A stretch of 64,000 bases of DNA from Actinomycetota bacterium (GTDB taxonomy: Bacteria > Actinomycetota > UBA4738 > HRBIN12), in the NCBI GenBank assembly GCA_035640355.1, contig DASQWI010000009.1, positions 1 to 64,000 of the forward strand, written 5' to 3'. A program made the translations under genes and the position numbers. Shown piece by piece: positions 1 to 64,000 of the stretch (within the stretch, counting starts at the first letter, position 1; every line of letters starts with the position of its first letter). Below the pieces are notes generated by a model. The model did not search any database. It was not told the DNA's origin and was given only the letters and a program-made list of their open reading frames with translations.

Positions 1-132
1 CGACGGGACCACGATGGCAAGCAGGACGAGGAACTTCCATCCGATCGGGAATCGGAAGAGGTGGCGGCGTCGCGTTTGCGCACGCGACGACACCCCGCGA
101 GGCCCGTGCCGGGCCGGGGCCGGGATGCCCAT
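1..132 (-). CDS. N-terminal fragment of a membrane protein, cut by the left edge
   Basis: An open frame on the minus strand runs from ATG at 132 (or GTG at 93, same frame) off the left end. The visible part is an Arg-rich cytoplasmic stretch (RAQTRRRHLFRFP) followed by a hydrophobic segment (GWKFLVLLAIVVPS) that looks like a first membrane helix of a sensor-type or transporter protein. No clear ribosome site precedes either start, and too little is present to name a family. Confidence 0.35.
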   Translation of the reverse strand, partial: MGIPAPARHGPRGVSSRAQTRRRHLFRFPIGWKFLVLLAIVVPS

Positions 133-439
133 GGAGAACGCATCGACCGGCGCCGGTTGGTGCTTGAGGAGGCCCCCTGAGCAGCGGCGACGAGATCGGC
201 CCGATCGCGACGAACGGAGCTTGCGAGGAGAAACACGGGGATGATGGCGCATAATCACGGCGTGACCAGAGCGGCGGGTCGAGCGACCCTCGTCCTTACC
301 TAGCCGCGAGCGCGGGCTCCGCGCTCGCGGCACCTCGGCTGTCTTCGCGCCCAGCCGCCAGTTCCAATCTCGCTGAAGGCAGCTCGCACCCCGCACCGCG
401 CAACGAACTGGTCATCCAGGGACGAGAGGAATTCCTTCT
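133..439. other. Intergenic region upstream of leuS
   Basis: No convincing gene is visible in these 307 bases. The stretch should hold the promoters of the leftward membrane protein and of leuS. It contains a strong GC hairpin (303-331) and, just before leuS, the ribosome site GAGAGGA ending 9 bases from the ATG. Confidence 0.5.
303..331 (+). repeat. Perfect 12-bp hairpin in the leuS leader
   Basis: Arms 303-314 (GCCGCGAGCGCG) and 320-331 are exact reverse complements around a 5-base loop. It lies 108 bases upstream of the leuS start. There is no T-run after it, so it is not a classical intrinsic terminator; a leader structure affecting leuS expression, or the end of an upstream transcript, are both possible. 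Confidence 0.5.
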
Positions 440-2905
440 ATGTCGGCACCGCCAGAGGATCGGGGGTACGACCCCTCCGCGATCGAGGCGCGATGGCAGG
501 CGCGTTGGACCGCGGATCACTTGGCGCAGATCGACGTCGATCACGTTGCGCCGGATCGCAAGTTCTACAACCTCGTCGAGTTCCCCTATCCCTCGGCCGA
601 GGGGCTCCATGTCGGGCATGCGTACACCTACGCGGGCGCCGACACCTACGGCCGCTATCTGAGGATGCGGGGCAGAGAGGTCTTTCAGCCGATCGGGTTC
701 GACTCCTTCGGGATCCACACGGAGAACTACGCGCTGAGGGTCGGCGAGCACCCCCGCACCCTGACCCAGCGCACGATCAACAACTACCGGCGCCAGCTCA
801 CAGCGCTCGGTGCCGCGTGGGACTGGAGTCGATCGATCGCCACGAGCGATCCCACCTACTACCGATGGACGCAGTGGATCTTCGTCAAGCTGTACCGGGC
901 GGGGCTTGCGGTACGTCAGGAGGCCCCGGTCGTGTGGTGTCCCTCGTGTCTGACGGTGCTGGCGAACGAGCAGCTTGAGGGCGACCGCTGCGAACGCTGC
1001 GGTACCCGCGTCACACAACGGGCGTTGCACCAGTGGTTCCTGAGGATGACCGCCTACGCGGATGAGCTCCTCCGAGGCCTCGACGACCTCGACTGGCCAG
1101 ACTCGGCGAAGAGGGCGCAGCGCGAGTGGATCGGGAAGTCGGAAGGTGTCGAGATCGACTTCGAGGTCCCGGACCACGGGCTCACCCTTCGCACCTTCAC
1201 GACCAGACCGGACACGTTGTTCGGCGTGACGTTCCTCGCCGTCCCCCCGGAGCACCCGGACGTTGACGCGCTGACGACAGGTACGGGTGCGTCCGACGCT
1301 GTTCGCCCGTACATTGATGAGGCCTCGCGGAACCGCGTCGCGGCCCCGAGTCACAGCGCGGCAGTGTTGAGTTCACCGCGAGGGGTGTTCACCGGGTCGT
1401 ACGCCATCCATCCCGTCACACGAGAGCGAGTGCCGATCTACGTCGCTGACTACGTCGTCGCGACCTACGGCACGGGCGCGGTGATGGGTGTTCCGGCGCA
1501 CGACGAGCGGGACTTCCGATTCGCACAGACGAACGCCCTTCCTCTGGTGCGTGTGATCCGGCCGCCCGGGAGCGCGGAGGGCTCCGCGGACGGGCCGTGG
1601 ACCGGTGAGGGCGTGCTGATGCACTCGGGTGATTTCTCGGGACTTCCTTCGGAGCGAGCTCGGGATTCCATCGCGGAATGGCTGGAAGCGCGCGGGTCCG
1701 GCCGGCGCACCGTTCGATACCGGCTCAGGGACTGGCTGATCTCCCGGCAACGCTACTGGGGCCCTCCGATCCCCATCGTGTACTGCGCCGACTGCGGCAC
1801 GCTTCCGGTTCCCGAGGAGGACCTCCCTGTGCTCCTGCCCGACGTGGTCAACTTCCGGCCGACGGGCACCAACGTGTCACCGCTCGCGACCGACGAATCC
1901 TTCGTCCACACTTCCTGCCCGTCGTGCGGTGGATCCGCGCGTCGGGAGACGGACGTCTCCGACACGTTCTTGGACTCCGCGTGGTACTTCCTGCGATACC
2001 CGTCGAGCGAACTCCACGACGAGCCTTGGAGCCCTGAGCGAACCGAGCGAATGCTTCCCGTGGACTCGTACGCCGGCGGACCCGAGCACGTCACGCGACA
2101 TCACCTGTACGCCCGGTTCCTCACCCGAGCCCTCCACGACCTGGGACTCCTGCCGTTCGCAGAGCCGTTCGCGCGCCTTCGACTCCACGGCGTGCTCACT
2201 AGGGACGGCGTTAAGATGAGCAAGAGTCGGGGGAACGTCGTGAACCCCGATCGCTCCATCTCCGAGCATGGCGCCGACGTCACCCGGATGTATCTGCTGT
2301 TCATCGGACCATGGGGCGAGGGCGGCGACTTCTCGGATTCCGGCATCGCCGGGATCGAGCGATTCCTTCGTCGCGCTTGGCGCCTGGTGACCCAATTCCA
2401 CAAACCGGGGCCCGGCGGCGTTGATCTCCGCCCGCTTGACCGAGCTATCGCGACGATCGGCTCCGACCTCGAGCAGATGAAGTTCAACACCGCGATCGCC
2501 TCGCTCACGGAAGTGGAACGATTTGCTCGGCGAGAGCGCGACAAGATGTCCGACGAGGAGTGGACCAGAGTGTCGAGCACACTCGTACTGATGCTTGCGC
2601 CACTCGCCCCCCACCTGGCCGAGGAGCTCTGGTCGAGAATCGGCGGGGCGTATTCGGTCCACCAACAGCGCTGGCCTTCATTCGACCAGAGCTCGCTCCT
2701 CGAACAGAACGTGACGTTGGTGATCCAGGTCGACGGCAAGACCCGCGACAGGATCCAGGTCCCCGCCGGCCTCGACGAGGAACAGACGCTCGAGCGAGCG
2801 ATGGGCCGAGAGCACGTTCGACGCCACCTCATGGGCCGCGAACCGACGAAGGTGATCTTCGTTCCCAACCGGCTGATCAACATGGTGACGATGCCGCACC
2901 GATGA
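440..2905 (+). CDS. leuS: Leucyl-tRNA synthetase
   Basis: Class I aminoacyl-tRNA synthetase that charges tRNA-Leu in the cytoplasm. The 821-residue product has the ATP-binding HVGH signature at 57-60, a CxxC...CxxC zinc ribbon near 173-193, the CP1 editing insertion with the threonine-rich TTRPDTLFG and the GTGAVMGVPAHDERDF motif, a second CxxC pair in the catalytic domain, and KMSKS at 592-596, followed by the anticodon-binding helical domain and a C-terminal lysine-recognition-like domain. The length is typical of bacterial LeuRS. ATG at 440 is preceded by GAGAGGA at good spacing. It stands alone; the next gene is 48 bases downstream on the same strand and unrelated. Confidence 0.97.
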   Translation: MSAPPEDRGYDPSAIEARWQARWTADHLAQIDVDHVAPDRKFYNLVEFPYPSAEGLHVGHAYTYAGADTYGRYLRMRGREVFQPIGFDSFGIHTENYALRVGEHPRTLTQRTINNYRRQLTALGAAWDWSRSIATSDPTYYRWTQWIFVKLYRAGLAVRQEAPVVWCPSCLTVLANEQLEGDRCERCGTRVTQRALHQWFLRMTAYADELLRGLDDLDWPDSAKRAQREWIGKSEGVEIDFEVPDHGLTLRTFTTRPDTLFGVTFLAVPPEHPDVDALTTGTGASDAVRPYIDEASRNRVAAPSHSAAVLSSPRGVFTGSYAIHPVTRERVPIYVADYVVATYGTGAVMGVPAHDERDFRFAQTNALPLVRVIRPPGSAEGSADGPWTGEGVLMHSGDFSGLPSERARDSIAEWLEARGSGRRTVRYRLRDWLISRQRYWGPPIPIVYCADCGTLPVPEEDLPVLLPDVVNFRPTGTNVSPLATDESFVHTSCPSCGGSARRETDVSDTFLDSAWYFLRYPSSELHDEPWSPERTERMLPVDSYAGGPEHVTRHHLYARFLTRALHDLGLLPFAEPFARLRLHGVLTRDGVKMSKSRGNVVNPDRSISEHGADVTRMYLLFIGPWGEGGDFSDSGIAGIERFLRRAWRLVTQFHKPGPGGVDLRPLDRAIATIGSDLEQMKFNTAIASLTEVERFARRERDKMSDEEWTRVSSTLVLMLAPLAPHLAEELWSRIGGAYSVHQQRWPSFDQSSLLEQNVTLVIQVDGKTRDRIQVPAGLDEEQTLERAMGREHVRRHLMGREPTKVIFVPNRLINMVTMPHR

Positions 2906-2953
2906 GTCTCGGAGTCCAGACGAGTCGTGGTGTTCGGGAAAGGAGGCAGCGAG

Positions 2954-3607
2954 ATGAGCAAGCTCAAAGCGACCATGGCGATATCGCTCGACGGGTTCGG
3001 GGCCGGCCCCAACCAGAGCGAGAAAGATCCCCTGGGCGTCGGCGGCGAGCGCCTTCACGAGTGGTTGGTGTCGCTGGCCGTCTTCCGTGAGATGCAGGGT
3101 GAGGAAGGGACCGGCGGCGAGGTCACCGCGAGCACCGACGTGGTTCGGGCCTGGTGGGACAACGTCGGCGCCATCGTCATGGGAAGGAACATGTTCGGCG
3201 GCGGCCCCGGTCCGTGGCGAGGGGACTGGCGCGGCTGGTGGGGTGAGAACCCTCCATACCACGTGCCCGTCTTCGTGCTCACCCACCACCCCCGCGAGCC
3301 ACTGGAGATGCAGGGCGGGACGACCTTCCACTTCGTCACCGAGGGCATCGAGGCCGGCCTGAAGTTGGCCACGGACGCTGCGGGTGGGAAGGACGTGTGG
3401 CTCACCGGCGGAGCCAGCGTGATCCGGCAGTACCTGCGGGCCGGCCTGCTCGATCAGATCGAGATCTCGTTGGCACCCGTCCTCCTCGGCGCGGGCGAGC
3501 GGCTGTTCGCCGACATCGACGGATCAGCGATCGAACTGGAGCAGGTCCGCGCGATCGAGGCGCCCGGCGTCACCCACATCACGTACCGCACCAAACGGGA
3601 CGCATGA
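2954..3607 (+). CDS. RibD C-terminal-domain (dihydrofolate-reductase-like) protein
   Basis: A 217-residue reductase-fold protein of the RibD_C family, stand-alone members of which are usually uncharacterised NADPH-dependent enzymes. Visible family marks are the N-terminal strand MAISLDGFGAGP, IVMGRNMFGGG in the middle, VFVLTH, and the cofactor-side motif WLTGGASVIRQYL near residue 156. I start at ATG 2954 because AAAGGAGG lies directly upstream, although the frame is open further left. Substrate unknown; it is convergent with the kinase gene that ends 16 bases away. Confidence 0.85.
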   Translation: MSKLKATMAISLDGFGAGPNQSEKDPLGVGGERLHEWLVSLAVFREMQGEEGTGGEVTASTDVVRAWWDNVGAIVMGRNMFGGGPGPWRGDWRGWWGENPPYHVPVFVLTHHPREPLEMQGGTTFHFVTEGIEAGLKLATDAAGGKDVWLTGGASVIRQYLRAGLLDQIEISLAPVLLGAGERLFADIDGSAIELEQVRAIEAPGVTHITYRTKRDA

Positions 3608-3623
3608 TGACGGCGTGACCAGA

Positions 3624-5117
3624 TCAGTCGGTCGACTGTTCGGTCTCGCGAAGAGCGTCTGCCAACCTCAGGAGCGCGTCACCGATCGCTGATGCCCGGT
3701 CCGCGGAGGTGATCTCCCCCTTCTCGAGGGCCTCGGACACCTTCTCGAGCAGCTTGTCGATCTCCTCGAGGGACCTGTCGACTTCCTCACCCTTGTCGGT
3801 TTCGCGGAGGATCTCGTCGATCGCGTGATCGATCTCGTGGTCGATATGGCCGGTGACCTCGCCCGTCTCGACGCCCTCACCCACCGTTGCGAGCACCACC
3901 GCCGCGGCTTCCTCGGGCGACGGTTCCGACGGTACTTCCGGCACCGGCGAGGTGGTCTCCACGGGCGAAGGCTCCTGCACCGCCGGCGAGCTGCTGACGT
4001 TCGGCGAGTTGGTCTCCACGGGAGAAGGCTGTTCCATCGCCGGCGAGCTGCTGACGTGTGGGGACGGCCGAGACGCGTTCGTTCGGCCCTCCGGTGCGCC
4101 CCCTGCCAGCAGGGCTATGAGGAAGAGCACGGCGAGGCCGCACGCCGCCATGACAGCCGTCGGCCAGGCCTTCGATCGGGATCTCCGACGTCCGCCCGCG
4201 GGCCGGCCAGCGATGAGGGCGGGTGTGTGCTGCGCCGGCACCAACACCGCGGTCGGCTCCACGGCCTCGTGCCTCATGGCGGACAGGAGGAGGCCTTGAA
4301 CCGCGTCTCCGGTCTGGGGGCGGCGCGCGGGATCCTTCTCGAGCATCGAGGCGACAAGTTCGTCCATCGCGGCCGGGATGCCGGGGTTGATCGAGCTAAC
4401 ACGAGGTGGGGGCGTGTTGACATGGGCAAACGAAAGCGCCACGGGACTGCCCTCGAACGGCGTTCGGCCGGTAAGCATCTCGAAGAGCACACATCCCAAC
4501 GAGTACACGTCGGATCGACCGTCGAGACGATCACCGCGCGCGTTCTCTGGAGACAAATAGCGGGCTGTACCGAGCACCGTTAGCGTGAGGGTGAGCGCCT
4601 CCTGAGAAAGGAGTCGCGCAATCCCCAAATCCACGAGTTTCACGCCACCGTCGTGAGGGAGCATGACATTCGACGGTTTGACGTCTCGATGAACGATGCC
4701 ACGATCGTTAGCCAACCCGAGCGCCGAGGCGAGTTTGCTCGTGATCTCCGACGCTCGTTCGAGCGAAAGCGGACCGTCGTTGTCGAGCAGTTCGCGGAGC
4801 GTAGGTCCCTCGATGAACTCCATCACGATGAACCGGTCTTCGCCGTCGATCCCCGTATCGAACACGACGACGATGTTTGGATGATGGAGGCTGGCCAGGA
4901 TCTGCGCCTCCCGCTCGAACCGCGCGGCCGAGCGGGGATCCCCGTCGTCACGAAGCAGCTTGATCGCTACGGTACGGCTGAGGCGCAAGTCCTCGCCGCG
5001 GCGGACCTCGGACATCAGACTCCGTCCGATCACGTCCCCGAGGCGGTAGCGCGCTCCGATGAGCCGCTGCGTTTCGATGGAGTCTCCGTCGATCGGACGA
5101 TTCACAGAAGGTTCCAT
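3624..5117 (-). CDS. PknB-like transmembrane Ser/Thr protein kinase
   Basis: Eukaryotic-type kinase of 497 residues: kinase domain about 24-280, basic juxtamembrane stretch (RRRSRSK), one membrane helix about 319-339, then an extracytoplasmic Pro/Ser/Thr-rich tail holding two near-identical repeats around SSPA..QPSPVET and an acidic, charged helical end. Catalytic features are Lys53 (AIKLL), Glu68, HRDVKPSN at 143-150, DLG at 163-165 and SPE at 189-191. The glycine-rich loop is degenerate (IGRSLMSEV, only one glycine), while Lys, HRD and DLG are intact, so it is probably active. It is divergent from a small gene and an FHA protein, a usual kinase partner. No good ribosome site is seen at 5117. 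Confidence 0.93.
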   Translation of the reverse strand: MEPSVNRPIDGDSIETQRLIGARYRLGDVIGRSLMSEVRRGEDLRLSRTVAIKLLRDDGDPRSAARFEREAQILASLHHPNIVVVFDTGIDGEDRFIVMEFIEGPTLRELLDNDGPLSLERASEITSKLASALGLANDRGIVHRDVKPSNVMLPHDGGVKLVDLGIARLLSQEALTLTLTVLGTARYLSPENARGDRLDGRSDVYSLGCVLFEMLTGRTPFEGSPVALSFAHVNTPPPRVSSINPGIPAAMDELVASMLEKDPARRPQTGDAVQGLLLSAMRHEAVEPTAVLVPAQHTPALIAGRPAGGRRRSRSKAWPTAVMAACGLAVLFLIALLAGGAPEGRTNASRPSPHVSSSPAMEQPSPVETNSPNVSSSPAVQEPSPVETTSPVPEVPSEPSPEEAAAVVLATVGEGVETGEVTGHIDHEIDHAIDEILRETDKGEEVDRSLEEIDKLLEKVSEALEKGEITSADRASAIGDALLRLADALRETEQSTD

Positions 5118-5210
5118 TCACGTAGTTCTCGACCCGGTCGGTGAACGGGTTGACGGCGCGCTCACACGTATCCAGCCTGGCCCGACCCTCGTCCGTGTTC
5201 GTCTGACCGC

Positions 5211-5238
5211 CGGGTAAAGGTGGGGCTGGCCTTACCCG
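5211..5238. promoter_or_regulatory. Imperfect inverted repeat between divergent kinase and FHA-side genes
   Basis: CGGGTAAAGG and CCTTACCCG pair with a single bulged A across a 9-base spacer. It lies about 95 bases upstream of the kinase start and about 50 bases upstream of the rightward gene, where a shared operator for the divergent pair would sit. No regulator can be named. Confidence 0.4.
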
Positions 5239-5285
5239 ATTCAATATCGACACGCGAGAGGGGGCTCGAGAGAGGGAGGCTGAAG

Positions 5286-5861
5286 ATGTTGGAAGTCGAG
5301 CAGGCTGATGAAGTGGTGAACGCGGCGTCTCGACGTGTGCACGGCCTCGATCGCTTCTCACGGTCCGCGCCTATCGGAAGGGCCGAGCTTGCCACCATCG
5401 TGCTTCAGGGACTCGCGGAACTTGGTGCACACGCCGATTGGACGGTGATGCCGGGCATTACTGGCTCGATACTTCACCTTCTGAACGAAGACGAACGAGC
5501 GAGGTATGGCGAGTTTCAGGAGTCCGTTCGGCGAGCGGCCGAGAACGGTGGATCCGGGGAGGAGCACCAGTCCTCCAATGGGGCGGTCTCCACGCCCGCC
5601 GCACTCGAGATCGATCCGGCACCGCGAAGCGATTCGCGGACGGCGACGCTTGAAGAAGTCCTCAAGGATGAGCAGCTGGCAACGAGGGCGGCCGAGGCCA
5701 TCGTGTATCAGCTCTACTACGAGATCGTCGACCGAGCTGCGCTGCTTGTTGAGCATTCGCCCGCCGCCCGGGAACGCCTGTGGCCGCTCGTGTGGGCGGT
5801 TGCCGCTCTGATTCCCCGGCCCGATACGTCGTTGCGCCATCTGGACGCGAAAGCGAAATAG
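5286..5861 (+). CDS. Hypothetical protein preceding an FHA gene
   Basis: A 191-residue protein I do not recognise. It has a helical N-terminal region rich in charged residues (about 1-85), a low-complexity linker (about 90-130, GGSGEEHQSS and following), and a helical C-terminal half with aromatic residues (VYQLYYEIVDRA, LWPLVWAVAAL). No signal peptide or clear membrane helix. ATG 5286 follows GAGGGAGGCTGAAG, a good ribosome site, so the longer frame starting upstream is not used. It is 10 bases upstream of the FHA gene and probably co-transcribed, which suggests a role in the same phospho-signalling module. Confidence 0.7.
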   Translation: MLEVEQADEVVNAASRRVHGLDRFSRSAPIGRAELATIVLQGLAELGAHADWTVMPGITGSILHLLNEDERARYGEFQESVRRAAENGGSGEEHQSSNGAVSTPAALEIDPAPRSDSRTATLEEVLKDEQLATRAAEAIVYQLYYEIVDRAALLVEHSPAARERLWPLVWAVAALIPRPDTSLRHLDAKAK

Positions 5862-5871
5862 GCGGGTCGCC

Positions 5872-6798
5872 TTGCCAACGGTTGTGGTCAAGACCGGATC
5901 GGAGGCCGGCCGGAGGTTGGAGCTGGGAGGCGCTGTGGCCATCGGCCGCCAGGATGGCGACCTCGTGTTGGAGGATCCCGAGGTGTCACGCCGCCACGCG
6001 GTGCTGAGGCGGGAGGGCGAATCCATCGTTGTAGAGGATCTCGATTCGACCAACGGCACCTTCGTCAACGGGGAAAGGATCCGAAGCCCCATTCCGGTCG
6101 GGCCAGGGGACCTGGTCAGGGTGGGACGGACCACGCTGGAGATCGAGCCGGATCGGCGAGCGGACGATACGATCGTGTCGGCACCCCAACGGGCAGACGA
6201 CACGATCGTGGCGAGACCCGTACGGTCGGATCAGATCCAATCAGCCGAGGCGCAACCGTCCGACGATCCCGTCGCGGAGGACGCCGACGCGACTCAACCC
6301 TTGCCCAACCGATTTCTCGACAGCGGTTCGCGACCGTCGCGCTCGAACAGGAAGGGGCTCGGCGCCGCGGCGGCAGTCGTGGCCGTACTCGTAGGGGTGG
6401 TGATCGCGTACGCGGCAGGAACTGATCGATCCGTCGAGAGCGACTTCGTCACGCTCGCCAATGAAGCGTGCGTGGCAAGGCAGCGATCGGACGGCGGGGT
6501 GGATTTGAGCCGCGTCCCGACGCGCGGCGCAGTCCAGCACGCTCGAGATATCCGGCTCCAGGCGCTCGGCGCGATTCGCGCCGTCGACCGATCCCAACAA
6601 GAGGCCGCCGCGGTGAGCAAGTTCCTTTCCGCATTCGAGAAGACAAACGCGTCGATCACGCGCTTGGAGAGCGTGATCGGCGCTGACAACTCCAAGGTCG
6701 ACAACGCCTTGCGAAGCCTTCGCGGGAACGTCCGAGACGAACGTGGCCTGGCGGCGAAGGCCGGTATCGCAGGATGTGGCGGTCTCGCGATCGGCTAG
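5872..6798 (+). CDS. FHA-domain membrane-anchored protein
   Basis: A 308-residue protein with an N-terminal forkhead-associated domain (about 1-90: GRQDGDLVLED, SRRHAVLRR, STNGTFVNG), the phosphothreonine-binding fold that reads Ser/Thr kinase signals. A linker carries a doubled RADDTIV element. A membrane helix (AAAAVVAVLVGVVIAYAAG, about 164-182) is followed by an outside helical domain with two cysteines, which could form a disulphide. The start is TTG at 5872, the only start that keeps the whole FHA domain. The neighbouring divergent kinase is its likely partner. Confidence 0.85.
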   Translation: MPTVVVKTGSEAGRRLELGGAVAIGRQDGDLVLEDPEVSRRHAVLRREGESIVVEDLDSTNGTFVNGERIRSPIPVGPGDLVRVGRTTLEIEPDRRADDTIVSAPQRADDTIVARPVRSDQIQSAEAQPSDDPVAEDADATQPLPNRFLDSGSRPSRSNRKGLGAAAAVVAVLVGVVIAYAAGTDRSVESDFVTLANEACVARQRSDGGVDLSRVPTRGAVQHARDIRLQALGAIRAVDRSQQEAAAVSKFLSAFEKTNASITRLESVIGADNSKVDNALRSLRGNVRDERGLAAKAGIAGCGGLAIG

Positions 6799-6836
6799 AG
6801 GAAGCAACGGCCGGCGTGCCGTGACACCATTCGGCG

Positions 6837-7286
6837 GTGACGAACAGATCCGCCGAAACTCAGCACCTGCGCGACCTCGCGCAACTCCGTCGCGTGCGCG
6901 ACCGGATCGACCGGGACTACGCGCAGCCGTTGGACGTCGAGGCGCTCGCCCGCGGGGTACACATGTCGGGCGGGCACCTCAGCCGCCAGTTCCGGCTCGC
7001 CTACGGCGAGTCGCCGTACAGCTACCTGATGACGCGCCGCATCGAGCGCGCTATGGCGCTGCTGCGTCGCGGCGAGCTCAGCGTGACCGAGGTCTGCTTC
7101 GAGGTCGGCTGCTCCTCGCTGGGCACGTTCAGCACCCGCTTCACCGAGCTGGTGGGGGTGCCGCCCAGCGTCTATCGGCGCCAACAGCCGCGCCCGATGG
7201 CGGGGATCCCGCCGTGCGTGGCGAAACAGGTGACCAGACCGATCAGGAATCGAGAAGCGTCGGTCACCGAGCCGCAGCTAGCCTGA
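6837..7286 (+). CDS. AraC-family regulator, DNA-binding domain only
   Basis: 149 residues made almost entirely of the double helix-turn-helix AraC domain (about 12-115): LDVEALARGVHMSGGHLSRQF, AYGESPYSYLMTRRIERA and VTEVCFEVGCSSLGTFSTRF. There is no separate ligand-binding domain. Start is GTG 6837. The gene ends 5 bases before a VOC protein gene. Its last 15 codons coincide with a 46-base element that recurs before a second VOC gene, suggesting the protein controls both promoters. Confidence 0.88.
   Translation: MTNRSAETQHLRDLAQLRRVRDRIDRDYAQPLDVEALARGVHMSGGHLSRQFRLAYGESPYSYLMTRRIERAMALLRRGELSVTEVCFEVGCSSLGTFSTRFTELVGVPPSVYRRQQPRPMAGIPPCVAKQVTRPIRNREASVTEPQLA
7241..7286 (+). promoter_or_regulatory. 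46-bp promoter element, copy A
   Basis: Forty-one of 46 bases match the copy at 7776-7821. The 5-prime half GATCAGGAATCGAGAAGCG is identical in both, and both end in a minus-10-like hexamer (TAGCCT here at 7279-7284, TAGCAT in copy B). No good minus-35 is visible, so the conserved half may be an activator site. The ATG of the VOC gene at 7292 lies about 7 bases past the hexamer, which would give a nearly leaderless message. This copy also encodes the end of the AraC gene. Confidence 0.55.
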
Positions 7287-7291
7287 ACGCC

Positions 7292-7702
7292 ATGGACATC
7301 ACCATTCACTCGAGCTACCTCCCGCAGGACGATCCGGACGCAGCCTTGGCCTTCTACCGCGACACGCTCGGCTTCGAGGTCCGCAACGACGTCGAGTACG
7401 CGGGGATGCACTGGATCACCGTCGGCCCGGCCGACCAGCCCGACACGTCGATCGTGCTGCACCCGCCGGCCGCCAACCCCGGCATCACCGACGACGAGCG
7501 CCGCACCATCGCCGAGATGATGGCCAAGGGCACGTACGCGGGAATCAACCTTGCCACGAAGGACTTGGACCGCACGTTCGAACGCCTGCAGGCACGCGAA
7601 GTCGACATCGTCCAGGAACCTATCGACCAACCCTACGGCGTTCGCGACTGCGCCGTCCGCGATCCAGCGGGCAACCTGATCCGTATCCAGGAGCTCCGCT
7701 AA
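7292..7702 (+). CDS. VOC (glyoxalase/bleomycin-resistance-like) protein
   Basis: A 136-residue vicinal-oxygen-chelate protein. It has two beta-alpha-beta-beta-beta modules: DDPDAALAFYRDTLGFEV near the N-terminus and LDRTFERLQAREVDIVQEP with VRDPAGNLIRIQE at the end, the usual site of the C-terminal metal-ligand Glu. Such proteins range from isomerases and dioxygenases to drug-binding proteins; the substrate here is not known. It follows the AraC gene by 5 bases and is probably its target. Confidence 0.87.
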   Translation: MDITIHSSYLPQDDPDAALAFYRDTLGFEVRNDVEYAGMHWITVGPADQPDTSIVLHPPAANPGITDDERRTIAEMMAKGTYAGINLATKDLDRTFERLQAREVDIVQEPIDQPYGVRDCAVRDPAGNLIRIQELR

Positions 7703-7775
7703 GGCCGACGAGTGATGCCGTGGTGTTGGACCTCACCTGGGGTCGGGTCTCGTACCTCGGAGACGGGGGGCAAGC

Positions 7776-7821
7776 GATCAGGAATCGAGAAGCGCCGGTC
7801 GCGGAGCCGCACCTAGCATGA
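7776..7821 (+). promoter_or_regulatory. 46-bp promoter element, copy B
   Basis: Second copy of the element at 7241-7286. It lies 37 bases before the second VOC gene, with TAGCAT at 7814-7819 as a candidate minus-10. Here it overlaps no evident gene, which argues that the sequence is kept as DNA rather than only as protein code. Confidence 0.5.
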
Positions 7822-7858
7822 GGGCCAAGGACACACCACCGAGACTGGAGGAGGGAAC

Positions 7859-8216
7859 ATGACCGGCTCTACCACTGAAGTGGTCAAGACCGTTCTGCAT
7901 CCCGTCTCCGACGTGGCGAAGGCCTCGGCGACGTACGCGGCCCTGCTCGGCGTGCCACCGCAGACTGAGAGCTCCTACTACGTCGGTTTCGAAGCCGAGG
8001 GCCAGCACATCGGACTGGTGCCGGGTGGAGGGCAGCAGGGCATGACTTCACCGGTGGCCTACTGGCACGTGTCGGATATCGAGGCGAAGCTGGCCGAGGT
8101 GACCGCCGCGGGCGCCTCCCTGAAAGACACAGCCCGCGATGTCGGGGGTGGTCGCTTGGTGGCCACCGTCACCGACCCCCGACGGGAACGTCCTCGGGCT
8201 GCTTCAGGACACATAG
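7859..8216 (+). pseudogene. VOC-family protein with a late frameshift
   Basis: The frame from ATG 7859 (ribosome site GGAGGAGGGAAC) encodes a VOC protein: VVKTVLHPVSDVAKASATYAALLG, then PVAYWHVSDIEAKLAEVTAAG. After VATVTDP the frame breaks at a run of five C (8176-8180). Removing one C restores DGNVLGLLQDT and a stop at 8214-8216, the normal VOC ending; as read, the frame instead continues to 8257 with unrelated residues and overlaps the next gene. It is therefore a true frameshift or a sequence error in the C-run. The intact protein would be about 118 residues. Only the last strand is affected, so residual function is possible. Confidence 0.8.
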
Positions 8217-8249
8217 GAACGAACATTCGACACGAGGAGATGCTCCGCG

Positions 8250-8744
8250 ATGGCTGAGCGGAAGGCCGCCACGAAGAGCAAAAAGACGTCGGCCAAGCGC
8301 ACGACCGGCACGGCGTACACGGGGTTCTCGGCCGAGGAACGAGCGGCGATGAAGGAGCGAGCCCGAGAGCTGAAGGCAGAGGAGCGCTGGAAGAAGGACA
8401 GGGCGGCCGGGGAAAAGGCCGTGCTCGAGAAGATCGCCACGATGCCGGGACCGGATCGCACCATGGCCAAGCGGCTCCATGCCATCATCAAGGCCACCGC
8501 GCCGGACCTGTCGCCGAAAACCTGGTACGGGATGCCCGCGTATGTCAACCAGGACGGCAAGGTCGTCTGCTTCTTCCAAAGTGGGGATCAATACAAATCG
8601 AGGTACTCGACGTTCGGCTTCCAGGACGCGGCGAACCTCGACGAAGGCAAGATGTGGCCGACCGCCTTCGCGCTGGAGGAGTTGACCCCCGCCGAAGAGA
8701 AGAAGATCGCCGCGCTCGTGAAGAAGGCAGTGCGCAAAGCCTAG
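8250..8744 (+). CDS. DUF1801-type (YdhG-like) protein
   Basis: 164 residues: a Lys/Ala-rich N-terminal extension (about 1-65), then the DUF1801 domain with [45 protein letters not shown] and a helical end. Relatives are small cytoplasmic proteins, one of which was proposed to be an iron chaperone; function is not settled. ATG 8250 is preceded by GAGGAGATG-like purines. Its start lies inside the misread extension of the upstream frameshifted VOC gene. Confidence 0.85.
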
Positions 8745-8791
8745 CTGCCTCCAGAAGTCGAGAGACTCGTCTCCTGGTGCTCCGTCGCCGT

Positions 8792-8848
8792 TCAGCAGCA
8801 GTCCGGCGGGCACTCCGGGCAGTCCGGACAGCAGGGATCCAGCCGCAT
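8792..8848 (-). CDS. Possible 18-residue cysteine-rich peptide
   Basis: A short frame divergent from arsR encodes MRLDPCCPDCPECPPDCC: six Cys, five Pro and five acidic residues in 18. An AGGGTGG-like purine stretch precedes ATG 8848. The frame is open further upstream, but those starts would lie in the arsR promoter. The composition resembles a small metal-binding peptide and the neighbour is a metal-type ArsR sensor, but a peptide this short can occur by chance in high-GC DNA. Confidence 0.35.
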   Translation of the reverse strand: MRLDPCCPDCPECPPDCC

Positions 8849-8883
8849 CGCTTCACCACCCTTCGAGAAAGCTTCAACGCACA

Positions 8884-8901
8884 TATCGATTCGCATCGAT
8901 A
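8884..8901. promoter_or_regulatory. Inverted repeat upstream of arsR
   Basis: TATCGAT-TCGC-ATCGATA is a perfect 7-bp dyad just upstream of the arsR minus-35 and between the two divergent reading frames. It is a second candidate ArsR or neighbour regulator site. Confidence 0.4.
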
Positions 8902-8903
8902 CG

Positions 8904-8932
8904 TTGACATATACATCGACCGTCGTCAATAT
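8904..8932 (+). promoter_or_regulatory. arsR promoter, apparently leaderless
   Basis: TTGACA (8904-8909), a 17-base spacer and CAATAT (8927-8932) form a good vegetative promoter. Transcription would begin about 8939-8940, at the A of ATG 8940. This fixes the gene start: the alternative ATG at 8931 lies inside the minus-10 box. Confidence 0.65.
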
Positions 8933-8935
8933 GTC
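8906..8935. promoter_or_regulatory. Probable ArsR operator
   Basis: GACATAT (8906-8912) and ATATGTC (8929-8935) form an inverted repeat whose arms overlap the minus-35 and minus-10 boxes of the arsR promoter. That is the standard place for ArsR/SmtB autorepression. Confidence 0.5.
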
Positions 8936-8939
8936 GGCC

Positions 8940-9290
8940 ATGCGGAAGAAGATCGCCCAGCTCGACGCGTGTTGCACCCCTCTGGGGCCGGCCCCGCTCT
9001 CCGCCGATGAGGCGGGCCGCATGGCGGAGGCGCTCGGCGTCCTTGCCGATCCCGTACGTCTCCAGATCGTGAGTCTTCTCGCGAGCACGTCGGAAGCGTG
9101 CGTGTGTGACCTCACCCCCGCGGTGGGCGTGTCGCAGCCGACGGTCAGCCATCACCTTCGCGTCCTCACCGATGCCGGACTCGTCGACCGCGAGCAACGA
9201 GGGCGGTGGGCTTTCTACCGGCTCCGACCTGAACGGCTGCGACTCGTCGCGGACGCGCTCGTCCCTCGCTCGCGATCCACGGCTGCCTGA
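8940..9290 (+). CDS. ArsR/SmtB-family metal-responsive repressor
   Basis: 116-residue winged-helix repressor: LADPVRLQIVSLLAS, then ACVCDLTPAVGVSQPTVSHHLRVL and VDREQRGRWAFYRL. The CVC pair in the third helix matches the arsenic/antimony-sensing site of ArsR proteins, and an extra Cys-Cys occurs near the N-terminus (LDACC). Start set at ATG 8940 by the promoter position. No arsenite pump or reductase follows; the next gene is convergent, and the only divergent candidate target is the small Cys-rich frame. Confidence 0.9.
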   Translation: MRKKIAQLDACCTPLGPAPLSADEAGRMAEALGVLADPVRLQIVSLLASTSEACVCDLTPAVGVSQPTVSHHLRVLTDAGLVDREQRGRWAFYRLRPERLRLVADALVPRSRSTAA

Positions 9291-9307
9291 TCGCCTCGCC
9301 GCTTGAG

Positions 9308-9328
9308 CGCCCGAATGGCGAGCGGGCG
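9308..9328. terminator. Possible convergent terminator hairpin
   Basis: CGCCCG (9308-9313) and CGGGCG (9323-9328) pair around a 9-base loop in the 38-base gap between the tail-to-tail arsR and permease-amidohydrolase genes. There is no T-run, so termination is only suggested by position. Confidence 0.3.
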
Positions 9329-11779
9329 TCAGATCGACGGCAGCCTGAACCCTGATTTCGCGATGACGTGATCCCGGGAGTCCGCGGCCGCGCGCTTCAC
9401 GGCGGCCCAGTCGACGTGGAGAAGCTTGCCGTGGCGCTTCATCACGCGACCGGCGATCATCACCGTGTCGACGTTACCGGTGTCCATCCCGGCCACGACT
9501 GCGGTCGCGGGATCGTTCAGCGGCGTGACGTTCATCCGATCGGTCCGTAAGAGGATGACGTCCGCCTGCTTCCCGGGCGTAAGCGACCCCGTCTTCGCGT
9601 CGAGGCCGTTCGCCTTCGCGCCGTCGATCGTCGCGCAGGCGAGCACCTCGGCAGGTGTGATCGGCGACTTCCCGTGCGTGGCCGCCATCGCGCGCTGAAG
9701 CGCGAGCACCGAACGCATCTGATTGAACATGTCTGCCGGCACGTTGGTCTCGACGTCGACGCTGAGGCTCGGCCGCAAGCCGCGATCGAGGAACTTTTGG
9801 ATCGGCGGCATCCCGTGACCCATCATCATCTCGACGGGCGACGCGAGCGAGACGGTCCCGCCGGAGTCGACGATCATCTGGATCTCGGTGTCGTTCAGCG
9901 TCGTGCAGTGGATGTACGTCGTGTCGGGTCCAAGGAGGCCGGCCTCCCCCATCTCCTGGACCTTGCCGTCTTGGCCGTACGATCCGACGCCGACGTGCGT
10001 CGTGATCCGCGCACCGGCCTCGCGCGCGAGCTTCCAGTGATCGCGTGAAACCTCGAAGTCGGTGAACTCCGGTCCGGGTGCCGCGAGCGCAAGCGTCAGC
10101 ATCTGGTCGTTCGTGGAGAAGTGCTCGTTCGCCGCCCGAACGAACCAGCTCGGCTGACGCTCCTCCCACTTGCCCCACCACGGGAACCCGTACGCGAACA
10201 CCGCTCGGAGCCCCGAGTCCTTGAGCGCTTGGATCACCGCATCCGTGTGAGCCGGAGAGCCCTGGATGTGCGACCAGTCGAGGAGCGTCGTGATCCCCGC
10301 GTCGATCGCACCGAGCGCCGAGATGAGGTCGCCGACATAGGCGTCCTGGGGGCGATACGCCGGCGCGAGCTTGTGCAGAACGTACGAGATGTAGCTCGAA
10401 CGACCCTCGAGCGGAACGTCGGTTCCGATGTTCCGCAGCAGGCCCTCCCAGATGTGACGGTGGGTGTCGACGAACCCCGGCATGACGATCATGCCGGACG
10501 CGTCGATCACGTCGACTTCCCCGTTCGACAGATCGCGTCCGACGGCGAGGATCCTGTCGCCGTCGATGAGGACGTCGCCTGCGGCGACGTCACCGACCTT
10601 CGCGTCCATGCTCAACACGTTTCCGCCGCGGATCAGCGTCCTGTGCGTCGGCGAGACGCGAAAGTCCATCGACGTGTACAGCCGCGGGATCTCGGCGGCC
10701 TTCGACGGCCGGCTGCCGATCACCAGGCGACGCGCTCGCTTGTAGTTCCGCTTCACGAGCTCCTTGATGTCGCCGAGCTGGAACAGCACGATGCCGAGCA
10801 GGACAAGGACGCCGATGATCATCGGTCCATCGTCAGGTGACAGACCGAGATATGGCAGGACGGTGACGATGAGCGCGAGGAGGATCGCAGCAACCGTCCC
10901 GCCGAGGAACGTGGCCCGGCCGCCCGCGAGCGAAGCGCCTCCGAGGACGGCGGCGGTGATGCTGTTCAACGCGAACGTCGAGCCGATCGTGGCGTTGCCG
11001 ATCGGGGATCGGGCCATGACGAAGAACGCCGCCACTGCCGCCAGAAGAGCCGACAAGACGAGGGCACGAACCCTGACCCAGTTGGTTCTGACTCCGCCGC
11101 GCTTGGCCGCCCGCTCGTCGAAGCCCACCGCTCTCAATGCAAGTCCTGAGCCCGATCCATGGAGCCACAGATCCGCCAGACCTGCTCCAACCAGGATGAC
11201 CATGAAGGCCACGGGGAGCGGACCGAGGCTCGCCTTGAGCGTCGACGCCAGTTCGGGGCTGATGATCCCCTGCGCCGTCGGTCGCAACGTCAGCGAGATC
11301 CCGTCCAGGATGCTCAATGTCGCCAGGGTGGCGATGATCGAGGGTATCTTCAGTCCCTTGATGAGCAGAGCGTTGACGAGGCCGAGCGCGACCCCACACA
11401 GAAGGATGACGCCGATACCCATCACGATCTGCGCGGCGGAGGCGTCGGCGCCGATCAGGAACGAAGCGATGACGACGCCGAGGCCGATCATCCCCCCGAC
11501 CGAGAGATCGAGATACCCGACGAGCAGGGCATGGGTCTGGGCCATCGCAGCCACGATCAACGGCAGCGCCAGGATGAGGATCTGGTTGACGTTGTAGGCG
11601 TTGACGAAGCCCGGGAACCGCGAGTTCGTATACAGGAGCAACCCGGCGACCAGCAGGATCTGCAGCCCGACGGGCATCCACAGGCGGAACCTGACGATCT
11701 TCCGCCACTTGTTCTTGTCGCGGGCATCGCGGATGAGCTTCCGGACGGCGCGTCGCGCCGTGTCGATGCGGTTGCTCAT
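9329..11779 (-). CDS. ABC sugar/nucleoside-type permease fused to an amidohydrolase
   Basis: One uninterrupted 816-residue frame holds two complete proteins. Residues about 30-345 are a BPD_transp_2 permease (RbsC/XylH type) with many membrane helices and the family marks GYLDLSVGGMIGL and AVLGGASLAGGRATFLGG. After a basic linker (KRNYKRARR) residues about 371-816 form a cytosine-deaminase/TRZ-ATZ-type amidohydrolase: DTHRH at 438-442, TTHVG, YIHCT and LSVDVET supply the usual metal ligands. ATG 11779 overlaps the stop of the ATPase gene. An in-frame ATG at residue 371 exists but lacks a ribosome site. The permease should pair with the operon permease at 14778-15824, placing the hydrolase at the inner mouth of the importer. 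Confidence 0.9.
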   Translation of the reverse strand: MSNRIDTARRAVRKLIRDARDKNKWRKIVRFRLWMPVGLQILLVAGLLLYTNSRFPGFVNAYNVNQILILALPLIVAAMAQTHALLVGYLDLSVGGMIGLGVVIASFLIGADASAAQIVMGIGVILLCGVALGLVNALLIKGLKIPSIIATLATLSILDGISLTLRPTAQGIISPELASTLKASLGPLPVAFMVILVGAGLADLWLHGSGSGLALRAVGFDERAAKRGGVRTNWVRVRALVLSALLAAVAAFFVMARSPIGNATIGSTFALNSITAAVLGGASLAGGRATFLGGTVAAILLALIVTVLPYLGLSPDDGPMIIGVLVLLGIVLFQLGDIKELVKRNYKRARRLVIGSRPSKAAEIPRLYTSMDFRVSPTHRTLIRGGNVLSMDAKVGDVAAGDVLIDGDRILAVGRDLSNGEVDVIDASGMIVMPGFVDTHRHIWEGLLRNIGTDVPLEGRSSYISYVLHKLAPAYRPQDAYVGDLISALGAIDAGITTLLDWSHIQGSPAHTDAVIQALKDSGLRAVFAYGFPWWGKWEERQPSWFVRAANEHFSTNDQMLTLALAAPGPEFTDFEVSRDHWKLAREAGARITTHVGVGSYGQDGKVQEMGEAGLLGPDTTYIHCTTLNDTEIQMIVDSGGTVSLASPVEMMMGHGMPPIQKFLDRGLRPSLSVDVETNVPADMFNQMRSVLALQRAMAATHGKSPITPAEVLACATIDGAKANGLDAKTGSLTPGKQADVILLRTDRMNVTPLNDPATAVVAGMDTGNVDTVMIAGRVMKRHGKLLHVDWAAVKRAAADSRDHVIAKSGFRLPSI

Positions 11780-13371
11780 CTCCGGCCGTTCGACCTGGAT
11801 GCCTTCGGCATCGCGATGCCGAGGGGCGAACGTCCCGCTTTGGAGAGACCAGGCCCTCTGACCACCGCCTCGACGATGCGCAGCTCGTCGAGCTCATCGC
11901 CGGGGATCTCCTCGACGATCTGACCCCGGGACATGACGAGCACTCGGTCGCACAGCCCGGAGAGCTCGAGAGGGTCGCTCGACTTGACGAGCATCGCCGT
12001 TCCGGCATTGGTGCGAGTGCGAAGGGCCTTGTAGATGTCGAAGCGGGAACCGACGTCGACGCCCTGCGTGGGTTCGTACGCGAGGATCACTGCCGGCTCC
12101 TTGAGGAACGTGCGGGAAACCGAGACCTTCTGCTGGTTGCCCCCGGAGAGGAACTCGACCGGTTGCTCGAGGGACGGCGTGCGGATCTCCAACTGGCGGA
12201 CGAGATCGGTGACGACGCGCCGCTCCCTGCGTCTCCTCAACAGACCGAACACCGAGAATCGGCGCAAAGCTTGGATCGTCGCGTTCACCTTGACGCCGAG
12301 CACCGACATCAGCGCTTCGCGCCGGCGATCGCCCGGCAGCAGCATCATCCCTGCGCCGACAGCCTCATGGGTCGAGATCAGCGACAATTCCTTGCCATCG
12401 CAGACGATGCGTCCTGCCTTCGGCGGTTGGCGGCCCGCCAAACAGTCGAAGAGCTGAAGCTGCCCGTTGCCTTCCGCACCGGCGACCCCGACGATCTCAC
12501 CTCGGTCCAACGTGAAGCTGACCGGCCCGAACGACTGACCCTGAAGACCGTCGACTTCGAGCACCCCGCGACGCTCGTCCACGTTGAGGGCCGGTGGGGG
12601 GAAAGCCGCCTCGAATGGACGACCAACGATCAACTCGACCAGTGCCGGCTCCGACGTGGTCTTCGCGTCGAACGTGCCCTGGTTCCGACCGTCCCGAAGG
12701 ACGGTGATCCGGTCGGCGATCTCGAGCACCTCGGGCAGTCGATGACTCACGTACACCACCCCGACGCCGCGACGGCTGCAGGCGGTGACGGTCCGGTGCA
12801 ACGCTTCCACCTCGTGCGGCCCGAGCGCGGTGGTTGGCTCGTCGAGCAAGAGTACCTTCGGGTTGGTCACCAGCGCCTTCGCGACCTCGAAGAGCTGGCG
12901 GTCGGCAAGGCTGAGAAAGCCGGCCGGAGCGTCCGGGAACAGCTCGAGGTCGAGGTCGAACTCGGCCAGAAGCCTCCTGGCCCACTTCTTCCTCCGCCAA
13001 AACGGCGGCCGCTGGTCGTCGGGGGCGGCCAGGAACAGGTTGTTCTTCACCGGTTCCGGAAGGATCAGCGACGTGTCCTGGTATGCCATGGCCAGACCGA
13101 GCTTCTGGGCCAAAGCCGGGGAGTCGCGGCGAAGCGGCCGACCGCCGATCTCGACCGTCCCCACATCGGGGTCGATGAACCCGCTCGCGATGCCGAGGAG
13201 GGTCGACTTCCCCGACCCGTTCTCGCCGACGACCGCGTGGACCTCGCCGGCGCGACAGTCGAAGCTCACGTCGGTCAGCGCCCGAACGGCCCCGAACTGC
13301 CGCGAGACGCGGCGCAGCTCGAGGACCACACGGGGGAAGGCCGACCCTCCTCCGGTATCGCCTTTCTCCAA
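11776..13371 (-). CDS. Double-domain ABC importer ATPase (RbsA/nucleoside type)
   Basis: 531 residues with two ABC domains. The first has GENGSGKSTLL, LSLADRQLFEVAKAL and LLLDEPT; the second is degenerate (GAEGNGQLQL in place of Walker A, LSGGNQQKVSVSR, ILAYEPTQGVDVGSR), as is normal for carbohydrate-uptake CUT2 ATPases. The start is TTG 13371, one base after the binding-protein stop; a start at an internal GTG near residue 15 is equally possible. Its stop overlaps the fused permease start, so translation is probably coupled. Confidence 0.93.
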   Translation of the reverse strand: MEKGDTGGGSAFPRVVLELRRVSRQFGAVRALTDVSFDCRAGEVHAVVGENGSGKSTLLGIASGFIDPDVGTVEIGGRPLRRDSPALAQKLGLAMAYQDTSLILPEPVKNNLFLAAPDDQRPPFWRRKKWARRLLAEFDLDLELFPDAPAGFLSLADRQLFEVAKALVTNPKVLLLDEPTTALGPHEVEALHRTVTACSRRGVGVVYVSHRLPEVLEIADRITVLRDGRNQGTFDAKTTSEPALVELIVGRPFEAAFPPPALNVDERRGVLEVDGLQGQSFGPVSFTLDRGEIVGVAGAEGNGQLQLFDCLAGRQPPKAGRIVCDGKELSLISTHEAVGAGMMLLPGDRRREALMSVLGVKVNATIQALRRFSVFGLLRRRRERRVVTDLVRQLEIRTPSLEQPVEFLSGGNQQKVSVSRTFLKEPAVILAYEPTQGVDVGSRFDIYKALRTRTNAGTAMLVKSSDPLELSGLCDRVLVMSRGQIVEEIPGDELDELRIVEAVVRGPGLSKAGRSPLGIAMPKASRSNGRR

Positions 13372-13372
13372 G

Positions 13373-14698
13373 TCAGCCGCCGAACATCAGCTGCAGGACC
13401 GGATCCGGAACCAGCGACGTGCCCGAAACGGCCTCGTGGACACGGTTGGGATCGCAGTCGTCCTCCGTCACCTGCCGCATCACGTGTGGCACGACGACCT
13501 CCGCCGGGATCTCGGCTCCCTTGAGCGACATCATCGCCGCGGTGACGCCGATCCGTGATTGGAAGTTCCCTCCCGCCGAGTAGAAGATGTTGTAGGAGGG
13601 CTCGTCCCGCTCCGCCCAGTCACAGAACAGGTTCTGCTCGTCCGTGCGCAACGCGACGGTCAGGTTCTTGACCGGGATCCCGAGGTCCTCGTAGGTCTGC
13701 AGGCCGATGTACATACCGTCGGCGTACTCGTAGGCCCAACCTCTGATGTCGGGGTTCGTCGTCAGCAACCCTTGATAGACACCGGGGATCGCCGGTGGGA
13801 ACCAACTGGTATCACCGGTCGTGCTGTTCTCGTTGGCCGGCGGGTTGACCAGGTCGACGCCATCGGCAAGGGCGTCCACCGCGCACTGTTGCCAGCCGAG
13901 CGACAGCGCGTTGCCGGGGGTTCCTCCGAGGAGCGCCACTTCGCCGTTGCCGACACCCTCGTTGAGGACCTCGGCGAAGCTGTTGCCGAGGGCACACAGA
14001 TCCTCTCCCACGACGCTGAGGTAGTCCTCGCCGGGAGTGAGCGCCCCTTCTTGACCGGGAAGACCGACCCAGCCCGCGGAGAACGGAACGTACGGGATGC
14101 CGGCGTCGTCGGCCTCCTTGATGGCGTCGGCGATGGCGATACCCATGTCGGGATAACCGACGATGAAGTCGACCCCTCGCTGGATCAGGAACCGTATGTC
14201 GTTGGCGTGGACGGCGGGGTCGGGGTCGAAATCGGCCTCGGTGGAGACGATGGTCCCGATCTCGTCGTAGGTCAGCGCCTGGAGGATAGCCTCCATGTGG
14301 CTCACGGCGCGCCACACGTTCACTGTGTCTCCGCCGCCGTCGGCGTAGCCCATGATCAGGTCACCGCCGGTTCCCGTGTCGCACTCCTGGTTGTTCCAAC
14401 ACTCCATCGCCTTGTCGATGGTGGCTTGATCGAGGTCCTGATCGGCCCTGGCCACGGACGCCAAGATGATGTTCCAGCTCGCCTCGTCCGACGGTTCCAC
14501 GGGGCCAAGCGCCTTGTCGATCAACGCGGTGTCGGCATCGGTGCTCTCGCCGAACTCCGCAAGTGGTCCGGTGGCGCCGGTGGCGGTGCCAGTTTGTGCG
14601 GGTCCCGTGGGTGTCCCGTCATCGTCATCGCCCCCACCGCACGCGGCCGCCACCAACGCAAGTGCCGCGATGACCGCGGCGATCCTGATCCGGTGCAT
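13373..14698 (-). CDS. Substrate-binding lipoprotein of the CUT2-like importer
   Basis: 441 residues: signal peptide with lipobox ALVAAACGGG (Cys about 20), Asp/Thr/Gly-rich linker, then a periplasmic-binding-protein type I fold (DFIVGYPDMGIAIADAIKEA, NGEVALLGGTPGNA, GWAYEYADGMYIGL). It captures the transported compound outside the membrane. ATG 14698 is preceded by GGGAGGAGGAAC. The gene lies between the two permeases, with the ATPase immediately downstream. Ligand unknown; the neighbouring amidohydrolases suggest a nitrogen heterocycle or amide rather than a plain sugar. Confidence 0.92.
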   Translation of the reverse strand: MHRIRIAAVIAALALVAAACGGGDDDDGTPTGPAQTGTATGATGPLAEFGESTDADTALIDKALGPVEPSDEASWNIILASVARADQDLDQATIDKAMECWNNQECDTGTGGDLIMGYADGGGDTVNVWRAVSHMEAILQALTYDEIGTIVSTEADFDPDPAVHANDIRFLIQRGVDFIVGYPDMGIAIADAIKEADDAGIPYVPFSAGWVGLPGQEGALTPGEDYLSVVGEDLCALGNSFAEVLNEGVGNGEVALLGGTPGNALSLGWQQCAVDALADGVDLVNPPANENSTTGDTSWFPPAIPGVYQGLLTTNPDIRGWAYEYADGMYIGLQTYEDLGIPVKNLTVALRTDEQNLFCDWAERDEPSYNIFYSAGGNFQSRIGVTAAMMSLKGAEIPAEVVVPHVMRQVTEDDCDPNRVHEAVSGTSLVPDPVLQLMFGG

Positions 14699-14777
14699 GT
14701 TCCTCCTCCCTGAATGGGCCGATCTCCGTCGGGGATCGATCGTGTTCGTCACATGTCCCCCCCTTCTTGGCCGTTGG

Positions 14778-15824
14778 TCAATCCGAACGATGGACGGCCG
14801 GCGGCTGCGAGGCATCCGGGCGTCTCCGTTCTCGAAGCACCTGCTCGACACCGCGGATGATGCGATCTCCCGAGACGAGCATGCCGCCGATGATCACCAG
14901 TCCGAACACCACGAATTGGAGCGACGTGGGCAGGCCCATCGTTCGCAACATCTGGTTGAGACCGGTGAGGAAGATCGCGGCGACGAACGTCGACAACGGG
15001 CTTGCCAGCCCTCCGGTGAGGGAGGCGCCTCCGATCACCACTGCAGCGATCGGGCCGAGGAGATACAACCTTCCGACCGCGACCCCGGGAGTGCGCAGCA
15101 GTCCTGCGAGCGCGACTCCCGCAAGCGCATAGAAGACGGCGGCCACGACGTAGACCAGGATCTGGTTCAAGTTCACCCTGACCCCGACCACGTGGGAGGC
15201 CACCGGGTTGGCCCCCACCACTTGGAACCTTCGACCGATCGCCGTATAGCGAAGGCCGAGGATCAGGACGATGGTGAGCGCGGCGCCACCCCAGAACACA
15301 GGGCTCACGCCGAGGATGCGGTTGGATGTCCACTCGGAGAGACCGCGTGGCACGGGGCTTGAAACCGGGAAGGTACCTCCGTAGCGGTTCACCACGCCGA
15401 TCACGATGAGACCCACGGCGAGCGTGGTGATGAGGGCGTTCAGCTTGAACCCGCCGATCAGGATGCCGTTGACGAGTCCGATCGTCGCTGCGACGGCGAT
15501 CGCGGTGACAACGGCGACCACGATGTTCTCGTTCGAGCCGTCCCCGACACCGACCATGATGACGGCCGCCAGACTCATCGTGCCTGGGACGCTGAGGTCG
15601 ATCCCGCCGGTCATGACGACCAACATCTGACCAAGGGCAACGATGCCCAGGACCGCTCCATAAGGAGCGATGGCACGGACGGCGACACGACCGAGTGTGG
15701 CTGGAGCCCAGATCGAGGCGACGATCACGAGCACGAGGAGCGCGATGTACACGGGCAAGTACCGGGACGCCACGACGAACGACGTCAACGCGGACGAGGG
15801 TGTCGGCTTGCGCTGCTCGATCAT
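14778..15824 (-). CDS. ABC permease, ribose/nucleoside type
   Basis: 348-residue BPD_transp_2 membrane protein with eight or more hydrophobic helices and the markers GGIDLSVPGTMSL and VIGGASLTGG. It is the stand-alone second permease, expected to pair with the fused permease-amidohydrolase. ATG 15824 overlaps the stop of the amidohydrolase gene upstream (ATGA). Confidence 0.93.
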   Translation of the reverse strand: MIEQRKPTPSSALTSFVVASRYLPVYIALLVLVIVASIWAPATLGRVAVRAIAPYGAVLGIVALGQMLVVMTGGIDLSVPGTMSLAAVIMVGVGDGSNENIVVAVVTAIAVAATIGLVNGILIGGFKLNALITTLAVGLIVIGVVNRYGGTFPVSSPVPRGLSEWTSNRILGVSPVFWGGAALTIVLILGLRYTAIGRRFQVVGANPVASHVVGVRVNLNQILVYVVAAVFYALAGVALAGLLRTPGVAVGRLYLLGPIAAVVIGGASLTGGLASPLSTFVAAIFLTGLNQMLRTMGLPTSLQFVVFGLVIIGGMLVSGDRIIRGVEQVLRERRRPDASQPPAVHRSD

Positions 15825-17149
15825 CCGTCACCTCCCGCCCCAGAACGCACGACGAGAACCCCGGCGGTTGCGACACGCTCTCGGGCGGACATGGCCAACG
15901 CGCGGGCGCGCTCGACATCGGCGTCGAGGACTCCGTCCCGCACCAGCGCGCGTCCCGCGGCGAAGACCCAGCCAACGTTCGACGTATCCATCCCCCACAC
16001 CACCGCACCGATGGGGTCGTTGATCGGGTAGATGTTCGGCCGGTCTGTCCGGAGAACGACAACGTCGGCCTGCTTGCCAGGCTCGAGCGATCCTGTGACC
16101 GTGTGCAGCCCGGCCGCCACCGCTCCATCGATCGTCGCGAACCGGATGACGTCGCGAGTGCTCATCAATTTCGGAAGCGCGGCCTTCCCCGCGAGCTTTC
16201 GGTCGAACACGACGGCGTGTTGCAGGGAAATCGTCTCGCGCATCTGCGCGAACAGGTCCCCGGGGGCGACGCGCTCGTCGTCCACGCCAAGGGCCGGCCG
16301 GACGTCGTGATCGATCAGCAATTGGATGGGCGGCGCCCTGAGTCCACCGGCCATCTCGCTCGACGGCGTCACCGAGACGGACGTGCCGGACGACGCCAGC
16401 GCCCTCGCCGCCGCGTCATCGAGCCCGAACGGGTGAACGAGCGTCACGTCCGATCCCAGCACGCCTCGCTCTGCCAGCCGTGCGATGGCGTTTGATCCGG
16501 GAACGTTCGAGCCGCCGTGGATGTGGATGCGCATTCCGAGTTCACGCGAGAGCGCCACCGGATCGCCGTCAGAACGGACACCGTCCGAGGTCAGGTCGAG
16601 CCCGAGGGCGATCGTCGTCCTCGGTCCCACTTCCTCACGCATGCGCGTGATGCCGGCTCGGGTCGGCATGCGCAGGCCGCCGTTCGAAGCCTCGACGAGA
16701 CCGCGAACGAACACGGTTCGCGCGCCCGCGTCGGCGTGAGCCTGAAGCGCTGCGGCGGCGAGCGCCGGGTCGACCGGGAGATCCGACCAGTCGACCACCG
16801 TGGTGATCCCGGCTTCGACCGCGCCCAGCAAGCCGACAAGCGTCGCCGCGTACACGTCATCGGGTTGGAGTTGACCGCCGAGCTTCGCTGGGTCCACGAC
16901 CGCGCCGTTCGTCGACGCGTCGCCCAGGTTCCTGAACAACGACCGCCACGTGTGGCGGTGGGTGTCGACGAAGCCCGGCATGACGATCGTTTCGCTGGCG
17001 TCGACGTTCTCGGCATCGCGGGCGCGAACGCCGGAGCCGACCTCGGCGATCCGGCCGTCCTCGATCAGCACGTCGGCGGTGGCGAAGTTCGGCGTCTTCT
17101 TCCCGAGCGTGAGGACGCATCCGCCGCGGAGCAGGGTGCGGCTCGTCAC
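15821..17149 (-). CDS. Amidohydrolase (cytosine deaminase/TRZ-ATZ type)
   Basis: 442-residue metal-dependent hydrolase of the amidohydrolase superfamily. The barrel metal site is visible as HRH at 64-66 (GFVDTHRH), IHIHGG, TLVHPFG and GVDDE; the C-terminal LEPGKQADVVVLR strand is typical. Relatives deaminate or dechlorinate purine, pyrimidine and s-triazine rings. It closely resembles the hydrolase half of 9329-11779, so the operon holds two paralogues, probably for related substrates. Start GTG 17149; it is the first gene of the leftward operon. Confidence 0.92.
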   Translation of the reverse strand: MTSRTLLRGGCVLTLGKKTPNFATADVLIEDGRIAEVGSGVRARDAENVDASETIVMPGFVDTHRHTWRSLFRNLGDASTNGAVVDPAKLGGQLQPDDVYAATLVGLLGAVEAGITTVVDWSDLPVDPALAAAALQAHADAGARTVFVRGLVEASNGGLRMPTRAGITRMREEVGPRTTIALGLDLTSDGVRSDGDPVALSRELGMRIHIHGGSNVPGSNAIARLAERGVLGSDVTLVHPFGLDDAAARALASSGTSVSVTPSSEMAGGLRAPPIQLLIDHDVRPALGVDDERVAPGDLFAQMRETISLQHAVVFDRKLAGKAALPKLMSTRDVIRFATIDGAVAAGLHTVTGSLEPGKQADVVVLRTDRPNIYPINDPIGAVVWGMDTSNVGWVFAAGRALVRDGVLDADVERARALAMSARERVATAGVLVVRSGAGGDG

Positions 17150-17418
17150 TGCGTGGATGGGGATCGGACCTGATGGGACCGATGACCGCGGACGTCAAAC
17201 TCCGGCGCTATTCCGCCGCGACAGCCCTTAGTGACGACCGAGTGCCCCCCCACCGTTCAGCAACGCTACACATCTTCCTCCGGGCGCGCCAGGGACCCCT
17301 GCCGCCCGGAACCGTGCCTGACGCAGGCGATCAACGTCAGCGGGAGCACGATGGGAACAGCGTTGCTGCACACCGCGCGGCCACGCTCTTTCGCGCGGGA
17401 TGTCGAAGCGAGTTACGG

Positions 17419-18024
17419 TCAGCCGTCGCGACCAACGACGAACCAGATCCCGTGGACCGGCTCGTCGCCGAGGTTCCACAGCCGATGCGGCTGCGTGGAC
17501 TCGAAGGAGATCGAGTCGCCCGGTCCGAGCTCGTGCCGCTCGAACGTGAGCTGGACGCCGAGCCGTCCGGAGATGATGTAGCCGTACTCTCGTCCGGGGT
17601 GTCGCATGAGCCGGTCGTCGGGAGACGACGACCCTCCAACGTCGTAGATCACATGGAGAAAGTCGACGTCCTCGTCGTCGCTGGTGAGACGCTCCCACCG
17701 GACGCCGGAGGCCAGGTCGAGCGCGTGTCGCTCCTCCGAGCGCACCACCGATCCCGGCGCCGATCCCTCAACTGTCGTAGTCCCGCCGGCGATCGCCACG
17801 GCCGCCTCGTGGCGATGGACTTGAAACACGTGATCGAGCGAGACGCCGAGCTCCGAGACGATCGCGTACAGCGTGCTGACCGAGGGCTTGGATTGTCCGG
17901 ATTCGATCTGCGATATCAGGCTGGCCGAGACGCCGAGTCGTCGTGCGAGCTCGCGCTGGCTGATCCTGACGCGTTCCCGCTCCTCGCGAAGGCGTGAACC
18001 GATCTCGCCAAGCTCACCCGTCAC
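17419..18024 (-). CDS. XRE-cupin transcriptional regulator
   Basis: 201 residues: N-terminal HTH (about 8-62, ISQRELARRLGVSASLISQIESG) and C-terminal cupin sensor domain (GREYGYIISGRLGVQL, LGPGDSISFESTQPHRLWN). Such proteins (PuuR-like) often control polyamine, amino-acid or nitrogen-compound catabolism. GTG 18024 is preceded by a purine-rich AGGGGGGAT. It is divergent from the M24-E1-cupin operon and lies 269 bases from the amidohydrolase operon, so it could regulate both. Confidence 0.92.
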   Translation of the reverse strand: MTGELGEIGSRLREERERVRISQRELARRLGVSASLISQIESGQSKPSVSTLYAIVSELGVSLDHVFQVHRHEAAVAIAGGTTTVEGSAPGSVVRSEERHALDLASGVRWERLTSDDEDVDFLHVIYDVGGSSSPDDRLMRHPGREYGYIISGRLGVQLTFERHELGPGDSISFESTQPHRLWNLGDEPVHGIWFVVGRDG

Positions 18025-18054
18025 ACATCCCCCCTGCCTTCCGCGCACCCTAAC

Positions 18055-18094
18055 ACGCGACATTCCTTCCACTCGTGCTGAACGACCGTCGCGT
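18055..18094. promoter_or_regulatory. Inverted repeat between the XRE-cupin gene and the M24 operon
   Basis: ACGCGAC (18055-18061) and GTCGCGT (18088-18094) are exact 7-bp arms separated by 26 bases in the divergent intergenic region. The spacing would suit a dimer-of-dimers or loop, but arms this short may be chance in high-GC DNA. Confidence 0.3.
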
Positions 18095-18217
18095 ATCACT
18101 GGACGATGCAGCCGGTGACTTGCGGGTGGGCCGGATGACGTGGGACGCTCCGGCCCAATATCGTGCAGTCCCGCTTTCCGGTACGCGCCGGCCGGACGCT
18201 CGAGGGAGGTGCCGGGC

Positions 18218-19471
18218 ATGGATGGATTCCCCGTTGCGACGACGCCATCGCCGGGTCTTCACGGCGTCGATTGGGAGAACCGCGTCGACTTCGGGCGCCT
18301 CCGCGAGTACCGGCTGTCGCGCGTCCGCGAGCAGCTCGACGCCTCCGACCTGGGCGCCGTCCTGCTGTTCGAGACCAGCAACATCCGCTACGCGACGAGC
18401 ACCCACATCGGGTACTGGGCATTCAACAAAGGCGAACGGTACGCGCTCGTGACGCGCACGGGTCCGCCGCGCATCTGGGACTTCGGATCGGCGGCACGCG
18501 CGCACCGATTGCAGCTGCCGCAGCTGTACGACGAGACGAACGCCGTCGGCGGGAATACCGGGCTGCAGGGCGCGATCTCGCCGGCTGTCGGGCTGCAACG
18601 CCGCGCCGCCGAGGAGATCCGGTCGGTGCTCAAGGACAACGGGGTCGGCGACATGCCCCTGGGGGTCGACGTGGCCGAGACGTCGGTGTTCCTCGAGCTG
18701 CAGCGGGCCGGGATCGATGTCCGCGACGGCCAACAGGCGATGATGCTCGCGAGGGAGATCAAGAGCCCCGACGAGATCACGCTGCTTACGCAGGCCTGCG
18801 CAATGGTCGACGGCGTCTACCAGGACATCTTCGAGTTCCTGAAGCCGGGCGTGCGCGAGAGCGACGTCGTTGCACTCGCGCATGCCCGCCTCTTCGAGAT
18901 GGGCTCGGAGTTCGTCGAAGCCATCAACTCGATCGCCGGCGAGCGCTGCAGCCCGCACCCCCACGTCTTCTCGGACCGGCTGATCCGCCCCGGCGACCAG
19001 GCGTACTTCGACATCATCCACGTGAACAACGGCTACCGGACCTGTTACTACCGCACGTTCGTCGTCGGTCGTGCGACGCAAGCCCAGCGCGACGCGTTCA
19101 CCCGCTCGCGCGAGTGGATGGACGCGGCCATCGACCTGGTGAAGCCGGGCAACACGACCGATCAGATCGCGGCGGTGTGGCCGAAGGCGGAGGAGTTCGG
19201 GTTCAAGGACGAGTTCGACGCGTTCGGCCTGCAGTTCGGGCACGGGGTCGGCGTCGGCCTCCACGAGCGTCCGATCATCAGCCGGTTGAACTCGTTCGAG
19301 GAACCGATCGAGCTCAGGGAGGGCATGCTCTTCGCCCTCGAGACGTACTGCCCGGCAACCGATGGGCGATCGGCGGCGCGGATCGAGGAAGAGGTCGTGG
19401 TGACCGAGTCGGGCCCCAAGGTCATCACGCTGTTCCCGTGCGAAGAGCTGATGGTCGCCAACGAGTACTGA
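18218..19471 (+). CDS. M24 (Xaa-Pro peptidase/creatinase/DddP-like) enzyme with altered metal site
   Basis: 417 residues: N-terminal creatinase-type domain (about 1-175) and C-terminal pita-bread domain. The metal-site order is recognisable: Asp265 (YFDII), then Cys276 where metallopeptidases have the second Asp (GYRTCYYRT), HGVGVGLHERP, MLFALETY and RIEEEVVV. Loss of one bridging Asp argues against a normal two-metal aminopeptidase and for a lyase or hydrolase like creatinase or DddP. ATG 18218 follows GGGAGGT. The E1 alpha gene starts one base after its stop, so the product likely feeds that pathway. Confidence 0.88.
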   Translation: MDGFPVATTPSPGLHGVDWENRVDFGRLREYRLSRVREQLDASDLGAVLLFETSNIRYATSTHIGYWAFNKGERYALVTRTGPPRIWDFGSAARAHRLQLPQLYDETNAVGGNTGLQGAISPAVGLQRRAAEEIRSVLKDNGVGDMPLGVDVAETSVFLELQRAGIDVRDGQQAMMLAREIKSPDEITLLTQACAMVDGVYQDIFEFLKPGVRESDVVALAHARLFEMGSEFVEAINSIAGERCSPHPHVFSDRLIRPGDQAYFDIIHVNNGYRTCYYRTFVVGRATQAQRDAFTRSREWMDAAIDLVKPGNTTDQIAAVWPKAEEFGFKDEFDAFGLQFGHGVGVGLHERPIISRLNSFEEPIELREGMLFALETYCPATDGRSAARIEEEVVVTESGPKVITLFPCEELMVANEY

Positions 19472-19472
19472 C

Positions 19473-20489
19473 ATGAGCAAGGCCCTTCGCTCTCGCAGCG
19501 ACAAGCCGCGGACCGACGAAGCCGTTCGGCTCGATATCTACCGGATGATGGTCGAGGCTCGTCTGTTCGAGCGGCGCGTGCACGACCTGTTCCTGCAAGG
19601 GCTGGTCAAAGGCACATCGCACCTGGCGCTCGGTCAGGAGGCGATCGCCGCCGGCTACGCGGCGGTCCTGCAGCCGAACGACCTCGTGTACTGCACGTAT
19701 CGCGGTCACGTCCACACGCTGCTCCGCGGTGCACCGATGTCCGCCCTCATGGCCGAGCTGCTCGGCAGGGCGAACGGTATCTGCGGCGGTAAGGGCGGCT
19801 CGATGCACCTCACCGATGTGTCGAAGGGCGCGATGGGGTCCTACGCGATCGTCGGCGCGCACATGCCGATCGCCGCCGGCGCGGCGTGGGCGGCGAAGGA
19901 ACGGGAGACTGGACAGGTCGTCGTGTGCTTCTTCGGTGACGGGACGACCAACATCGGCGCGTTCCACGAGGCGCTCAACTTCGCCGTGGTGTGGAAACTC
20001 CCGGTTGTGTTCGTCTGCGAGAACAACCTGTACATGGAGTACACGCCGATCCGTTCGGTGACGGCCGTCGAGAACCCGGCCGCCGACCGCGCGAGCGCGT
20101 ACGCCCTCGAGCCGATCCTCGTCGACGGCAACGACCCCGACCAGATGCACGCGGTCGCCCGGCGAACGGTGGACCTCGCTCGGAGCGGGGACGGTCCGTC
20201 GTTGGTGGAGGCGCGGACGTACCGCCACGGTGGCCATTCGCGCGCGGACCCCGCCAAGTACCGGCCGGAAGAGGAGGTCGCCGAGTGGGTGGCCCGCGAT
20301 CCGATCCCCTCGCTCCGCGAGCGATTGATTACCGACGGCGTCGACGCGAGCACGCTCGACGGGATCGATCGCGCGGCCGAGCGCGTCGTCGACGACGCCA
20401 CCGCGGAGGCGCAGGCGGGGCCGCCGCCCGACCGCTCGACGCTCCTCACCGAGCTGTGGGCGGACGGAGGTTCCGAGTGGCGGAACTGA
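19473..20489 (+). CDS. TPP-dependent 2-oxoacid/acetoin dehydrogenase E1, alpha subunit
   Basis: 338 residues. The thiamine-diphosphate motif is present as GDGTTNIGAFHEALNFA with the closing ENNLYMEY, and the N-terminal RGHVHTLLRG and GKGGSMHL are typical of acetoin or branched-chain E1 alpha. It forms a heterotetramer with the next gene product and decarboxylates a 2-oxoacid or cleaves an acyloin. No lipoyl E2 or E3 is encoded nearby, so the subunits must borrow them or act without them. Confidence 0.95.
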   Translation: MSKALRSRSDKPRTDEAVRLDIYRMMVEARLFERRVHDLFLQGLVKGTSHLALGQEAIAAGYAAVLQPNDLVYCTYRGHVHTLLRGAPMSALMAELLGRANGICGGKGGSMHLTDVSKGAMGSYAIVGAHMPIAAGAAWAAKERETGQVVVCFFGDGTTNIGAFHEALNFAVVWKLPVVFVCENNLYMEYTPIRSVTAVENPAADRASAYALEPILVDGNDPDQMHAVARRTVDLARSGDGPSLVEARTYRHGGHSRADPAKYRPEEEVAEWVARDPIPSLRERLITDGVDASTLDGIDRAAERVVDDATAEAQAGPPPDRSTLLTELWADGGSEWRN

Positions 20490-21451
20490 CCTACCGAGAG
20501 GCGGTCTCACGCGCGATCGCGCAGGAGATGGAGCGCGACGAAACCGTCTACTTCATTGGCGAGGACGTCGCGGCAGCGGGCGGAGTCTTCAAGACGACGG
20601 AGGGACTGCTCGAGCGGTTCGGTCCGCGTCGCGTTCGGGACACACCGATCTCCGAACAGGCGATCGTCGGCGCCGTGATGGGCGGAGCCATGAACGGCCT
20701 CCGACCGATCGCAGAGATCATGTTCAGTGACTTCTTCGCCGTGTGCTGGGACATGATCGCCAATCAGATCGCGAAGACGCGGTACATGACGAATGGACAG
20801 GTCGCCCTTCCGCTGGTGATCCGGACGGCGAACGGCGGCGGCGTCCGCTTCGGCGCTCAGCACTCGCAGAGCGCCGAGGCATGGGCGATGGCGATCCCGG
20901 GACTCAAGGTCGTCGTCCCGTCGAACCCAACCGACATGATCGGGCTGTTCGCCGCGGCCGTTCGCGATCCCGATCCGGTGATCGTCGTCGAGCCGAAAGC
21001 GCTGTACGCGATGAAGGCCGACGTTCCCGACGGCGAGATCGTCGACCGGCTCGGCGCGGCCACCGTGCGTCGCGAGGGATCCGACGTGACGATCTGCGCG
21101 CTGGGCTCGATGGTCCATCGAGCGATGGAGGCTGCCGAACGACTCGCTGCGGACGGCATCGGCGCCGAGGTCATCGACGTACGTTCGCTCGTCCCGCTCG
21201 ACACCCAGTCGATCCTCGCGTCGACGTCCAAGACCGGGCGGTTCGTGACCGTCGAGGAGAGCCCGCGGCTCTGCGGGTGGGGCGCAGAGGTCGCATCGAT
21301 CGTCGCGGAAGAGGTCTTCTACGACCTCGACGGTCCTGTCGTCCGTATCACGACACCGCACATCCCGCTGCCCTCCACCGACGCGCTCGAGGACCTGGCG
21401 ATCCCGTCAACCGACGTGATCGTGGAACGGGTCGAGGCGTCGATGGGATGA
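20477..21451 (+). CDS. TPP-dependent 2-oxoacid/acetoin dehydrogenase E1, beta subunit
   Basis: 324-residue transketolase-like beta subunit: EDVAAAGGVFKTTEGL, IAEIMFSDFF, GGGVRFGAQHSQSAEAW and a C-terminal domain with EVIDVRSLVPLD. GTG 20477 overlaps the alpha gene by 13 bases in another frame and gives the expected AELTYREAV start; the frame is open far upstream but that part is only a shadow of the alpha gene. Its stop overlaps the bicupin start. Confidence 0.95.
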   Translation: MAELTYREAVSRAIAQEMERDETVYFIGEDVAAAGGVFKTTEGLLERFGPRRVRDTPISEQAIVGAVMGGAMNGLRPIAEIMFSDFFAVCWDMIANQIAKTRYMTNGQVALPLVIRTANGGGVRFGAQHSQSAEAWAMAIPGLKVVVPSNPTDMIGLFAAAVRDPDPVIVVEPKALYAMKADVPDGEIVDRLGAATVRREGSDVTICALGSMVHRAMEAAERLAADGIGAEVIDVRSLVPLDTQSILASTSKTGRFVTVEESPRLCGWGAEVASIVAEEVFYDLDGPVVRITTPHIPLPSTDALEDLAIPSTDVIVERVEASMG

Positions 21452-22404
21452 CGACCCCATCGAGGCCGGTCCGCCAGGGGGAAGCGCTCGTGAGCCCGAG
21501 CCACGTTGTCCGGAGCCGCGCGGACGCCACGTACGACGTCCCTCCGCTGTACGAGCCGCACGTTCAAGGATTCCGGAGGTGGACGGTCGTCGACGAGACC
21601 GCCGGATCGGTTCACACTGGGTTCGCCCTCGGCGAGATGGACCCGGGCGGCCGTATCGACCCACACGTTCACTCATTCGAAGAGAGCCTCTACGTCCTGG
21701 AGGGCGAGGTCGTGTGGCGGACTCCCGGCGCGGCCGTGCTCATGCGACCGGGCGATTACGGCGTGATCCCCGTCGGCATCACGCACGCATTGCGGAACGA
21801 AGGGACGACGACGGCGCGCTGGGCCGCGATGACGGCCCCGGTCCCCCGGCGCGCGCATCACGGCGACACCTACTTCGTCCCGGAGCTCGCCGACGCCGAC
21901 CCCGTGCCCGTCGATCCGCGCGATCCGCGAACGCGTTCGTTCGGTCACATCGACCCCGCGAACATGGACGTGGGGAACCAACGTCAGGAGATGCTGGCCC
22001 TCTCCGCGAGCATGCGGACGGCTCTGCTCGTGTACAGCGGCATCACCGTGAAGATGATGGTGGACACCGATCTCGGCGCGAACCTGTCGACGATGTTCAT
22101 GGTGCAGTACGAGACGCGCGGTGTCGTCGGCCCGCACGACCACCCGCTCGAGGAGACCTACTTGATCCTGGACGGCCTGGTCGACGCGACGTTCGACGGC
22201 GCTCAGTACCGGCTCGAGCCCGGTGACGTCGCATGGGCGGGCGTGGGATGCGTGCATTCGTTCACGAACCCTGGACCCGGAACTGTGCGATGGCTCGAGA
22301 CGCAGGCGCCGCAGCCACCGGCCAGGCACTCGTACCGATTCGCGCGCGACTGGGATTACCTGCAACAGGCGCTGACCGAACTGACGGAGGCGGTGCGGGA
22401 ATGA
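21448..22404 (+). CDS. Bicupin protein
   Basis: 318 residues with two cupin barrels. The first has HVHSFEESLYVLEGEV and PGDYGVIPVGITHAL; the second HDHPLEETYLILDGLV and PGDVAWAGVGCVHSF. Both keep the His-x-His...Glu...His metal set. The two-barrel layout resembles ureidoglycine aminohydrolase and other ring- or amide-processing enzymes, which would fit the amidohydrolases upstream, but the sequence alone does not fix the reaction. Translation is probably coupled to E1 beta (ATGA). Confidence 0.85.
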   Translation: MTTPSRPVRQGEALVSPSHVVRSRADATYDVPPLYEPHVQGFRRWTVVDETAGSVHTGFALGEMDPGGRIDPHVHSFEESLYVLEGEVVWRTPGAAVLMRPGDYGVIPVGITHALRNEGTTTARWAAMTAPVPRRAHHGDTYFVPELADADPVPVDPRDPRTRSFGHIDPANMDVGNQRQEMLALSASMRTALLVYSGITVKMMVDTDLGANLSTMFMVQYETRGVVGPHDHPLEETYLILDGLVDATFDGAQYRLEPGDVAWAGVGCVHSFTNPGPGTVRWLETQAPQPPARHSYRFARDWDYLQQALTELTEAVRE

Positions 22405-23102
22405 GCGATGGCGTGGTGGTGGTCGTCGGTGCGACGGCCGGTCTGGGCAAGGAGGTGGCTCGCCACTATGCGGATGCCGACCGCGATGTGGTGATCACCG
22501 GACGCGACGAGGCGCGCGTGAAAGAGGTCGCCGATGAGCTCGGCGGGAAGACGACGGGGGTCGCACTCGACCTGTCGCGGCCGAACGAGATCGCGGACGC
22601 GCTCCGCGGTGTCGGCGAGGTCCACCGGCTCGTGCTCGCCGGCGTCCAGCGCGACCAGAACACGATGCGCGATTACGACGTGGACGCGGCCATCCGACTG
22701 GTGACCCTCAAGCTCGTCGGCTACACCGAGGTCGTGCACGTGCTGATGGATCGGCTCCGAGACGACTCGTCCATCCTCATCTTCGGCGGGCTGGCGAAGG
22801 AACACCCCTACCCCGGCTCGATGACGGTCACGACGATCAACCATGGCGTCGACGGCCTCGTGCGGTCGCTCACATTCGAGCTCGCGCCGATCCGAGTGAA
22901 CGCGATCCATCCGGGAATCGTTGAAGACAGCCCGTTCTGGGGTGGGAAGACCGAAGCGCTCCACGGACATCGCGCACGAACGACGACCGGGCGTCTGGTT
23001 CAGATGCAGGACATCGTCGACGCGGCCGTCATGATGCTGGAGAACCCCTCGATCGTCGGCGCGGAGCTCAGGGTGGACGCCGGCTGGTCTCTTCCTCTGT
23101 AG
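22401..23102 (+). CDS. SDR-fold protein lacking the usual catalytic Tyr and Lys
   Basis: 233 residues with a Rossmann nucleotide site (VVGATAGLGKEVA) and ITGRDEARV, VRVNAIHPG and GAELRVDAGW-like elements of short-chain dehydrogenases. The place of the YxxxK motif reads TVTTINHGVDGLVRSL, with neither Tyr nor Lys, and the usual catalytic Ser strand is LIFGGLAKEH. It may bind a nucleotide without classical redox chemistry, or use other residues. ATG 22401 overlaps the bicupin stop. Confidence 0.85.
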   Translation: MSDGVVVVVGATAGLGKEVARHYADADRDVVITGRDEARVKEVADELGGKTTGVALDLSRPNEIADALRGVGEVHRLVLAGVQRDQNTMRDYDVDAAIRLVTLKLVGYTEVVHVLMDRLRDDSSILIFGGLAKEHPYPGSMTVTTINHGVDGLVRSLTFELAPIRVNAIHPGIVEDSPFWGGKTEALHGHRARTTTGRLVQMQDIVDAAVMMLENPSIVGAELRVDAGWSLPL

Positions 23103-23106
23103 GCAC

Positions 23107-23973
23107 ATGACCACCGTCGCCGTTCTGGGCACCGGACGGATGGGCGGCGCCATGGTCGGAACGCTGTCGCGCGCCGGCTTCGACGTCGTGGCGTGGAATC
23201 GATCGAGCGGAAAGGTCGCGCACGTGGCAGCGTCTGCCGGCGCGAACGTCGCCGATAGCCCGACCGAAGCGATCCGCGACGCGGATGTCGTCGTCAGCAG
23301 CCTCGCGGACGACGCCGCGGTCGAGTCCGTCTTTGGGCAGACGACCGATGCGTTGCATGAGTCGCAGGTCGTGTTGGAGATGAGCACGATCTCCCCCGTC
23401 ACGACCCGCCGGGTCGGCGAGCGGGTGCTCGCTCGGGGCGCCGGCTACCTCGACGCGCCGGTCTCCGGCAGCGTGTCGCTCGTAGAGGCGGGGAACCTAA
23501 CGATCATGGTCGGGGGCGACGGGGCAACGCTCGACCGAGGTCGTCCCGTGCTCGAGGCCCTCGCGGGCAAGATCCTGCACGTCGGCGCCCTCGGTGCGGG
23601 GGCGACGATGAAGCTCGCGGTCAACGGGCTCGTCCACGGCCTCAACGTCGCTCTCTCGGAGTCGCTGGTCCTCGCCGAACGCGCCGGCGTCGACCGATCG
23701 GAGGCGTACGAGGTGTTCGCCTCGGGGGCGGCGGCGGCGCCGTTCGTCCTGTACAAGCGCGCTGCCTACGAACGTCCGGACGACACGCCCGTCGCGTTTA
23801 GCCTCGAGCTGGTGGCGAAGGACCTCGATCTGATCCTCGGTCTGGCCGACGACGTGGGCCTGCCGCTGAAGCAGGCCATGATCAACCGCGAAGCCGTCGA
23901 TGAGGCCATCAGCGCCGGTCTCGGCGAACGCGACCTCAGCGCGCTAGCCGTTCACCTTCGATCGCTCTCGTAA
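23107..23973 (+). CDS. 3-hydroxyisobutyrate/6-phosphogluconate-dehydrogenase-family oxidoreductase
   Basis: 288-residue NAD(P)-dependent beta-hydroxyacid dehydrogenase. Seen are the dinucleotide motif VLGTGRMGGAM, the substrate motif APVSGSVSLVEAGNLTIMVGG and the catalytic lysine region GATMKLAVNGLVHG. It probably oxidises or reduces a 3-hydroxy acid or semialdehyde made by the preceding enzymes. It starts 4 bases after the SDR-like gene. Confidence 0.92.
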   Translation: MTTVAVLGTGRMGGAMVGTLSRAGFDVVAWNRSSGKVAHVAASAGANVADSPTEAIRDADVVVSSLADDAAVESVFGQTTDALHESQVVLEMSTISPVTTRRVGERVLARGAGYLDAPVSGSVSLVEAGNLTIMVGGDGATLDRGRPVLEALAGKILHVGALGAGATMKLAVNGLVHGLNVALSESLVLAERAGVDRSEAYEVFASGAAAAPFVLYKRAAYERPDDTPVAFSLELVAKDLDLILGLADDVGLPLKQAMINREAVDEAISAGLGERDLSALAVHLRSLS

Positions 23974-24004
23974 TCGCGCGTCGTCTGTTTGTTACGGTGC
24001 GCCC

Positions 24005-24514
24005 GTGAACGGAGCGGTCCTACGCGACGCGTTCGGCCACCACGTGTGGGCGACGCTCCGATTGCTCGACGTCTGCCTCGAGCTCACTGCCGACCAGCTC
24101 GCGACGACGGTTCCGGGAACGTACGGGTCGATCCTCGACACAGCGCGCCACGTGGTCGGAGCAGATGCGTGGTACCTGTCCAGGATGACCGACGATACGG
24201 CCTTCCGGGTCGACGAGGAGCAGATGAATCTCGCGGAGATCCACGCCGTCATGGAGCGGAACAGCCAAGCGTGGACCCGCATCATCGAAGGCGACATCGA
24301 CCCCGATGCGGTCGAGGTCACCCCGCAGGAGGATGGATCCGAGTTCCACACGCCGAAAGGGATCCGGATCGCACAGGCGCTTCACCACGGGACCGATCAT
24401 CGCAGCCAGATCTGCACGGCGATCACGACGCTCGGGATGGAGCCGCCCGACATCGACGTGTGGGCCTACGGCGAGCTGTACGGTCGGACGGCGGAGATCC
24501 CGGCGCAGTCCTGA
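24005..24514 (+). CDS. DinB-family protein
   Basis: 169-residue four-helix DinB/YfiT-like protein. The three likely metal His residues occur at LDTARHVVGAD and HHGTDHRSQI. Members include thiol-dependent transferases, for example on mycothiol or bacillithiol, and many of unknown function. Start GTG 24005. It lies 31 bases after the dehydrogenase and before a probable new promoter, so it may close the catabolic operon. Confidence 0.87.
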   Translation: MNGAVLRDAFGHHVWATLRLLDVCLELTADQLATTVPGTYGSILDTARHVVGADAWYLSRMTDDTAFRVDEEQMNLAEIHAVMERNSQAWTRIIEGDIDPDAVEVTPQEDGSEFHTPKGIRIAQALHHGTDHRSQICTAITTLGMEPPDIDVWAYGELYGRTAEIPAQS

Positions 24515-24585
24515 GACCGCTTTCCATCGTCTGAATCCCACCGGCGCTGGAACGGCTCGGTCGTTTCGGCATCGCGCACCCCGTC

Positions 24586-24615
24586 TTGCGCGCCGCGAGC
24601 GGACGGACCTAGCAT
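24586..24615 (+). promoter_or_regulatory. Possible promoter of the polyamine-type ABC operon
   Basis: TTGCGC (24586-24591), 18 bases, TAGCAT (24610-24615), about 45 bases before the binding-protein ATG. The same minus-10 hexamer appears at two other proposed promoters in the window. Confidence 0.4.
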
Positions 24616-24659
24616 CGCCGCAAGTTTCCGCTCCGAGCCGCGAACGCGAGGGGGTACCG

Positions 24660-25805
24660 ATGCCGGCCGTACGCGATCCGCTCCTTAGCCTTCCCATGGA
24701 ACGCCGCACGCTCCTGAAGGGGATCGGTGCAGCCGGCCTCTTGGGGTCGGGGGTGCTCGCTGCATGCCGCCGCAACATCGACGAGCGAGCCGCGCCGGTC
24801 GCGCCGGAGGAGCGGCCGCCCATCCAAGAGGAGCCGGGGACCCTCAAGGTCTACGAGTGGGCCGGATACGAGGCCAAGTGGCTGTGGCGTGACTATGCAC
24901 GGGCCGGCTTCCCGGAACCTCGATTCGCGTTCTTCACCAACACGCAGGAGGCGATCGCGCGAACGGTCGGCGGGTACACGTGGGACCTCTCCCACCCCGA
25001 GTCGACCGAGTTCCCCCAGTACGTCGAGGAAGGGCTGATCCAGCCGTGGGACACGTCCCTCCTCCAGACCTGGGACAGCCTGAACCCCGAGCTCCAGCGG
25101 CTCGGCATGTGGGAGGACCAGCAGTACGAGGTGGTGCTCGACTGGGGCTACTCGGGCGTGATCATCCGAAACGATCACGTCGACCCGGATATCAACTCGT
25201 ACAACTACCTACTGGACGACGCCTACGAGGGTCACATCTCGTGGTGGGACACCGTCGCCATGCTCACGATCGCCGGACTGGTCCTCGATGTCGAATCGGA
25301 CCCGAACGCGATGACGTCCGAGGACCTCGAGGCATCAAAGAACCTGCTGATATCCAAGAAGAAGAACCTCCATTCGATCTGGACCGACTACACGCAGATG
25401 TGGGACAACGTCCGCACAGGTGCGGTGTGGACCGCGTACTCGTGGCCGGACACGTACGTCGTGCTGAAGGACGAGGTTCCCGTCAGCTACAGCAAGCCGA
25501 GCGAGGGCGTGCTCGGATGGGCGGAGGGCCTGATCCTGCACAGCGAGTCGGAGAACTATTTCCACGCGCACGAGTACGCCGATGCATGGGCCGCGCCCGA
25601 CGTGGGACAGCGGCTCGTCAGCACGTGGGGCTATGGACACTCCAACCTCGACATCGACCTTGCCCAGATCGATCCGGAGGTCGTCGACGTGTTCGGCCTG
25701 GACGACCCGATCGGGTCGCTTCAGGCGACCGTCTTCGGGCAGTACGTCCCCCAGGACGTCAACCAGGCGTACCAGCGCGCGTGGGATGAGGTGAAGGCGG
25801 CCTGA
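24660..25805 (+). CDS. Spermidine/putrescine-type ABC substrate-binding lipoprotein
   Basis: 381 residues. The N-terminus has a Tat-like RRTLLKG followed by a hydrophobic stretch and lipobox (SGVLAACRR), so it is a likely Tat-exported lipoprotein. The mature part is PotD-like: LKVYEWAGYEAKW at the start, DWGYSGVIIRNDHV, WWDTVAMLTIAGL and GYGHSNLD. ATG 24660 follows GAGGGGGT. The two permeases and ATPase follow immediately. Confidence 0.92.
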   Translation: MPAVRDPLLSLPMERRTLLKGIGAAGLLGSGVLAACRRNIDERAAPVAPEERPPIQEEPGTLKVYEWAGYEAKWLWRDYARAGFPEPRFAFFTNTQEAIARTVGGYTWDLSHPESTEFPQYVEEGLIQPWDTSLLQTWDSLNPELQRLGMWEDQQYEVVLDWGYSGVIIRNDHVDPDINSYNYLLDDAYEGHISWWDTVAMLTIAGLVLDVESDPNAMTSEDLEASKNLLISKKKNLHSIWTDYTQMWDNVRTGAVWTAYSWPDTYVVLKDEVPVSYSKPSEGVLGWAEGLILHSESENYFHAHEYADAWAAPDVGQRLVSTWGYGHSNLDIDLAQIDPEVVDVFGLDDPIGSLQATVFGQYVPQDVNQAYQRAWDEVKAA

Positions 25806-25825
25806 GGTAGGCCGCTGGCGACCGC

Positions 25826-26737
25826 GTGGCGACGCAAGCGGCGGTCGACGCGGCGAGCCCGCCGATCCAACGCGGGACGCGATATCAGCGCGCGCTCGGC
25901 ACGCTCGCGCTCGTGTCGCCGTCGGTCGGATACCTCGTCCTGTTCTTCCTGATCCCCGTTCTCACCGTGGCGGCGTACAGCATCGGGCTGCTGACGTTGA
26001 CGTCGCGGGATGCGTATCTGTCCGTTCAGCCGTGGCGCGACTTCCTGTTCGGCTCGATCTATCTCGGCGTGTTCTGGAGGTCGATCGAGATGGCCCTGGT
26101 CGTCTCGGTGATCTCGGTCGTTCTCGCCTACCCGGTGGCATACGTGCTGGCGCTCGTGGCGGGCTCGCGCAAGTACACGCTCCTCCTGGTGATCATCGCG
26201 CCATTCCTGACGAGCTACCTGCTCCGGGTCCTCGCGTGGCGCGTGATCCTCCAGGAGCAGGGCGTGGTGAACTCGTTCCTGCGCACGGTCGGCGTCATCG
26301 GAAGCGGCGAATCGATCCCCTGGCTGTTCAACAGCCGGTTCGCCGTCTACCTGGTCCTCGCCTACGCGTGGGTTCCGTTCGTTGCGCTACCGATCTTCGT
26401 GGCGCTCGAGAGCCTCGACCACGCCCTGCTCGAAGCGTCGAGCGACCTCGGCGCGAGCCGGTGGCGGACGTTTCGAACGGTTACGTTCCCGCTGTCGATG
26501 CCCGGAGTCATCGCCGCGTTCGTGTTCGTGTTCATCCCGACGATCGGCGAGTTCGTCACGCCGTCGCTCGTCGGCGGCGTCAACAACTTCATGTTCGGCA
26601 ACGCGATCCAGGGCGCGTTCCTGCTGGGGCGGGATTGGCAGTTCGGGTCCGCGATGGCCGTGTTCCTGGTCGCGGTAGTGGCGCTGCTGTTCGTACTGTT
26701 CGGGCGGTTCCTCAACCCGCAGACGGTGGCCGAGTGA
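25826..26737 (+). CDS. Polyamine-type ABC permease 1 (PotB-like)
   Basis: 303-residue BPD_transp_1 permease with about six membrane helices. The coupling-loop EAA motif reads ASSDLGASRWRTFRTVTFPLSMPG. GTG 25826 starts 20 bases after the binding-protein gene; the stop overlaps the next permease start (GTGA). Confidence 0.92.
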   Translation: MATQAAVDAASPPIQRGTRYQRALGTLALVSPSVGYLVLFFLIPVLTVAAYSIGLLTLTSRDAYLSVQPWRDFLFGSIYLGVFWRSIEMALVVSVISVVLAYPVAYVLALVAGSRKYTLLLVIIAPFLTSYLLRVLAWRVILQEQGVVNSFLRTVGVIGSGESIPWLFNSRFAVYLVLAYAWVPFVALPIFVALESLDHALLEASSDLGASRWRTFRTVTFPLSMPGVIAAFVFVFIPTIGEFVTPSLVGGVNNFMFGNAIQGAFLLGRDWQFGSAMAVFLVAVVALLFVLFGRFLNPQTVAE

Positions 26738-27570
26738 ACTCCGCCGTCTCGCCGAACGGACGACGCGGCCTATGGGTCTTCTTCGGGCTGCTCGTCGCGT
26801 TCCTGTACGCGCCGATCGTGATCCTCGTCGTGTTCTCGTTCAACGACCGGGTCTTCGTCTCGTTCCCATGGCAGGGGTTCACCCTCCGGTGGTACCGGGA
26901 GTTCCTGGACAACGACGTGATGGTCTCGGCGCTCCGGACGAGCGGGTACGTGGCGCTCATCACGTCGATCGCCACCGTGGCGCTCGCCATTCCCGCGTCG
27001 ATCGTGTTGGTCCGCCGCCGCTTCTTCGCCAAGGGGCTCGTGTCGGGCGTGCTGTTCGCGCCGCTGGTGATCCCGTTGATCGTGTTCGGTCTCGCCTTGC
27101 TCATCCTGTTCAACACGCTCGGCGTGCCGCTGTCGCCGCTCACCATCGTCGCCGGGCACGTCGTCGTGGCGCTGCCGTTCGCCATCCTGACGCTCGTGCC
27201 ACGGCTCGAGCGGATCCCCGCGTTCCTGGAGGAGGCCTCGCGCGACCTGGGCGCGACGGCGGTCACCGCGTTCCGGACGATCACGTTTCCGTTGCTGGCG
27301 CCGGCGATCCTGTCGTCGTTCCTGATCAGCTTCACGATCTCGTTCGATGAGATCGTCGTCGCGTCGTTCGTCGCGGGCGACCAGCCGACGTTTCCGATCT
27401 ACCTGTACTCGCAGCTGCGGCTGCCGCGGCGGTTGCCACAGGTCATCGCCGTCGCCGTCGTCGTGCTGGTCGTCTCGGTCATTGTGATCGTGGGCTCGGA
27501 GGTCGGTCGCCGGATCGCGGACCGCCGGCTCGAGGAACAGGTTGCCGGAGCGGAAGGAGCCGGGGCATGA
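26734..27570 (+). CDS. Polyamine-type ABC permease 2 (PotC-like)
   Basis: 278-residue permease, first helix at WVFFGLLVAFLYAPIVILVV and EAA loop ASRDLGATAVTAFRTITFPL. I start at GTG 26734, which overlaps the stop of permease 1; the frame is open upstream but only over the permease 1 gene. It ends over the ATPase start. Confidence 0.93.
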   Translation: MNSAVSPNGRRGLWVFFGLLVAFLYAPIVILVVFSFNDRVFVSFPWQGFTLRWYREFLDNDVMVSALRTSGYVALITSIATVALAIPASIVLVRRRFFAKGLVSGVLFAPLVIPLIVFGLALLILFNTLGVPLSPLTIVAGHVVVALPFAILTLVPRLERIPAFLEEASRDLGATAVTAFRTITFPLLAPAILSSFLISFTISFDEIVVASFVAGDQPTFPIYLYSQLRLPRRLPQVIAVAVVVLVVSVIVIVGSEVGRRIADRRLEEQVAGAEGAGA

Positions 27571-28724
27571 GCGAGGCGCGTGTCGCCATCGCGCTCGAGG
27601 ACGTTCGGAAGTCGTTCGGCGACGTGGAGGCCGTGCGCGGGGTATCGCTCGACATCCGCGAAGGCGAGTTCCTCACCTTCCTCGGGCCATCGGGGTGCGG
27701 AAAGACGACGACGCTCCGGATGATCGCGGGATTCGAGGAGCCCGACTCGGGACGACTCTTTCTACGGGGGCGCGACGTCGTCGGCGTGCCGCCGAACCGG
27801 CGCGAGGTCAACATGGTCTTCCAGCAGTACGCGTTGTTCCCGCACATGACGGTGGAGGACAACGTGGGGTACGGGCTCAAGCTGAAGAAGGTGCCGAAGG
27901 CCGACCGGCGCGAACGCGTTCGCACGATCCTCGAGGCCGTTCGACTGGACGGGTATCAGAAGCGGCGGCCGCGCCAGCTATCCGGTGGGCAGCAACAGCG
28001 CGTGGCGCTCGCCAGGGCGCTCGTGAACGAGCCCGCGGCGCTCCTGCTCGACGAGCCGCTCGGCGCGCTCGACGTGAAGCTCCGCAAGCAGATGCAGCTC
28101 GAGCTGAAACTGATCCAGAACGAGCTCGGAACGACGTTCGTGTACGTGACGCACGACCAGGAAGAGGCCCTTCTTATGTCGGACCGCATCGCGGTGATGA
28201 ACCAGGGTCTGGTGGAGCAGATCGGGTCGCCGAGGGAGATCTACGAGCGGCCGGCGACGCCGTTCGTCGCCGACTTCGTCGGTGTGCTGAACGCGATGGA
28301 GATCAGAGTCGACGAGGTGCGGGACGGAGCCGCCGTCATGCGGCGTGGCGACGGCGAGCGGATCGTGGTTCCCACCCCGCTTGGGGCATCGGTCGGCGAA
28401 CGACTCACCGCGGCGGTCCGGCCGGAGCGGGTCCGCATCGAGTCGCGGGGCGCCGGGGACGACGGGCTCGGCTCGCGCCTTCACGGCAACGTCGTGCTCG
28501 TGGTGTATCTCGGGACGCTGACGCAGTACCACGTCGATACCTCACTCGGGACCCGACTGATCGCACACCGCCTGTCGAACGATCTCGCCGCCGACGTACG
28601 GGAGGGTGAGCACGTGGTGCTCGCTTGGGAACCGAACGACGCATCAATCCTCGCCCCTTCGTCGGACCGTTCGGTCGAGTTCGAGACGGTGCAGCCTCGT
28701 CCATCCGCCGCGGCCGGGAACTGA
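27567..28724 (+). CDS. Polyamine-type ABC ATPase (PotA-like)
   Basis: 385 residues: Walker A GPSGCGKTTTL, signature LSGGQQQRVALARAL, Walker B LLLDEPLGALD, switch His in VTHDQEEA, and a C-terminal TOBE regulatory domain (about 280-360). It completes an SBP-permease-permease-ATPase importer. The paired genes upstream suggest that import of a cationic or nitrogen-rich compound feeds the M24/E1/cupin pathway. Confidence 0.94.
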   Translation: MSEARVAIALEDVRKSFGDVEAVRGVSLDIREGEFLTFLGPSGCGKTTTLRMIAGFEEPDSGRLFLRGRDVVGVPPNRREVNMVFQQYALFPHMTVEDNVGYGLKLKKVPKADRRERVRTILEAVRLDGYQKRRPRQLSGGQQQRVALARALVNEPAALLLDEPLGALDVKLRKQMQLELKLIQNELGTTFVYVTHDQEEALLMSDRIAVMNQGLVEQIGSPREIYERPATPFVADFVGVLNAMEIRVDEVRDGAAVMRRGDGERIVVPTPLGASVGERLTAAVRPERVRIESRGAGDDGLGSRLHGNVVLVVYLGTLTQYHVDTSLGTRLIAHRLSNDLAADVREGEHVVLAWEPNDASILAPSSDRSVEFETVQPRPSAAAGN

Positions 28725-28727
28725 GCC

Positions 28728-29552
28728 CTGGACGACCTCGGGCCGCTCGTCTCGGACTGGCCGGTAGAGACGGTGTCGGCGGGAGCGACGGACGCACGTA
28801 CCACGGTCGGCCTTGCGGGCGATCCCGATCGAGTCGCGCGCATCGCGTCCGTCGGAAAGATCTTCGTGGGGATGGCGGCGATGGTCGCGGTCGAGGAAGG
28901 CACCATCGCGCTGGACGAGCCGGCAGGGCCAGAAGGCTCGACCGTTCGGCACCTGCTCGCACATGCGTCGGGGCTTGCGTTCGACGGTGACCAGGTGCTT
29001 TCTCCGCCGGGGCGGCGCCGGATCTACTCGAACACCGGCATCGAGGTGTTCGCCGACCACCTCGCGAGGCGTACGGGGATGGCGTTCGAGGAGTACCTCC
29101 GCGCAGGAGTGCTCCAACCGCTCGCGATGCAGCAGACGGAGCTGCGCGGCTCACCGGCACACGAGGTCTGGAGCAGTGTCGGAGACCTGATGTCCTTCGC
29201 GCGCGAGCTTCTTTCGCCCACGCTCGTCGCGCAGAAAACCCTCGGCGAAGCGACGCGCCCGCAATTCGCGGAGCTCGCGGGTGTCCTCCCTGAGGTCGGG
29301 CGGTTCGACCCGAACCCGTGGGGGCTCACCTTCGAGATCCGCGACGACAAACGACCGCACTGGACGGGGGCGCAGAACTCGCCGGGGACGTTCGGGCACT
29401 TCGGTGGTTCGGGCGCCTTCCTGTGGGTCGATCCCGCCGCCGGAATCGGCGCCGCCGCGATGGCCGACCGGGAGTTCGGGCCCTGGGCGCTCGACGCGTG
29501 GCCCCCCTTCTCCGACGCGGTGCTCGAACGGTCCGCGGTGCGGCGCGGGTAA
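28728..29552 (+). CDS. Serine hydrolase (class C beta-lactamase-like fold)
   Basis: A beta-lactamase/transpeptidase-like serine hydrolase with SxxK at IASVGKIF and the YxN motif at YSNTG; the third box probably lies at HFGGSG. No signal peptide. The family similarity appears to begin at LVSDWPVETV, upstream of the first GTG (28773), so I give CTG 28728, three bases past the ATPase stop, as the probable start; GTG 28773 would remove 15 conserved-looking residues. Product about 274 residues. Function unknown: esterase, amidase or peptidase. Confidence 0.75.
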   Translation: MDDLGPLVSDWPVETVSAGATDARTTVGLAGDPDRVARIASVGKIFVGMAAMVAVEEGTIALDEPAGPEGSTVRHLLAHASGLAFDGDQVLSPPGRRRIYSNTGIEVFADHLARRTGMAFEEYLRAGVLQPLAMQQTELRGSPAHEVWSSVGDLMSFARELLSPTLVAQKTLGEATRPQFAELAGVLPEVGRFDPNPWGLTFEIRDDKRPHWTGAQNSPGTFGHFGGSGAFLWVDPAAGIGAAAMADREFGPWALDAWPPFSDAVLERSAVRRG

Positions 29553-29700
29553 GTTCGCACGATCCGGCTCACCTCGGGACGAGTGGCCCGCCGGACGCCC
29601 CACTTCCAGGCACGAGAGGGTCGGTTGCTGTTCGGGAAATCCCCCAGGTGAACCCGAAGAAAGTACTGATGGACTACTGCACCAGTCCTGCCGATACCTC

Positions 29701-29727
29701 TTCATAGAACCGGTTCATAGGAACCGG
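29701..29727. repeat. Direct repeat with internal palindrome before the receiver-EAL gene
   Basis: TTCATAGAACCGG (29701-29713) is followed at once by TTCATAGGAACCGG (29714-29727). The junction forms the perfect palindrome GAACCGGTTC (29707-29716). It lies 26 bases before the ATG, a likely operator or promoter-proximal site for the signalling operon. Confidence 0.4.
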
Positions 29728-29752
29728 GCGCCACCGAGGTGGAAGGACCGGG

Positions 29753-30973
29753 ATGGATCGGATCAGCATCCTCATCGCCGACGACGAGGAGACGGTCGTC
29801 GAGACCCTCGCGGCCGTCGTGGCCGCCGAGCCGGACCTGGAGGTCGTCGCCTCGGCCCACGACGCAGGCACGGCGATCGAGCTCGCGTCGCGGGAGCAGC
29901 CGGACGTCGCGATCGTCGACGTGCGGATGCCCGGCGGCGGCGGCGTCCGGGCCGCCCGCGAGATCGTCCGGCGATCTCCGCCCACGCACGTGCTCGCCCT
30001 TTCGGCACACGAGGACGCCTCCACGGTGCTGGCGATGCTCCGCGCCGGCGCGATCGGCTACGTCGTGAAAGGGGAGTCGACGCAGGAGATCGTCAAGGCG
30101 ATCCATCAGTGCGTGGACGAGCGAACGACCATCTCGGGACTCGTCACCAACGAGCTGGCTCACACGTTGGCGGAGCAGCTCCACCACGTTCGAGGCGGAT
30201 CACGCAACGACCAGCGGCTCGCGCGCGTCAGGAGCGTCCTCGAGGCGAACGCGATCCACATGGTCTTCCAACCCATCGTGAACCTCGCCACCGGGTACGT
30301 GGCCGGATTGGAGGCGCTCGCACGGTTCGACATGAAGCCCAACCGCCCACCGAACGTGTGGTTCGCAGACGCGGCGGCGGTTGGCCTTCTCGAGGAGCTT
30401 GAGCTGATGGCCGTCCGCGCAGCGATGTCGCGCCTCGATGACGTCCCCGAGCGGTGCTTCGTTTCAATGAACCTGTCACCGAGCTCCGCGTGCTCCGAGC
30501 CGTTTCGCGATGAGCTCAAAGACGTCCCGCTCGACCGGCTGGTGCTCGAGGTGACAGAGCACGCCCCCGTCGACGACTACACCGAGTTGAACTCGGCGCT
30601 GCGAGACCTTCGCCGCCGCGGGCTTCGCCTCGCCATCGACGACGCCGGCGCGGGATTCGCGAGCCTGCGGCATATCGTCTTGCTCTCGCCGCACCTGGTG
30701 AAGCTCGACATCACCCTTATCAGGAACGTCGACTCGGACGAGGTTCGTCGAGCCGTCGTCACGGCCATCACGGCGTTCGCCTCGCAGATCGGGGCACGGG
30801 TCGTCGCCGAGGGCGTCGAGACGGCGGCCGAGCTCGCGACGCTCCGCGACATCGGCGTCCAGTTCGCGCAAGGCTTCTTCATCGGCATCCCCGGCGACAT
30901 CCCCGCAGACATCGACGATGCGTGGTCGCTCGCTGTGCGGGGCGCGCGAACAACGAGCGCGGCAGTTGGGTGA
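29753..30973 (+). CDS. Response regulator with EAL (c-di-GMP phosphodiesterase) output
   Basis: 406 residues: receiver domain (about 1-125) with acidic pair Asp10/Asp11, phospho-acceptor Asp56 and Lys106; EAL domain from about 160. The catalytic set looks complete: GLEALARF (EAL at 187-189), SMNLSP, LEVTEH, AIDDAGAGFASL, VKLDITLI, VAEGVET and QFAQGFFIG. It should hydrolyse c-di-GMP under control of phosphorylation. The histidine kinase two genes downstream is the obvious partner. Confidence 0.94.
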   Translation: MDRISILIADDEETVVETLAAVVAAEPDLEVVASAHDAGTAIELASREQPDVAIVDVRMPGGGGVRAAREIVRRSPPTHVLALSAHEDASTVLAMLRAGAIGYVVKGESTQEIVKAIHQCVDERTTISGLVTNELAHTLAEQLHHVRGGSRNDQRLARVRSVLEANAIHMVFQPIVNLATGYVAGLEALARFDMKPNRPPNVWFADAAAVGLLEELELMAVRAAMSRLDDVPERCFVSMNLSPSSACSEPFRDELKDVPLDRLVLEVTEHAPVDDYTELNSALRDLRRRGLRLAIDDAGAGFASLRHIVLLSPHLVKLDITLIRNVDSDEVRRAVVTAITAFASQIGARVVAEGVETAAELATLRDIGVQFAQGFFIGIPGDIPADIDDAWSLAVRGARTTSAAVG

Positions 30974-30989
30974 GCAAGGGAGACCATCG

Positions 30990-31751
30990 ATGACACGCGC
31001 CGCGGAATCCGGAGCACGTCGGATAGCGCTCATGGTCGCGATGCTGTCGACCATGACTGCCTTCCTCATCGCGCTCACGCCAGGCCAAGCCGGGGCGGCG
31101 GACTGCGGTTTGCTCGGCACGTCGTGCGTCGTGGACACGGTGGCACAAACGGCAGGCGGCGCGGTGTCGACCGTCCAGGAGACGGTCGATCAGACGGTGG
31201 ACGACGTTGTCACCGTCGTCGAGGAGACGGTCGATGAGACGGTGGACCAGGTCGTCGCCGTCGTCGAGGAGACAGTCGACAAGGTCAAGAAGACGCCCGA
31301 TGAGGTCGTCGACACGGTCGACGACACCGTGGGCAACGTCGCCGACACAGTGGACGCCCTCGACCCGGTCGCGCCTGCACCGCCGGATGGTCACTCCGAG
31401 CAAGGAGCGAACCATCCGTCCGGGAGCGGCTCGCGTCCCGACACCGAACCCGCGGTCGTGCGTCCGGACCGACCGAATCGCTCGGCGCCGACCCTGGAAG
31501 AGGTCGCCCTCGTCTCCGAAACGTTGCGGGCAAGCGATACGGTCATCGTCACTCCCACCGCTTCGGCCTCGCCGTTCGACCCGCTCGGGCCGTTCGCGAG
31601 ATCGCTCCCCGAGTTGGCACGTACGCTCGCATTCCCGCTCGTTCTCGTGGGGCTGGTCCTCGGGTTCGTCGCCGTCCAGAACCGCCTCGACAGGAAGGAC
31701 CCGAAGCTCGCGCTGGCCACGACGACACCGGACGTCCTGACGTTCGAATGA
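30990..31751 (+). CDS. Exported, membrane-anchored repeat protein
   Basis: 253 residues of unknown family. A signal peptide (about 1-36, cleavage near GQAGAADC) precedes two Cys (CGLLGTSC) and a helical, acidic region of repeated VVEETVDETVDQVV units (about 55-115), then a Pro/Ser-rich low-complexity linker, and a C-terminal membrane helix (FPLVLVGLVLGFVAV) with a positive end. The repeats look like an amphipathic helix or coiled coil. ATG 30990 has AAGGGAG upstream. It sits between the EAL regulator and the histidine kinase, overlapping the latter by ATGA, so it may be the sensed or adhesive surface component of that system. Confidence 0.8.
   Translation: MTRAAESGARRIALMVAMLSTMTAFLIALTPGQAGAADCGLLGTSCVVDTVAQTAGGAVSTVQETVDQTVDDVVTVVEETVDETVDQVVAVVEETVDKVKKTPDEVVDTVDDTVGNVADTVDALDPVAPAPPDGHSEQGANHPSGSGSRPDTEPAVVRPDRPNRSAPTLEEVALVSETLRASDTVIVTPTASASPFDPLGPFARSLPELARTLAFPLVLVGLVLGFVAVQNRLDRKDPKLALATTTPDVLTFE
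31182..31271 (+). repeat. Two 45-bp tandem repeats inside the exported protein gene
   Basis: Units 31182-31226 and 31227-31271 both begin ACGGTCGAT and end GTCGTCGAGGAG, with few differences; a third partial unit begins at 31272. They encode the TVDxTVDxVVxVVEE repeats and could change in number by slippage or recombination. Confidence 0.7.
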
Positions 31752-33712
31752 GGGTGGCGGCCAGCGGCGGGCCGAAGGTCGCCGAACGGAGCGAATTCGC
31801 ATCGCTCGCCGAACGGGTCAACTGGCTGAACGTTCTGCGCGCAGCAACGGCAGTCGCGGTCGTCGGCGTCGCGGCCGCCGCTCCCGAGATCCGCACGGAC
31901 TCGCTGTCGACGATCGCGGCGGTGACGGGCGGGTACCTCGTGGTGTCGCTGGCGCCGTCTGCTCTCATCGGATCGCGCCGCCGGCTCGCGCTCGTCGTGA
32001 TCGGTGCAACGCTCCTGGTCGACGGCGCCTACCTCGCGTGGGTCACGTACTCGACCGGTGGCATCCTCAGCCCGCTGCGATTCCTCGCGCTCGCGCACAT
32101 CGCAGCAGTCACGCTCGCGGGGTCGTATCGCACCGGCTTCAAGGTCGCGGCGTGGCACTCGCTGCTGCTGTTCGTGACGTCGTACGCGCAAAGCACGGGC
32201 AGAATCGAGATTCGCGAGACCGCCGTGGCCGCGCTTCCGGGAGAAGAGCACTTCTGGTCGCTGGCGATGCTCGTGGTGGGAGCGAACCTCGCCGTCGCCG
32301 TCGCCACCGCTGCATTCTCCTCGATCAACGAGCGTGAGCTCCGCGCGCAGAAGATCGACCTGGACGAGCTGTCGTCGATGGTTCGTCGGATCGACGCGAG
32401 CGGCGACGCGACCGTCATCTCCCGAGTCCTGCTCGAGGACCTCTCGCGGGTCTTCGGCTTCACCGGAGGCGCCGTGTTCGGATCCTCGAGTGGGGAGCTC
32501 ACGCTCCTCGCGTCGCGCGAGGCGAACGAGGCGACGGTCCCGGCACCGTCGGAGGACGAGGTCGTCACGAGGGCGCTCGATGGGGGGAACGTGGTCCTCG
32601 TGGGCGCGTTCGACCCCGCCAACGACCCGGTGCTCACGTCGCTCTTCCCGGACGCGCGGAACGTTGCCGTCGTCCCCATGTACCTCTCGGGCGAGTGGCC
32701 ACTCGGCATCGTGGTCCTCGAGCACGCCGGGGGGAACCGCATCAAGCGATGGGTCGTCCGGCTCGTCGAACAGTACATCTCGCACGCCGCGCTCGCGCTT
32801 CGGAACACGTGGCTGTTCAACGAGCTGCAAGCCGAGCTCACGGTGAACGAGACGCTGCGGCGCAAGCTCGTCGCGTACAACGAGACCCTCGAGGCCGAGG
32901 TGCAGGAACGCACGAGGGAGCTGAACGAGAGCCTTTCAGATCTCCGGGTCGCCCACGACGAGAAACGAAGGCTCCTCGCGCGGCTGGTGAACGCACAGGA
33001 GGAGGAGCGACTCCGGGTCGCGCACGACATCCACGACGCACCGTTGCAGAACATGGCCGCCACCTCGATGCGGCTGCAGCTGTTGCGGAACCGGACGCAG
33101 GACGCCGAGTACGCGGCGGCGCTCGACAAGCTCACCGACAACGTTCGCGCGACCATGAAGAGCCTGCGCGGGATGATCTTCGAGCTCAGGCCGACGATTC
33201 TCGACGAGGAGGGCGTCGGCGGGGCGATCGTGGAATACCTCGAGTCGGCCGGCGACGGACCGGAGTTCGACGTTGACAACCGGCTCGAACGCGAGCCGCC
33301 GCAGGAGCTTCGCGTGATCCTGTACCGGATCACGCAGGAGGCTCTGGCGAACGTCCGCAAACACGCGCAGGCGAGCAAGGTGAGCGTCGTGCTCGAGGAG
33401 CAGGACGGCGGCTACCTCGTCAGCGTCGTGGACGACGGCGTTGGGTTCGCCCCGCCGGAGGTCCTGCGCTCCGCGCCGGGGCACCTCGGCCTGTCGGCGA
33501 TGAGAGAGCGCGCGGAGATGGTCGGAGGGCGCTGCACCGTTCGAAGCGCCCCCGGAAGCGGGACGCGCGTCGAGTTCTGGCTCCCGGCGGCGGAGGTGCC
33601 GGCTCCGTCTGAACGACTCGATGAGATCGATTCGTTCGACGTCCTCGAGCCGTCGCAGGCCGAGGCGCTCGAACCATCGAGCATCGACGATCGCCAGCCC
33701 GAGAACGTCTGA
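31748..33712 (+). CDS. Membrane sensor histidine kinase, NarL/DesK type with GAF domain
   Basis: 654 residues: about six N-terminal membrane helices (about 25-200), a GAF-like domain (about 220-370), a coiled coil (NETLEAEVQERTRELNESL), the HisKA_3 dimerisation helix with phospho-acceptor His429 (VAHDIHDAPLQN), and a HATPase domain (YRITQEALANVRKHA, DDGVGF, HLGLSAMRERAEMVGG). The C-terminus has an acidic Ser/Glu tail. This kinase class normally pairs with LuxR-type regulators; here only the receiver-EAL protein is adjacent, suggesting a kinase that sets c-di-GMP level. Confidence 0.94.
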   Translation: MRVAASGGPKVAERSEFASLAERVNWLNVLRAATAVAVVGVAAAAPEIRTDSLSTIAAVTGGYLVVSLAPSALIGSRRRLALVVIGATLLVDGAYLAWVTYSTGGILSPLRFLALAHIAAVTLAGSYRTGFKVAAWHSLLLFVTSYAQSTGRIEIRETAVAALPGEEHFWSLAMLVVGANLAVAVATAAFSSINERELRAQKIDLDELSSMVRRIDASGDATVISRVLLEDLSRVFGFTGGAVFGSSSGELTLLASREANEATVPAPSEDEVVTRALDGGNVVLVGAFDPANDPVLTSLFPDARNVAVVPMYLSGEWPLGIVVLEHAGGNRIKRWVVRLVEQYISHAALALRNTWLFNELQAELTVNETLRRKLVAYNETLEAEVQERTRELNESLSDLRVAHDEKRRLLARLVNAQEEERLRVAHDIHDAPLQNMAATSMRLQLLRNRTQDAEYAAALDKLTDNVRATMKSLRGMIFELRPTILDEEGVGGAIVEYLESAGDGPEFDVDNRLEREPPQELRVILYRITQEALANVRKHAQASKVSVVLEEQDGGYLVSVVDDGVGFAPPEVLRSAPGHLGLSAMRERAEMVGGRCTVRSAPGSGTRVEFWLPAAEVPAPSERLDEIDSFDVLEPSQAEALEPSSIDDRQPENV

Positions 33713-33763
33713 GCCGACGGCCCACGAGTTCGGCGCAACCTCGGGCGCCGACGCGGGCTTCAG

Positions 33764-34864
33764 CTAATCGAACGAAACGTCCACCGAGCGTTGGAGGAAC
33801 GCCTTCAGCCTGTTCGCTTCGGCGAGGACGGCTCTCCGCGTGGCCGCCGTCGGCCGGTTGAACGAACGGACGTCGAGAACGACGCGCGAAGGGGTTCGAT
33901 CGATCCTCCACGTTGCGATCGCCGTGCCGTCGCGGAGCACGGTGGGGCGGACGAAGCCGCCGCCGGCGTTCACGTCGCGTCGATGCTCGGGCGGGACGGC
34001 GAACCCGCGGTCCCGCCATCCCAAGAGGTACTCGTCCAGATCCGGTACCAGCCGCACGTCGCCTGCGGGCGCCTCGACGAGGCGCCGTCGCGGGCTCGTC
34101 ATCACGCCGAACGGCGTTCGGACATGCGTCGCATGGGGGGCGATCGCTGCCCACGCCTTGCGCGCGTCGCGCAAGCGGAGGCCCGACCACGCCGAGAAGT
34201 CGTCGGCGGTGGCAGGCGCGTGCGAGCGCACGTAGCGAAGCGCGAGCTCCCGAAGGGCGTCGTCGTGATCGGTGATACGCCTCGGTGCGCCGATCCAGTC
34301 GCGCGCGAGGACGAACGTGCGCTCACCACCGCGATCGGGCCCGAAGGACACGCCTCGTTGCGCCGCGGCCAGCCACACAAGATGCGCGATCGCCTGGCCG
34401 TCCGTTCGGATGCGACGTCGACGGAGCCGGGCGGCGATCTCGGCTCTCGTCAGCGGGCCGTCGCGCGACAACATGCGCTCGATCAGGTCGCACGCGCGCT
34501 CGACGTCGCCGGGGAGGACACCCTCTTCGCGCAAGCGGCGCAGCGAGCGCCCCACGTGCGGTTCGGTCACGAGCGGAACGAACGTGTGGAAGTCCTCGGC
34601 CGTGACGAGATGCAGCGTTCCGCGCATGGCCCACGTGAGGACGATCGAGCGCTCCTCCACGCGAGCGGCCGTGACCGCGTCCTCCGTCAGGCCGTTGGTG
34701 CGCGCCGCCAGCGCGAGCCCGGCCGAGCCGAGCTGCTGCGCCTGCACGCCGACCAGATGGGCCACGACGGTTTCGGCGTGCATCCGTCGCGGTCGATGCA
34801 GGAGCTGAGAGGCGACGCGGGTACGTCGAACGCGTGTCGACGTGAACGCTCGCTCGGCCGGCAC
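33764..34864 (-). CDS. Winged-helix AlkZ/YcaQ-like protein (HTH_42)
   Basis: 366 residues of the family that includes the DNA glycosylases AlkZ and YcaQ: LVGVQAQQLGSAGLALAAR near the start, WAMRGTLHLVTAEDFHTFVPL, and LVPDLDEYLLGWRDRG near the middle, three winged-helix-like units in all. The AlkZ catalytic Gln-x-Gln is present as QAQ. A role in alkylation or cross-link repair is plausible but many relatives are untested. Start GTG 34864; the frame is open further left only over the sigma gene. Confidence 0.87.
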   Translation of the reverse strand: MPAERAFTSTRVRRTRVASQLLHRPRRMHAETVVAHLVGVQAQQLGSAGLALAARTNGLTEDAVTAARVEERSIVLTWAMRGTLHLVTAEDFHTFVPLVTEPHVGRSLRRLREEGVLPGDVERACDLIERMLSRDGPLTRAEIAARLRRRRIRTDGQAIAHLVWLAAAQRGVSFGPDRGGERTFVLARDWIGAPRRITDHDDALRELALRYVRSHAPATADDFSAWSGLRLRDARKAWAAIAPHATHVRTPFGVMTSPRRRLVEAPAGDVRLVPDLDEYLLGWRDRGFAVPPEHRRDVNAGGGFVRPTVLRDGTAIATWRIDRTPSRVVLDVRSFNRPTAATRRAVLAEANRLKAFLQRSVDVSFD

Positions 34865-34875
34865 GGCGGCCGAGT

Positions 34876-35790
34876 CTAGGCCTCGAGGGCGCCTCGCAGG
34901 TGACGCAGCTTGTCTGGATTCGCGACGGCGCGCATCGCCTGCACGCGGTCGTCGGCGATGTCGAGCGTGATGGCGACGACCGGCTGGCCGGCAGCATCGA
35001 ACAGGATCGCGCCCGGCTGGCCGTTGATCGTCGCCAGTCGCATCGCGCTGACACCGACGACGCGCTGCCCTCGCCACCTCGCGGAGAGGATCAGGCGAGC
35101 AACACGTTCGGCGCCGTGAACCGGCTTGGGCAGCGCGGGAGCCTTCCCGCCGCCGTCGCCATAGGCGACCACATCCGCCGAGAGGAGCGCGAGGAGAGCC
35201 TCCTCGTCGCCGTTCCACGTCGCCTCGAAGAATCGCCGCGCGAGCTCCTCGCGTCGCTTCCTCGACGCCTCGAACCTCGGACGCTCCGACTGGACGTGGC
35301 GTCGGGCCCGAGCGGCGATCTGCCGGCAGTTGTCCTCGCTCCGCTCGACGACCTTCGCGATCTCGTCGTAGCCGTAGTCGAAGACCTCGCGAAGGAGGAA
35401 CACGGCACGCTCGACGGGCGTGAGATTCTCGAGAAGGAGCAGGAAGGCCATGGAAAGGGAGTCGGCCGTCTCCGCATGCGCACCCACCTCTTCCTCTTCG
35501 GTCACGATCGGTTCGGGCAGCCACGTTCCGACGTAGCGCTCTCTCCTCACCCGGGCCGAACGCAGGTGGTCGATCGCCAGCCTCGTCGTGACCGCCGACA
35601 GGTACGCCTTCGGCGAGTCGACATGGGTCCCCGCCGAGACCTCGCGGTGGTACCGGAGGAAGGCCTCCTGGGCGATGTCTTCCGCGTCGCTGGCGCTGCT
35701 CACCATCCGATAGGCAATCGAGAACATGAGCGGCCGAAGCTCCTGATACAGATCGCCCACGGGCGCCTCCCGGCCAGACCTGATCGCCAT
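34876..35790 (-). CDS. sigJ: ECF41-type RNA polymerase sigma factor (SigJ-like)
   Basis: 304 residues: sigma-2 (YQELRPLMFSIAYRMVSSASDAEDIAQEAFLRY), sigma-4 (LTPVERAVFLLREVFDYGYDEIAKVVERSEDNCRQ), and a C-terminal SnoaL-like domain (about 190-300) that in ECF41 factors replaces an anti-sigma factor. The end RAVANPDKLRHL matches the NPDKL element known to tune ECF41 activity. I start at ATG 35790 because the frame upstream covers the divergent gene and the promoter. The minus-strand promoter just upstream matches the ECF41 consensus, so it is probably autoregulated. Confidence 0.93.
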   Translation of the reverse strand: MAIRSGREAPVGDLYQELRPLMFSIAYRMVSSASDAEDIAQEAFLRYHREVSAGTHVDSPKAYLSAVTTRLAIDHLRSARVRRERYVGTWLPEPIVTEEEEVGAHAETADSLSMAFLLLLENLTPVERAVFLLREVFDYGYDEIAKVVERSEDNCRQIAARARRHVQSERPRFEASRKRREELARRFFEATWNGDEEALLALLSADVVAYGDGGGKAPALPKPVHGAERVARLILSARWRGQRVVGVSAMRLATINGQPGAILFDAAGQPVVAITLDIADDRVQAMRAVANPDKLRHLRGALEA

Positions 35791-35802
35791 CCTGTCACCC
35801 AA

Positions 35803-35829
35803 GACGAGATGGCACCTCGTCCTGTGACA
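35803..35829 (-). promoter_or_regulatory. ECF41-type promoter of the sigma gene
   Basis: On the minus strand TGTCACA (35829-35823), 16 bases, CGTC (35806-35803). This is the form I recall for ECF41 promoters. Transcription should start about 35797, leaving a very short leader before ATG 35790. Confidence 0.7.
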
Positions 35830-35846
35830 CCTCTCCGAGGTGTCAC
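35824..35846. repeat. Perfect inverted repeat at the divergent ECF41 promoters
   Basis: GTGACACCTC (35824-35833) and GAGGTGTCAC (35837-35846) are exact complements around TCC. The two arms contain the minus-35 boxes of the leftward and rightward promoters. Confidence 0.75.
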
Positions 35847-35867
35847 GCCGCCGCTCGGGCGTTCGTC
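35841..35867 (+). promoter_or_regulatory. ECF41-type promoter of the MerR-effector gene
   Basis: TGTCACG (35841-35847), 16 bases, CGTC (35864-35867), one mismatch from the leftward promoter. Start of transcription would be near 35874, leaving room for AGGAGG before ATG 35894. Confidence 0.65.
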
Positions 35868-35893
35868 TTGTAACAGAAGAGAGAGGAGGGATG

Positions 35894-36205
35894 ATGCGAG
35901 GCCCGAACTCGAAGGCGGCACGAGTGCTCCTGCGACAGGACATGCCGCTGGGTGAGGTGCGCGCCGTCCTGGAGGCGGCCGACCCGGCGGTCGTCCACCG
36001 ATATCTGGAGCTGCACCGCGAGCGCCTCGAGGAGCAGATCGCCGAGCGAGGGCGCGTGCTCGACGTTATCGAGCGGATGCTCACGGAAAGCCTCGTGGCG
36101 AACGACAACGCGAGGACCTCCGCCGGGTCTCGCGAGCCGGTTCAGCCTTCGCCCGGGTCGACCTCGGCGTCGGGTCGTTTGTACCGCCGCATGCGTTCCG
36201 GATAG
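35894..36205 (+). CDS. MerR effector-domain-like helical protein without DNA-binding domain
   Basis: 103 residues. MPLGEVRAVLEAADPAVVHRYLELH followed by a long coiled-coil helix (RERLEEQIAERGRVLDVIERML) matches the second half of MerR regulators: end of the winged helix and the dimerisation helix. The helix-turn-helix is absent. ATG 35894 (or 35891) follows GAGAGGAGGG. Its last 20 codons overlap the tail of the convergent gene. Lying under an ECF41-type promoter it may be a partner or antagonist of a full MerR protein or of the sigma factor. Confidence 0.65.
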   Translation: MRGPNSKAARVLLRQDMPLGEVRAVLEAADPAVVHRYLELHRERLEEQIAERGRVLDVIERMLTESLVANDNARTSAGSREPVQPSPGSTSASGRLYRRMRSG

Positions 36206-36600
36206 CCCACGCGCGTCGCGTCGTTGACCTTCAGGCCTCGGGTGCGGGCGAGGTCCCGGAGGAATCGGTCGTCGGCGAGTGCGATGCGGGTCCACTCACC
36301 GTCGGCCGCATCCAGGACCACGGAGAGCGGATGCATGACCGTTCGCGGCTCGACGAACGCCTCGACACCTTGGCGCGAGTCGAGGAACGCCGTGATCCAC
36401 TGGCGATCCTCGGGCTCTCCCGGGCCGAGCTTCATCTGACGGGCGATCTGCCGCGTCCGTGGCTCCCAGTCGTAGTTCCGCTGGCGCGGGGTGAACGTCG
36501 GTCCTCGGCGACGGAGCCGAGCGCGGATCGAGCCGACGACCGTCCACACGACGCCCGCCGCCAGCGCGACCATCAGTGCGAGCAGGACGAGTCGGATCAT
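36142..36600 (-). CDS. Small membrane-anchored hypothetical protein
   Basis: 152 residues: one N-terminal helix (MIRLVLLALMVALAAGVVWTVV), a basic stretch (RARLRRR), then a soluble domain with DWEPRTRQIARQMKLGPGEP, ITAFLDSRQGVEAFVEPRTV and IALADDRFLRDLARTRGLK. I do not recognise a family. It has its own gene between divergent and convergent neighbours and overlaps the tail of the MerR-effector gene by 64 bases. Confidence 0.7.
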   Translation of the reverse strand: MIRLVLLALMVALAAGVVWTVVGSIRARLRRRGPTFTPRQRNYDWEPRTRQIARQMKLGPGEPEDRQWITAFLDSRQGVEAFVEPRTVMHPLSVVLDAADGEWTRIALADDRFLRDLARTRGLKVNDATRVGYPERMRRYKRPDAEVDPGEG

Positions 36601-36677
36601 CCCCCGGGATCATACGGAGGCCCTTCCACCGCGGCGTTTGGCACTCCGGGCCCGGGGCGCCATCATCGGGTCATCTC

Positions 36678-37727
36678 GTGAAGACGCGCCTTGCGCTCGC
36701 CGTCGCGCTCGTGACTCTGTTCGTGACGACATCGGACGCGTCGCCGGTGGCGCGGCAGGACCTCCCACGCATCCAACGCCTCCTCCCGCGCGGGCTCCCG
36801 GGGCGGTTCGTGATCGGCGCCGCCGGCGACATCGCGTGCGAGTCCGATCCCAACGGCAGCGCCACGCCGGGCCTGTGTCAGTACGACGACACGTCAGATC
36901 TGATCCACCGCACGGGGCTCGCCGAGGTGCTCTTGCTGGGGGACATCCAGTACGAGCAGGGCGAGTACCGGGCGTTCCAGTCCTACTTCGACCCGACGTG
37001 GGGGCGCGCACTCTCGAACATCAGCCCGGCTCCGGGCAACCACGAGTACCCCAACGGCCCGTCCTCGGTCCCTCGCGGGTACTTCCGGTACTTCGGCAAC
37101 GACGTCAGGGGGCCGAACCGCCTCGGCTACTACTCGTTCGATATCGGCGCGTGTCCGAACGACCCGTGCTGGCACCTCATCTCGCTCAACTCGGAGCTGT
37201 GTTTCGCGCCGGGCGGGTGCGGGCCCGCGGCCGATCCGAATGACCCGGGGCCGGGCAACCGGATGCACACGTGGCTCACGCGCGACCTGGCAAACCACCC
37301 GGACAGCGAGTACCCGTGCACGCTCGCCTACTGGCATCACCCGCTCTTCTCGTTCTCGACGGGGAGCGGCGCGTCCGCGGCGATTCGGCCGCTGTGGCAA
37401 CTTCTGTATGACGCCGGCGCGGACGTCGTCCTCAGCGGACACTCGCACAACTACCAGCGGTGGAAGCCGCAGCATCCTTCGGGAACGCTCGATCACGACC
37501 GGGGCATCCGGCAGTTCGTCGTCGGAACGGGCGGACGCAGCCTGTACGCCCTACCGAGCGGCGACATGCCGCAGAACCTCACCGCCGCGCAGGCGTACTC
37601 GTTCGGCATCCTCGAGATCGCACTTCGGCCCGATGCCTACCGGTGGAAGTTCCTAACCGCCGTGGGGCAGCCGGCGTTCGAAGACTCCGCCGCCAGGACG
37701 GCGGCCTGCGTCCGCCTCACCGCCTGA
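36678..37727 (+). CDS. Secreted metallophosphoesterase
   Basis: 349 residues with a signal peptide (VKTRLALAVALVTLFVTTSDASP). The calcineurin-like metal motifs are AAGDIACE, LLGDIQYEQG, PAPGNHEYPNG, YWHHPLFS and SGHSHNYQRW. Four Cys pairs are likely oxidised outside the cell. Relatives are purple-acid-phosphatase-like or alkaline phosphatases. GTG 36678 begins the signal peptide. Single gene. Confidence 0.9.
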   Translation: MKTRLALAVALVTLFVTTSDASPVARQDLPRIQRLLPRGLPGRFVIGAAGDIACESDPNGSATPGLCQYDDTSDLIHRTGLAEVLLLGDIQYEQGEYRAFQSYFDPTWGRALSNISPAPGNHEYPNGPSSVPRGYFRYFGNDVRGPNRLGYYSFDIGACPNDPCWHLISLNSELCFAPGGCGPAADPNDPGPGNRMHTWLTRDLANHPDSEYPCTLAYWHHPLFSFSTGSGASAAIRPLWQLLYDAGADVVLSGHSHNYQRWKPQHPSGTLDHDRGIRQFVVGTGGRSLYALPSGDMPQNLTAAQAYSFGILEIALRPDAYRWKFLTAVGQPAFEDSAARTAACVRLTA

Positions 37728-37754
37728 CCTGCCGCCACCGTCGGTGGGCGATCA

Positions 37755-38693
37755 TCACCCTCTGGCCGAGCGGTAGGCATGCTCGACCACCTGCATCACG
37801 ACGCGTCCGACCTCGCCCGACGGGCGCGGTTGACGGCCCTCGGCGATCGCGTCGAGGAACTCCGCCATCTGAGCCGAGTACATCGGCTGCGTGTCGTGTT
37901 TGTAGTCCTCGCTCGGCGGCTCCGGATCCCAGATGCGAGCGTACCCCTTCGTCCCGTACACCTCGGTGTCGGCCTCGAGCCCACCGACGTGGGGTTGCCA
38001 CCATCCGGACTCGACGACCGAGTTCGTTCCGTTCGACCAGGTGATGAGCAGGATGCCGTCGTCGTCGACCTTGTACGTGCCGAAGCGGGTGCCGATCGCG
38101 GCGCACACGCGGTTCGGCGTCGGGTCACCGAGCAGGAACCGCGCCGTGTCGATCGCGTGCACCCCCATGTCGACGAGCGCACCGCCGCCGGCGAGCGCGG
38201 GGTCGACGAACCACCCCTCGGGTCCCCACGTAGCGTGGGCCCCGTACCCGCGCGTCTTCACGACCTCGCCGAGCTCACCCGACGCCACCCGCTCGCGCAT
38301 CGCGCGCACCTCGTCCCGGAACCGCCAGCAGTGCGCGACCATAAGGAACGCGCCCGACGCGCGAGAGGCGCCGATCATCTCGTCGCATTCGCCCACGGAC
38401 ATCGCCATCGGCTTCTCCACGATCACGTGCTTGCCGGCACGAAGGAGTGCAACCGACTGAGGGGCATGGAGCGCGTTCGGCGTCGCGACGACGGCCGCGT
38501 CGACATCGGTTGCCTCGACGATCTCGTTCCAGTCCGCCGTCACATGCGGGATCGCGTAGCGCTCGGCGAGCGCCGTCGCCGACGGCTCACGCCAGTTGGC
38601 CACGGCGACGAGCTCCGCGCCCGGATGCTCGTGCACCGCGCGCGCGTGGAACTCCTGCACGTAGCCAGATCCCAGCAGGGCGACTCGAATCAC
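37755..38693 (-). CDS. Gfo/Idh/MocA-family NAD(P)-dependent oxidoreductase
   Basis: 312 residues with Rossmann motif VALLGSGYVQEFHARAV, the EKPMAMSVGECDEM lysine region and DMGVHAIDTARFLLGDP, standard for sugar or inositol dehydrogenases. GTG 38693 starts 12 bases after the second permease, last in the leftward operon ROK-SBP-permease-permease-oxidoreductase. It probably oxidises the imported sugar, cyclitol or derivative at a ring hydroxyl. Confidence 0.93.
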   Translation of the reverse strand: MIRVALLGSGYVQEFHARAVHEHPGAELVAVANWREPSATALAERYAIPHVTADWNEIVEATDVDAAVVATPNALHAPQSVALLRAGKHVIVEKPMAMSVGECDEMIGASRASGAFLMVAHCWRFRDEVRAMRERVASGELGEVVKTRGYGAHATWGPEGWFVDPALAGGGALVDMGVHAIDTARFLLGDPTPNRVCAAIGTRFGTYKVDDDGILLITWSNGTNSVVESGWWQPHVGGLEADTEVYGTKGYARIWDPEPPSEDYKHDTQPMYSAQMAEFLDAIAEGRQPRPSGEVGRVVMQVVEHAYRSARG

Positions 38694-38705
38694 CGAAAGG
38701 GGACG

Positions 38706-39533
38706 CTAGCCCTTCACGCCGGTGAGCGTGACGCCCTCGACGAAGACCCGCTGCGCCAGGAAGAACAGGATGATGACCGGAAGCATGAACAGGATCGACG
38801 CGGCCATCACGAGGTTCCACTCCGTTCCGTGTCGCTGGTTGAACTCCGACATCGCGATCGTCAGCGTCCAGAGCTTCTCGTTCGCTCCGACGAACAGGAG
38901 CGGGGCGAACAGATCGTTCCAGTTGTAGAGGAAGTTGAAGATCGCCACAGCGGCGATGGCCGGCTTGGCCAGCGGCACGATGACCCGGGTCATGATCTGG
39001 AACTCGCTCGCTCCGTCGACGCGCGCGGCGTCGGACAGCTCCTCGGGAATCGTGAGGAAGAACTGCCTGAGCAGGAAGATGGAGAACGCGTCGCCCAGGA
39101 AGCTCGGCAGGATCAGCGGCGTGAGATGTCCGACCTGCCCCAGACGGACCCAGATGATGTACAGCGGAACGATCGTCACCTGGACCGACAGCATCAGCGT
39201 GGACAGAATGAGAACGAAGGCGAACTGCCGGCCTCGCCAACGCATCCGCGAGAGCGCGTACGCCACGGGGATACACGATACGAGGATGCCGATCGTGGAT
39301 CCCACGGCGATCTGCGTCGTGTTCCACGCGTAGCGAATCAGCGGCAGTCGGTCGAAGACCTCGGCGAAGTTCACCCAGCGGAACGGGTCCGGCCAGAACG
39401 ACGGCGTGACGGCTTGGTGATCCGTCATCACCGCGGTGAGCGTGATGAACACGAACGGTGCCAGGAAGATCACGCAGAAGGCGATCAGCACGGAATGCCG
39501 GGCGATGGTCAGCAGGAACTGCCTGCGGCGCAC
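38706..39533 (-). CDS. Carbohydrate ABC permease 2 (MalG-like)
   Basis: 275 residues, about six membrane helices; EAA loop LSDAARVDGASEFQIMTRVIVPLAKP. I use GTG 39533 (VRRRQFLLTIARH). An upstream in-frame stretch of about 25 codons lacks ATG or GTG; an AGGAG followed at 7 bases by ATA near 39611 is noted but not used. Partner of the permease at 39605-40495. Confidence 0.9.
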   Translation of the reverse strand: MRRRQFLLTIARHSVLIAFCVIFLAPFVFITLTAVMTDHQAVTPSFWPDPFRWVNFAEVFDRLPLIRYAWNTTQIAVGSTIGILVSCIPVAYALSRMRWRGRQFAFVLILSTLMLSVQVTIVPLYIIWVRLGQVGHLTPLILPSFLGDAFSIFLLRQFFLTIPEELSDAARVDGASEFQIMTRVIVPLAKPAIAAVAIFNFLYNWNDLFAPLLFVGANEKLWTLTIAMSEFNQRHGTEWNLVMAASILFMLPVIILFFLAQRVFVEGVTLTGVKG

Positions 39534-39604
39534 GTCGTCCGGTACGGGCCGGCGCCGGATCTCGGCGACGGATCTCCGTCGAGGGCGAGCGGTGGCGACT
39601 GTGG

Positions 39605-40495
39605 CTATCGGAGCGCTCCTTGGTAGTGGACCCACCTGCGCGAAGTCTTGATGAGCACGAGCGTGCAGATCATCGTGATGGCGAACAGCACCCAGGCGAG
39701 CGCCGCGGCGTATCCCATTCGGAACGCCTGGAAGCCCTGCTGGAAGAGGTAGATCGAGAAGAACAGCATCGAGCCCTCGGGCGCTCCGAGGTTCTGCGCG
39801 CCCTCGGCGATCGACGTCCCCGCCACCGACAGTGCGACGACGTACGCCTGCGTGAACAGCTGGAAGCCGTAGATCACGCCGATCACCAGGGAGAAGAAGA
39901 TGACGGGGGAGATCATGGGCAGCGTGACGTGCCGGAACTTCTGCCACCCGCTCGCGCCCTCGATATCGGCGGCCTCGTAGAGCTGGCTGGGGACGTCGAG
40001 GAGCCCGGCGAGGAAGATGATCATCGCGTCGCCGATCCCCCATAGGCCGAGGATGATCAGACCCCACTTGGACGTCCCGGGCCCGTGGAACCACAGCGGT
40101 GGATCGCCGATGCCGATCCCCCGGAGGATCTGGTTGATCGGTCCGAATCGCGGGTTGAACACGACGACGAAGGCGAGCGCCGCGGCCGCCGGCGGCGCGA
40201 TCGACGGCAGGAAGTAGATCGTCCGATACACGCGCGAGCCCTTTCGTGGGAGCGTGAGAAGCCACGCCGTGAAGACGCCGAATACGATCCGCAACGGGAC
40301 ACCGACACCGATGATCCATAGCGTGTTGCGGATCGCCTCCCAGAAGAACGGGTCGCGCGTGAACAGCAACCGGTAGTTCTCGGTTCCGATCCACTCGGGA
40401 GACGTGAGCAGCGAGTACTTGGTGAACGAGAAGTACAGCGACGACACCATGGGATAGAGGATCAGGAACAAGAATCCCGCGATCCACGGCGACAT
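39605..40495 (-). CDS. Carbohydrate ABC permease 1 (MalF-like)
   Basis: 296 residues with six helices; EAA loop EAADIEGASGWQKFRHVTLPMISPV. ATG 40495 is the only normal start, yet the frame is open upstream and continues the family pattern (RPRNVKRGLTILLF before MSPWIAGF), which would complete the first helix. The true start may be a rare codon such as ATC or ATT about 20-35 codons upstream. The gene follows the binding protein. Confidence 0.9.
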   Translation of the reverse strand: MSPWIAGFLFLILYPMVSSLYFSFTKYSLLTSPEWIGTENYRLLFTRDPFFWEAIRNTLWIIGVGVPLRIVFGVFTAWLLTLPRKGSRVYRTIYFLPSIAPPAAAALAFVVVFNPRFGPINQILRGIGIGDPPLWFHGPGTSKWGLIILGLWGIGDAMIIFLAGLLDVPSQLYEAADIEGASGWQKFRHVTLPMISPVIFFSLVIGVIYGFQLFTQAYVVALSVAGTSIAEGAQNLGAPEGSMLFFSIYLFQQGFQAFRMGYAAALAWVLFAITMICTLVLIKTSRRWVHYQGALR

Positions 40496-40636
40496 GAACA
40501 GCAGGATGGTGAGGCCGCGTTTGACGTTGCGGGGGCGGGGCCGGCGTCGTACGACGCCGGCCCCGGCCCGAGCCGTCCGAATCTGGCCCTGAGCGACGCC
40601 CGTGATCGAGCTCCCCCTCTCCTGGGCTCTAGTTCT

Positions 40637-41980
40637 CTAGGCCTGCGCGAGCTGGTCGTCGATCTGTTGCGCGACCTGCGCCAAGCCGCCCTCGAGGTCG
40701 TCGGTCCGTCCCGTCTGCCACCGCGCGGCGAAGTCGGCCAGCGTGGTCTGGTCGGCCGAACCGATCGCGGAGTGTTCCTTGTAGTGCGACTCGGGGTGCT
40801 GGAAGATCTCGAGGAACGTCTCGAATTGCGGCGTGACGTCGAGATCCGGGGACTCCAGGGCGTCGAATGTCGTCGGGACGTTCCTCACGTTGTTCGCCAT
40901 GTACACGAGCGTGTCGGTGTTCGTCGCCATGTACTGCAGGAGCAGCCAGGCTTCCTCTGGGTGCGCGGAGCCACGAGGAATCCCGATGATCGTGCCGCCG
41001 ATCTGGCCGACGCCGTACGAGTCCGCGCGGTCATCCGGAACGGGGAAGGGCGCAGTGGCGTAGTTCATGTCGGGGACCTCGTCCGCGATGAACGCCGTCC
41101 GCCACTCGCCGTCCATGTTCATGGCGACGCGGCCGTCCTGGAAGTCGTTGGCCGAGGAGAACTCATCTCCCTGGCCGGCCACGAACTCTTCCAGGCGAGC
41201 GGCTCCGGTCTCGAAGTCGCCCTCGCCGTACACGTTGGCGATGAAATCGCGCTGCCACTCGAACATCTCCACCCACGCGGCGTCGTCGTCGATCGCGGAC
41301 TGCGTTCCGTCCTCGCTGTACCACTGGGCGTCGAACAGCGTGCTCACCGTCACGACTGTTGTCTCGTAATAGCCGAGCGACATGACGATGCCGGCGCGTT
41401 CGATCGAGCCGTTCGGGGCGAACACTGTGAGCTCGCGGGCAACGTCTTCGAGCTCCGAGAACGTCGTCGGCGGTTCCTCGATCCCCGCCTCCTCGAACAT
41501 GTCGACGTTGTAGTACAGGCCGTACGCATCGGTGAGGAACGGGAGCGCGCACTGGCTGCCCCCGAAGCTCGTGTATGACAACGCTGCGTCAGGGAACTGT
41601 CCGAGGTCGAATTGATCGCGCTCCATGAACGGCGTCAGGTCCTGCCACGCGCCCGACGAACAGAACTGACCGATGTTGTCGAGCGTGAACGACAGCACCA
41701 CGTCAGGCGGCTCACCCGCGTTGATCGCGTTGATGATCCTCTGATCGCCGACGCCGCCCGTGCTGTTGACGGTGATGTTCGGATGCTCCTCCGTGAACCC
41801 GTCGAAGATCTGGTTGAACTGACGCAGCTCACGCCCCGTCCACGCACCCCACATCTCGAGCGTGACCGGTTCCTGCGGTCCGGTCGGCGCCGTCTCCGCC
41901 GGACCCTCGTCCTCGCCGCCGGCCGTGCAGGCCGCGGCCACCAGTGCGAACGTCGCCACCACGATCAACCCACGTTTCAT
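40637..41980 (-). CDS. Carbohydrate ABC substrate-binding lipoprotein
   Basis: 447 residues: signal peptide and lipobox ALVAAACTAGG, an acidic Pro/Thr linker, then an SBP_bac_1 (MalE-like) fold: LEMWGAWTGRELRQFNQIFDGF, PPDVVLSFTLDNIGQF, GRVAMNMDGEW and GGTIIGIPRGSAHPEEAWLLLQY. ATG 41980 is preceded by GGGAGGCGAC. Likely ligand a sugar, disaccharide or glycoside. Its ATPase is not in this operon; the MsmX-type ATPase at 48192 probably serves it. Confidence 0.93.
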   Translation of the reverse strand: MKRGLIVVATFALVAAACTAGGEDEGPAETAPTGPQEPVTLEMWGAWTGRELRQFNQIFDGFTEEHPNITVNSTGGVGDQRIINAINAGEPPDVVLSFTLDNIGQFCSSGAWQDLTPFMERDQFDLGQFPDAALSYTSFGGSQCALPFLTDAYGLYYNVDMFEEAGIEEPPTTFSELEDVARELTVFAPNGSIERAGIVMSLGYYETTVVTVSTLFDAQWYSEDGTQSAIDDDAAWVEMFEWQRDFIANVYGEGDFETGAARLEEFVAGQGDEFSSANDFQDGRVAMNMDGEWRTAFIADEVPDMNYATAPFPVPDDRADSYGVGQIGGTIIGIPRGSAHPEEAWLLLQYMATNTDTLVYMANNVRNVPTTFDALESPDLDVTPQFETFLEIFQHPESHYKEHSAIGSADQTTLADFAARWQTGRTDDLEGGLAQVAQQIDDQLAQA

Positions 41981-42038
41981 GTCGCCTCCCTCTGTTGCCC
42001 CCACGTCACCGAATACTCTTCGCCCCGCCCGATCTTCG

Positions 42039-43166
42039 CTAGGCAGGCACCTCCCCGCGGTCGAACAGCCGATCCTGAGCTGCCTGCAACGCCATCCACA
42101 CGGCACCGTTCAGCGTCGCGTCTTCGCGGAGCACGGACACCTCGATCCGTGGCCGGAACGGCGAGAGCTGCTCGATCTCGCGCTCGACTCGCTCGAGCAA
42201 CAGATCACCGTTGGAGCCGATCCCGCCGCCGAGGATCACCAGCTCCGGATCGACGACCGAGGCCACCGCGGCGACGGCGAGCGAGATCCGTCTTGCAAGA
42301 TCAGCTACGACGCGCATCGCGGTGCGGTCTCCGCGACGGGCCGCCGAGAACACGTTCTTCGCCGTGAGCGGAGGCGCCATCCCCAGCCGCCGAGCCGCGG
42401 ATACGACGCCCGACGCCCCGGCGACCGCGTCGAGAGCGCCGCGCTTGCGGCTCTCGGGCTCGTAGGGCTGCGTCCCCACCAGCGGCAGGTAGCCGATCTC
42501 GCCAGCGGCGCCGCTGCTCCCCCGATACAGCTCGCCGTTCAGGACGAGACCGACGCCCACGCCGGTGCCGACGTGCACCACCACGAAGTGCTCGACATCC
42601 TTCCCCAACCCGCGCCATAGCTCCCCGAGCGCGGCGAGGTTCACATCGTTCTCGAACGCGATATTCGTCCCGAGCTCGCGCTGCACGGCTTCGACGAGAC
42701 CCTGACGCCCCCACCCCGGCAGGCTGTGCGCCAGCGCGACCTGTCCGAGCTCGGGATGGAAGACGCCGGGACTGCCGATCGTCGCGAACGTCACGTGGCG
42801 CCACCGCAACCCGGCTTCATCGGCGAGCGCTCGAGCGATCTCGCCGAGCTGAGAGATGAGCGTCTGAGAGCTCCGCACCCGAGCCCGTTCGTCCCGCCGA
42901 GCGACGATCTCTCCTGTGAGATCCGCCAACGCAGCGCGGACCCACGCACGGCCCACGTCGATCCCGACGACCCAGCCGGCTCGCGCGTTCAGCTCGTACA
43001 AGACGGCGCTCGGTCCCTTCCCGCCGGACGACCGGCCGGCCTCGCGCGCGAGCCGCGAGGACGTCAGGGCCATGAGTGCTTGCGAGACCGTCGGCTTCGA
43101 CAGACCGGTGGCGCGAGCGATCTGCGCTCTCGAGATCGGCCCCCGCTCCCGGATGGCCTCGAGCAC
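42039..43166 (-). CDS. ROK-family transcriptional regulator
   Basis: 375 residues: winged HTH (IRERGPISRAQIARATGLSKPTVSQAL) and ROK domain (VGIDVGRAWVRAALADL, VEHFVVVHVGTGVGVGLVLNGELYRG, ELVILGGGIGSNGDLLL). The usual ROK zinc motif CxCG is not seen: the region after GEIGYLP lacks it. GTG 43166 leaves the first helix slightly short; upstream codons RLLRAINERI fit the family but have no ATG, GTG or TTG. It heads the transporter operon and is divergent from PfkB, with a palindrome between them. Confidence 0.9.
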   Translation of the reverse strand: MLEAIRERGPISRAQIARATGLSKPTVSQALMALTSSRLAREAGRSSGGKGPSAVLYELNARAGWVVGIDVGRAWVRAALADLTGEIVARRDERARVRSSQTLISQLGEIARALADEAGLRWRHVTFATIGSPGVFHPELGQVALAHSLPGWGRQGLVEAVQRELGTNIAFENDVNLAALGELWRGLGKDVEHFVVVHVGTGVGVGLVLNGELYRGSSGAAGEIGYLPLVGTQPYEPESRKRGALDAVAGASGVVSAARRLGMAPPLTAKNVFSAARRGDRTAMRVVADLARRISLAVAAVASVVDPELVILGGGIGSNGDLLLERVEREIEQLSPFRPRIEVSVLREDATLNGAVWMALQAAQDRLFDRGEVPA

Positions 43167-43274
43167 GATGCGCTCGTTGATCGCGCGAAGCAGTCTCGGC
43201 GTGCCGACAGCAACGGATCCGCCAGGACTCGTCGGTCGCCCCCTCCGCTCGAGTGTCTTTGCTTAGAGTTCCTA

Positions 43275-43290
43275 AGGAAAGTTTCCTAAC
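43275..43290. promoter_or_regulatory. ROK operator, copy 1
   Basis: AGGAAAGTTTCCTAAC; its reverse complement GTTAGGAAACTTTCCT is identical to 48113-48128. AGGAAA and TTTCCT form a palindrome around one base. It lies between the ROK operon and the PfkB gene, where it could control both. Confidence 0.7.
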
Positions 43291-43360
43291 TATTCCGGCG
43301 GATGCTACGCTCGCTCGCTTCGGCGAGTCAAGCCACGTTCCTATCGCTGCGAGCGAAGCA

Positions 43361-44242
43361 ATGCGCACCCCTGACGTGATCGCTCTCGGAGAGACGATGC
43401 TCTCCCTGGTCGCGACGGATGGGCCGCTCGCGGAGTCGCAGACACTACACGTGACGTTCGGCGGCGCTGAGGCGAACACGTGCGCCGGCCTCGTTCGCCT
43501 CGGCGTGAGCGCGGCGTGGGTCAGCCGTCTCGGGGCCGACGTCGCCGGACGGCGCGTCCATGAATCGATCGATGGCTGCGGCGTCGACGTCCGATGGGTC
43601 CGCTGGGATCCGGATCGTCCGACGGGGTTGATGCTTCGCGACACGCGCGGCACGGTCGTCTACTACCGCGGCGGATCCGCGGCGAGCGCCCTCGGCCCGA
43701 GCGACCTGGACGCCGTGCCGGTCGAGGAGGCTCGCGCCGCCCTGGTAACGGGGATCACCGCGTTGATCGGTCCCGATCCCCAGCGCGCGGCGATCGCGTT
43801 GCTCGACCGAGCGACCGGCCTGCGCGTGGTCGACCCCAACATCCGCTCCGGCCTGTGGGGATCCGATCGCGCCAAGGAGCTCATCGCGCCGCTCGTCGAG
43901 CGCGCGGACGTGCTCCTCGGCGGCGAGCGTGAGCTCGCCGAACTCGCCGGCGACCTGTCCGGTGAAGCGCTCGCTCACGCCTGTCTCGCGTTGGGTCCCC
44001 GCGAGGTCGCCGTGAAGCGCGGTGAACGCGGCGCAGGCGTCCTCGACGAGGAGGGCGAGTGGCACGAGGTCGTTCCCCAGCGCGTACACGACGTCGATCC
44101 CGTCGGCGCGGGCGACGCGTTCAACGCCGGGTACGTGGCGGCGCGGCTCAACGGGGTTCCGCCTCGCGACGCGCTCGTCCAAGGCGCGAGGTGCGGTGCT
44201 GATGCCGCCGGAATGGTCGGGGACGCGATCGCGGTCCGATGA
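43361..44242 (+). CDS. PfkB-family sugar kinase
   Basis: 293 residues: VIALGETMLSLVATDGPL, the substrate motif GGAEANTCAGLVRLG and the ATP/anion-hole motif DVDPVGAGDAFNAGY. Most like 2-keto-3-deoxygluconate, fructo- or tagatose kinases. I start at ATG 43361 (MRTPDVIALG), about 70 bases after the ROK palindrome; the longer frame would run through that site. Confidence 0.92.
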   Translation: MRTPDVIALGETMLSLVATDGPLAESQTLHVTFGGAEANTCAGLVRLGVSAAWVSRLGADVAGRRVHESIDGCGVDVRWVRWDPDRPTGLMLRDTRGTVVYYRGGSAASALGPSDLDAVPVEEARAALVTGITALIGPDPQRAAIALLDRATGLRVVDPNIRSGLWGSDRAKELIAPLVERADVLLGGERELAELAGDLSGEALAHACLALGPREVAVKRGERGAGVLDEEGEWHEVVPQRVHDVDPVGAGDAFNAGYVAARLNGVPPRDALVQGARCGADAAGMVGDAIAVR

Positions 44243-44255
44243 CCCTCGGAGCAGC

Positions 44256-45560
44256 TCAGAAGAACGTGGCCACTGCGTCGGCAACGCGATCGTTCGCGTC
44301 GAGCACCGGGATCACCCGCCATCGGTCGAAGGCGCTGCACGGGTGCGAGATACCACACTTCACCAGATCGCCGACGTCGAGCGCGACGTCCTCCTCGACA
44401 CGGATGAACGCGTGCTGATCGTTGAGGTCCGTCACGACGCAGCCGTCGAGCGGTCGCTCCTCGCCTGAGCTCGACCTGACGGCCATGGGGATCGGCATGC
44501 CCTGGTCGAATGGAACGTCGCGACGCCCGAACCCCGCGATCGCCATCCGGCGTTCCGGTCGCGACAGCACCGGGCCCCACACCTCCATGGCCGAGCGGAA
44601 CCGCGAGGCGCTCTCGGACTGGCCGGCGAACGGCGACAACCGCTCGTACATTCCGGAATCGTGCGTCAGGTAGCAACCGGACCGCAGGATGACCCGCGCG
44701 GGCACATGGCCGGGCCACATGTCGTGGAGGCGTTCCACGACCACGTCGAAGAACGCGCTTCCGCCGGCGGTGAGGACGACACCATCGTCCAACCCGCCAC
44801 CCTTCACGAGCGCCTCGCCGAGGCCGCGCACCGCGTCGAGATACTCGCGGACGCGATCGAGGCATGCCTCCGACCGGTCCCGGCAGACGAGTCCTTCGTA
44901 CCCGGCGACACCGGCCAGCCGAAGCGTGCTCGATGCACGAACGCGTTCGGCCACGCCGATCGCCTCCTCCACCGTTCTCGCGCCGGTGCGGCCGCCGAGA
45001 AAGCCGAGCTCGACGAGAACGTCGAGTCGTCTCGGTGCGTTCGCGTCGGCTAAACGCGCGTCGAGGGTCTCCACCCCGCGCGCCGAGTCGACATAGCAGA
45101 GGAGCTCGACCTCGGGGTCGCGGAGCGCGTTCGCCGCCCACGCGATCGACGCGCGATCGACGAGCTCGTTCGCGATCACGATCCGCCGTACCCCGACCTC
45201 GCGCATCACGCGCGCCTGCGAGGCCGTCGCGGCAGTGATGCCCCACGCACCGGCCTCGAGCTGTCTGGCCCAGAGCTGCGGCGCCATCGACGTCTTGCCG
45301 TGCGGCGCCAGGTCAACGCCGGAGCGGTCGCAGAACGCCGCCATCAACGCGAGGTTGTGGCGAAGCGCGTCCTCGCGAAGGAGCAGCACGGGAGGTTCGA
45401 GGTCGTCGAAGGTCCACCCCTGCATCGCGACCTCGCGCAGCGCGACGTCCTTCGCCGGGAACCCCCGCGCCAGATGGTCGACGCGGACGCCACCGGCGAC
45501 GTCGTCCAACCGAAGCCGAGGATGTGGGACGCTCACCGCGCGGACGCTAGCACCGCCCAT
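44256..45560 (-). CDS. PLP-dependent D-threonine aldolase/D-serine dehydratase-like enzyme
   Basis: About 434 residues with an alanine-racemase-type barrel: PLP lysine in LAPHGKTSMAPQL, GVAGYEGLVC, VLTAGGSAFFDVV, and a C-terminal zinc site of His and Cys (GISHPCSAFDRW) as in D-threonine aldolase and D-serine deaminase. It cleaves or deaminates a D-amino acid or an amino-hydroxy compound. ATG 45560 and GTG 45536 are possible starts; neither has a good ribosome site. It is convergent with PfkB and divergent from DegT. Confidence 0.87.
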   Translation of the reverse strand: MGGASVRAVSVPHPRLRLDDVAGGVRVDHLARGFPAKDVALREVAMQGWTFDDLEPPVLLLREDALRHNLALMAAFCDRSGVDLAPHGKTSMAPQLWARQLEAGAWGITAATASQARVMREVGVRRIVIANELVDRASIAWAANALRDPEVELLCYVDSARGVETLDARLADANAPRRLDVLVELGFLGGRTGARTVEEAIGVAERVRASSTLRLAGVAGYEGLVCRDRSEACLDRVREYLDAVRGLGEALVKGGGLDDGVVLTAGGSAFFDVVVERLHDMWPGHVPARVILRSGCYLTHDSGMYERLSPFAGQSESASRFRSAMEVWGPVLSRPERRMAIAGFGRRDVPFDQGMPIPMAVRSSSGEERPLDGCVVTDLNDQHAFIRVEEDVALDVGDLVKCGISHPCSAFDRWRVIPVLDANDRVADAVATFF

Positions 45561-45577
45561 CGGAAGGAGTTGCGGAG

Positions 45578-46810
45578 ATGCCCGAGCTGGCGATGAACGG
45601 CGGCACACCCGTCAGGGCCACGTCCTACCCCTCGTGGCCCGTTTGCGACGAACGTGACGTCGAGGCGGTCACGACCGTGGTCAAGAGTGGGTACTGGGGA
45701 GGGTTCCCCGAGCCCGGTCCGAACGCCGAGCGTTTCGAGGACGCGTTCGCCGCGTACCAGGGCGCGCGGCACGGCGTCCTGATGGCGAACGGCACCGTCA
45801 CGATGGAGGTGGCGCTCAAGGCGCTCGGCATCGGCTGGGGCGACGAGGTGATCGTTCCCGCCCTGACGTTCGCGGCGACGGCCTACGCGCCGATGGCGTC
45901 GGGAGCGGTCCCGGTCATCGTGGATGTCGAGCCGCGGACGTGGACGATCGATCCGGACCAGGTCGAGGCGGCGATCACCGACCGAACGCGCGCCATCATG
46001 CCCGTCCACCTCGGCCATCAGATGGCGGACATGGACCGGCTCGAGGGGATCGCGCGACGCCACGGCCTCGCCGTCGTCGAGGACTGCGCGCACGCGCCGG
46101 GACAGCAGTGGCGCGGTCGCGGCGCGGGGTGCATCGGAGAGTTCGGCTCGTTCAGCCACCAGTCCTCGAAGATCCTCACCTCAGGCGAGGGCGGCACGCT
46201 CCTCACCAACGACGACGACCTCGCCAGGCGCGCGCACTCGATCGTGGACTGCGGTCGAGCGAAGGACCCGGACGAGAAGGAGTTCACGTTCGGCGCGAAC
46301 TACCGGTTGGGCGAGCTCCACGCCGCGCTCCTGGTGGTCGGCATGGAACGGTTCCCCGAACAGCAGCGCGAGCGGGCCGAGGCGGGGAAGGAACTGGAGC
46401 GATTGCTCGCTGACGTCCCGGGCGTCCGCGTCATGCCGGCCGACGAACGGATCACCCGATGGAGCTTCTACAACTACATCTTCGCCATCGATCCAGACTC
46501 GTTCGGCGGCCGGACGAACGAGGTCGTGTGCGCAGCGCTCGAGGCCGAGGGCATCCCGGCCGAGGTCCAGTACCCGCCGATGAGCCGGTACGAGCTGTTC
46601 CAGACGTCGCTTTCGCGGCTGCCCGTCGCCGTCGAGCATGCCGATCGGTTGGATCCGCAGCGGATGTCATTTCCCGTTGCCGAGGCGGCGGGCCTGCGCG
46701 AATCCGTGTACCTGATGGAGAACGTGTTCCGCGACGGCTCCCGCGGCGTCCAGGACGTCGTCGAAGCGCTGACCAAGGTGCAGCGGAACGCCGACGAGCT
46801 GCCCGCCTAG
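45578..46810 (+). CDS. DegT/DnrJ/EryC1/StrS aminotransferase
   Basis: 410-residue PLP aminotransferase of the sugar/cyclitol class. Visible are GVLMANGTVTMEVALKALG, DEVIVPALTFAATAYA, VEDCAHAPG and the Schiff-base region SFSHQSSKILTSGEGG. It resembles scyllo-inosose aminotransferases such as StsC. Near a Gfo/Idh dehydrogenase it suggests oxidation of a ring OH followed by transamination, or the reverse in catabolism. ATG 45578 follows GGAAGGAG. Its last four bases are shared with the convergent GH4 gene. Confidence 0.93.
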   Translation: MPELAMNGGTPVRATSYPSWPVCDERDVEAVTTVVKSGYWGGFPEPGPNAERFEDAFAAYQGARHGVLMANGTVTMEVALKALGIGWGDEVIVPALTFAATAYAPMASGAVPVIVDVEPRTWTIDPDQVEAAITDRTRAIMPVHLGHQMADMDRLEGIARRHGLAVVEDCAHAPGQQWRGRGAGCIGEFGSFSHQSSKILTSGEGGTLLTNDDDLARRAHSIVDCGRAKDPDEKEFTFGANYRLGELHAALLVVGMERFPEQQRERAEAGKELERLLADVPGVRVMPADERITRWSFYNYIFAIDPDSFGGRTNEVVCAALEAEGIPAEVQYPPMSRYELFQTSLSRLPVAVEHADRLDPQRMSFPVAEAAGLRESVYLMENVFRDGSRGVQDVVEALTKVQRNADELPA

Positions 46811-48105
46811 TTCGGGAAGAACCGCGGCAAGTGCTCGCGGTTGGCTTCGAGGAGCGCGTCGAGCAGCGGGCGGGCGACGTCGTAGCCACCGACGAGGGGG
46901 TTAGTCATCAGCGCCTTGAGCGCGAGAACACGGTCGCCGGACGTCGCGGCGTCGATCGTGAGGAGCTCGTACGCCTTCGCGTGCTCGACGAGGCCGAGCA
47001 TCTCAGGGGCGAGCGGGGCGACGTGGAGGGGGTGCGCGCCGTCGTGGTCGATCGTCGCGGCAACCTCCACCACCGCGTCGGTCGGCAGGTTGGGGATCGC
47101 GCCGTCGTTGCGGACGTCGACCACCTGCACGTCCCCCGTGCCGGCGTGCAACGAGGCGACGAGCGCCGCCGCCGCGTCGCTGTAATAGGCGCCGCCGCGT
47201 TGCTCGAGCAGCTTCGGCTTCACGTCGAGCGACGGATCGCGGTACAGCTCGAGCAGCCCGGCCTCGATCCGCATGACCTCCTCGGCGCGAGTGCCTCCCG
47301 AACGCTGGCGCTCGAGCACCTCGTTCGTGAAGTAGTAGTAGTGCAAGTACGAGCTGGGCACGGCTCGGAGCGCGGCGAGCAGCTCGGCGGGCATCTCGCT
47401 CTGCTCCGCGACGCTGTCCATATCGGTGCCGAGCAGCTCGGGCAACCGGTCGACGCCGTCGACGAACACTGCTCGCTCCCACGACAGGTGGTTCAGCCCG
47501 ACGTGCTCGAGCTGGACGCGTTCGGGCTCCACGCCCAGTTGCTTCGCGACCCCCCGCTGCATGTTGATCGCCACGTTGCACAGCCCCAGGGCGCGGTGTC
47601 CCCTGTCGAGAAGCGACTGCGTGATCAACCCCGTCGGGTTGGTGAAGTCGACGAGCCAGGCCCCCGGCGCCCCACGGCGCTCGATCTCCTCCGCGAGCTC
47701 GAGCACGACCGGAACGGTTCGGAGCGCCTTGGCGAACCCTCCCGGCCCGGTGGTCTCCTGCCCAACGCAGCCGAACCGCAAAGGGATCGTCTCGTCGTTC
47801 AGCCGCGCAGCCTGGCCGCCGACGCGGAGCTGCACGATGACGAACTGCGCCCCGTCGAGCGCCTCGTCGCGCCGCGACGTCCGGACGAGCGTCCCGGTCC
47901 ACCCCGCGCGGCGGAGCATCCGATCAGCGAGACCGCCCACGACGTCGAGGCGTTTGGCGTCCACATCGAGGAGAACGAGCTCGTCGACCGTCAAACGGTC
48001 GTCACGGGTGACGAAGCCCTCGACCAGCTCGGGCGTGTACGTGCTCCCGCCACCGACGACCGCGATCTTGACGCCCACGTCGGCGGGCATCGTACACTCG
48101 TCCAT
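46807..48105 (-). CDS. Glycoside hydrolase family 4 (6-phospho-beta-glucosidase-like)
   Basis: 432 residues. GH4 enzymes need NAD+ and Mn2+ and cleave glycosides, often 6-phosphorylated, by oxidation-elimination. Seen are VAVVGGGSTYTPELVEG-like cofactor motif, the metal Cys in LGLCNVAINM, and HVGLNHLSWER. ATG 48105 lies 7 bases from a ROK palindrome; ATG 48090 is also possible. Substrate may be a disaccharide or aminoglycoside rather than cellobiose, judging from neighbours. Confidence 0.92.
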   Translation of the reverse strand: MDECTMPADVGVKIAVVGGGSTYTPELVEGFVTRDDRLTVDELVLLDVDAKRLDVVGGLADRMLRRAGWTGTLVRTSRRDEALDGAQFVIVQLRVGGQAARLNDETIPLRFGCVGQETTGPGGFAKALRTVPVVLELAEEIERRGAPGAWLVDFTNPTGLITQSLLDRGHRALGLCNVAINMQRGVAKQLGVEPERVQLEHVGLNHLSWERAVFVDGVDRLPELLGTDMDSVAEQSEMPAELLAALRAVPSSYLHYYYFTNEVLERQRSGGTRAEEVMRIEAGLLELYRDPSLDVKPKLLEQRGGAYYSDAAAALVASLHAGTGDVQVVDVRNDGAIPNLPTDAVVEVAATIDHDGAHPLHVAPLAPEMLGLVEHAKAYELLTIDAATSGDRVLALKALMTNPLVGGYDVARPLLDALLEANREHLPRFFPN

Positions 48106-48112
48106 CGAAATC

Positions 48113-48128
48113 GTTAGGAAACTTTCCT
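48113..48128. promoter_or_regulatory. ROK operator, copy 2
   Basis: GTTAGGAAACTTTCCT, identical to the copy near the ROK gene (43275-43290, opposite orientation). It lies between the divergent GH4 and MsmX-type ATPase genes and would link both to the ROK regulon. Confidence 0.7.
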
Positions 48129-48191
48129 GATTGCCCTTGACGCCGGATCGGGAGCGCGCGGAGACTCTCCGCGACGCCGAGGGGGCTGACG

Positions 48192-49382
48192 ATGGCGCGG
48201 ATCGTCCTCGAGAACGTAACGAAAGTCTTCGGCGATGACGTCATCGCGGTCGACGACGTCTCGCTCGAGATCGGCGACGGCGAGTTCATGGTGTTGGTCG
48301 GTCCCTCTGGGTGCGGCAAGTCCACGATCCTGCGGATCGTCGCCGGGCTGGAGGACGTCACGGCCGGCGAGGTCAACATCGGTGACACGCAGGTCACGGA
48401 CCTGCCACCGAAGGAACGCGACATCGCGATGGTGTTCCAGAACTACGCGTTGTATCCGCATATGACCGTAGAGCAGAACATTGGGTTCGGCCTGAGGCTG
48501 TCGCGGCGACCCAAGGACGAGATCCGACGGCGCGTTCACGACGTCGCGACGACCCTCGGGCTGGAGCGGTTGCTCGAACGCAAGCCGGCGGAGCTCTCGG
48601 GGGGCCAACGGCAGCGCGTCGCGATGGGACGCGCGATGGTGCGCGAACCGCAAGCCTTCCTCATGGACGAGCCGCTGTCGAACCTCGACGCCAAGCTCCG
48701 CGTTCAGATGCGCGCCGAGCTCGCCCGGCTTCACGAGCGTCTGGGGACGACGACGCTCTACGTCACGCACGACCAGGTCGAGGCTATGACGCTCGGCCAC
48801 CGGGTCGCCGTCCTGCGAGACGGGATGTTGCAGCAAATCGACACGCCGCAGAACCTGTACTCGCGTCCTGCCAACCTGTTCGTGGCGGCGTTCATCGGTT
48901 CGCCGCCCATGAACCTGGTGGAGGCGACCGTCTCCGATGGAAGGGTCGCGTTCGGCGAACACGAGATTGCGCTCCCGAACGGGCTCCCGGACGCCGCCGG
49001 TGGGACCGTGATCCTGGGGATCCGACCGGCCGACTTCGAGGACGCGGACGTCTGGCACGACGCGCGCCGCCCCACCATCGAGGTGACCGCCGAGGTCACC
49101 GAGGAGCTCGGCTCGGAGATGAATGTCATCTTCCCGGTCCAGGCGCCTCCGGTCCTGACCGAGGACACGCTGGCCGCGGCGACCGACGTGGAAGACGACG
49201 CCGTGCAGCTCATGGCGGAGATCCACGAGCGAGCTCGCTTCTGCGCGCGAGTCGACGCCAGGAGCAAGATCCGCCCCGGCGCTACCGCTCGCCTGTCCGT
49301 GGATCCGGGGCGGTTCCACTTCTTCGATCCCGCCACCGGCCAGGCGCTCGAGCGCGCTCGCGCGATGTCGGCGTCGGTGTGA
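48192..49382 (+). CDS. MsmX/UgpC-type sugar ABC ATPase
   Basis: 396 residues: GPSGCGKSTIL, LSGGQRQRVAMGRAM, FLMDEPLSNLD and VTHDQVEAM, with a C-terminal MalK-type regulatory domain that is longer than usual (insert with VQAPPVLTEDTLAAATDVEDD). Such ATPases energise several sugar importers; here it is the missing ATPase for the operon at 38.7-42.0 kb. It carries the same upstream palindrome. Confidence 0.94.
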   Translation: MARIVLENVTKVFGDDVIAVDDVSLEIGDGEFMVLVGPSGCGKSTILRIVAGLEDVTAGEVNIGDTQVTDLPPKERDIAMVFQNYALYPHMTVEQNIGFGLRLSRRPKDEIRRRVHDVATTLGLERLLERKPAELSGGQRQRVAMGRAMVREPQAFLMDEPLSNLDAKLRVQMRAELARLHERLGTTTLYVTHDQVEAMTLGHRVAVLRDGMLQQIDTPQNLYSRPANLFVAAFIGSPPMNLVEATVSDGRVAFGEHEIALPNGLPDAAGGTVILGIRPADFEDADVWHDARRPTIEVTAEVTEELGSEMNVIFPVQAPPVLTEDTLAAATDVEDDAVQLMAEIHERARFCARVDARSKIRPGATARLSVDPGRFHFFDPATGQALERARAMSASV

Positions 49383-49428
49383 GCGCCGGCGTATCGGTGC
49401 TCCCACCCGCTCCGTAGCGGCCGGCCGG

Positions 49429-50025
49429 ATGGCTCGCCGAACGGGCTCGGCCGCCCACCAGCGGGAGGTTCCATGGAAGCCGACGCGCGAACAGCTCGCG
49501 GCCGCACGCGGCGCGACGGTGCCGGACGTGCTCGCGCCGGGACTCGACGTGCTGTTCGTCGGGATCAATCCGGGGCTGTACTCGGGCGCGGTCGGGCACC
49601 ATTTCGCACGTCCCGGCAACCGATTCTGGAAAGCGTTGCACGCGAGCGGGTTCACGGATCGCGTCCTTTCGCCGTTCGACGAGCGCGATCTACTGAAACT
49701 CGGGGCCGGCGTCACCAACATCGTCGACAGCGCGACTGCGACAGCGGACGAGCTGTCGCGTGACGAGCTGCGGGCGGGCACACACGCGCTCGAGCTGCGG
49801 GTCCGGCGGGCGCGACCTCGTGTCGTGGCCTTCCTCGGCATCGGCGCGTACCGTGCCGCGTTCGGTCGGCCGAAGGCCCAACTCGGGCCGCAGGACGAGA
49901 CGTTCGGCGGAGCTCGCGTCTGGGTGCTTCCCAACCCGAGCGGGCTGAACGCGTCGTACCAGGTCCCCGCGCTCGCGGCGTGGCTCCGCAAGCTGCGACA
50001 TGCAGTTCGGGACGACCTCACGTGA
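49429..50025 (+). CDS. mug: G/U mismatch-specific uracil-DNA glycosylase
   Basis: 198-residue single-domain glycosylase of the MUG/TDG family. The catalytic loop GINPGLYSG with its Asn, the HHFARPGNRFW motif and the product-side LPNPSGLNA are all present. It removes uracil or thymine-derived lesions opposite G. ATG 49429 is followed downstream by overlap with a deacetylase gene. Its place in the sugar cluster looks incidental. Confidence 0.93.
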   Translation: MARRTGSAAHQREVPWKPTREQLAAARGATVPDVLAPGLDVLFVGINPGLYSGAVGHHFARPGNRFWKALHASGFTDRVLSPFDERDLLKLGAGVTNIVDSATATADELSRDELRAGTHALELRVRRARPRVVAFLGIGAYRAAFGRPKAQLGPQDETFGGARVWVLPNPSGLNASYQVPALAAWLRKLRHAVRDDLT

Positions 50026-50627
50026 TACGCGTCGCCCTCACCTTCGACGCGGAGCACCCGGACCGATCGGCGTGGTCGCAAGTGAACGCCGGGCGCATCC
50101 TCGACGAGCTCGCGGCGGCCGGCGTCCGATGCACGTTCTTCGTCCAGTCGCGATGGGCTGAAGCCGAGCCGGTCGTCGCTCGACGGATCGCGGCCGAAGG
50201 CCACCTGATCGGCAACCACTCCGCGTACCACGCGCGGATGACGTTGCTCAGCGACGACGGCGTTCGGGCAGATGTCGCGCATGCCGAGCGCACGATCGCG
50301 ACGATCACCGGGGCCGACACGAAGCCGTGGTTCCGCTGCCCGTTCGGCGACGGCTACGACGACGATCGCGTGCTCTCGCTCCTCGACGGGATCGGCTATC
50401 GGAACGTGCACTGGAACGTCGAGCCGTCGGACTGGGAGCCGTCGCGAACGGCCGGCGATGTTGCCCACGACACAACCGCTCGCGCGCTCGAACGCGGAGA
50501 CGGCGCGGTCGTCCTCCTTCATACGTGGCCAGACGCCACGTCGGGGGCGATCGCCTCGATCGTCGACGGCCTCACCCGCGCGGGCGCGACGCTCGTCACC
50601 GTCGACGAGCTGGACGCTCTGCCGTGA
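50022..50627 (+). CDS. Polysaccharide deacetylase (NodB-like)
   Basis: 201 residues: LTFDAEHPDRS, CTFFVQSRWAE, the metal HxxxH in IGNHSAYHARM, WFRCPFGDGYDD, and VLLHTWPDAT. The second Asp of the usual FDDG pair is replaced (FDAE), as occurs in some subfamilies. It has no signal peptide, so a cytoplasmic N-deacetylase acting on an imported N-acetylated saccharide fits. GTG 50022 overlaps the Mug stop; the next kinase overlaps its stop. Confidence 0.9.
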   Translation: MIRVALTFDAEHPDRSAWSQVNAGRILDELAAAGVRCTFFVQSRWAEAEPVVARRIAAEGHLIGNHSAYHARMTLLSDDGVRADVAHAERTIATITGADTKPWFRCPFGDGYDDDRVLSLLDGIGYRNVHWNVEPSDWEPSRTAGDVAHDTTARALERGDGAVVLLHTWPDATSGAIASIVDGLTRAGATLVTVDELDALP

Positions 50628-51637
50628 AACCGGCGGCGGTTCTGGCGATCGACGGCGGCGGCTCGAAGATGGACGCGGTCGTCCTGGGGGCCGACGGCGA
50701 GCTGCTCGGTTCGGCTCGCGTGCCCCCTGTCGGGAGCGACGGCCGTGATCCCGACTACCTGGAGCGACTGGAAGCGGCCGTCAACGCGGTGTTCGACGCG
50801 GTGGGACTCGATCCGTCGAGCGGCCCTGTCGCGCGCGTGGGCGTGTTCTGCGTCGCCGGGGCCGACCTCTCCGCCGACGAGCGGCGAATCCTCAAGTGGC
50901 TCCGAGCGCGAAAGTGGACCGACGACACGCTGCTTCGCAACGACACGTTCGCGGTCCTTCGCGCGGGCACGGACCGAACGTGGGGCGTGGGCATAGTCTG
51001 TGGGTTCGGCACGAACTGCGCGGCGGTCGCACCCGATGGACGAACCTTCCGATTGCCGGCGCTCGGGTGGATCGCCGGCGACTGGGGCGGCGGTTCGGAC
51101 CTGGGCGAGAAAGCCGTCTGGCACACGATGCGCGCGCACGACGGTCGCGGGAAGCGGACCGTCCTGGCAACCGCGGTTCCGGTGCACTTCGGGCTGAGGG
51201 GACCTCATCAGGTCATGGAGGCGCTGTACTCGGGCGAGATCGGCGTGCAGCGGGTGGCGACGCTCGCCCCGGTGGTGTTCCGGGTCGCAGCGGAGGGTGA
51301 TCTGGTGGCGCGATCGCTCGTCGAGCGCCAGGCGGACGAGGTGGCCACGATGGCCGGCGCCGCGATCAAGAAGCTTCGAATGTCGAAACTCGACGTCGAC
51401 GTGGTCTTGGGAGGCGGCATCTTCCGAAACGGCTATCGACCGTTCTTCGAGCGGATCGAGAACGGCGTCCGGTCGGTCGCTCCCGCGGCGAACGTCTCGG
51501 TGCTGATGGTGCCGCCCGTCGTCGGGGCCGCGCTGCTGGGGCTCGATCGCCTCGATGCGCCGAGCCAGACGAAGGAACGCGTCCGACGTGCGCTGACCCA
51601 CGACGCGCTGGCGGCTGGACGACGAAGTGGCCGATGA
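50624..51637 (+). CDS. N-acetylglucosamine-kinase-like protein (BadF/BadG ATPase family)
   Basis: 337-residue ASKHA ATPase: AIDGGGSKMDAVVLG phosphate-binding loop, GIVCGFGTNCAAVAPDG, GWIAGDWGGGSDLGEKA and VVLGGGIFRNGY. NagK and glucosamine kinases of this family phosphorylate amino sugars. GTG 50624 overlaps the deacetylase stop, so the two are coupled; the SIS gene follows. Confidence 0.9.
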   Translation: MKPAAVLAIDGGGSKMDAVVLGADGELLGSARVPPVGSDGRDPDYLERLEAAVNAVFDAVGLDPSSGPVARVGVFCVAGADLSADERRILKWLRARKWTDDTLLRNDTFAVLRAGTDRTWGVGIVCGFGTNCAAVAPDGRTFRLPALGWIAGDWGGGSDLGEKAVWHTMRAHDGRGKRTVLATAVPVHFGLRGPHQVMEALYSGEIGVQRVATLAPVVFRVAAEGDLVARSLVERQADEVATMAGAAIKKLRMSKLDVDVVLGGGIFRNGYRPFFERIENGVRSVAPAANVSVLMVPPVVGAALLGLDRLDAPSQTKERVRRALTHDALAAGRRSGR

Positions 51638-51689
51638 CAGTGGCGATGCTCAGATTCCGGCGCCGACCGGGCACGTAGACTCGGTAGCC

Positions 51690-52763
51690 ATGCGTTCCCT
51701 CGACGGATTTTCCGACCCGTTCTTCGCCGAGATCGCCGGCCAGCCGGACGCGATGCGGCGCGCCGCGGCCGCGCTCCTCGACCAGCGCGACCATCTCGAC
51801 CGCGTTCGCGAGGCGGCGTCCGTTTCGCCGACGATCGTGTTCACCGGCATGGGGAGCTCATACGACGCGTGCTACCCGGCGGTGAACGACCTGGCGGGCC
51901 GAGGCGTTTCGTCGCTCCTCGTCGACACCGCCGAGCTCTTGCACTTCCGCCGGCCGATCCTGAACGCCAAGACGCTCGTCGTGATCGTCAGCCAATCGGG
52001 CGAGAGCGCCGAGATCGTCAAGCTCGTCAGCGCGATCGCCAAGCAACGCCTGAGACCCTTCGTCATCTCGATCACGAACGGTCTCGACAACGACCTCGCC
52101 CGTCGGTCGGACGTCAAGCTCGACACGTGGGCGGGCAGGGAGGTCGGCCCGTCGACGATGACGTTCGCCGCGGCGATGGCGACGCTTTCGGGGATCGCGC
52201 GTCTGCTCGCCGGCGACAGCGTCGACACGGCGGTCGATCGGACGCGGACCGCAGCGGAGGGCGCCGCGCTCTCGGCCGAGCGTTTGCTCGAAGATCCCGA
52301 ACGCACCGCTGCGGATCTCGCCGAGTGGCACGGCGGGCGAGAGCTGATGGTGATCCTCGGCCGTGGCCCGGCACGCGCCGCGACCGAGATGGGCGCGCTC
52401 ACGTTGAAGGAATCCGGCGTGATGGCGGAGTCCTTCGAGGCCGGCGCGTTCCGTCACGGTCCGCTGGAGCTCGCCGGACCGTCCATGACGGCGATCGTCC
52501 TCGCCACCGAACCCGAGACACGGCGACTCGATCTTGGACTGGCCGCCGACCTCATCGATACCGGCGCGAACGTTCTCGTCGTGACGCCCGACGGGGAGGC
52601 GCCGAAGCGCGCGCGCGCCGTCGCGACCGGCTATCTCGACCGCGCGCTGATCTCGGCCGTGTCCATCATTCCCGTGCAGTTGCTCGCGTGGCGGCTCGCC
52701 CAAGCCCGCGGGCGAACACCGGGCCAGTACACCCGCGCGTCGAAGGTAACGACGCGCGAGTAG
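51690..52763 (+). CDS. SIS-domain sugar-phosphate isomerase/deaminase
   Basis: 357 residues with two SIS domains, as in the isomerase half of GlmS and in AgaS/FrlB-type deaminases: FTGMGSSYDACYPAVNDL, VIVSQSGESAEIVKL, MVILGRGPARAATEMGALTLKE and EAGAFRHGPLEL. No glutaminase domain. It probably converts an amino-sugar phosphate into a keto-sugar phosphate with release of ammonia, after the NagK-like kinase. ATG 51690 is preferred over the longer GTG start. Confidence 0.92.
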   Translation: MRSLDGFSDPFFAEIAGQPDAMRRAAAALLDQRDHLDRVREAASVSPTIVFTGMGSSYDACYPAVNDLAGRGVSSLLVDTAELLHFRRPILNAKTLVVIVSQSGESAEIVKLVSAIAKQRLRPFVISITNGLDNDLARRSDVKLDTWAGREVGPSTMTFAAAMATLSGIARLLAGDSVDTAVDRTRTAAEGAALSAERLLEDPERTAADLAEWHGGRELMVILGRGPARAATEMGALTLKESGVMAESFEAGAFRHGPLELAGPSMTAIVLATEPETRRLDLGLAADLIDTGANVLVVTPDGEAPKRARAVATGYLDRALISAVSIIPVQLLAWRLAQARGRTPGQYTRASKVTTRE

Positions 52764-52833
52764 CTGCACTTCCCCCGAACAACCTCGTTCCGAGCGCCGT
52801 GTCGACGGCCGCGATCGGCCACGGGCCGATCGG

Positions 52834-54066
52834 TCAGAAGGAATCGTCGAGCTTGGAGACCAGGCCGGCGAGCAACGAGATCCTCGGAACGACGCTAGAG
52901 ACGTCGATCCACTCGCGCGGGCCGTGGTCGTCGCCGCCGATGGGACCGAGCCCGTCGAGCGTGGGGACTCCCGCGGCGGACGTCGTGTTCGCGTCGGACG
53001 CCCCACCTGTCGACGCGTCGCGGAGCTCGAAGCCGAGCTCTCGAGCGACGTCGGCGGCGAGCGCGGCGAGTTTCGCGCCACCCTCGCGCTTCTCCATCGG
53101 GCGGTGCCACTTGCCGCCGATGATCGTGGTTTCAACGTCGGGGACGGTTCGCTCGTTCGCGACGCGCTCGACCTCGGTCTCGGCCAAGACGAGCGTGTCT
53201 TCGTGGGGGCTGCGGACGTCGACGTGCATCGAGCAACGCTCGGCCACCACGTTCGGGCGCGTGCCGCCCTCGAGGATACCGACGTTCACGGTCACGCCGG
53301 GCCAACGGTCGTTGAGCGCGTGGAGGGCGATCGTCTTGTGCGCCGCCTCGAGGATGGCGCTCCGTCCGCGCTCGGGTTCGACACCCGCGTGCGCGGCGCG
53401 ACCGACGAGCTCGATCCGATAGTCGCTCACGCCCTTGCGCGAGCTGACCACGTCGCCGTTCTCCCTCGCCCCTTCGAGGACGAACGCCACGTCGGCGTTC
53501 GTCGCCTCGGCGCGGATCACCTCTCGCGACCAGGGAGATCCGATCTCCTCGTCCGGGTTGCAGATGTACGTGATGCTTCCGAACCCGTCAAACCCCACCG
53601 ACTGCAGCGACTCCACCGCGAAGAAGCCTGTGAGGAGCCCACCCTTCATGTCGGACACCCCAGGCCCGAACGCGCGGTCGCCGTCGACGCGAAACGGCCG
53701 GGCCGCGGCGGTTCCGAGATCGAACACCGTGTCCATGTGACCGATCATCAGGATGCGCGTTCGCCCGGTTCCATCGAGACGTCCGATGACCATGTCGCCG
53801 AGCTGCGCCTCGCCTTCTGCAGGACGATGGTCGCGGCGGTCGACCTTCCATCCGCCGTTCTCGAATCGGGCCTGACACAGATCGGCGATTTCGTTCACGC
53901 CCTTCGTTGTGTAGGAACCGCAGTCGACGTTGACCATCCGCTCGAGAAGCGAGACGAACTCGTCATAGCGTTCGGCGGCGTGCTGCTCAAAGGCTCTGAC
54001 GTCCACGGGTCCCGCAGTATATGGAGCGGGCGGAAGGCCAGACATCGATCGAGGCGGCAAACCCAT
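52834..54066 (-). CDS. M20-family peptidase (glutamate carboxypeptidase-like)
   Basis: Up to 410 residues. The dinuclear-zinc motifs are IGHMDTVFD, GPGVSDMKGGLLTG and NPDEEIGS, with the dimerisation lid in the middle and GDDHGPREW near the end, like carboxypeptidase G2. It removes C-terminal amino acids or cleaves N-acyl amino acids. ATG 54066 is the furthest start; ATG 54042 or GTG 54003 would fit the family better. Unlinked to the plus-strand sugar genes. Confidence 0.9.
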   Translation of the reverse strand: MGLPPRSMSGLPPAPYTAGPVDVRAFEQHAAERYDEFVSLLERMVNVDCGSYTTKGVNEIADLCQARFENGGWKVDRRDHRPAEGEAQLGDMVIGRLDGTGRTRILMIGHMDTVFDLGTAAARPFRVDGDRAFGPGVSDMKGGLLTGFFAVESLQSVGFDGFGSITYICNPDEEIGSPWSREVIRAEATNADVAFVLEGARENGDVVSSRKGVSDYRIELVGRAAHAGVEPERGRSAILEAAHKTIALHALNDRWPGVTVNVGILEGGTRPNVVAERCSMHVDVRSPHEDTLVLAETEVERVANERTVPDVETTIIGGKWHRPMEKREGGAKLAALAADVARELGFELRDASTGGASDANTTSAAGVPTLDGLGPIGGDDHGPREWIDVSSVVPRISLLAGLVSKLDDSF

Positions 54067-54099
54067 CCCGGGACGAATTGCCCGCTACCATCCGCCGCG

Positions 54100-54762
54100 A
54101 TGCGAGGCCCCGGCGACCTCAACGTGTGGTGGCGTCTCGGGATCGCCGTCCTCGGACCAGTTGCGCGCGCCCTCTTCCGCATCCGGGTCGTCGGGGCCGG
54201 GCACGTCCCTTGGGACAGCGCGGCGATCGTCGCTTCGAACCACGTCAGCGCCTTGGACGGCCCGATCCTCGCCGTCGTCATCGCACGGGAACGCTACCGG
54301 ATGACCCGGTTCGTCACGGGAGCGGAATTCTTCGAGCGACCTGCGTACGGGTGGATCCTGCGGCTGTTTCGTCAGATACCGATCCACCGCGGCACGGGAG
54401 ATGATCGCGCGCTGGACGAGGCGGTGGGTACCGTTCGCTCCGGCGCGGTCGCCGGCATCTTCCCCGAGGGTCGGGTCAACGCGGCTCCCGACGACGGCAT
54501 GCAACGTGGCCGGACCGGCGTCGGCCGGATCGCGCGCGCGGCCGAGGTACCGATCGTACCCGTCGCCATCTGGGGAACCCAACATCGATGGCCTCGCCAA
54601 GGCCTCTGCTGGAACCGCCCTTGGCGCACCACGGTCGCCGTCGCCTTCGGCCCCCCGCTCAGGGTCGACGCCTCAGACGACGCAGCGGAACTCGCGGCCA
54701 AAGTGATGGATTCGATCGAGGACTCACTCGACCGGGCTCGACACCTTCGCGGCGACGGGTAG
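54100..54762 (+). CDS. 1-acyl-glycerol-3-phosphate acyltransferase (PlsC-like)
   Basis: 220 residues with the acyltransferase motifs NHVSALDGP (HX4D), FPEGRVN and IVPVAIWGT. N-terminal hydrophobic stretch near residues 10-26 suggests membrane association. It makes phosphatidic acid from lysophosphatidic acid or acylates another lipid. ATG 54100 is within a frame that is open for 1 kb upstream over the M20 gene; only this end is real. Confidence 0.9.
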   Translation: MRGPGDLNVWWRLGIAVLGPVARALFRIRVVGAGHVPWDSAAIVASNHVSALDGPILAVVIARERYRMTRFVTGAEFFERPAYGWILRLFRQIPIHRGTGDDRALDEAVGTVRSGAVAGIFPEGRVNAAPDDGMQRGRTGVGRIARAAEVPIVPVAIWGTQHRWPRQGLCWNRPWRTTVAVAFGPPLRVDASDDAAELAAKVMDSIEDSLDRARHLRGDG

Positions 54763-54768
54763 CTCGCC

Positions 54769-55500
54769 TCAGGCCACGCGTTGCTCGCTCCGCCCGAGCA
54801 CGTCTCGCAGGAACAACGCGTCTCGAACGGCGGCGCCGCCGTGATCGTTGTTGAAGAACGCCCAAACCTCTCGCGCGGGTAGCGTCGAGATCCGCTCGGC
54901 CCATCGCCGCAGCTTGCTCCTCCGGTAGTCCGGCCCGACACCTGTGCCCTGGTGGAATCGGATGTACGACCAGCCACCGGTCACGACCAGCGGTCCTCGG
55001 AATCCCGGCCGGTCGGCGAGGACCAACGCATATCCCCCATCGTCGAGCACACCGAGCACCTCGTCCTTCAGCCACGACGTATCGCGGAACTCGAACGCGG
55101 CCCGCATCTCCCGCGGCAGCCACGAGACGAAGTCACGAAGCCGCGCGACGTCGGCCGGAAACCGCGGCGGCAGCTGGAACAGAACGGGCCCGAGCTTCGA
55201 GTCGAGGCCCGTCGCACGCTCCCAGAAGAGCTTCACCCCGTCCTCGGCCTCCCTGAGCCGCTTCAGGTGCGTGAGGTACCGGCTGGCCTTGACGACGAAC
55301 GTGAACCGGTTCGGCGTGCGGGCGCGCCACCTCTCGAATGTCGCGCGTTCCGGCAGGCGGTAGAAGGAGTTGTTCACCTCGACGACGTCGAACACCTCTG
55401 CGTACCGCTCGAGCCACCGGTCCTGAGGCAGACCGTCGTCGTAGAGGACGCCCCGCCAGTCCCGGTACTGCCAGCCGCTCGTACCGATACGGATCATCAC
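54769..55500 (-). CDS. DUF72 (YecE-like) protein
   Basis: 243 residues of the TIM-barrel DUF72 family: RIGTSGWQYRDWRGVLY, YAEVFDVVEVNNSFYRLP, FVVKASRYLTHLKRL, VWAFFNNDHGG. Function is unknown. It is convergent with plsC and starts over the end of the alpha/beta hydrolase upstream (55497-55500). Confidence 0.92.
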   Translation of the reverse strand: MMIRIGTSGWQYRDWRGVLYDDGLPQDRWLERYAEVFDVVEVNNSFYRLPERATFERWRARTPNRFTFVVKASRYLTHLKRLREAEDGVKLFWERATGLDSKLGPVLFQLPPRFPADVARLRDFVSWLPREMRAAFEFRDTSWLKDEVLGVLDDGGYALVLADRPGFRGPLVVTGGWSYIRFHQGTGVGPDYRRSKLRRWAERISTLPAREVWAFFNNDHGGAAVRDALFLRDVLGRSEQRVA

Positions 55501-56150
55501 GCCGACCGTACCCGTTCGCCGAGGTTCCGAACGAACCAGGACGTCGCCAGGTCCGCGACGATCTCCAGCGCGCCGGGCTCCTCGAACAGGTGTGTGGCGC
55601 CGGGCACGACCTTGACGCGAGTCTCGGCGCGGATCCGCTCAGCTGCAACGCGGTTCAGATCGAGAACGTCGGGGTCGTTGGATCCGACGATCAGGAGCAC
55701 CGGCGCCGTCACGCGTTGCAACACGTCGCCGGCCAGATCGGGACGCCCGCCCCGTGAAACGATCGCTCCCACGTTCGCCTCGTCGAACGTCGATGCCACG
55801 AGCGCGGCGGCCGCACCGGTGCTCGCGCCGAACAGTCCTAACGGCAGCGCCCGGACTTCGTCAGCAGCACGCACCGCGACGATCGCTGCTCCGAGCCGTG
55901 ACGCCAGAAGCTCGATGTCGAACACCAGCGCGCGATCGGCCGCCTCGGCCCGCGTGAGCAGATCGAACAGCAGCGTCGCGAGCCCGGCGACGTTCAGGCG
56001 CTCGGCGACCGCGACGTTGCGGGGCGAGCGGCGGCTCGAGCCGCTCCCGTGGGCGAACACGACGACGCCGCCCGCGTCCCCGGGGACGATGAGATCACCG
56101 GGGAGCTGAGCGACGTCGGTGTGGATCTGGATCGAACGACGAACCGTCAC
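55497..56150 (-). CDS. Alpha/beta hydrolase (dienelactone-hydrolase-like)
   Basis: 217 residues; catalytic set: nucleophile in [12 protein letters not shown], Asp in [10 protein letters not shown], His in [23 protein letters not shown] supplies the oxyanion side. It is often seen next to phosphoribosyltransferases, absent here. ATG 56150 overlaps the sigma-factor stop, so the order sigma-hydrolase-DUF72 is one transcript. Confidence 0.9.
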
Positions 56151-57079
56151 ATCGCCGCGACGGCGGAGATCAGGTTCGAGTCGCGCAGCTTGCGAAGCGC
56201 CTCTCGCTCGATGAGCCGCACCCTCTCGCCGGAGAGGCCGAGCACCTTGCCGGTCTCTCGGAGCGATAGCGGCTGACCGTTCTCGAGCCCGTACCGCAGC
56301 GCGACGACGTGGCGCTCCCGCTCGTCGAGGACGTGCTCGACGGCGGTACCGATCTCGTCGCGGAGCAGCGCGTCCTCGACCTCGTTGAACGGCGCGTCCG
56401 AGTCGACCTCCTCGATGAGGTCACCGAGCTCGGTGTCCTCACCCACGGGCGACTGCAGCGACAGCGGCTCGCGGCGGCCCATCTCCGTCAGGTCGTCGAT
56501 CTCGTCGACCGTCGTGTCGAGCGCCTTGGCGAGCTCGTCTCGCGATGGCTCGCGCCCCATCGACTGCGCGAACTGGAACCGCGTGCGGTTCAGCTTGCGC
56601 AGCCGGTCGTGGATGTGCACGGGCAGCCGGATCGAACGCGACCGGTCGGCGATGGCGCGCGTGATGCCCTGGCGGATCCACCACGTGGCGTACGTGGAGA
56701 ACTTGAATCCCCGGCGCCAGTCGAACAGCTCGACCGCGCGCATCAGACCGATGTTGCCCTCCTGGATCAGGTCGAGCAGCGGCAGCCCCTGGCCCTGGTA
56801 CTTGCGCGCCACCGAAACGACCAGCCGGAGGTTGGCCATGATGAACCGCTGACGCGCGGCCTCGGCCTTCCGGACTTCCTGGCGCGCCTTCATGATCGAC
56901 TTCTCCGAGCGAAGACGCCCGGCGCGCAGGCGCTCCTCGGCCTCCTTACCGTGCTCGATGAGGATGGCGAGCTCGACCTCCTCCTCCTTGGTGAGGAGTG
57001 GCTCGCGCGCCGCGGCCTCGAGGTACAGCCTCAGGTCGTCGGCGTCATCCGTTCCGAGCGGTCGTGCGGGCTCCGGCAT
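56147..57079 (-). CDS. Sigma-70 family primary/primary-like sigma factor
   Basis: 310 residues lacking region 1.1. Region 1.2 ([21 protein letters not shown]), region 2 ([29 protein letters not shown], then [19 protein letters not shown]), region 3 and region 4 ([40 protein letters not shown]) are complete. A group 1 or group 2 (HrdB/SigB-like) factor; whether it is the essential one cannot be told from the window. ATG 57079 is preceded by GAGAGGAACAG. Confidence 0.94.
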
Positions 57080-57207
57080 CTGTTCCTCTCGCTCCCTCCC
57101 GGCTCCCATCGGGGGCGCGCTTCGCCCTCGGAAAGGGGACCGGGACCTTCTCTCGCGCGTTCGTGTCGGGGACGCGAAAAAATCGGCCTCCCCGGGCCAT
57201 CGACCGC

Positions 57208-57237
57208 ATGCTATCGATGGGGCGATGTTCCTGTAAA
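57208..57237 (-). promoter_or_regulatory. Possible promoter of the sigma-factor operon
   Basis: On the minus strand TTTACA (57237-57232), 18 bases, TAGCAT (57213-57208). This gives a leader of about 120 bases before ATG 57079, containing a T-run. Same minus-10 hexamer as at 24610 and 7814. Confidence 0.4.
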
Positions 57238-57345
57238 GGCCCTGCCTATGGAGACATCGTTGCGATGCGATCTATTCCCGTCTTCGGGCCACTCGACGCA
57301 GGTTGAACACACCCGGGGGGCCCCCTATTGGGCCTACGTCAGACG

Positions 57346-58728
57346 TCACGCGACCCGAACGGACAGGACCGGCGCGATGTCCCCGGCCGTGAGCGACCAC
57401 GTCGCGCCGCCGTCCGCGGAACCGAACACCTCGCCGGACGTGGCCCCGAAATACAGGCCCAGGGGAGTCCCACCGTCCTGCGCGAACGCCTGCCGGAGCA
57501 CCGTGAGGTATCCGCTCTGAGGCAAACCCTCAGCGTGAGCTGTCCATGAACCGCCCGCGTCGCGTGTCTCGAAGACACGGACCCGACCCTCGGCCGTCAC
57601 GCGATCCCCGTCGGAATTGAGCGGGATGACGTAGGCCGAGTCGGGATCGTCCGGGTCGATCACTATGGGAAAGCCGAAATCGGACGGGAGCCCCTCCGCG
57701 ATGCTGGTCCACGACATCCCTGCGTCATCGGACCGGTAGACCCCCCCATGGAACTGCATCATCAGGCGTTCCGGACGGCCGGAAGCGCGATGCATGTTGT
57801 GCACACACCTGCCGAGCGGCTTCGCTCTCGCCTCCTCGGGTAGGTACCGGGGCACGATTCCGGAGTTCCCGACCTCCCACGTCTTGCCGGCATCCTCGGT
57901 GACCCACACGCCGACGGCCGAGATGCCGACCGCAAGGCGGTTGGCGTCGCCGGGCCACGGGCATATCGAGTGGACCATGAGACCGCCGGCACCCGGTCCC
58001 CATTCGGAGCGACTGGGCTGCTCCCACAACCCTCGGTTCAGCTCCCACGTCATGCCGCCGTCGCGGCTCTCGAACAGCGCCGCCGGATCGACGCCGGCGT
58101 AGAGCAGACCATCCTCCTCGCCCGGCGTGACGATCCAGATCCGAACGACGCTCGCGTCATCACCCTCGGGAAATCGAGGGCCGTCGGTTTGCTCCCAGTC
58201 GCCCGTCGGATCGTCGGACACGAACACGCGCGGGCCGAACTGACCGTGGGTAACGCTCGCGTAGTAACGGCGGGTCCGGGGATCGCGCATTGCGTACTCG
58301 ACCGCCTCGCCGGGAAACGCGCGTGCGGCCACTTCCATGGGTCCGCCGCGGGAACCGCGCAGAACGAACAGGCCCTTTCTCGTCCCCACGAGCAGCTCCG
58401 AGTTCTCGTCCCTCGGGGGGCCAACGCTCACGCCTTCGCGCTCGCTTCTTGGGACCCCCGTACCCCCCGCGCCACCGGAGACCGCGCCGATGATCTCCAG
58501 GCGGTCCGCATCGGTGATCTTGGCTTCACCGTCGACGCGTTCGCCGCCGACGAACACGGCGACGTGCTCGCGAACCCGCCCCTGATCGTCGAGCACCCAG
58601 CCGGCGAGCTTTGGGTGAGCGCGCTCGAGACCACGGAGCGCCTCCTCGACGGTCGCGCCCTCGACGGAGATCTCACGCCGTCCATCGGCGCGCTCTCGAA
58701 GCGGCGGGCGAAGCCTGACGACTGCCAC
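57346..58728 (-). CDS. MoaD/ThiS-like domain fused to BNR-repeat (sialidase-fold) protein
   Basis: 460 residues from GTG 58728. Residues about 1-87 are a ubiquitin-like MoaD/ThiS domain ending in a di-glycine (LEIIGAVSGG), normally a free C-terminus. A short Gly/Pro/acidic linker leads to a beta-propeller of BNR repeats (SDDPTGDWEQ, SRDGGMTWEL, TEDAGKTWEV, SDDAGMSWTS, TRDAGGSWTA, SADGGATWSL). No signal peptide. The BNR part matches a family beginning ELLVGTRKGLFVL, elsewhere a separate gene often near a MoaD-type gene. Function unknown. Confidence 0.85.
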   Translation of the reverse strand: MAVVRLRPPLRERADGRREISVEGATVEEALRGLERAHPKLAGWVLDDQGRVREHVAVFVGGERVDGEAKITDADRLEIIGAVSGGAGGTGVPRSEREGVSVGPPRDENSELLVGTRKGLFVLRGSRGGPMEVAARAFPGEAVEYAMRDPRTRRYYASVTHGQFGPRVFVSDDPTGDWEQTDGPRFPEGDDASVVRIWIVTPGEEDGLLYAGVDPAALFESRDGGMTWELNRGLWEQPSRSEWGPGAGGLMVHSICPWPGDANRLAVGISAVGVWVTEDAGKTWEVGNSGIVPRYLPEEARAKPLGRCVHNMHRASGRPERLMMQFHGGVYRSDDAGMSWTSIAEGLPSDFGFPIVIDPDDPDSAYVIPLNSDGDRVTAEGRVRVFETRDAGGSWTAHAEGLPQSGYLTVLRQAFAQDGGTPLGLYFGATSGEVFGSADGGATWSLTAGDIAPVLSVRVA

Positions 58729-58787
58729 TGGTCGGGAGTGTAGCGACGACGGCCGACCCGTCGCTCGGCCGCGAATACAGTTGAGGC

Positions 58788-59693
58788 GTGACGATCGAGG
58801 TTCCGCAGAGCCGCTGGACGGATATCGACGGTTCGGTCCACTACGCCCGTTGGGATGGACCGGACGAGCGAACGTTCGTCCTCGTTCACGGTCTGGGCGG
58901 TTCGCTCCTGTCGTGGCTTCCTGTCGCAGAGGGACTCGCACGAAACGGTCGGGTGTTCGCGCTCGATCTCGCCGGCTTCGGCGACACGCCCCGCGCGGGG
59001 CGCCGCAGCCGAGTAACGGATAACCGCGCGCTGCTGTCGCGATTCATCTCCAGGATCTCCGACGGTTCGCCGGTCGTCCTGTGCGGGAACTCCATGGGCG
59101 GCGCGATCGCGATGCTCCAAGCCGCACTCGAGCCATCCTCCGTCGAGGGGCTTGTGCTCTCGAACTCCGTCTTCCCGTGGGTGCGCGGCGCCTACCCGGC
59201 GCCGATCGTGATGTTCGGCTTCGGCATGTACCAGCTGCCGCGCGTCGGCGAGTGGGCGTCTCGTCAACGAATGACGCGCCTCGAGGCCGAACGCGCGGTT
59301 CGATTGGGGCTGCGGGTGATCGCCGCGGACCCGTCCACGATCGATCCCGAGCTCGTCCGGCTCCACGTCGAGACGTTCCAGCGGCACCGCGAGGATCCGG
59401 ATGCCGCGCCCGCGTTCCTCGAGGCGGCGCGCTCGTTGATGGCGCTCGGACGGCGTGCGGAGACTGCGCGGTGGATCGTCGACGCGGTCCGCTGTCCCGT
59501 GCTCGTCATCCACGGACGGCGCGATCGACTCGTTCCGCTCCACTACGCCGAGCGCGCGATCGAAGGACATCCCACGTGGGAGATGCGGGTTCTCCCCAAG
59601 GTGGGGCACATCCCGCAGATGGAGGCGGGCGATCGTTGGCTCGGCACGGTCGAGTCGTGGCTCGCCCGCCTCCCGGTCGCAGCGTCCGCCTGA
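58788..59693 (+). CDS. Alpha/beta hydrolase
   Basis: 301 residues: FVLVHGLGGSLLSW, nucleophile in LCGNSMGGAIAM, Asp in IHGRRDRLVPL, His in PKVGHIPQM. Complete triad; an esterase, lipase or C-C hydrolase of unknown substrate. GTG 58788 is 59 bases from the divergent MoaD-BNR gene. Confidence 0.92.
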   Translation: MTIEVPQSRWTDIDGSVHYARWDGPDERTFVLVHGLGGSLLSWLPVAEGLARNGRVFALDLAGFGDTPRAGRRSRVTDNRALLSRFISRISDGSPVVLCGNSMGGAIAMLQAALEPSSVEGLVLSNSVFPWVRGAYPAPIVMFGFGMYQLPRVGEWASRQRMTRLEAERAVRLGLRVIAADPSTIDPELVRLHVETFQRHREDPDAAPAFLEAARSLMALGRRAETARWIVDAVRCPVLVIHGRRDRLVPLHYAERAIEGHPTWEMRVLPKVGHIPQMEAGDRWLGTVESWLARLPVAASA

Positions 59694-59717
59694 CGTCGTC
59701 GATCGGCGTTCCTTTGG

Positions 59718-60635
59718 TCAAGGGATCTGTTGCTCGCGCGGCATCGCGGCACGCGCCAGACTGGCCATCACGGCCGCCACGAGGATGAGCCCTCCTCCGA
59801 TCGCCGTGCCGGCGTCGACTGCCTCGTCCAGGAACAGGTACCCGAGGAGCGCGGCCGACAGCGGCTCGGTGGCCGAGACGATCGCCGTTCGAACCGCGCC
59901 GATCCGTTGCAGGGCGCCCATGAGGCACACGAACGCACCTGCCGACGCGGCGCCCATGGCCAGCAGTGACCACCAGTCGGCGGCCGACGTCGGCGAGGTG
60001 TACCGGCCGGACACCGTCGAGAACACGAACAATCCGATCGAGGCGCCGGCGCTGATCCACATCGCGCTCGTGAGCGGATGCGTTCGGCGAAGCACAGCGT
60101 CGGCGCCGAGGAGGTAGGCGCTGTACGTCAGTGCCGCGGCGAGGGCGAACATGACGCCGGTCGTCTCGACCGACAAGCCCGCGCCGGTCCCCGCGACGAT
60201 CCCCGCTCCGACCACGGCAAGCACCAACGCGGCGACGGTGAGACGAGCCGGCGCTCCGCGTCCGACGAACCATGCGCCGATCGTCACGAAGACCGGATAC
60301 GTGAAGAACAGGAGCGTGACGGCGGCCGCGGTCCCGTGACGCGCGGCGGTGAAAAAGAAGGTCGCCTCGACGCCGTAGCCCAAGACGGCGAGCGCGGCGG
60401 TTCCGACGCGCTCGCCGGGCGCCGCCAGGACCGGTTTGCGCAGCGCGACCAGCACGAGCACCAACAGCGATGCGGCGATCGCGAACCGGAACGCGAGCAT
60501 CGACTCCACAGCCATGCCGCGCTCCAACACGCGCTTCCCGACCACGACGATGACGCCGAACTGGAGCGATGCCGCCGCGGCGAGCACTCCGCCGAAGAGA
60601 TCGCGCCGCGTCGCGGCGTCGGTTGAGGTCGTCAC
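59718..60635 (-). CDS. EamA/DMT-family transporter
   Basis: 305 residues with about ten membrane helices in two EamA repeats (FAIAASLLVLVLVAL, PVFVTIGAWFVG, and MGALQRIGAVRTAIVSATEPLSAALLGYLFLDE). Exporters of this group move amino acids, drugs or metabolites. It starts 3 bases after the stop of the AlaX gene upstream and is probably in the same transcript. Confidence 0.93.
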   Translation of the reverse strand: MTTSTDAATRRDLFGGVLAAAASLQFGVIVVVGKRVLERGMAVESMLAFRFAIAASLLVLVLVALRKPVLAAPGERVGTAALAVLGYGVEATFFFTAARHGTAAAVTLLFFTYPVFVTIGAWFVGRGAPARLTVAALVLAVVGAGIVAGTGAGLSVETTGVMFALAAALTYSAYLLGADAVLRRTHPLTSAMWISAGASIGLFVFSTVSGRYTSPTSAADWWSLLAMGAASAGAFVCLMGALQRIGAVRTAIVSATEPLSAALLGYLFLDEAVDAGTAIGGGLILVAAVMASLARAAMPREQQIP

Positions 60636-60638
60636 GCC

Positions 60639-61352
60639 TCAGGCGTCGACGAGCTCGATGCGCATCCGCTTGAAGGCCTTGCCCTTGTTCTCCGTCTTCG
60701 CGACTCGGACCGCACCGACCTCGCCGGTCGAGCGCACGTGCGTTCCGCCGTCGGCCTGCTTGTCGAGCCCTTCGATCTCGATCACGCGGATCGGGTCGAC
60801 CGCCTCGGGGATCAGATTCACCTTCGTCCTGATCAGATCGGGATCGGCGAGCGCGACCTCGCGAGCGAGGAAGGTCACCTTTACGGGCCGGTCCGCGGAG
60901 AGTTCAGCGTTCAGCTTCTCTTCGACCTCACGTCCGAACTCCGACGTGATCGATTCGAGCTCGAAGTCCATCCGCGCTGCTCCCGGCTCCATGTTTCCGC
61001 CGGTGACCTTCGCACCGTAGTCGCGAAACACGATCGCCGAGAGCGCATGGAGAGCCGTATGCGTTCGCATGAGCGTGTGCCGACGATCCCAGTCGATATC
61101 GGCAACGACCGGCGTTCCGGCTGCTGGGGCCTTGTCGTCCACCACGTGCAGGAGCATGCCGCCGTTCTTCAAGGTGTCGGTGACTCGAGCCTCGCCGCCC
61201 TCCCACCGCAACGTCCCGGTGTCGCCGGGCTGCCCACCGCTCCGGGCGTAGAACACCGTCCGGTCCAGAACGACGCCGTCGTCGGTGACGTTGGTGACCG
61301 TCGCCTCGCACGTTCGCGCGTACGCCTCGACGGAGAACAGCTCCTCGGTCAC
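60639..61352 (-). CDS. AlaX-type alanyl-tRNA editing protein
   Basis: 237 residues of the trans-editing family that removes Ser or Gly from mischarged tRNA-Ala. N-terminal part has FYARSGGQPGDTG; zinc motif HTALH (RTHTALHAL) is kept; the second motif is DGGTHV where most have CGGTHV, so one zinc ligand Cys is Asp. I start at GTG 61352 (VTEELFSVEAY) because it matches the family; GTG 61385 gives 11 more residues. Confidence 0.88.
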   Translation of the reverse strand: MTEELFSVEAYARTCEATVTNVTDDGVVLDRTVFYARSGGQPGDTGTLRWEGGEARVTDTLKNGGMLLHVVDDKAPAAGTPVVADIDWDRRHTLMRTHTALHALSAIVFRDYGAKVTGGNMEPGAARMDFELESITSEFGREVEEKLNAELSADRPVKVTFLAREVALADPDLIRTKVNLIPEAVDPIRVIEIEGLDKQADGGTHVRSTGEVGAVRVAKTENKGKAFKRMRIELVDA

Positions 61353-61388
61353 GCTCAAGAGAGTATCGAACGACTCGAACGACACTGG

Positions 61389-61934
61389 CTACGAGTGGAC
61401 CGGAACCTCGTGCGCGCCGGGGAAGGTCTTCTCGCCCGCGCGAATCGGAACCGTCATCCAGTTCTCGCCCGGGGGGATCGGACAGGACCAATTCGGGTTG
61501 TACGCGCAGGATGGGCTGTAGGCGTAGTTGAAATCCACGACGACGCGTCCGTCCGCGTCGGGCGGATCCACTTCGAGGTACCGGCCGGCGCCGTAGGTCT
61601 CCTTGCCGCTCGTCGTGTCGCGGAACGGCAGAAACAGATCGTGCATGTCTGGGGACGCATACAGCGTCAAGCGGGCGCGCTCGCCTTCGATATCGAACTC
61701 GATCGCGCCCGCACGGTGGTAGTCCTGCTGGTCGCCAGTCGTCGTCTGCATGACGATGCGCTCCTGGCGATCGACGCCCTCGGTGATGAGCTCGGCCCGC
61801 ACGGCGAGATCCGGGTTCTCGGGGAAGTAATTCAGCCCTCCGAAGGACGAGCGCTGTTCGGGCGTGAGCGGCGACTGCGGATGCTCACGGAAGAACTCGT
61901 CCTTCTCTGCGCGGAACTCATCGAGCTCGCTCAT
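61389..61934 (-). CDS. DUF1684 protein
   Basis: 181 residues of DUF1684: FRAEKDEFFREHPQSPL, FPENPDLAV, PFRDTTSGKETYGAGRYLEV, DFNYAYSPSCAYNPNWSCPIPPGENW. The PxCxYN...CPxP core is the family signature. Function not known. The gene lies between a hydrolase and the AlaX gene; the longer frame upstream is only a shadow. Confidence 0.9.
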   Translation of the reverse strand: MSELDEFRAEKDEFFREHPQSPLTPEQRSSFGGLNYFPENPDLAVRAELITEGVDRQERIVMQTTTGDQQDYHRAGAIEFDIEGERARLTLYASPDMHDLFLPFRDTTSGKETYGAGRYLEVDPPDADGRVVVDFNYAYSPSCAYNPNWSCPIPPGENWMTVPIRAGEKTFPGAHEVPVHS

Positions 61935-61975
61935 CGCTCCATCCTCAACGCGTCGGCGCGCGCGCCCATTCCACA

Positions 61976-62761
61976 CTACGCGGCTTCGCCGATGAACGCG
62001 GAGACGCGCTGCACGAGCGCGGGGATCTGCCGAAACAGGTCCTCTTGGTCGTCGAACGCGATCAACTCCGCGTTTGGCATGAGGTCGGACAGGATGCGCG
62101 CCACCTCGGCCAGGTGAACCTCGTCGCCCTCGATCGACACGATCAACGTGGGGATACGAACCTCTCGGAGGAGCTCTCGATCCGGGATCGGGAAATCGGT
62201 GACGGCTCCACGGATCGCGCGAGCGAGTCCGTCCGGGTCGCCGTGCTCCCACAGGACGCGGTCGAACTCCAGGCGCCACGGCGTCTCCAGATACCGAGCG
62301 ACTCGCTGCGGGTCGTTCAGCACCGCGTCGAGCGTTTCCTGCGGGGTCTTGCCCTCGAGATCGCCGGCCAACCGCTGGTACCGATCGGCGAGCGTGAACG
62401 GGCGGTCGAGCCCCGCGGGTAGCAGCCACACCATCCGCTCGAACCGGTCCGGAACGCGACAGACCAGGTTCCCCAGCGCACCCGCACCGAGCGACGTTCC
62501 GACGGCGACGGTCGCGCCGAACACATTCGCCACGGCGTCCACGTCGCGAGCGAGGTCGGCGAACCGGTACCCGTCGGGGGGGCTGCTCGAGCGACCGTGT
62601 CCCCGGAAGTCGAAGCGAACCTTCGTCCCAGGCACGAGCGGTGTGAACGCCGCGAGCTCGTTGCGGTTGTTCGTCAGTCCGTGCGCTAGCACGGTGACGG
62701 GCTCCCCCTCGCCCTCGACCTCGCAGAACAGGGTGGCGTCGTCGGTCCGGATCTCCGGCAC
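61976..62761 (-). CDS. Alpha/beta hydrolase-like protein, probable missing catalytic His
   Basis: 261 residues: VLAHGLTNNRNELAAF, RFDFRGHGRSSSPP and nucleophile region VGTSLGAGALG. The acid is likely in VSIEGDEVHLAEV, but where the catalytic His follows the last strand the sequence reads LIAFDDQEDLFRQIP with no His. Possibly inactive, or using another His. ATG 62761 (MPEIRTDD). Confidence 0.85.
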   Translation of the reverse strand: MPEIRTDDATLFCEVEGEGEPVTVLAHGLTNNRNELAAFTPLVPGTKVRFDFRGHGRSSSPPDGYRFADLARDVDAVANVFGATVAVGTSLGAGALGNLVCRVPDRFERMVWLLPAGLDRPFTLADRYQRLAGDLEGKTPQETLDAVLNDPQRVARYLETPWRLEFDRVLWEHGDPDGLARAIRGAVTDFPIPDRELLREVRIPTLIVSIEGDEVHLAEVARILSDLMPNAELIAFDDQEDLFRQIPALVQRVSAFIGEAA

Positions 62762-62800
62762 GGCATAAGGGTACGGGCGGGCTCGTAGGATCCTCGGTCC

Positions 62801-63094
62801 GTGCCCGAGATCACCGTCCGACCAATCGACCGCCAGTCAGACATGTCCACGTTTCACGTCGACATCCGCGACGAGGAGTCGAGCACGGAACACGAGGTCA
62901 CGCTCTCCGCGCGCGACTACGACAGGCTCGGCACGGAGTACGGAACGCCCGAGGAATTCGTCCGCGCGTGCTTCGAGTTCCTGCTGGACCGGGAACCGAA
63001 AGAGTCGATCCTTCCCGGCTTCGACGTCTCGATGATCTCGAGGTACTTCCCGGAGTTCGAGTCGACGATCCAGGGGTTCGATCCGACGTCGTAG
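62801..63094 (+). CDS. Small hypothetical protein
   Basis: 97 residues from GTG 62801 (or 83 from ATG 62843, MSTFHVDIRDEE). A compact acidic protein: TEHEVTLSARDYDRLG, TPEEFVRACFEFLLDREP, ILPGFDVSMISRYFPEFES. I do not know a function. It is divergent from the alpha/beta hydrolase. Confidence 0.7.
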   Translation: MPEITVRPIDRQSDMSTFHVDIRDEESSTEHEVTLSARDYDRLGTEYGTPEEFVRACFEFLLDREPKESILPGFDVSMISRYFPEFESTIQGFDPTS

Positions 63095-63113
63095 CCGCCT
63101 CGCGGGCGGTTGC

Positions 63114-63647
63114 CTAGACGCGAGCGGCTTCCAGGGCGCGGCGGCCCTGCGCCAGATGGAACCGGTCGTGCCCCGCGATCATGCGGAACAGGAGGTCGAA
63201 GCTCTCGTTCCCGCGTTCGGCATGGACCCCGAACCGTTGGCGCTCGGCCTGGGACGATCGTCGCCACAGCTCGATGTTCGAGGCGCGAAGCGCGACCAGA
63301 ACCTCGAGCAGCCTTTGAGGGTCGTCGTCGCGGTGCCGGAGACGATCGACCCAGAGATCTTGGTCGTAACCGATGAGCGCCGGCCGGTCGTGCGCCACGA
63401 TCCATCGGTACCTCGCGGACGTCACGATCTCGGCGTCCACGGCGTGACCGACACATTCGAGCACGGACCATTCCTTCGGCTCGGGCCTCTCACGAAGTCG
63501 GTCTCCGGCCTCATCGACAAGCGAGCGCCATGCCGCCGGCGCGGTCGCCTGGGCATCCGCCGGGTCGTCGTCACAGAGGAGCCCGAGCAGGTGTTGAACG
63601 TACTCCGCGGCCTGGCTGACGGGATCCGGTGACGGAGGACCCGGCAT
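63114..63647 (-). CDS. DinB-like protein
   Basis: 177 residues of the DinB four-helix fold; likely metal His residues in CVGHAVDAE, and AGHDRFHLAQGRRALE. RPEPKEWSVLECVGH is the usual family entry. ATG 63647 overlaps the stop of the transporter gene upstream, so they are co-transcribed. Role unknown. Confidence 0.85.
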   Translation of the reverse strand: MPGPPSPDPVSQAAEYVQHLLGLLCDDDPADAQATAPAAWRSLVDEAGDRLRERPEPKEWSVLECVGHAVDAEIVTSARYRWIVAHDRPALIGYDQDLWVDRLRHRDDDPQRLLEVLVALRASNIELWRRSSQAERQRFGVHAERGNESFDLLFRMIAGHDRFHLAQGRRALEAARV

Positions 63648-64000
63648 CAGCGCGCCTCCACCAGATCGTCCTGTGGCGCAAGCTCGTCTCGGATCGCGCG
63701 TGCCCACCGAGCGATCAATGCCGTGAGCAGGAGGAAGACCGCGCCCGATGCAACGAGCAGGGCGCCGGCCCGTCCTTCGTCCCACACGAGAACCAAGATG
63801 AAGGCAGGGACGATGAAGCCGAGGTTGTACGCGATGTCGAACAGCGCGAACGCACGTCCGCGGAAGTCGTCCGGCATGGCCTGCTGAACGATCGTGTCCG
63901 CCGAGATCTTCCCCAGGAAGAATGCGAAGAACCCACAGAACAGGAGGGCCGCGAACCCCGCGACGCTCACCCAGAACCCGAACACGAACGAGCTCGCGCC
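63647..64000 (-). CDS. C-terminal part of an MFS transporter, cut by the right edge
   Basis: The visible 117 residues have four hydrophobic helices (FGFWVSVAGFAALLFCGFFAFFLG, FDIAYNLGFIVPAFILVLVW, GALLVASGAVFLLLTALIARW) and the MPDDFRGRAFALFD loop typical of major-facilitator exporters. The N-terminal two thirds lie beyond 64000. Confidence 0.85.
   Translation of the reverse strand, partial: GASSFVFGFWVSVAGFAALLFCGFFAFFLGKISADTIVQQAMPDDFRGRAFALFDIAYNLGFIVPAFILVLVWDEGRAGALLVASGAVFLLLTALIARWARAIRDELAPQDDLVEAR

Follow-up and report, generated by a model that had tools for sequence, protein, structure and literature searches.

In a genome of an Actinomycetota bacterium, a complete ABC importer permease and a complete amidohydrolase are encoded as one continuous protein. 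The fusion belongs to a conserved lineage of two phyla and is no one-off, and we regard the fusion itself as settled. We favor, with some reserve, the reading that the enzyme sits where a CUT2-type importer opens to the cytoplasm, so that uptake and the first hydrolytic step are physically linked. The features discussed below are listed in Table 1; "the window" denotes the whole stretch of DNA that was analyzed (64,000 nucleotides).

The gene is a single frame of 816 codons that reads from an ATG at 11779 down to 9329, while the plus strand of this interval has several stops. The permease domain (Pfam: BPD_transp_2, PF02653) matches residues 65–328 (E-value 8.5e-20) and the Pfam domain Amidohydro_1 matches residues 431–779 (E-value 1.1e-34), both above cut-off; the NCBIfam model PRK08204 spans residues 379–809 at 517 bits (cut-off 391). 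Both domains are complete by sequence in this one frame. The first-pass annotation had described an 816-codon frame with a permease at about 30–345 and an amidohydrolase at about 371–816, leaving the strand unstated, and these borders prove correct by open reading frame, Pfam and NCBIfam.

Table 1. Coordinates in the window of the fusion gene, its parts and the neighboring genes
Feature	Position	Strand	Evidence and remarks
Permease-amidohydrolase fusion gene	9329..11779	-	CUT2-type permease ~25-345, linker 346-378, PRK08204-type amidohydrolase 379-816
Amidohydrolase half	9332..10645	-	NCBIfam, alignments; ligands H440, H442, H595, H624, D675; V598
Linker, residues 346-378	10646..10744	-	Alignment of 39 sequences; end of conserved basic helix, then variable stretch
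Permease half	10730..11779	-	BPD_transp_2, hydropathy, AlphaFold: ten long predicted helices, pLDDT mostly 80-94; basic N-terminus
Importer ATPase, two nucleotide-binding domains, AraG/XylG/RbsA-like	11776..13371	-	Pfam, NCBIfam, motifs
Solute-binding lipoprotein	13373..14698	-	Peripla_BP_4; start put at 14698 (lipobox LVAAAC), not longer frame from 14851
Second importer permease (permease 2), unfused	14778..15824	-	Pfam, NCBIfam, permease tree; clade apart from fused permease
Second PRK08204-like hydrolase (AH2)	15821..17149	-	Pfam, NCBIfam; all five metal ligands kept in window
HTH-cupin regulator	17419..18219	-	Pfam; conserved nearby; 5' part of frame overlaps divergent M24 gene
M24-family hydrolase (prolidase/DddP-like)	18140..19471	+	Pfam; conserved
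2-oxoacid dehydrogenase E1 alpha	19473..20489	+	Pfam, NCBIfam; conserved
2-oxoacid dehydrogenase E1 beta	20504..21451	+	Domain matches; conserved
Bicupin	21448..22404	+	Domain matches; conserved
SDR oxidoreductase	22233..23102	+	Conserved; true start further in than ORF start
3-hydroxyisobutyrate/tartronate-semialdehyde-reductase-like (HIBADH-like) dehydrogenase	23107..23973	+	Domain matches; conserved

How widespread is the fusion? Our homologue scan, with one genome per species, gave 53 loci, the majority of which match residues 1–816. The same domain order is found intact and full-length, with the same junction, in 38 further loci at 55–83% identity. The carriers belong to Actinomycetota (Acidimicrobiia and the window's own class) and Chloroflexota (Anaerolineae); one of them, Desertimonas flava (L018), is a cultured isolate, and most other sources are metagenome-assembled genomes. 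At the thresholds used the fusion is rare in the sampled genomes (Actinomycetota: 5 of 397; Chloroflexota: 1 of 301; Pseudomonadota: 0 of 299). Open-frame length is uninformative as a screen for other long BPD_transp_2 proteins in high-GC genomes. Copies labelled Fimbriimonadaceae (L011) and Acidobacteria (L052) group with or closely match the Actinomycetota fusions and sit on short or odd contigs; they are likely binning errors and not extra phyla.

The surrounding operon is that of a CUT2-type importer. The fusion ATG shares bases with the stop of the upstream ATPase gene (ATGA), so that translation of the fusion is probably coupled to that of the importer. The ATPase gives full-length matches to AraG/XylG/RbsA models, with a Walker A motif GENGSGKS in its first domain and a degenerate GAEGNGQ in the second. 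The binding protein scores 57 bits on Peripla_BP_4 (Pfam cut-off 35), and the nearest solved folds to its model (pLDDT 89.7) are ribose-binding proteins. Both permeases are above the Pfam cut-off for BPD_transp_2. The second permease and the separate amidohydrolase previously noted in the operon are both present as stated, and the order AH2 – permease 2 – binding protein – ATPase – fusion is kept throughout the Actinomycetota loci. A two-domain ATPase, BPD_transp_2 permeases and a binding protein with the ribose-binding fold are common to this operon and the CUT2 importers (AraFGH, RbsABC, XylFGH, LsrABCD); in contrast to them, its two permeases are unlike each other, and one of them continues into a complete enzyme. 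The importer lies below every NCBIfam equivalog cut-off, which suggests that its ligand is not a named CUT2 one. The HTH-cupin regulator probably controls the locus; its real start should lie further in, since at the 5' end its frame runs into the divergent M24 gene. In D. flava, a related importer without the fusion (L074, 3919–10688) comes with two homologous binding proteins in tandem, and no hydrolase was found in that operon.

The fused hydrolase has the fold and the HxH/H/H/D metal set of the TRZ/ATZ amidohydrolases, such as AtzA, 8-oxoguanine deaminase and SAH/MTA deaminase. Its best solved match by Foldseek is AtzA (4v1x; E-value 1e-24, TM about 0.8 by target), followed by adenosine-type, isocytosine and 8-oxoguanine deaminases. 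The metal motifs had been called intact, and indeed all five ligands (HxH, beta-5 His, beta-6 His and beta-8 Asp, in the order given in Table 1) are present and invariant in all fused copies. The fused hydrolase differs from the TRZ/ATZ enzymes in its low identity to them (20–26%), in being joined to a membrane protein and in one active-site residue. TRZ/ATZ deaminases typically have a Glu three residues past the beta-5 His; this position is Glu in the aligned 8-oxoguanine deaminase and Val598 in every fused copy, so that a plain deaminase is not the safest guess. Sequence comparison shows no such Glu in the stand-alone relatives either, and the case for a purine, pyrimidine or triazine deaminase is weakened, since the residue is absent from the whole subfamily. 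That subfamily, NCBIfam PRK08204 (NF006056), consists of uncharacterised amidohydrolases, and the relatives of the fused hydrolase in the sampled genomes are otherwise stand-alone. A small cyclic or nitrogen-containing substrate is only a guess.

AH2 scores 359 bits on PRK08204, under the cut-off. All 30 fusion loci with a sufficiently long flanking contig carry an AH2-type gene, which immediately precedes permease 2 in 19 Actinomycetota loci and takes varying places in 11 Chloroflexota loci. At least one metal ligand is lost in 11 of the 28 AH2 copies compared (a twelfth row is merely cut by a contig end), the changes being D675 to G or E, H595 to Q, R or K, and H442 to R or Q. Copies with such a loss are nevertheless under purifying selection, with pN/pS of 0.29 for L044 and L014 (both D675G) and 0.19 for L027 and L028 (both H595Q). 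AH2 evolves faster and, as counted above, always accompanies the fusion. Relatives of these amidohydrolases are dimers or larger, and AtzA is hexameric; AH2 therefore most likely docks on the tethered hydrolase, and we infer that it may serve as a partner subunit.

Across a divergent promoter region from the importer operon lie the M24, E1 alpha, E1 beta, bicupin, SDR and HIBADH-like genes, a module found again with the fusion in further genomes. No E2 or E3 genes were seen adjoining it (window 18140–23973). The same module recurs with stand-alone PRK08204 hydrolases and no fusion (L061, L064, L065, L070, L071, L076 and L077), in Actinomycetota as well as Chloroflexota; at L077 (1320–2326; KatS3mg011 assembly) a frameshift apparently divides the E1 beta gene. 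LivF/LivG-like ATPase pairs are found near the stand-alone hydrolases L042, L050, L058, L059, L062 and L077, and Peripla_BP_6 binding proteins also near those of L042 and L077. Since the stand-alone relatives share the module and several are near other ABC importers, the hydrolase appears to work in a single catabolic module that draws on different importers, and so would be functionally tied to import; in one lineage it became joined to the importer itself.

The bicupin and the tartronate-semialdehyde-reductase-like gene hint at ureides or allantoin, and both are far below the curated cut-offs. An aromatic pathway was considered from a stand-alone close relative (62%; L042, 7989–12149) beside an HpaB/HpaC-type flavin monooxygenase pair and Liv-type importer genes; we rejected it, as this is one case only. 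Where the aligned prolidase 1pv9 shows SDITRT, the M24 protein reads CYYRT; it therefore seems to lack one usual metal-ligand Asp, as do creatinase-like members. Directly downstream of the module (24306–28724) is a polyamine-type ABC importer, with PotABC-like genes and a solute-binding protein.

Where does the hydrolase lie relative to the membrane? Lys and Arg outnumber Asp and Glu by 13 to 3 in residues 1–45 and by 9 to 2 in residues 345–380. By the positive-inside rule, an even number of helices flanked at either end by basic stretches would put the hydrolase in the cytoplasm, so that its location on the cytoplasmic face, as first proposed, is very probable from the ten predicted helices and the basic flanks. 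No solved structure matching the permease half was found by sequence. The last membrane helix is followed by a conserved basic helix (GDLKELVKRNYRRARRLVxGSR), a short variable stretch and then the hydrolase. In the AlphaFold model both domains are good and the linker is poor (mean pLDDT 78.8, pTM 0.58), with pLDDT about 50 across residues 351–360 and low at 355–357; the model thus does not fix the relative position of the domains. Compared with L002, L003 and L008, the window has pN/pS of 0.24–0.26 in the permease, 0.16–0.20 in the hydrolase and 0.38–0.55 in the linker. These values indicate that both halves are under selection as proteins, the hydrolase more constrained than the permease and the linker the least conserved part.

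We propose that the lipoprotein would capture a small substrate, which the fused permease and permease 2 would import, powered by the two-domain ATPase. The tethered hydrolase, held by the basic helix and short linker, would carry out the first intracellular step near the channel exit; AH2 would dock on it as a partner, non-catalytic in some lineages, and the M24, E1, bicupin, SDR and HIBADH-like enzymes would then process the product. This coupling is supported by an intact fusion of single origin in two phyla, the conserved operon order, the invariant ligands of a hydrolase more constrained than the permease, the ribose-binding-type fold of the binding protein, the even helix number with basic ends, the stand-alone relatives that share the module and in several cases neighbor other ABC importers, and the constant presence of AH2, which selection maintains even where the metal site is gone. 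Against it count the variable linker, the poorly modelled domain orientation and the ATPase domains, which also occupy the cytoplasmic face; direct substrate transfer would need a particular geometry, and the stand-alone hydrolases evidently work untethered. More speculatively, the tethered hydrolase and AH2, which is without its metal site in some lineages, might form an asymmetric enzyme under the importer that cleaves substrate as soon as it arrives, transport and catalysis each controlling the other; we put this forward only as a tentative extension.

The main rival to coupling is that the tether has a regulatory or assembly role: the hydrolase would sense substrate or product and gate the importer, or the fusion would fix 1:1 production and membrane location. 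Some ABC importers do have cytosolic regulatory domains, e.g., the C-terminal domains of MetN and ModC, and the loss of the metal site in many AH2 copies indicates that non-catalytic roles occur in this system. However, a pure regulator would need neither the five invariant ligands of the fused copies nor a hydrolase more constrained than the permease, and we hold this explanation to be rather unlikely, if a serious one.

A second rival is that the hydrolase is made, also or mainly, from an internal start or is freed by proteolysis, the free enzyme doing the work. The window has an in-frame ATG at residue 371, and the linker varies in sequence and shows weak order. However, the Met371 codon is not conserved among homologues, and a Shine-Dalgarno-like motif with a candidate start occurs in this region in only 7 of 32 sequences, the window not among them; a start at Met371 is rejected on these two grounds. 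Checked for a stop or frameshift near residues 350–371, the linker is stop-free in the 39-sequence alignment, so that no fused copy (0 of 39) is split there. A separate hydrolase of either kind appears improbable.

Even less probable is a neutral fusion, harmless and therefore kept. In our trees, which are quick trees without bootstrap, all fused hydrolases fall in one clade (SH-aLRT 99) whose nearest neighbors are unfused Chloroflexota copies, and the Actinomycetota fusions form one clade (100) inside the Chloroflexota fusions. The simplest reading of these nested clades is that there was probably one fusion in Chloroflexota and later one transfer. The permease tree likewise unites the fused permeases and sets permease 2 apart as a clade of its own, though exactly where the fused set is rooted is weakly supported. 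With a single origin, ubiquity within the clade is no independent evidence of function. However, no fission was seen in the fusion clade, i.e., no reversal over the Chloroflexota-to-Actinomycetota divergence (about 55–60% identity), and the basic helix past the last membrane segment has been conserved. Finally, an artefact of sequencing, assembly or annotation can be dismissed almost outright: although the sources are mostly metagenome-assembled and two such loci (L044 and L046) have a frameshifted hydrolase half, the same junction recurs across dozens of independent assemblies and in the cultured D. flava, and the 38 full-length homologues rule out a missed stop.

That transporters couple to the enzyme acting next has often been proposed, mostly on the basis of weak or transient contacts. 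Transporter–enzyme fusions are already known, among them those of SulP transporters with carbonic anhydrase (Felce and Saier 2004, as cited in PMC6458275). These likewise combine a transporter and an enzyme in one chain, the enzyme acting on the transporter's substrate, but they involve a secondary transporter, another enzyme and another protein family, whereas the importer here is driven by ATP. The first-pass annotation knew of no description of a fusion like the present one, and we likewise found neither a report of such a permease joined to an amidohydrolase in an ABC importer nor a paper on PRK08204 in the open-access literature, most subscription papers lying outside this scope.

In this ATP-driven importer, selection has kept importer and enzyme in one chain across two phyla. 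Relatives of the enzyme that remain unfused in this pathway offer natural controls, which makes the benefit of tethering directly testable. The fusion would also link the importer, the PRK08204 amidohydrolase subfamily and the catabolic module to a common substrate.
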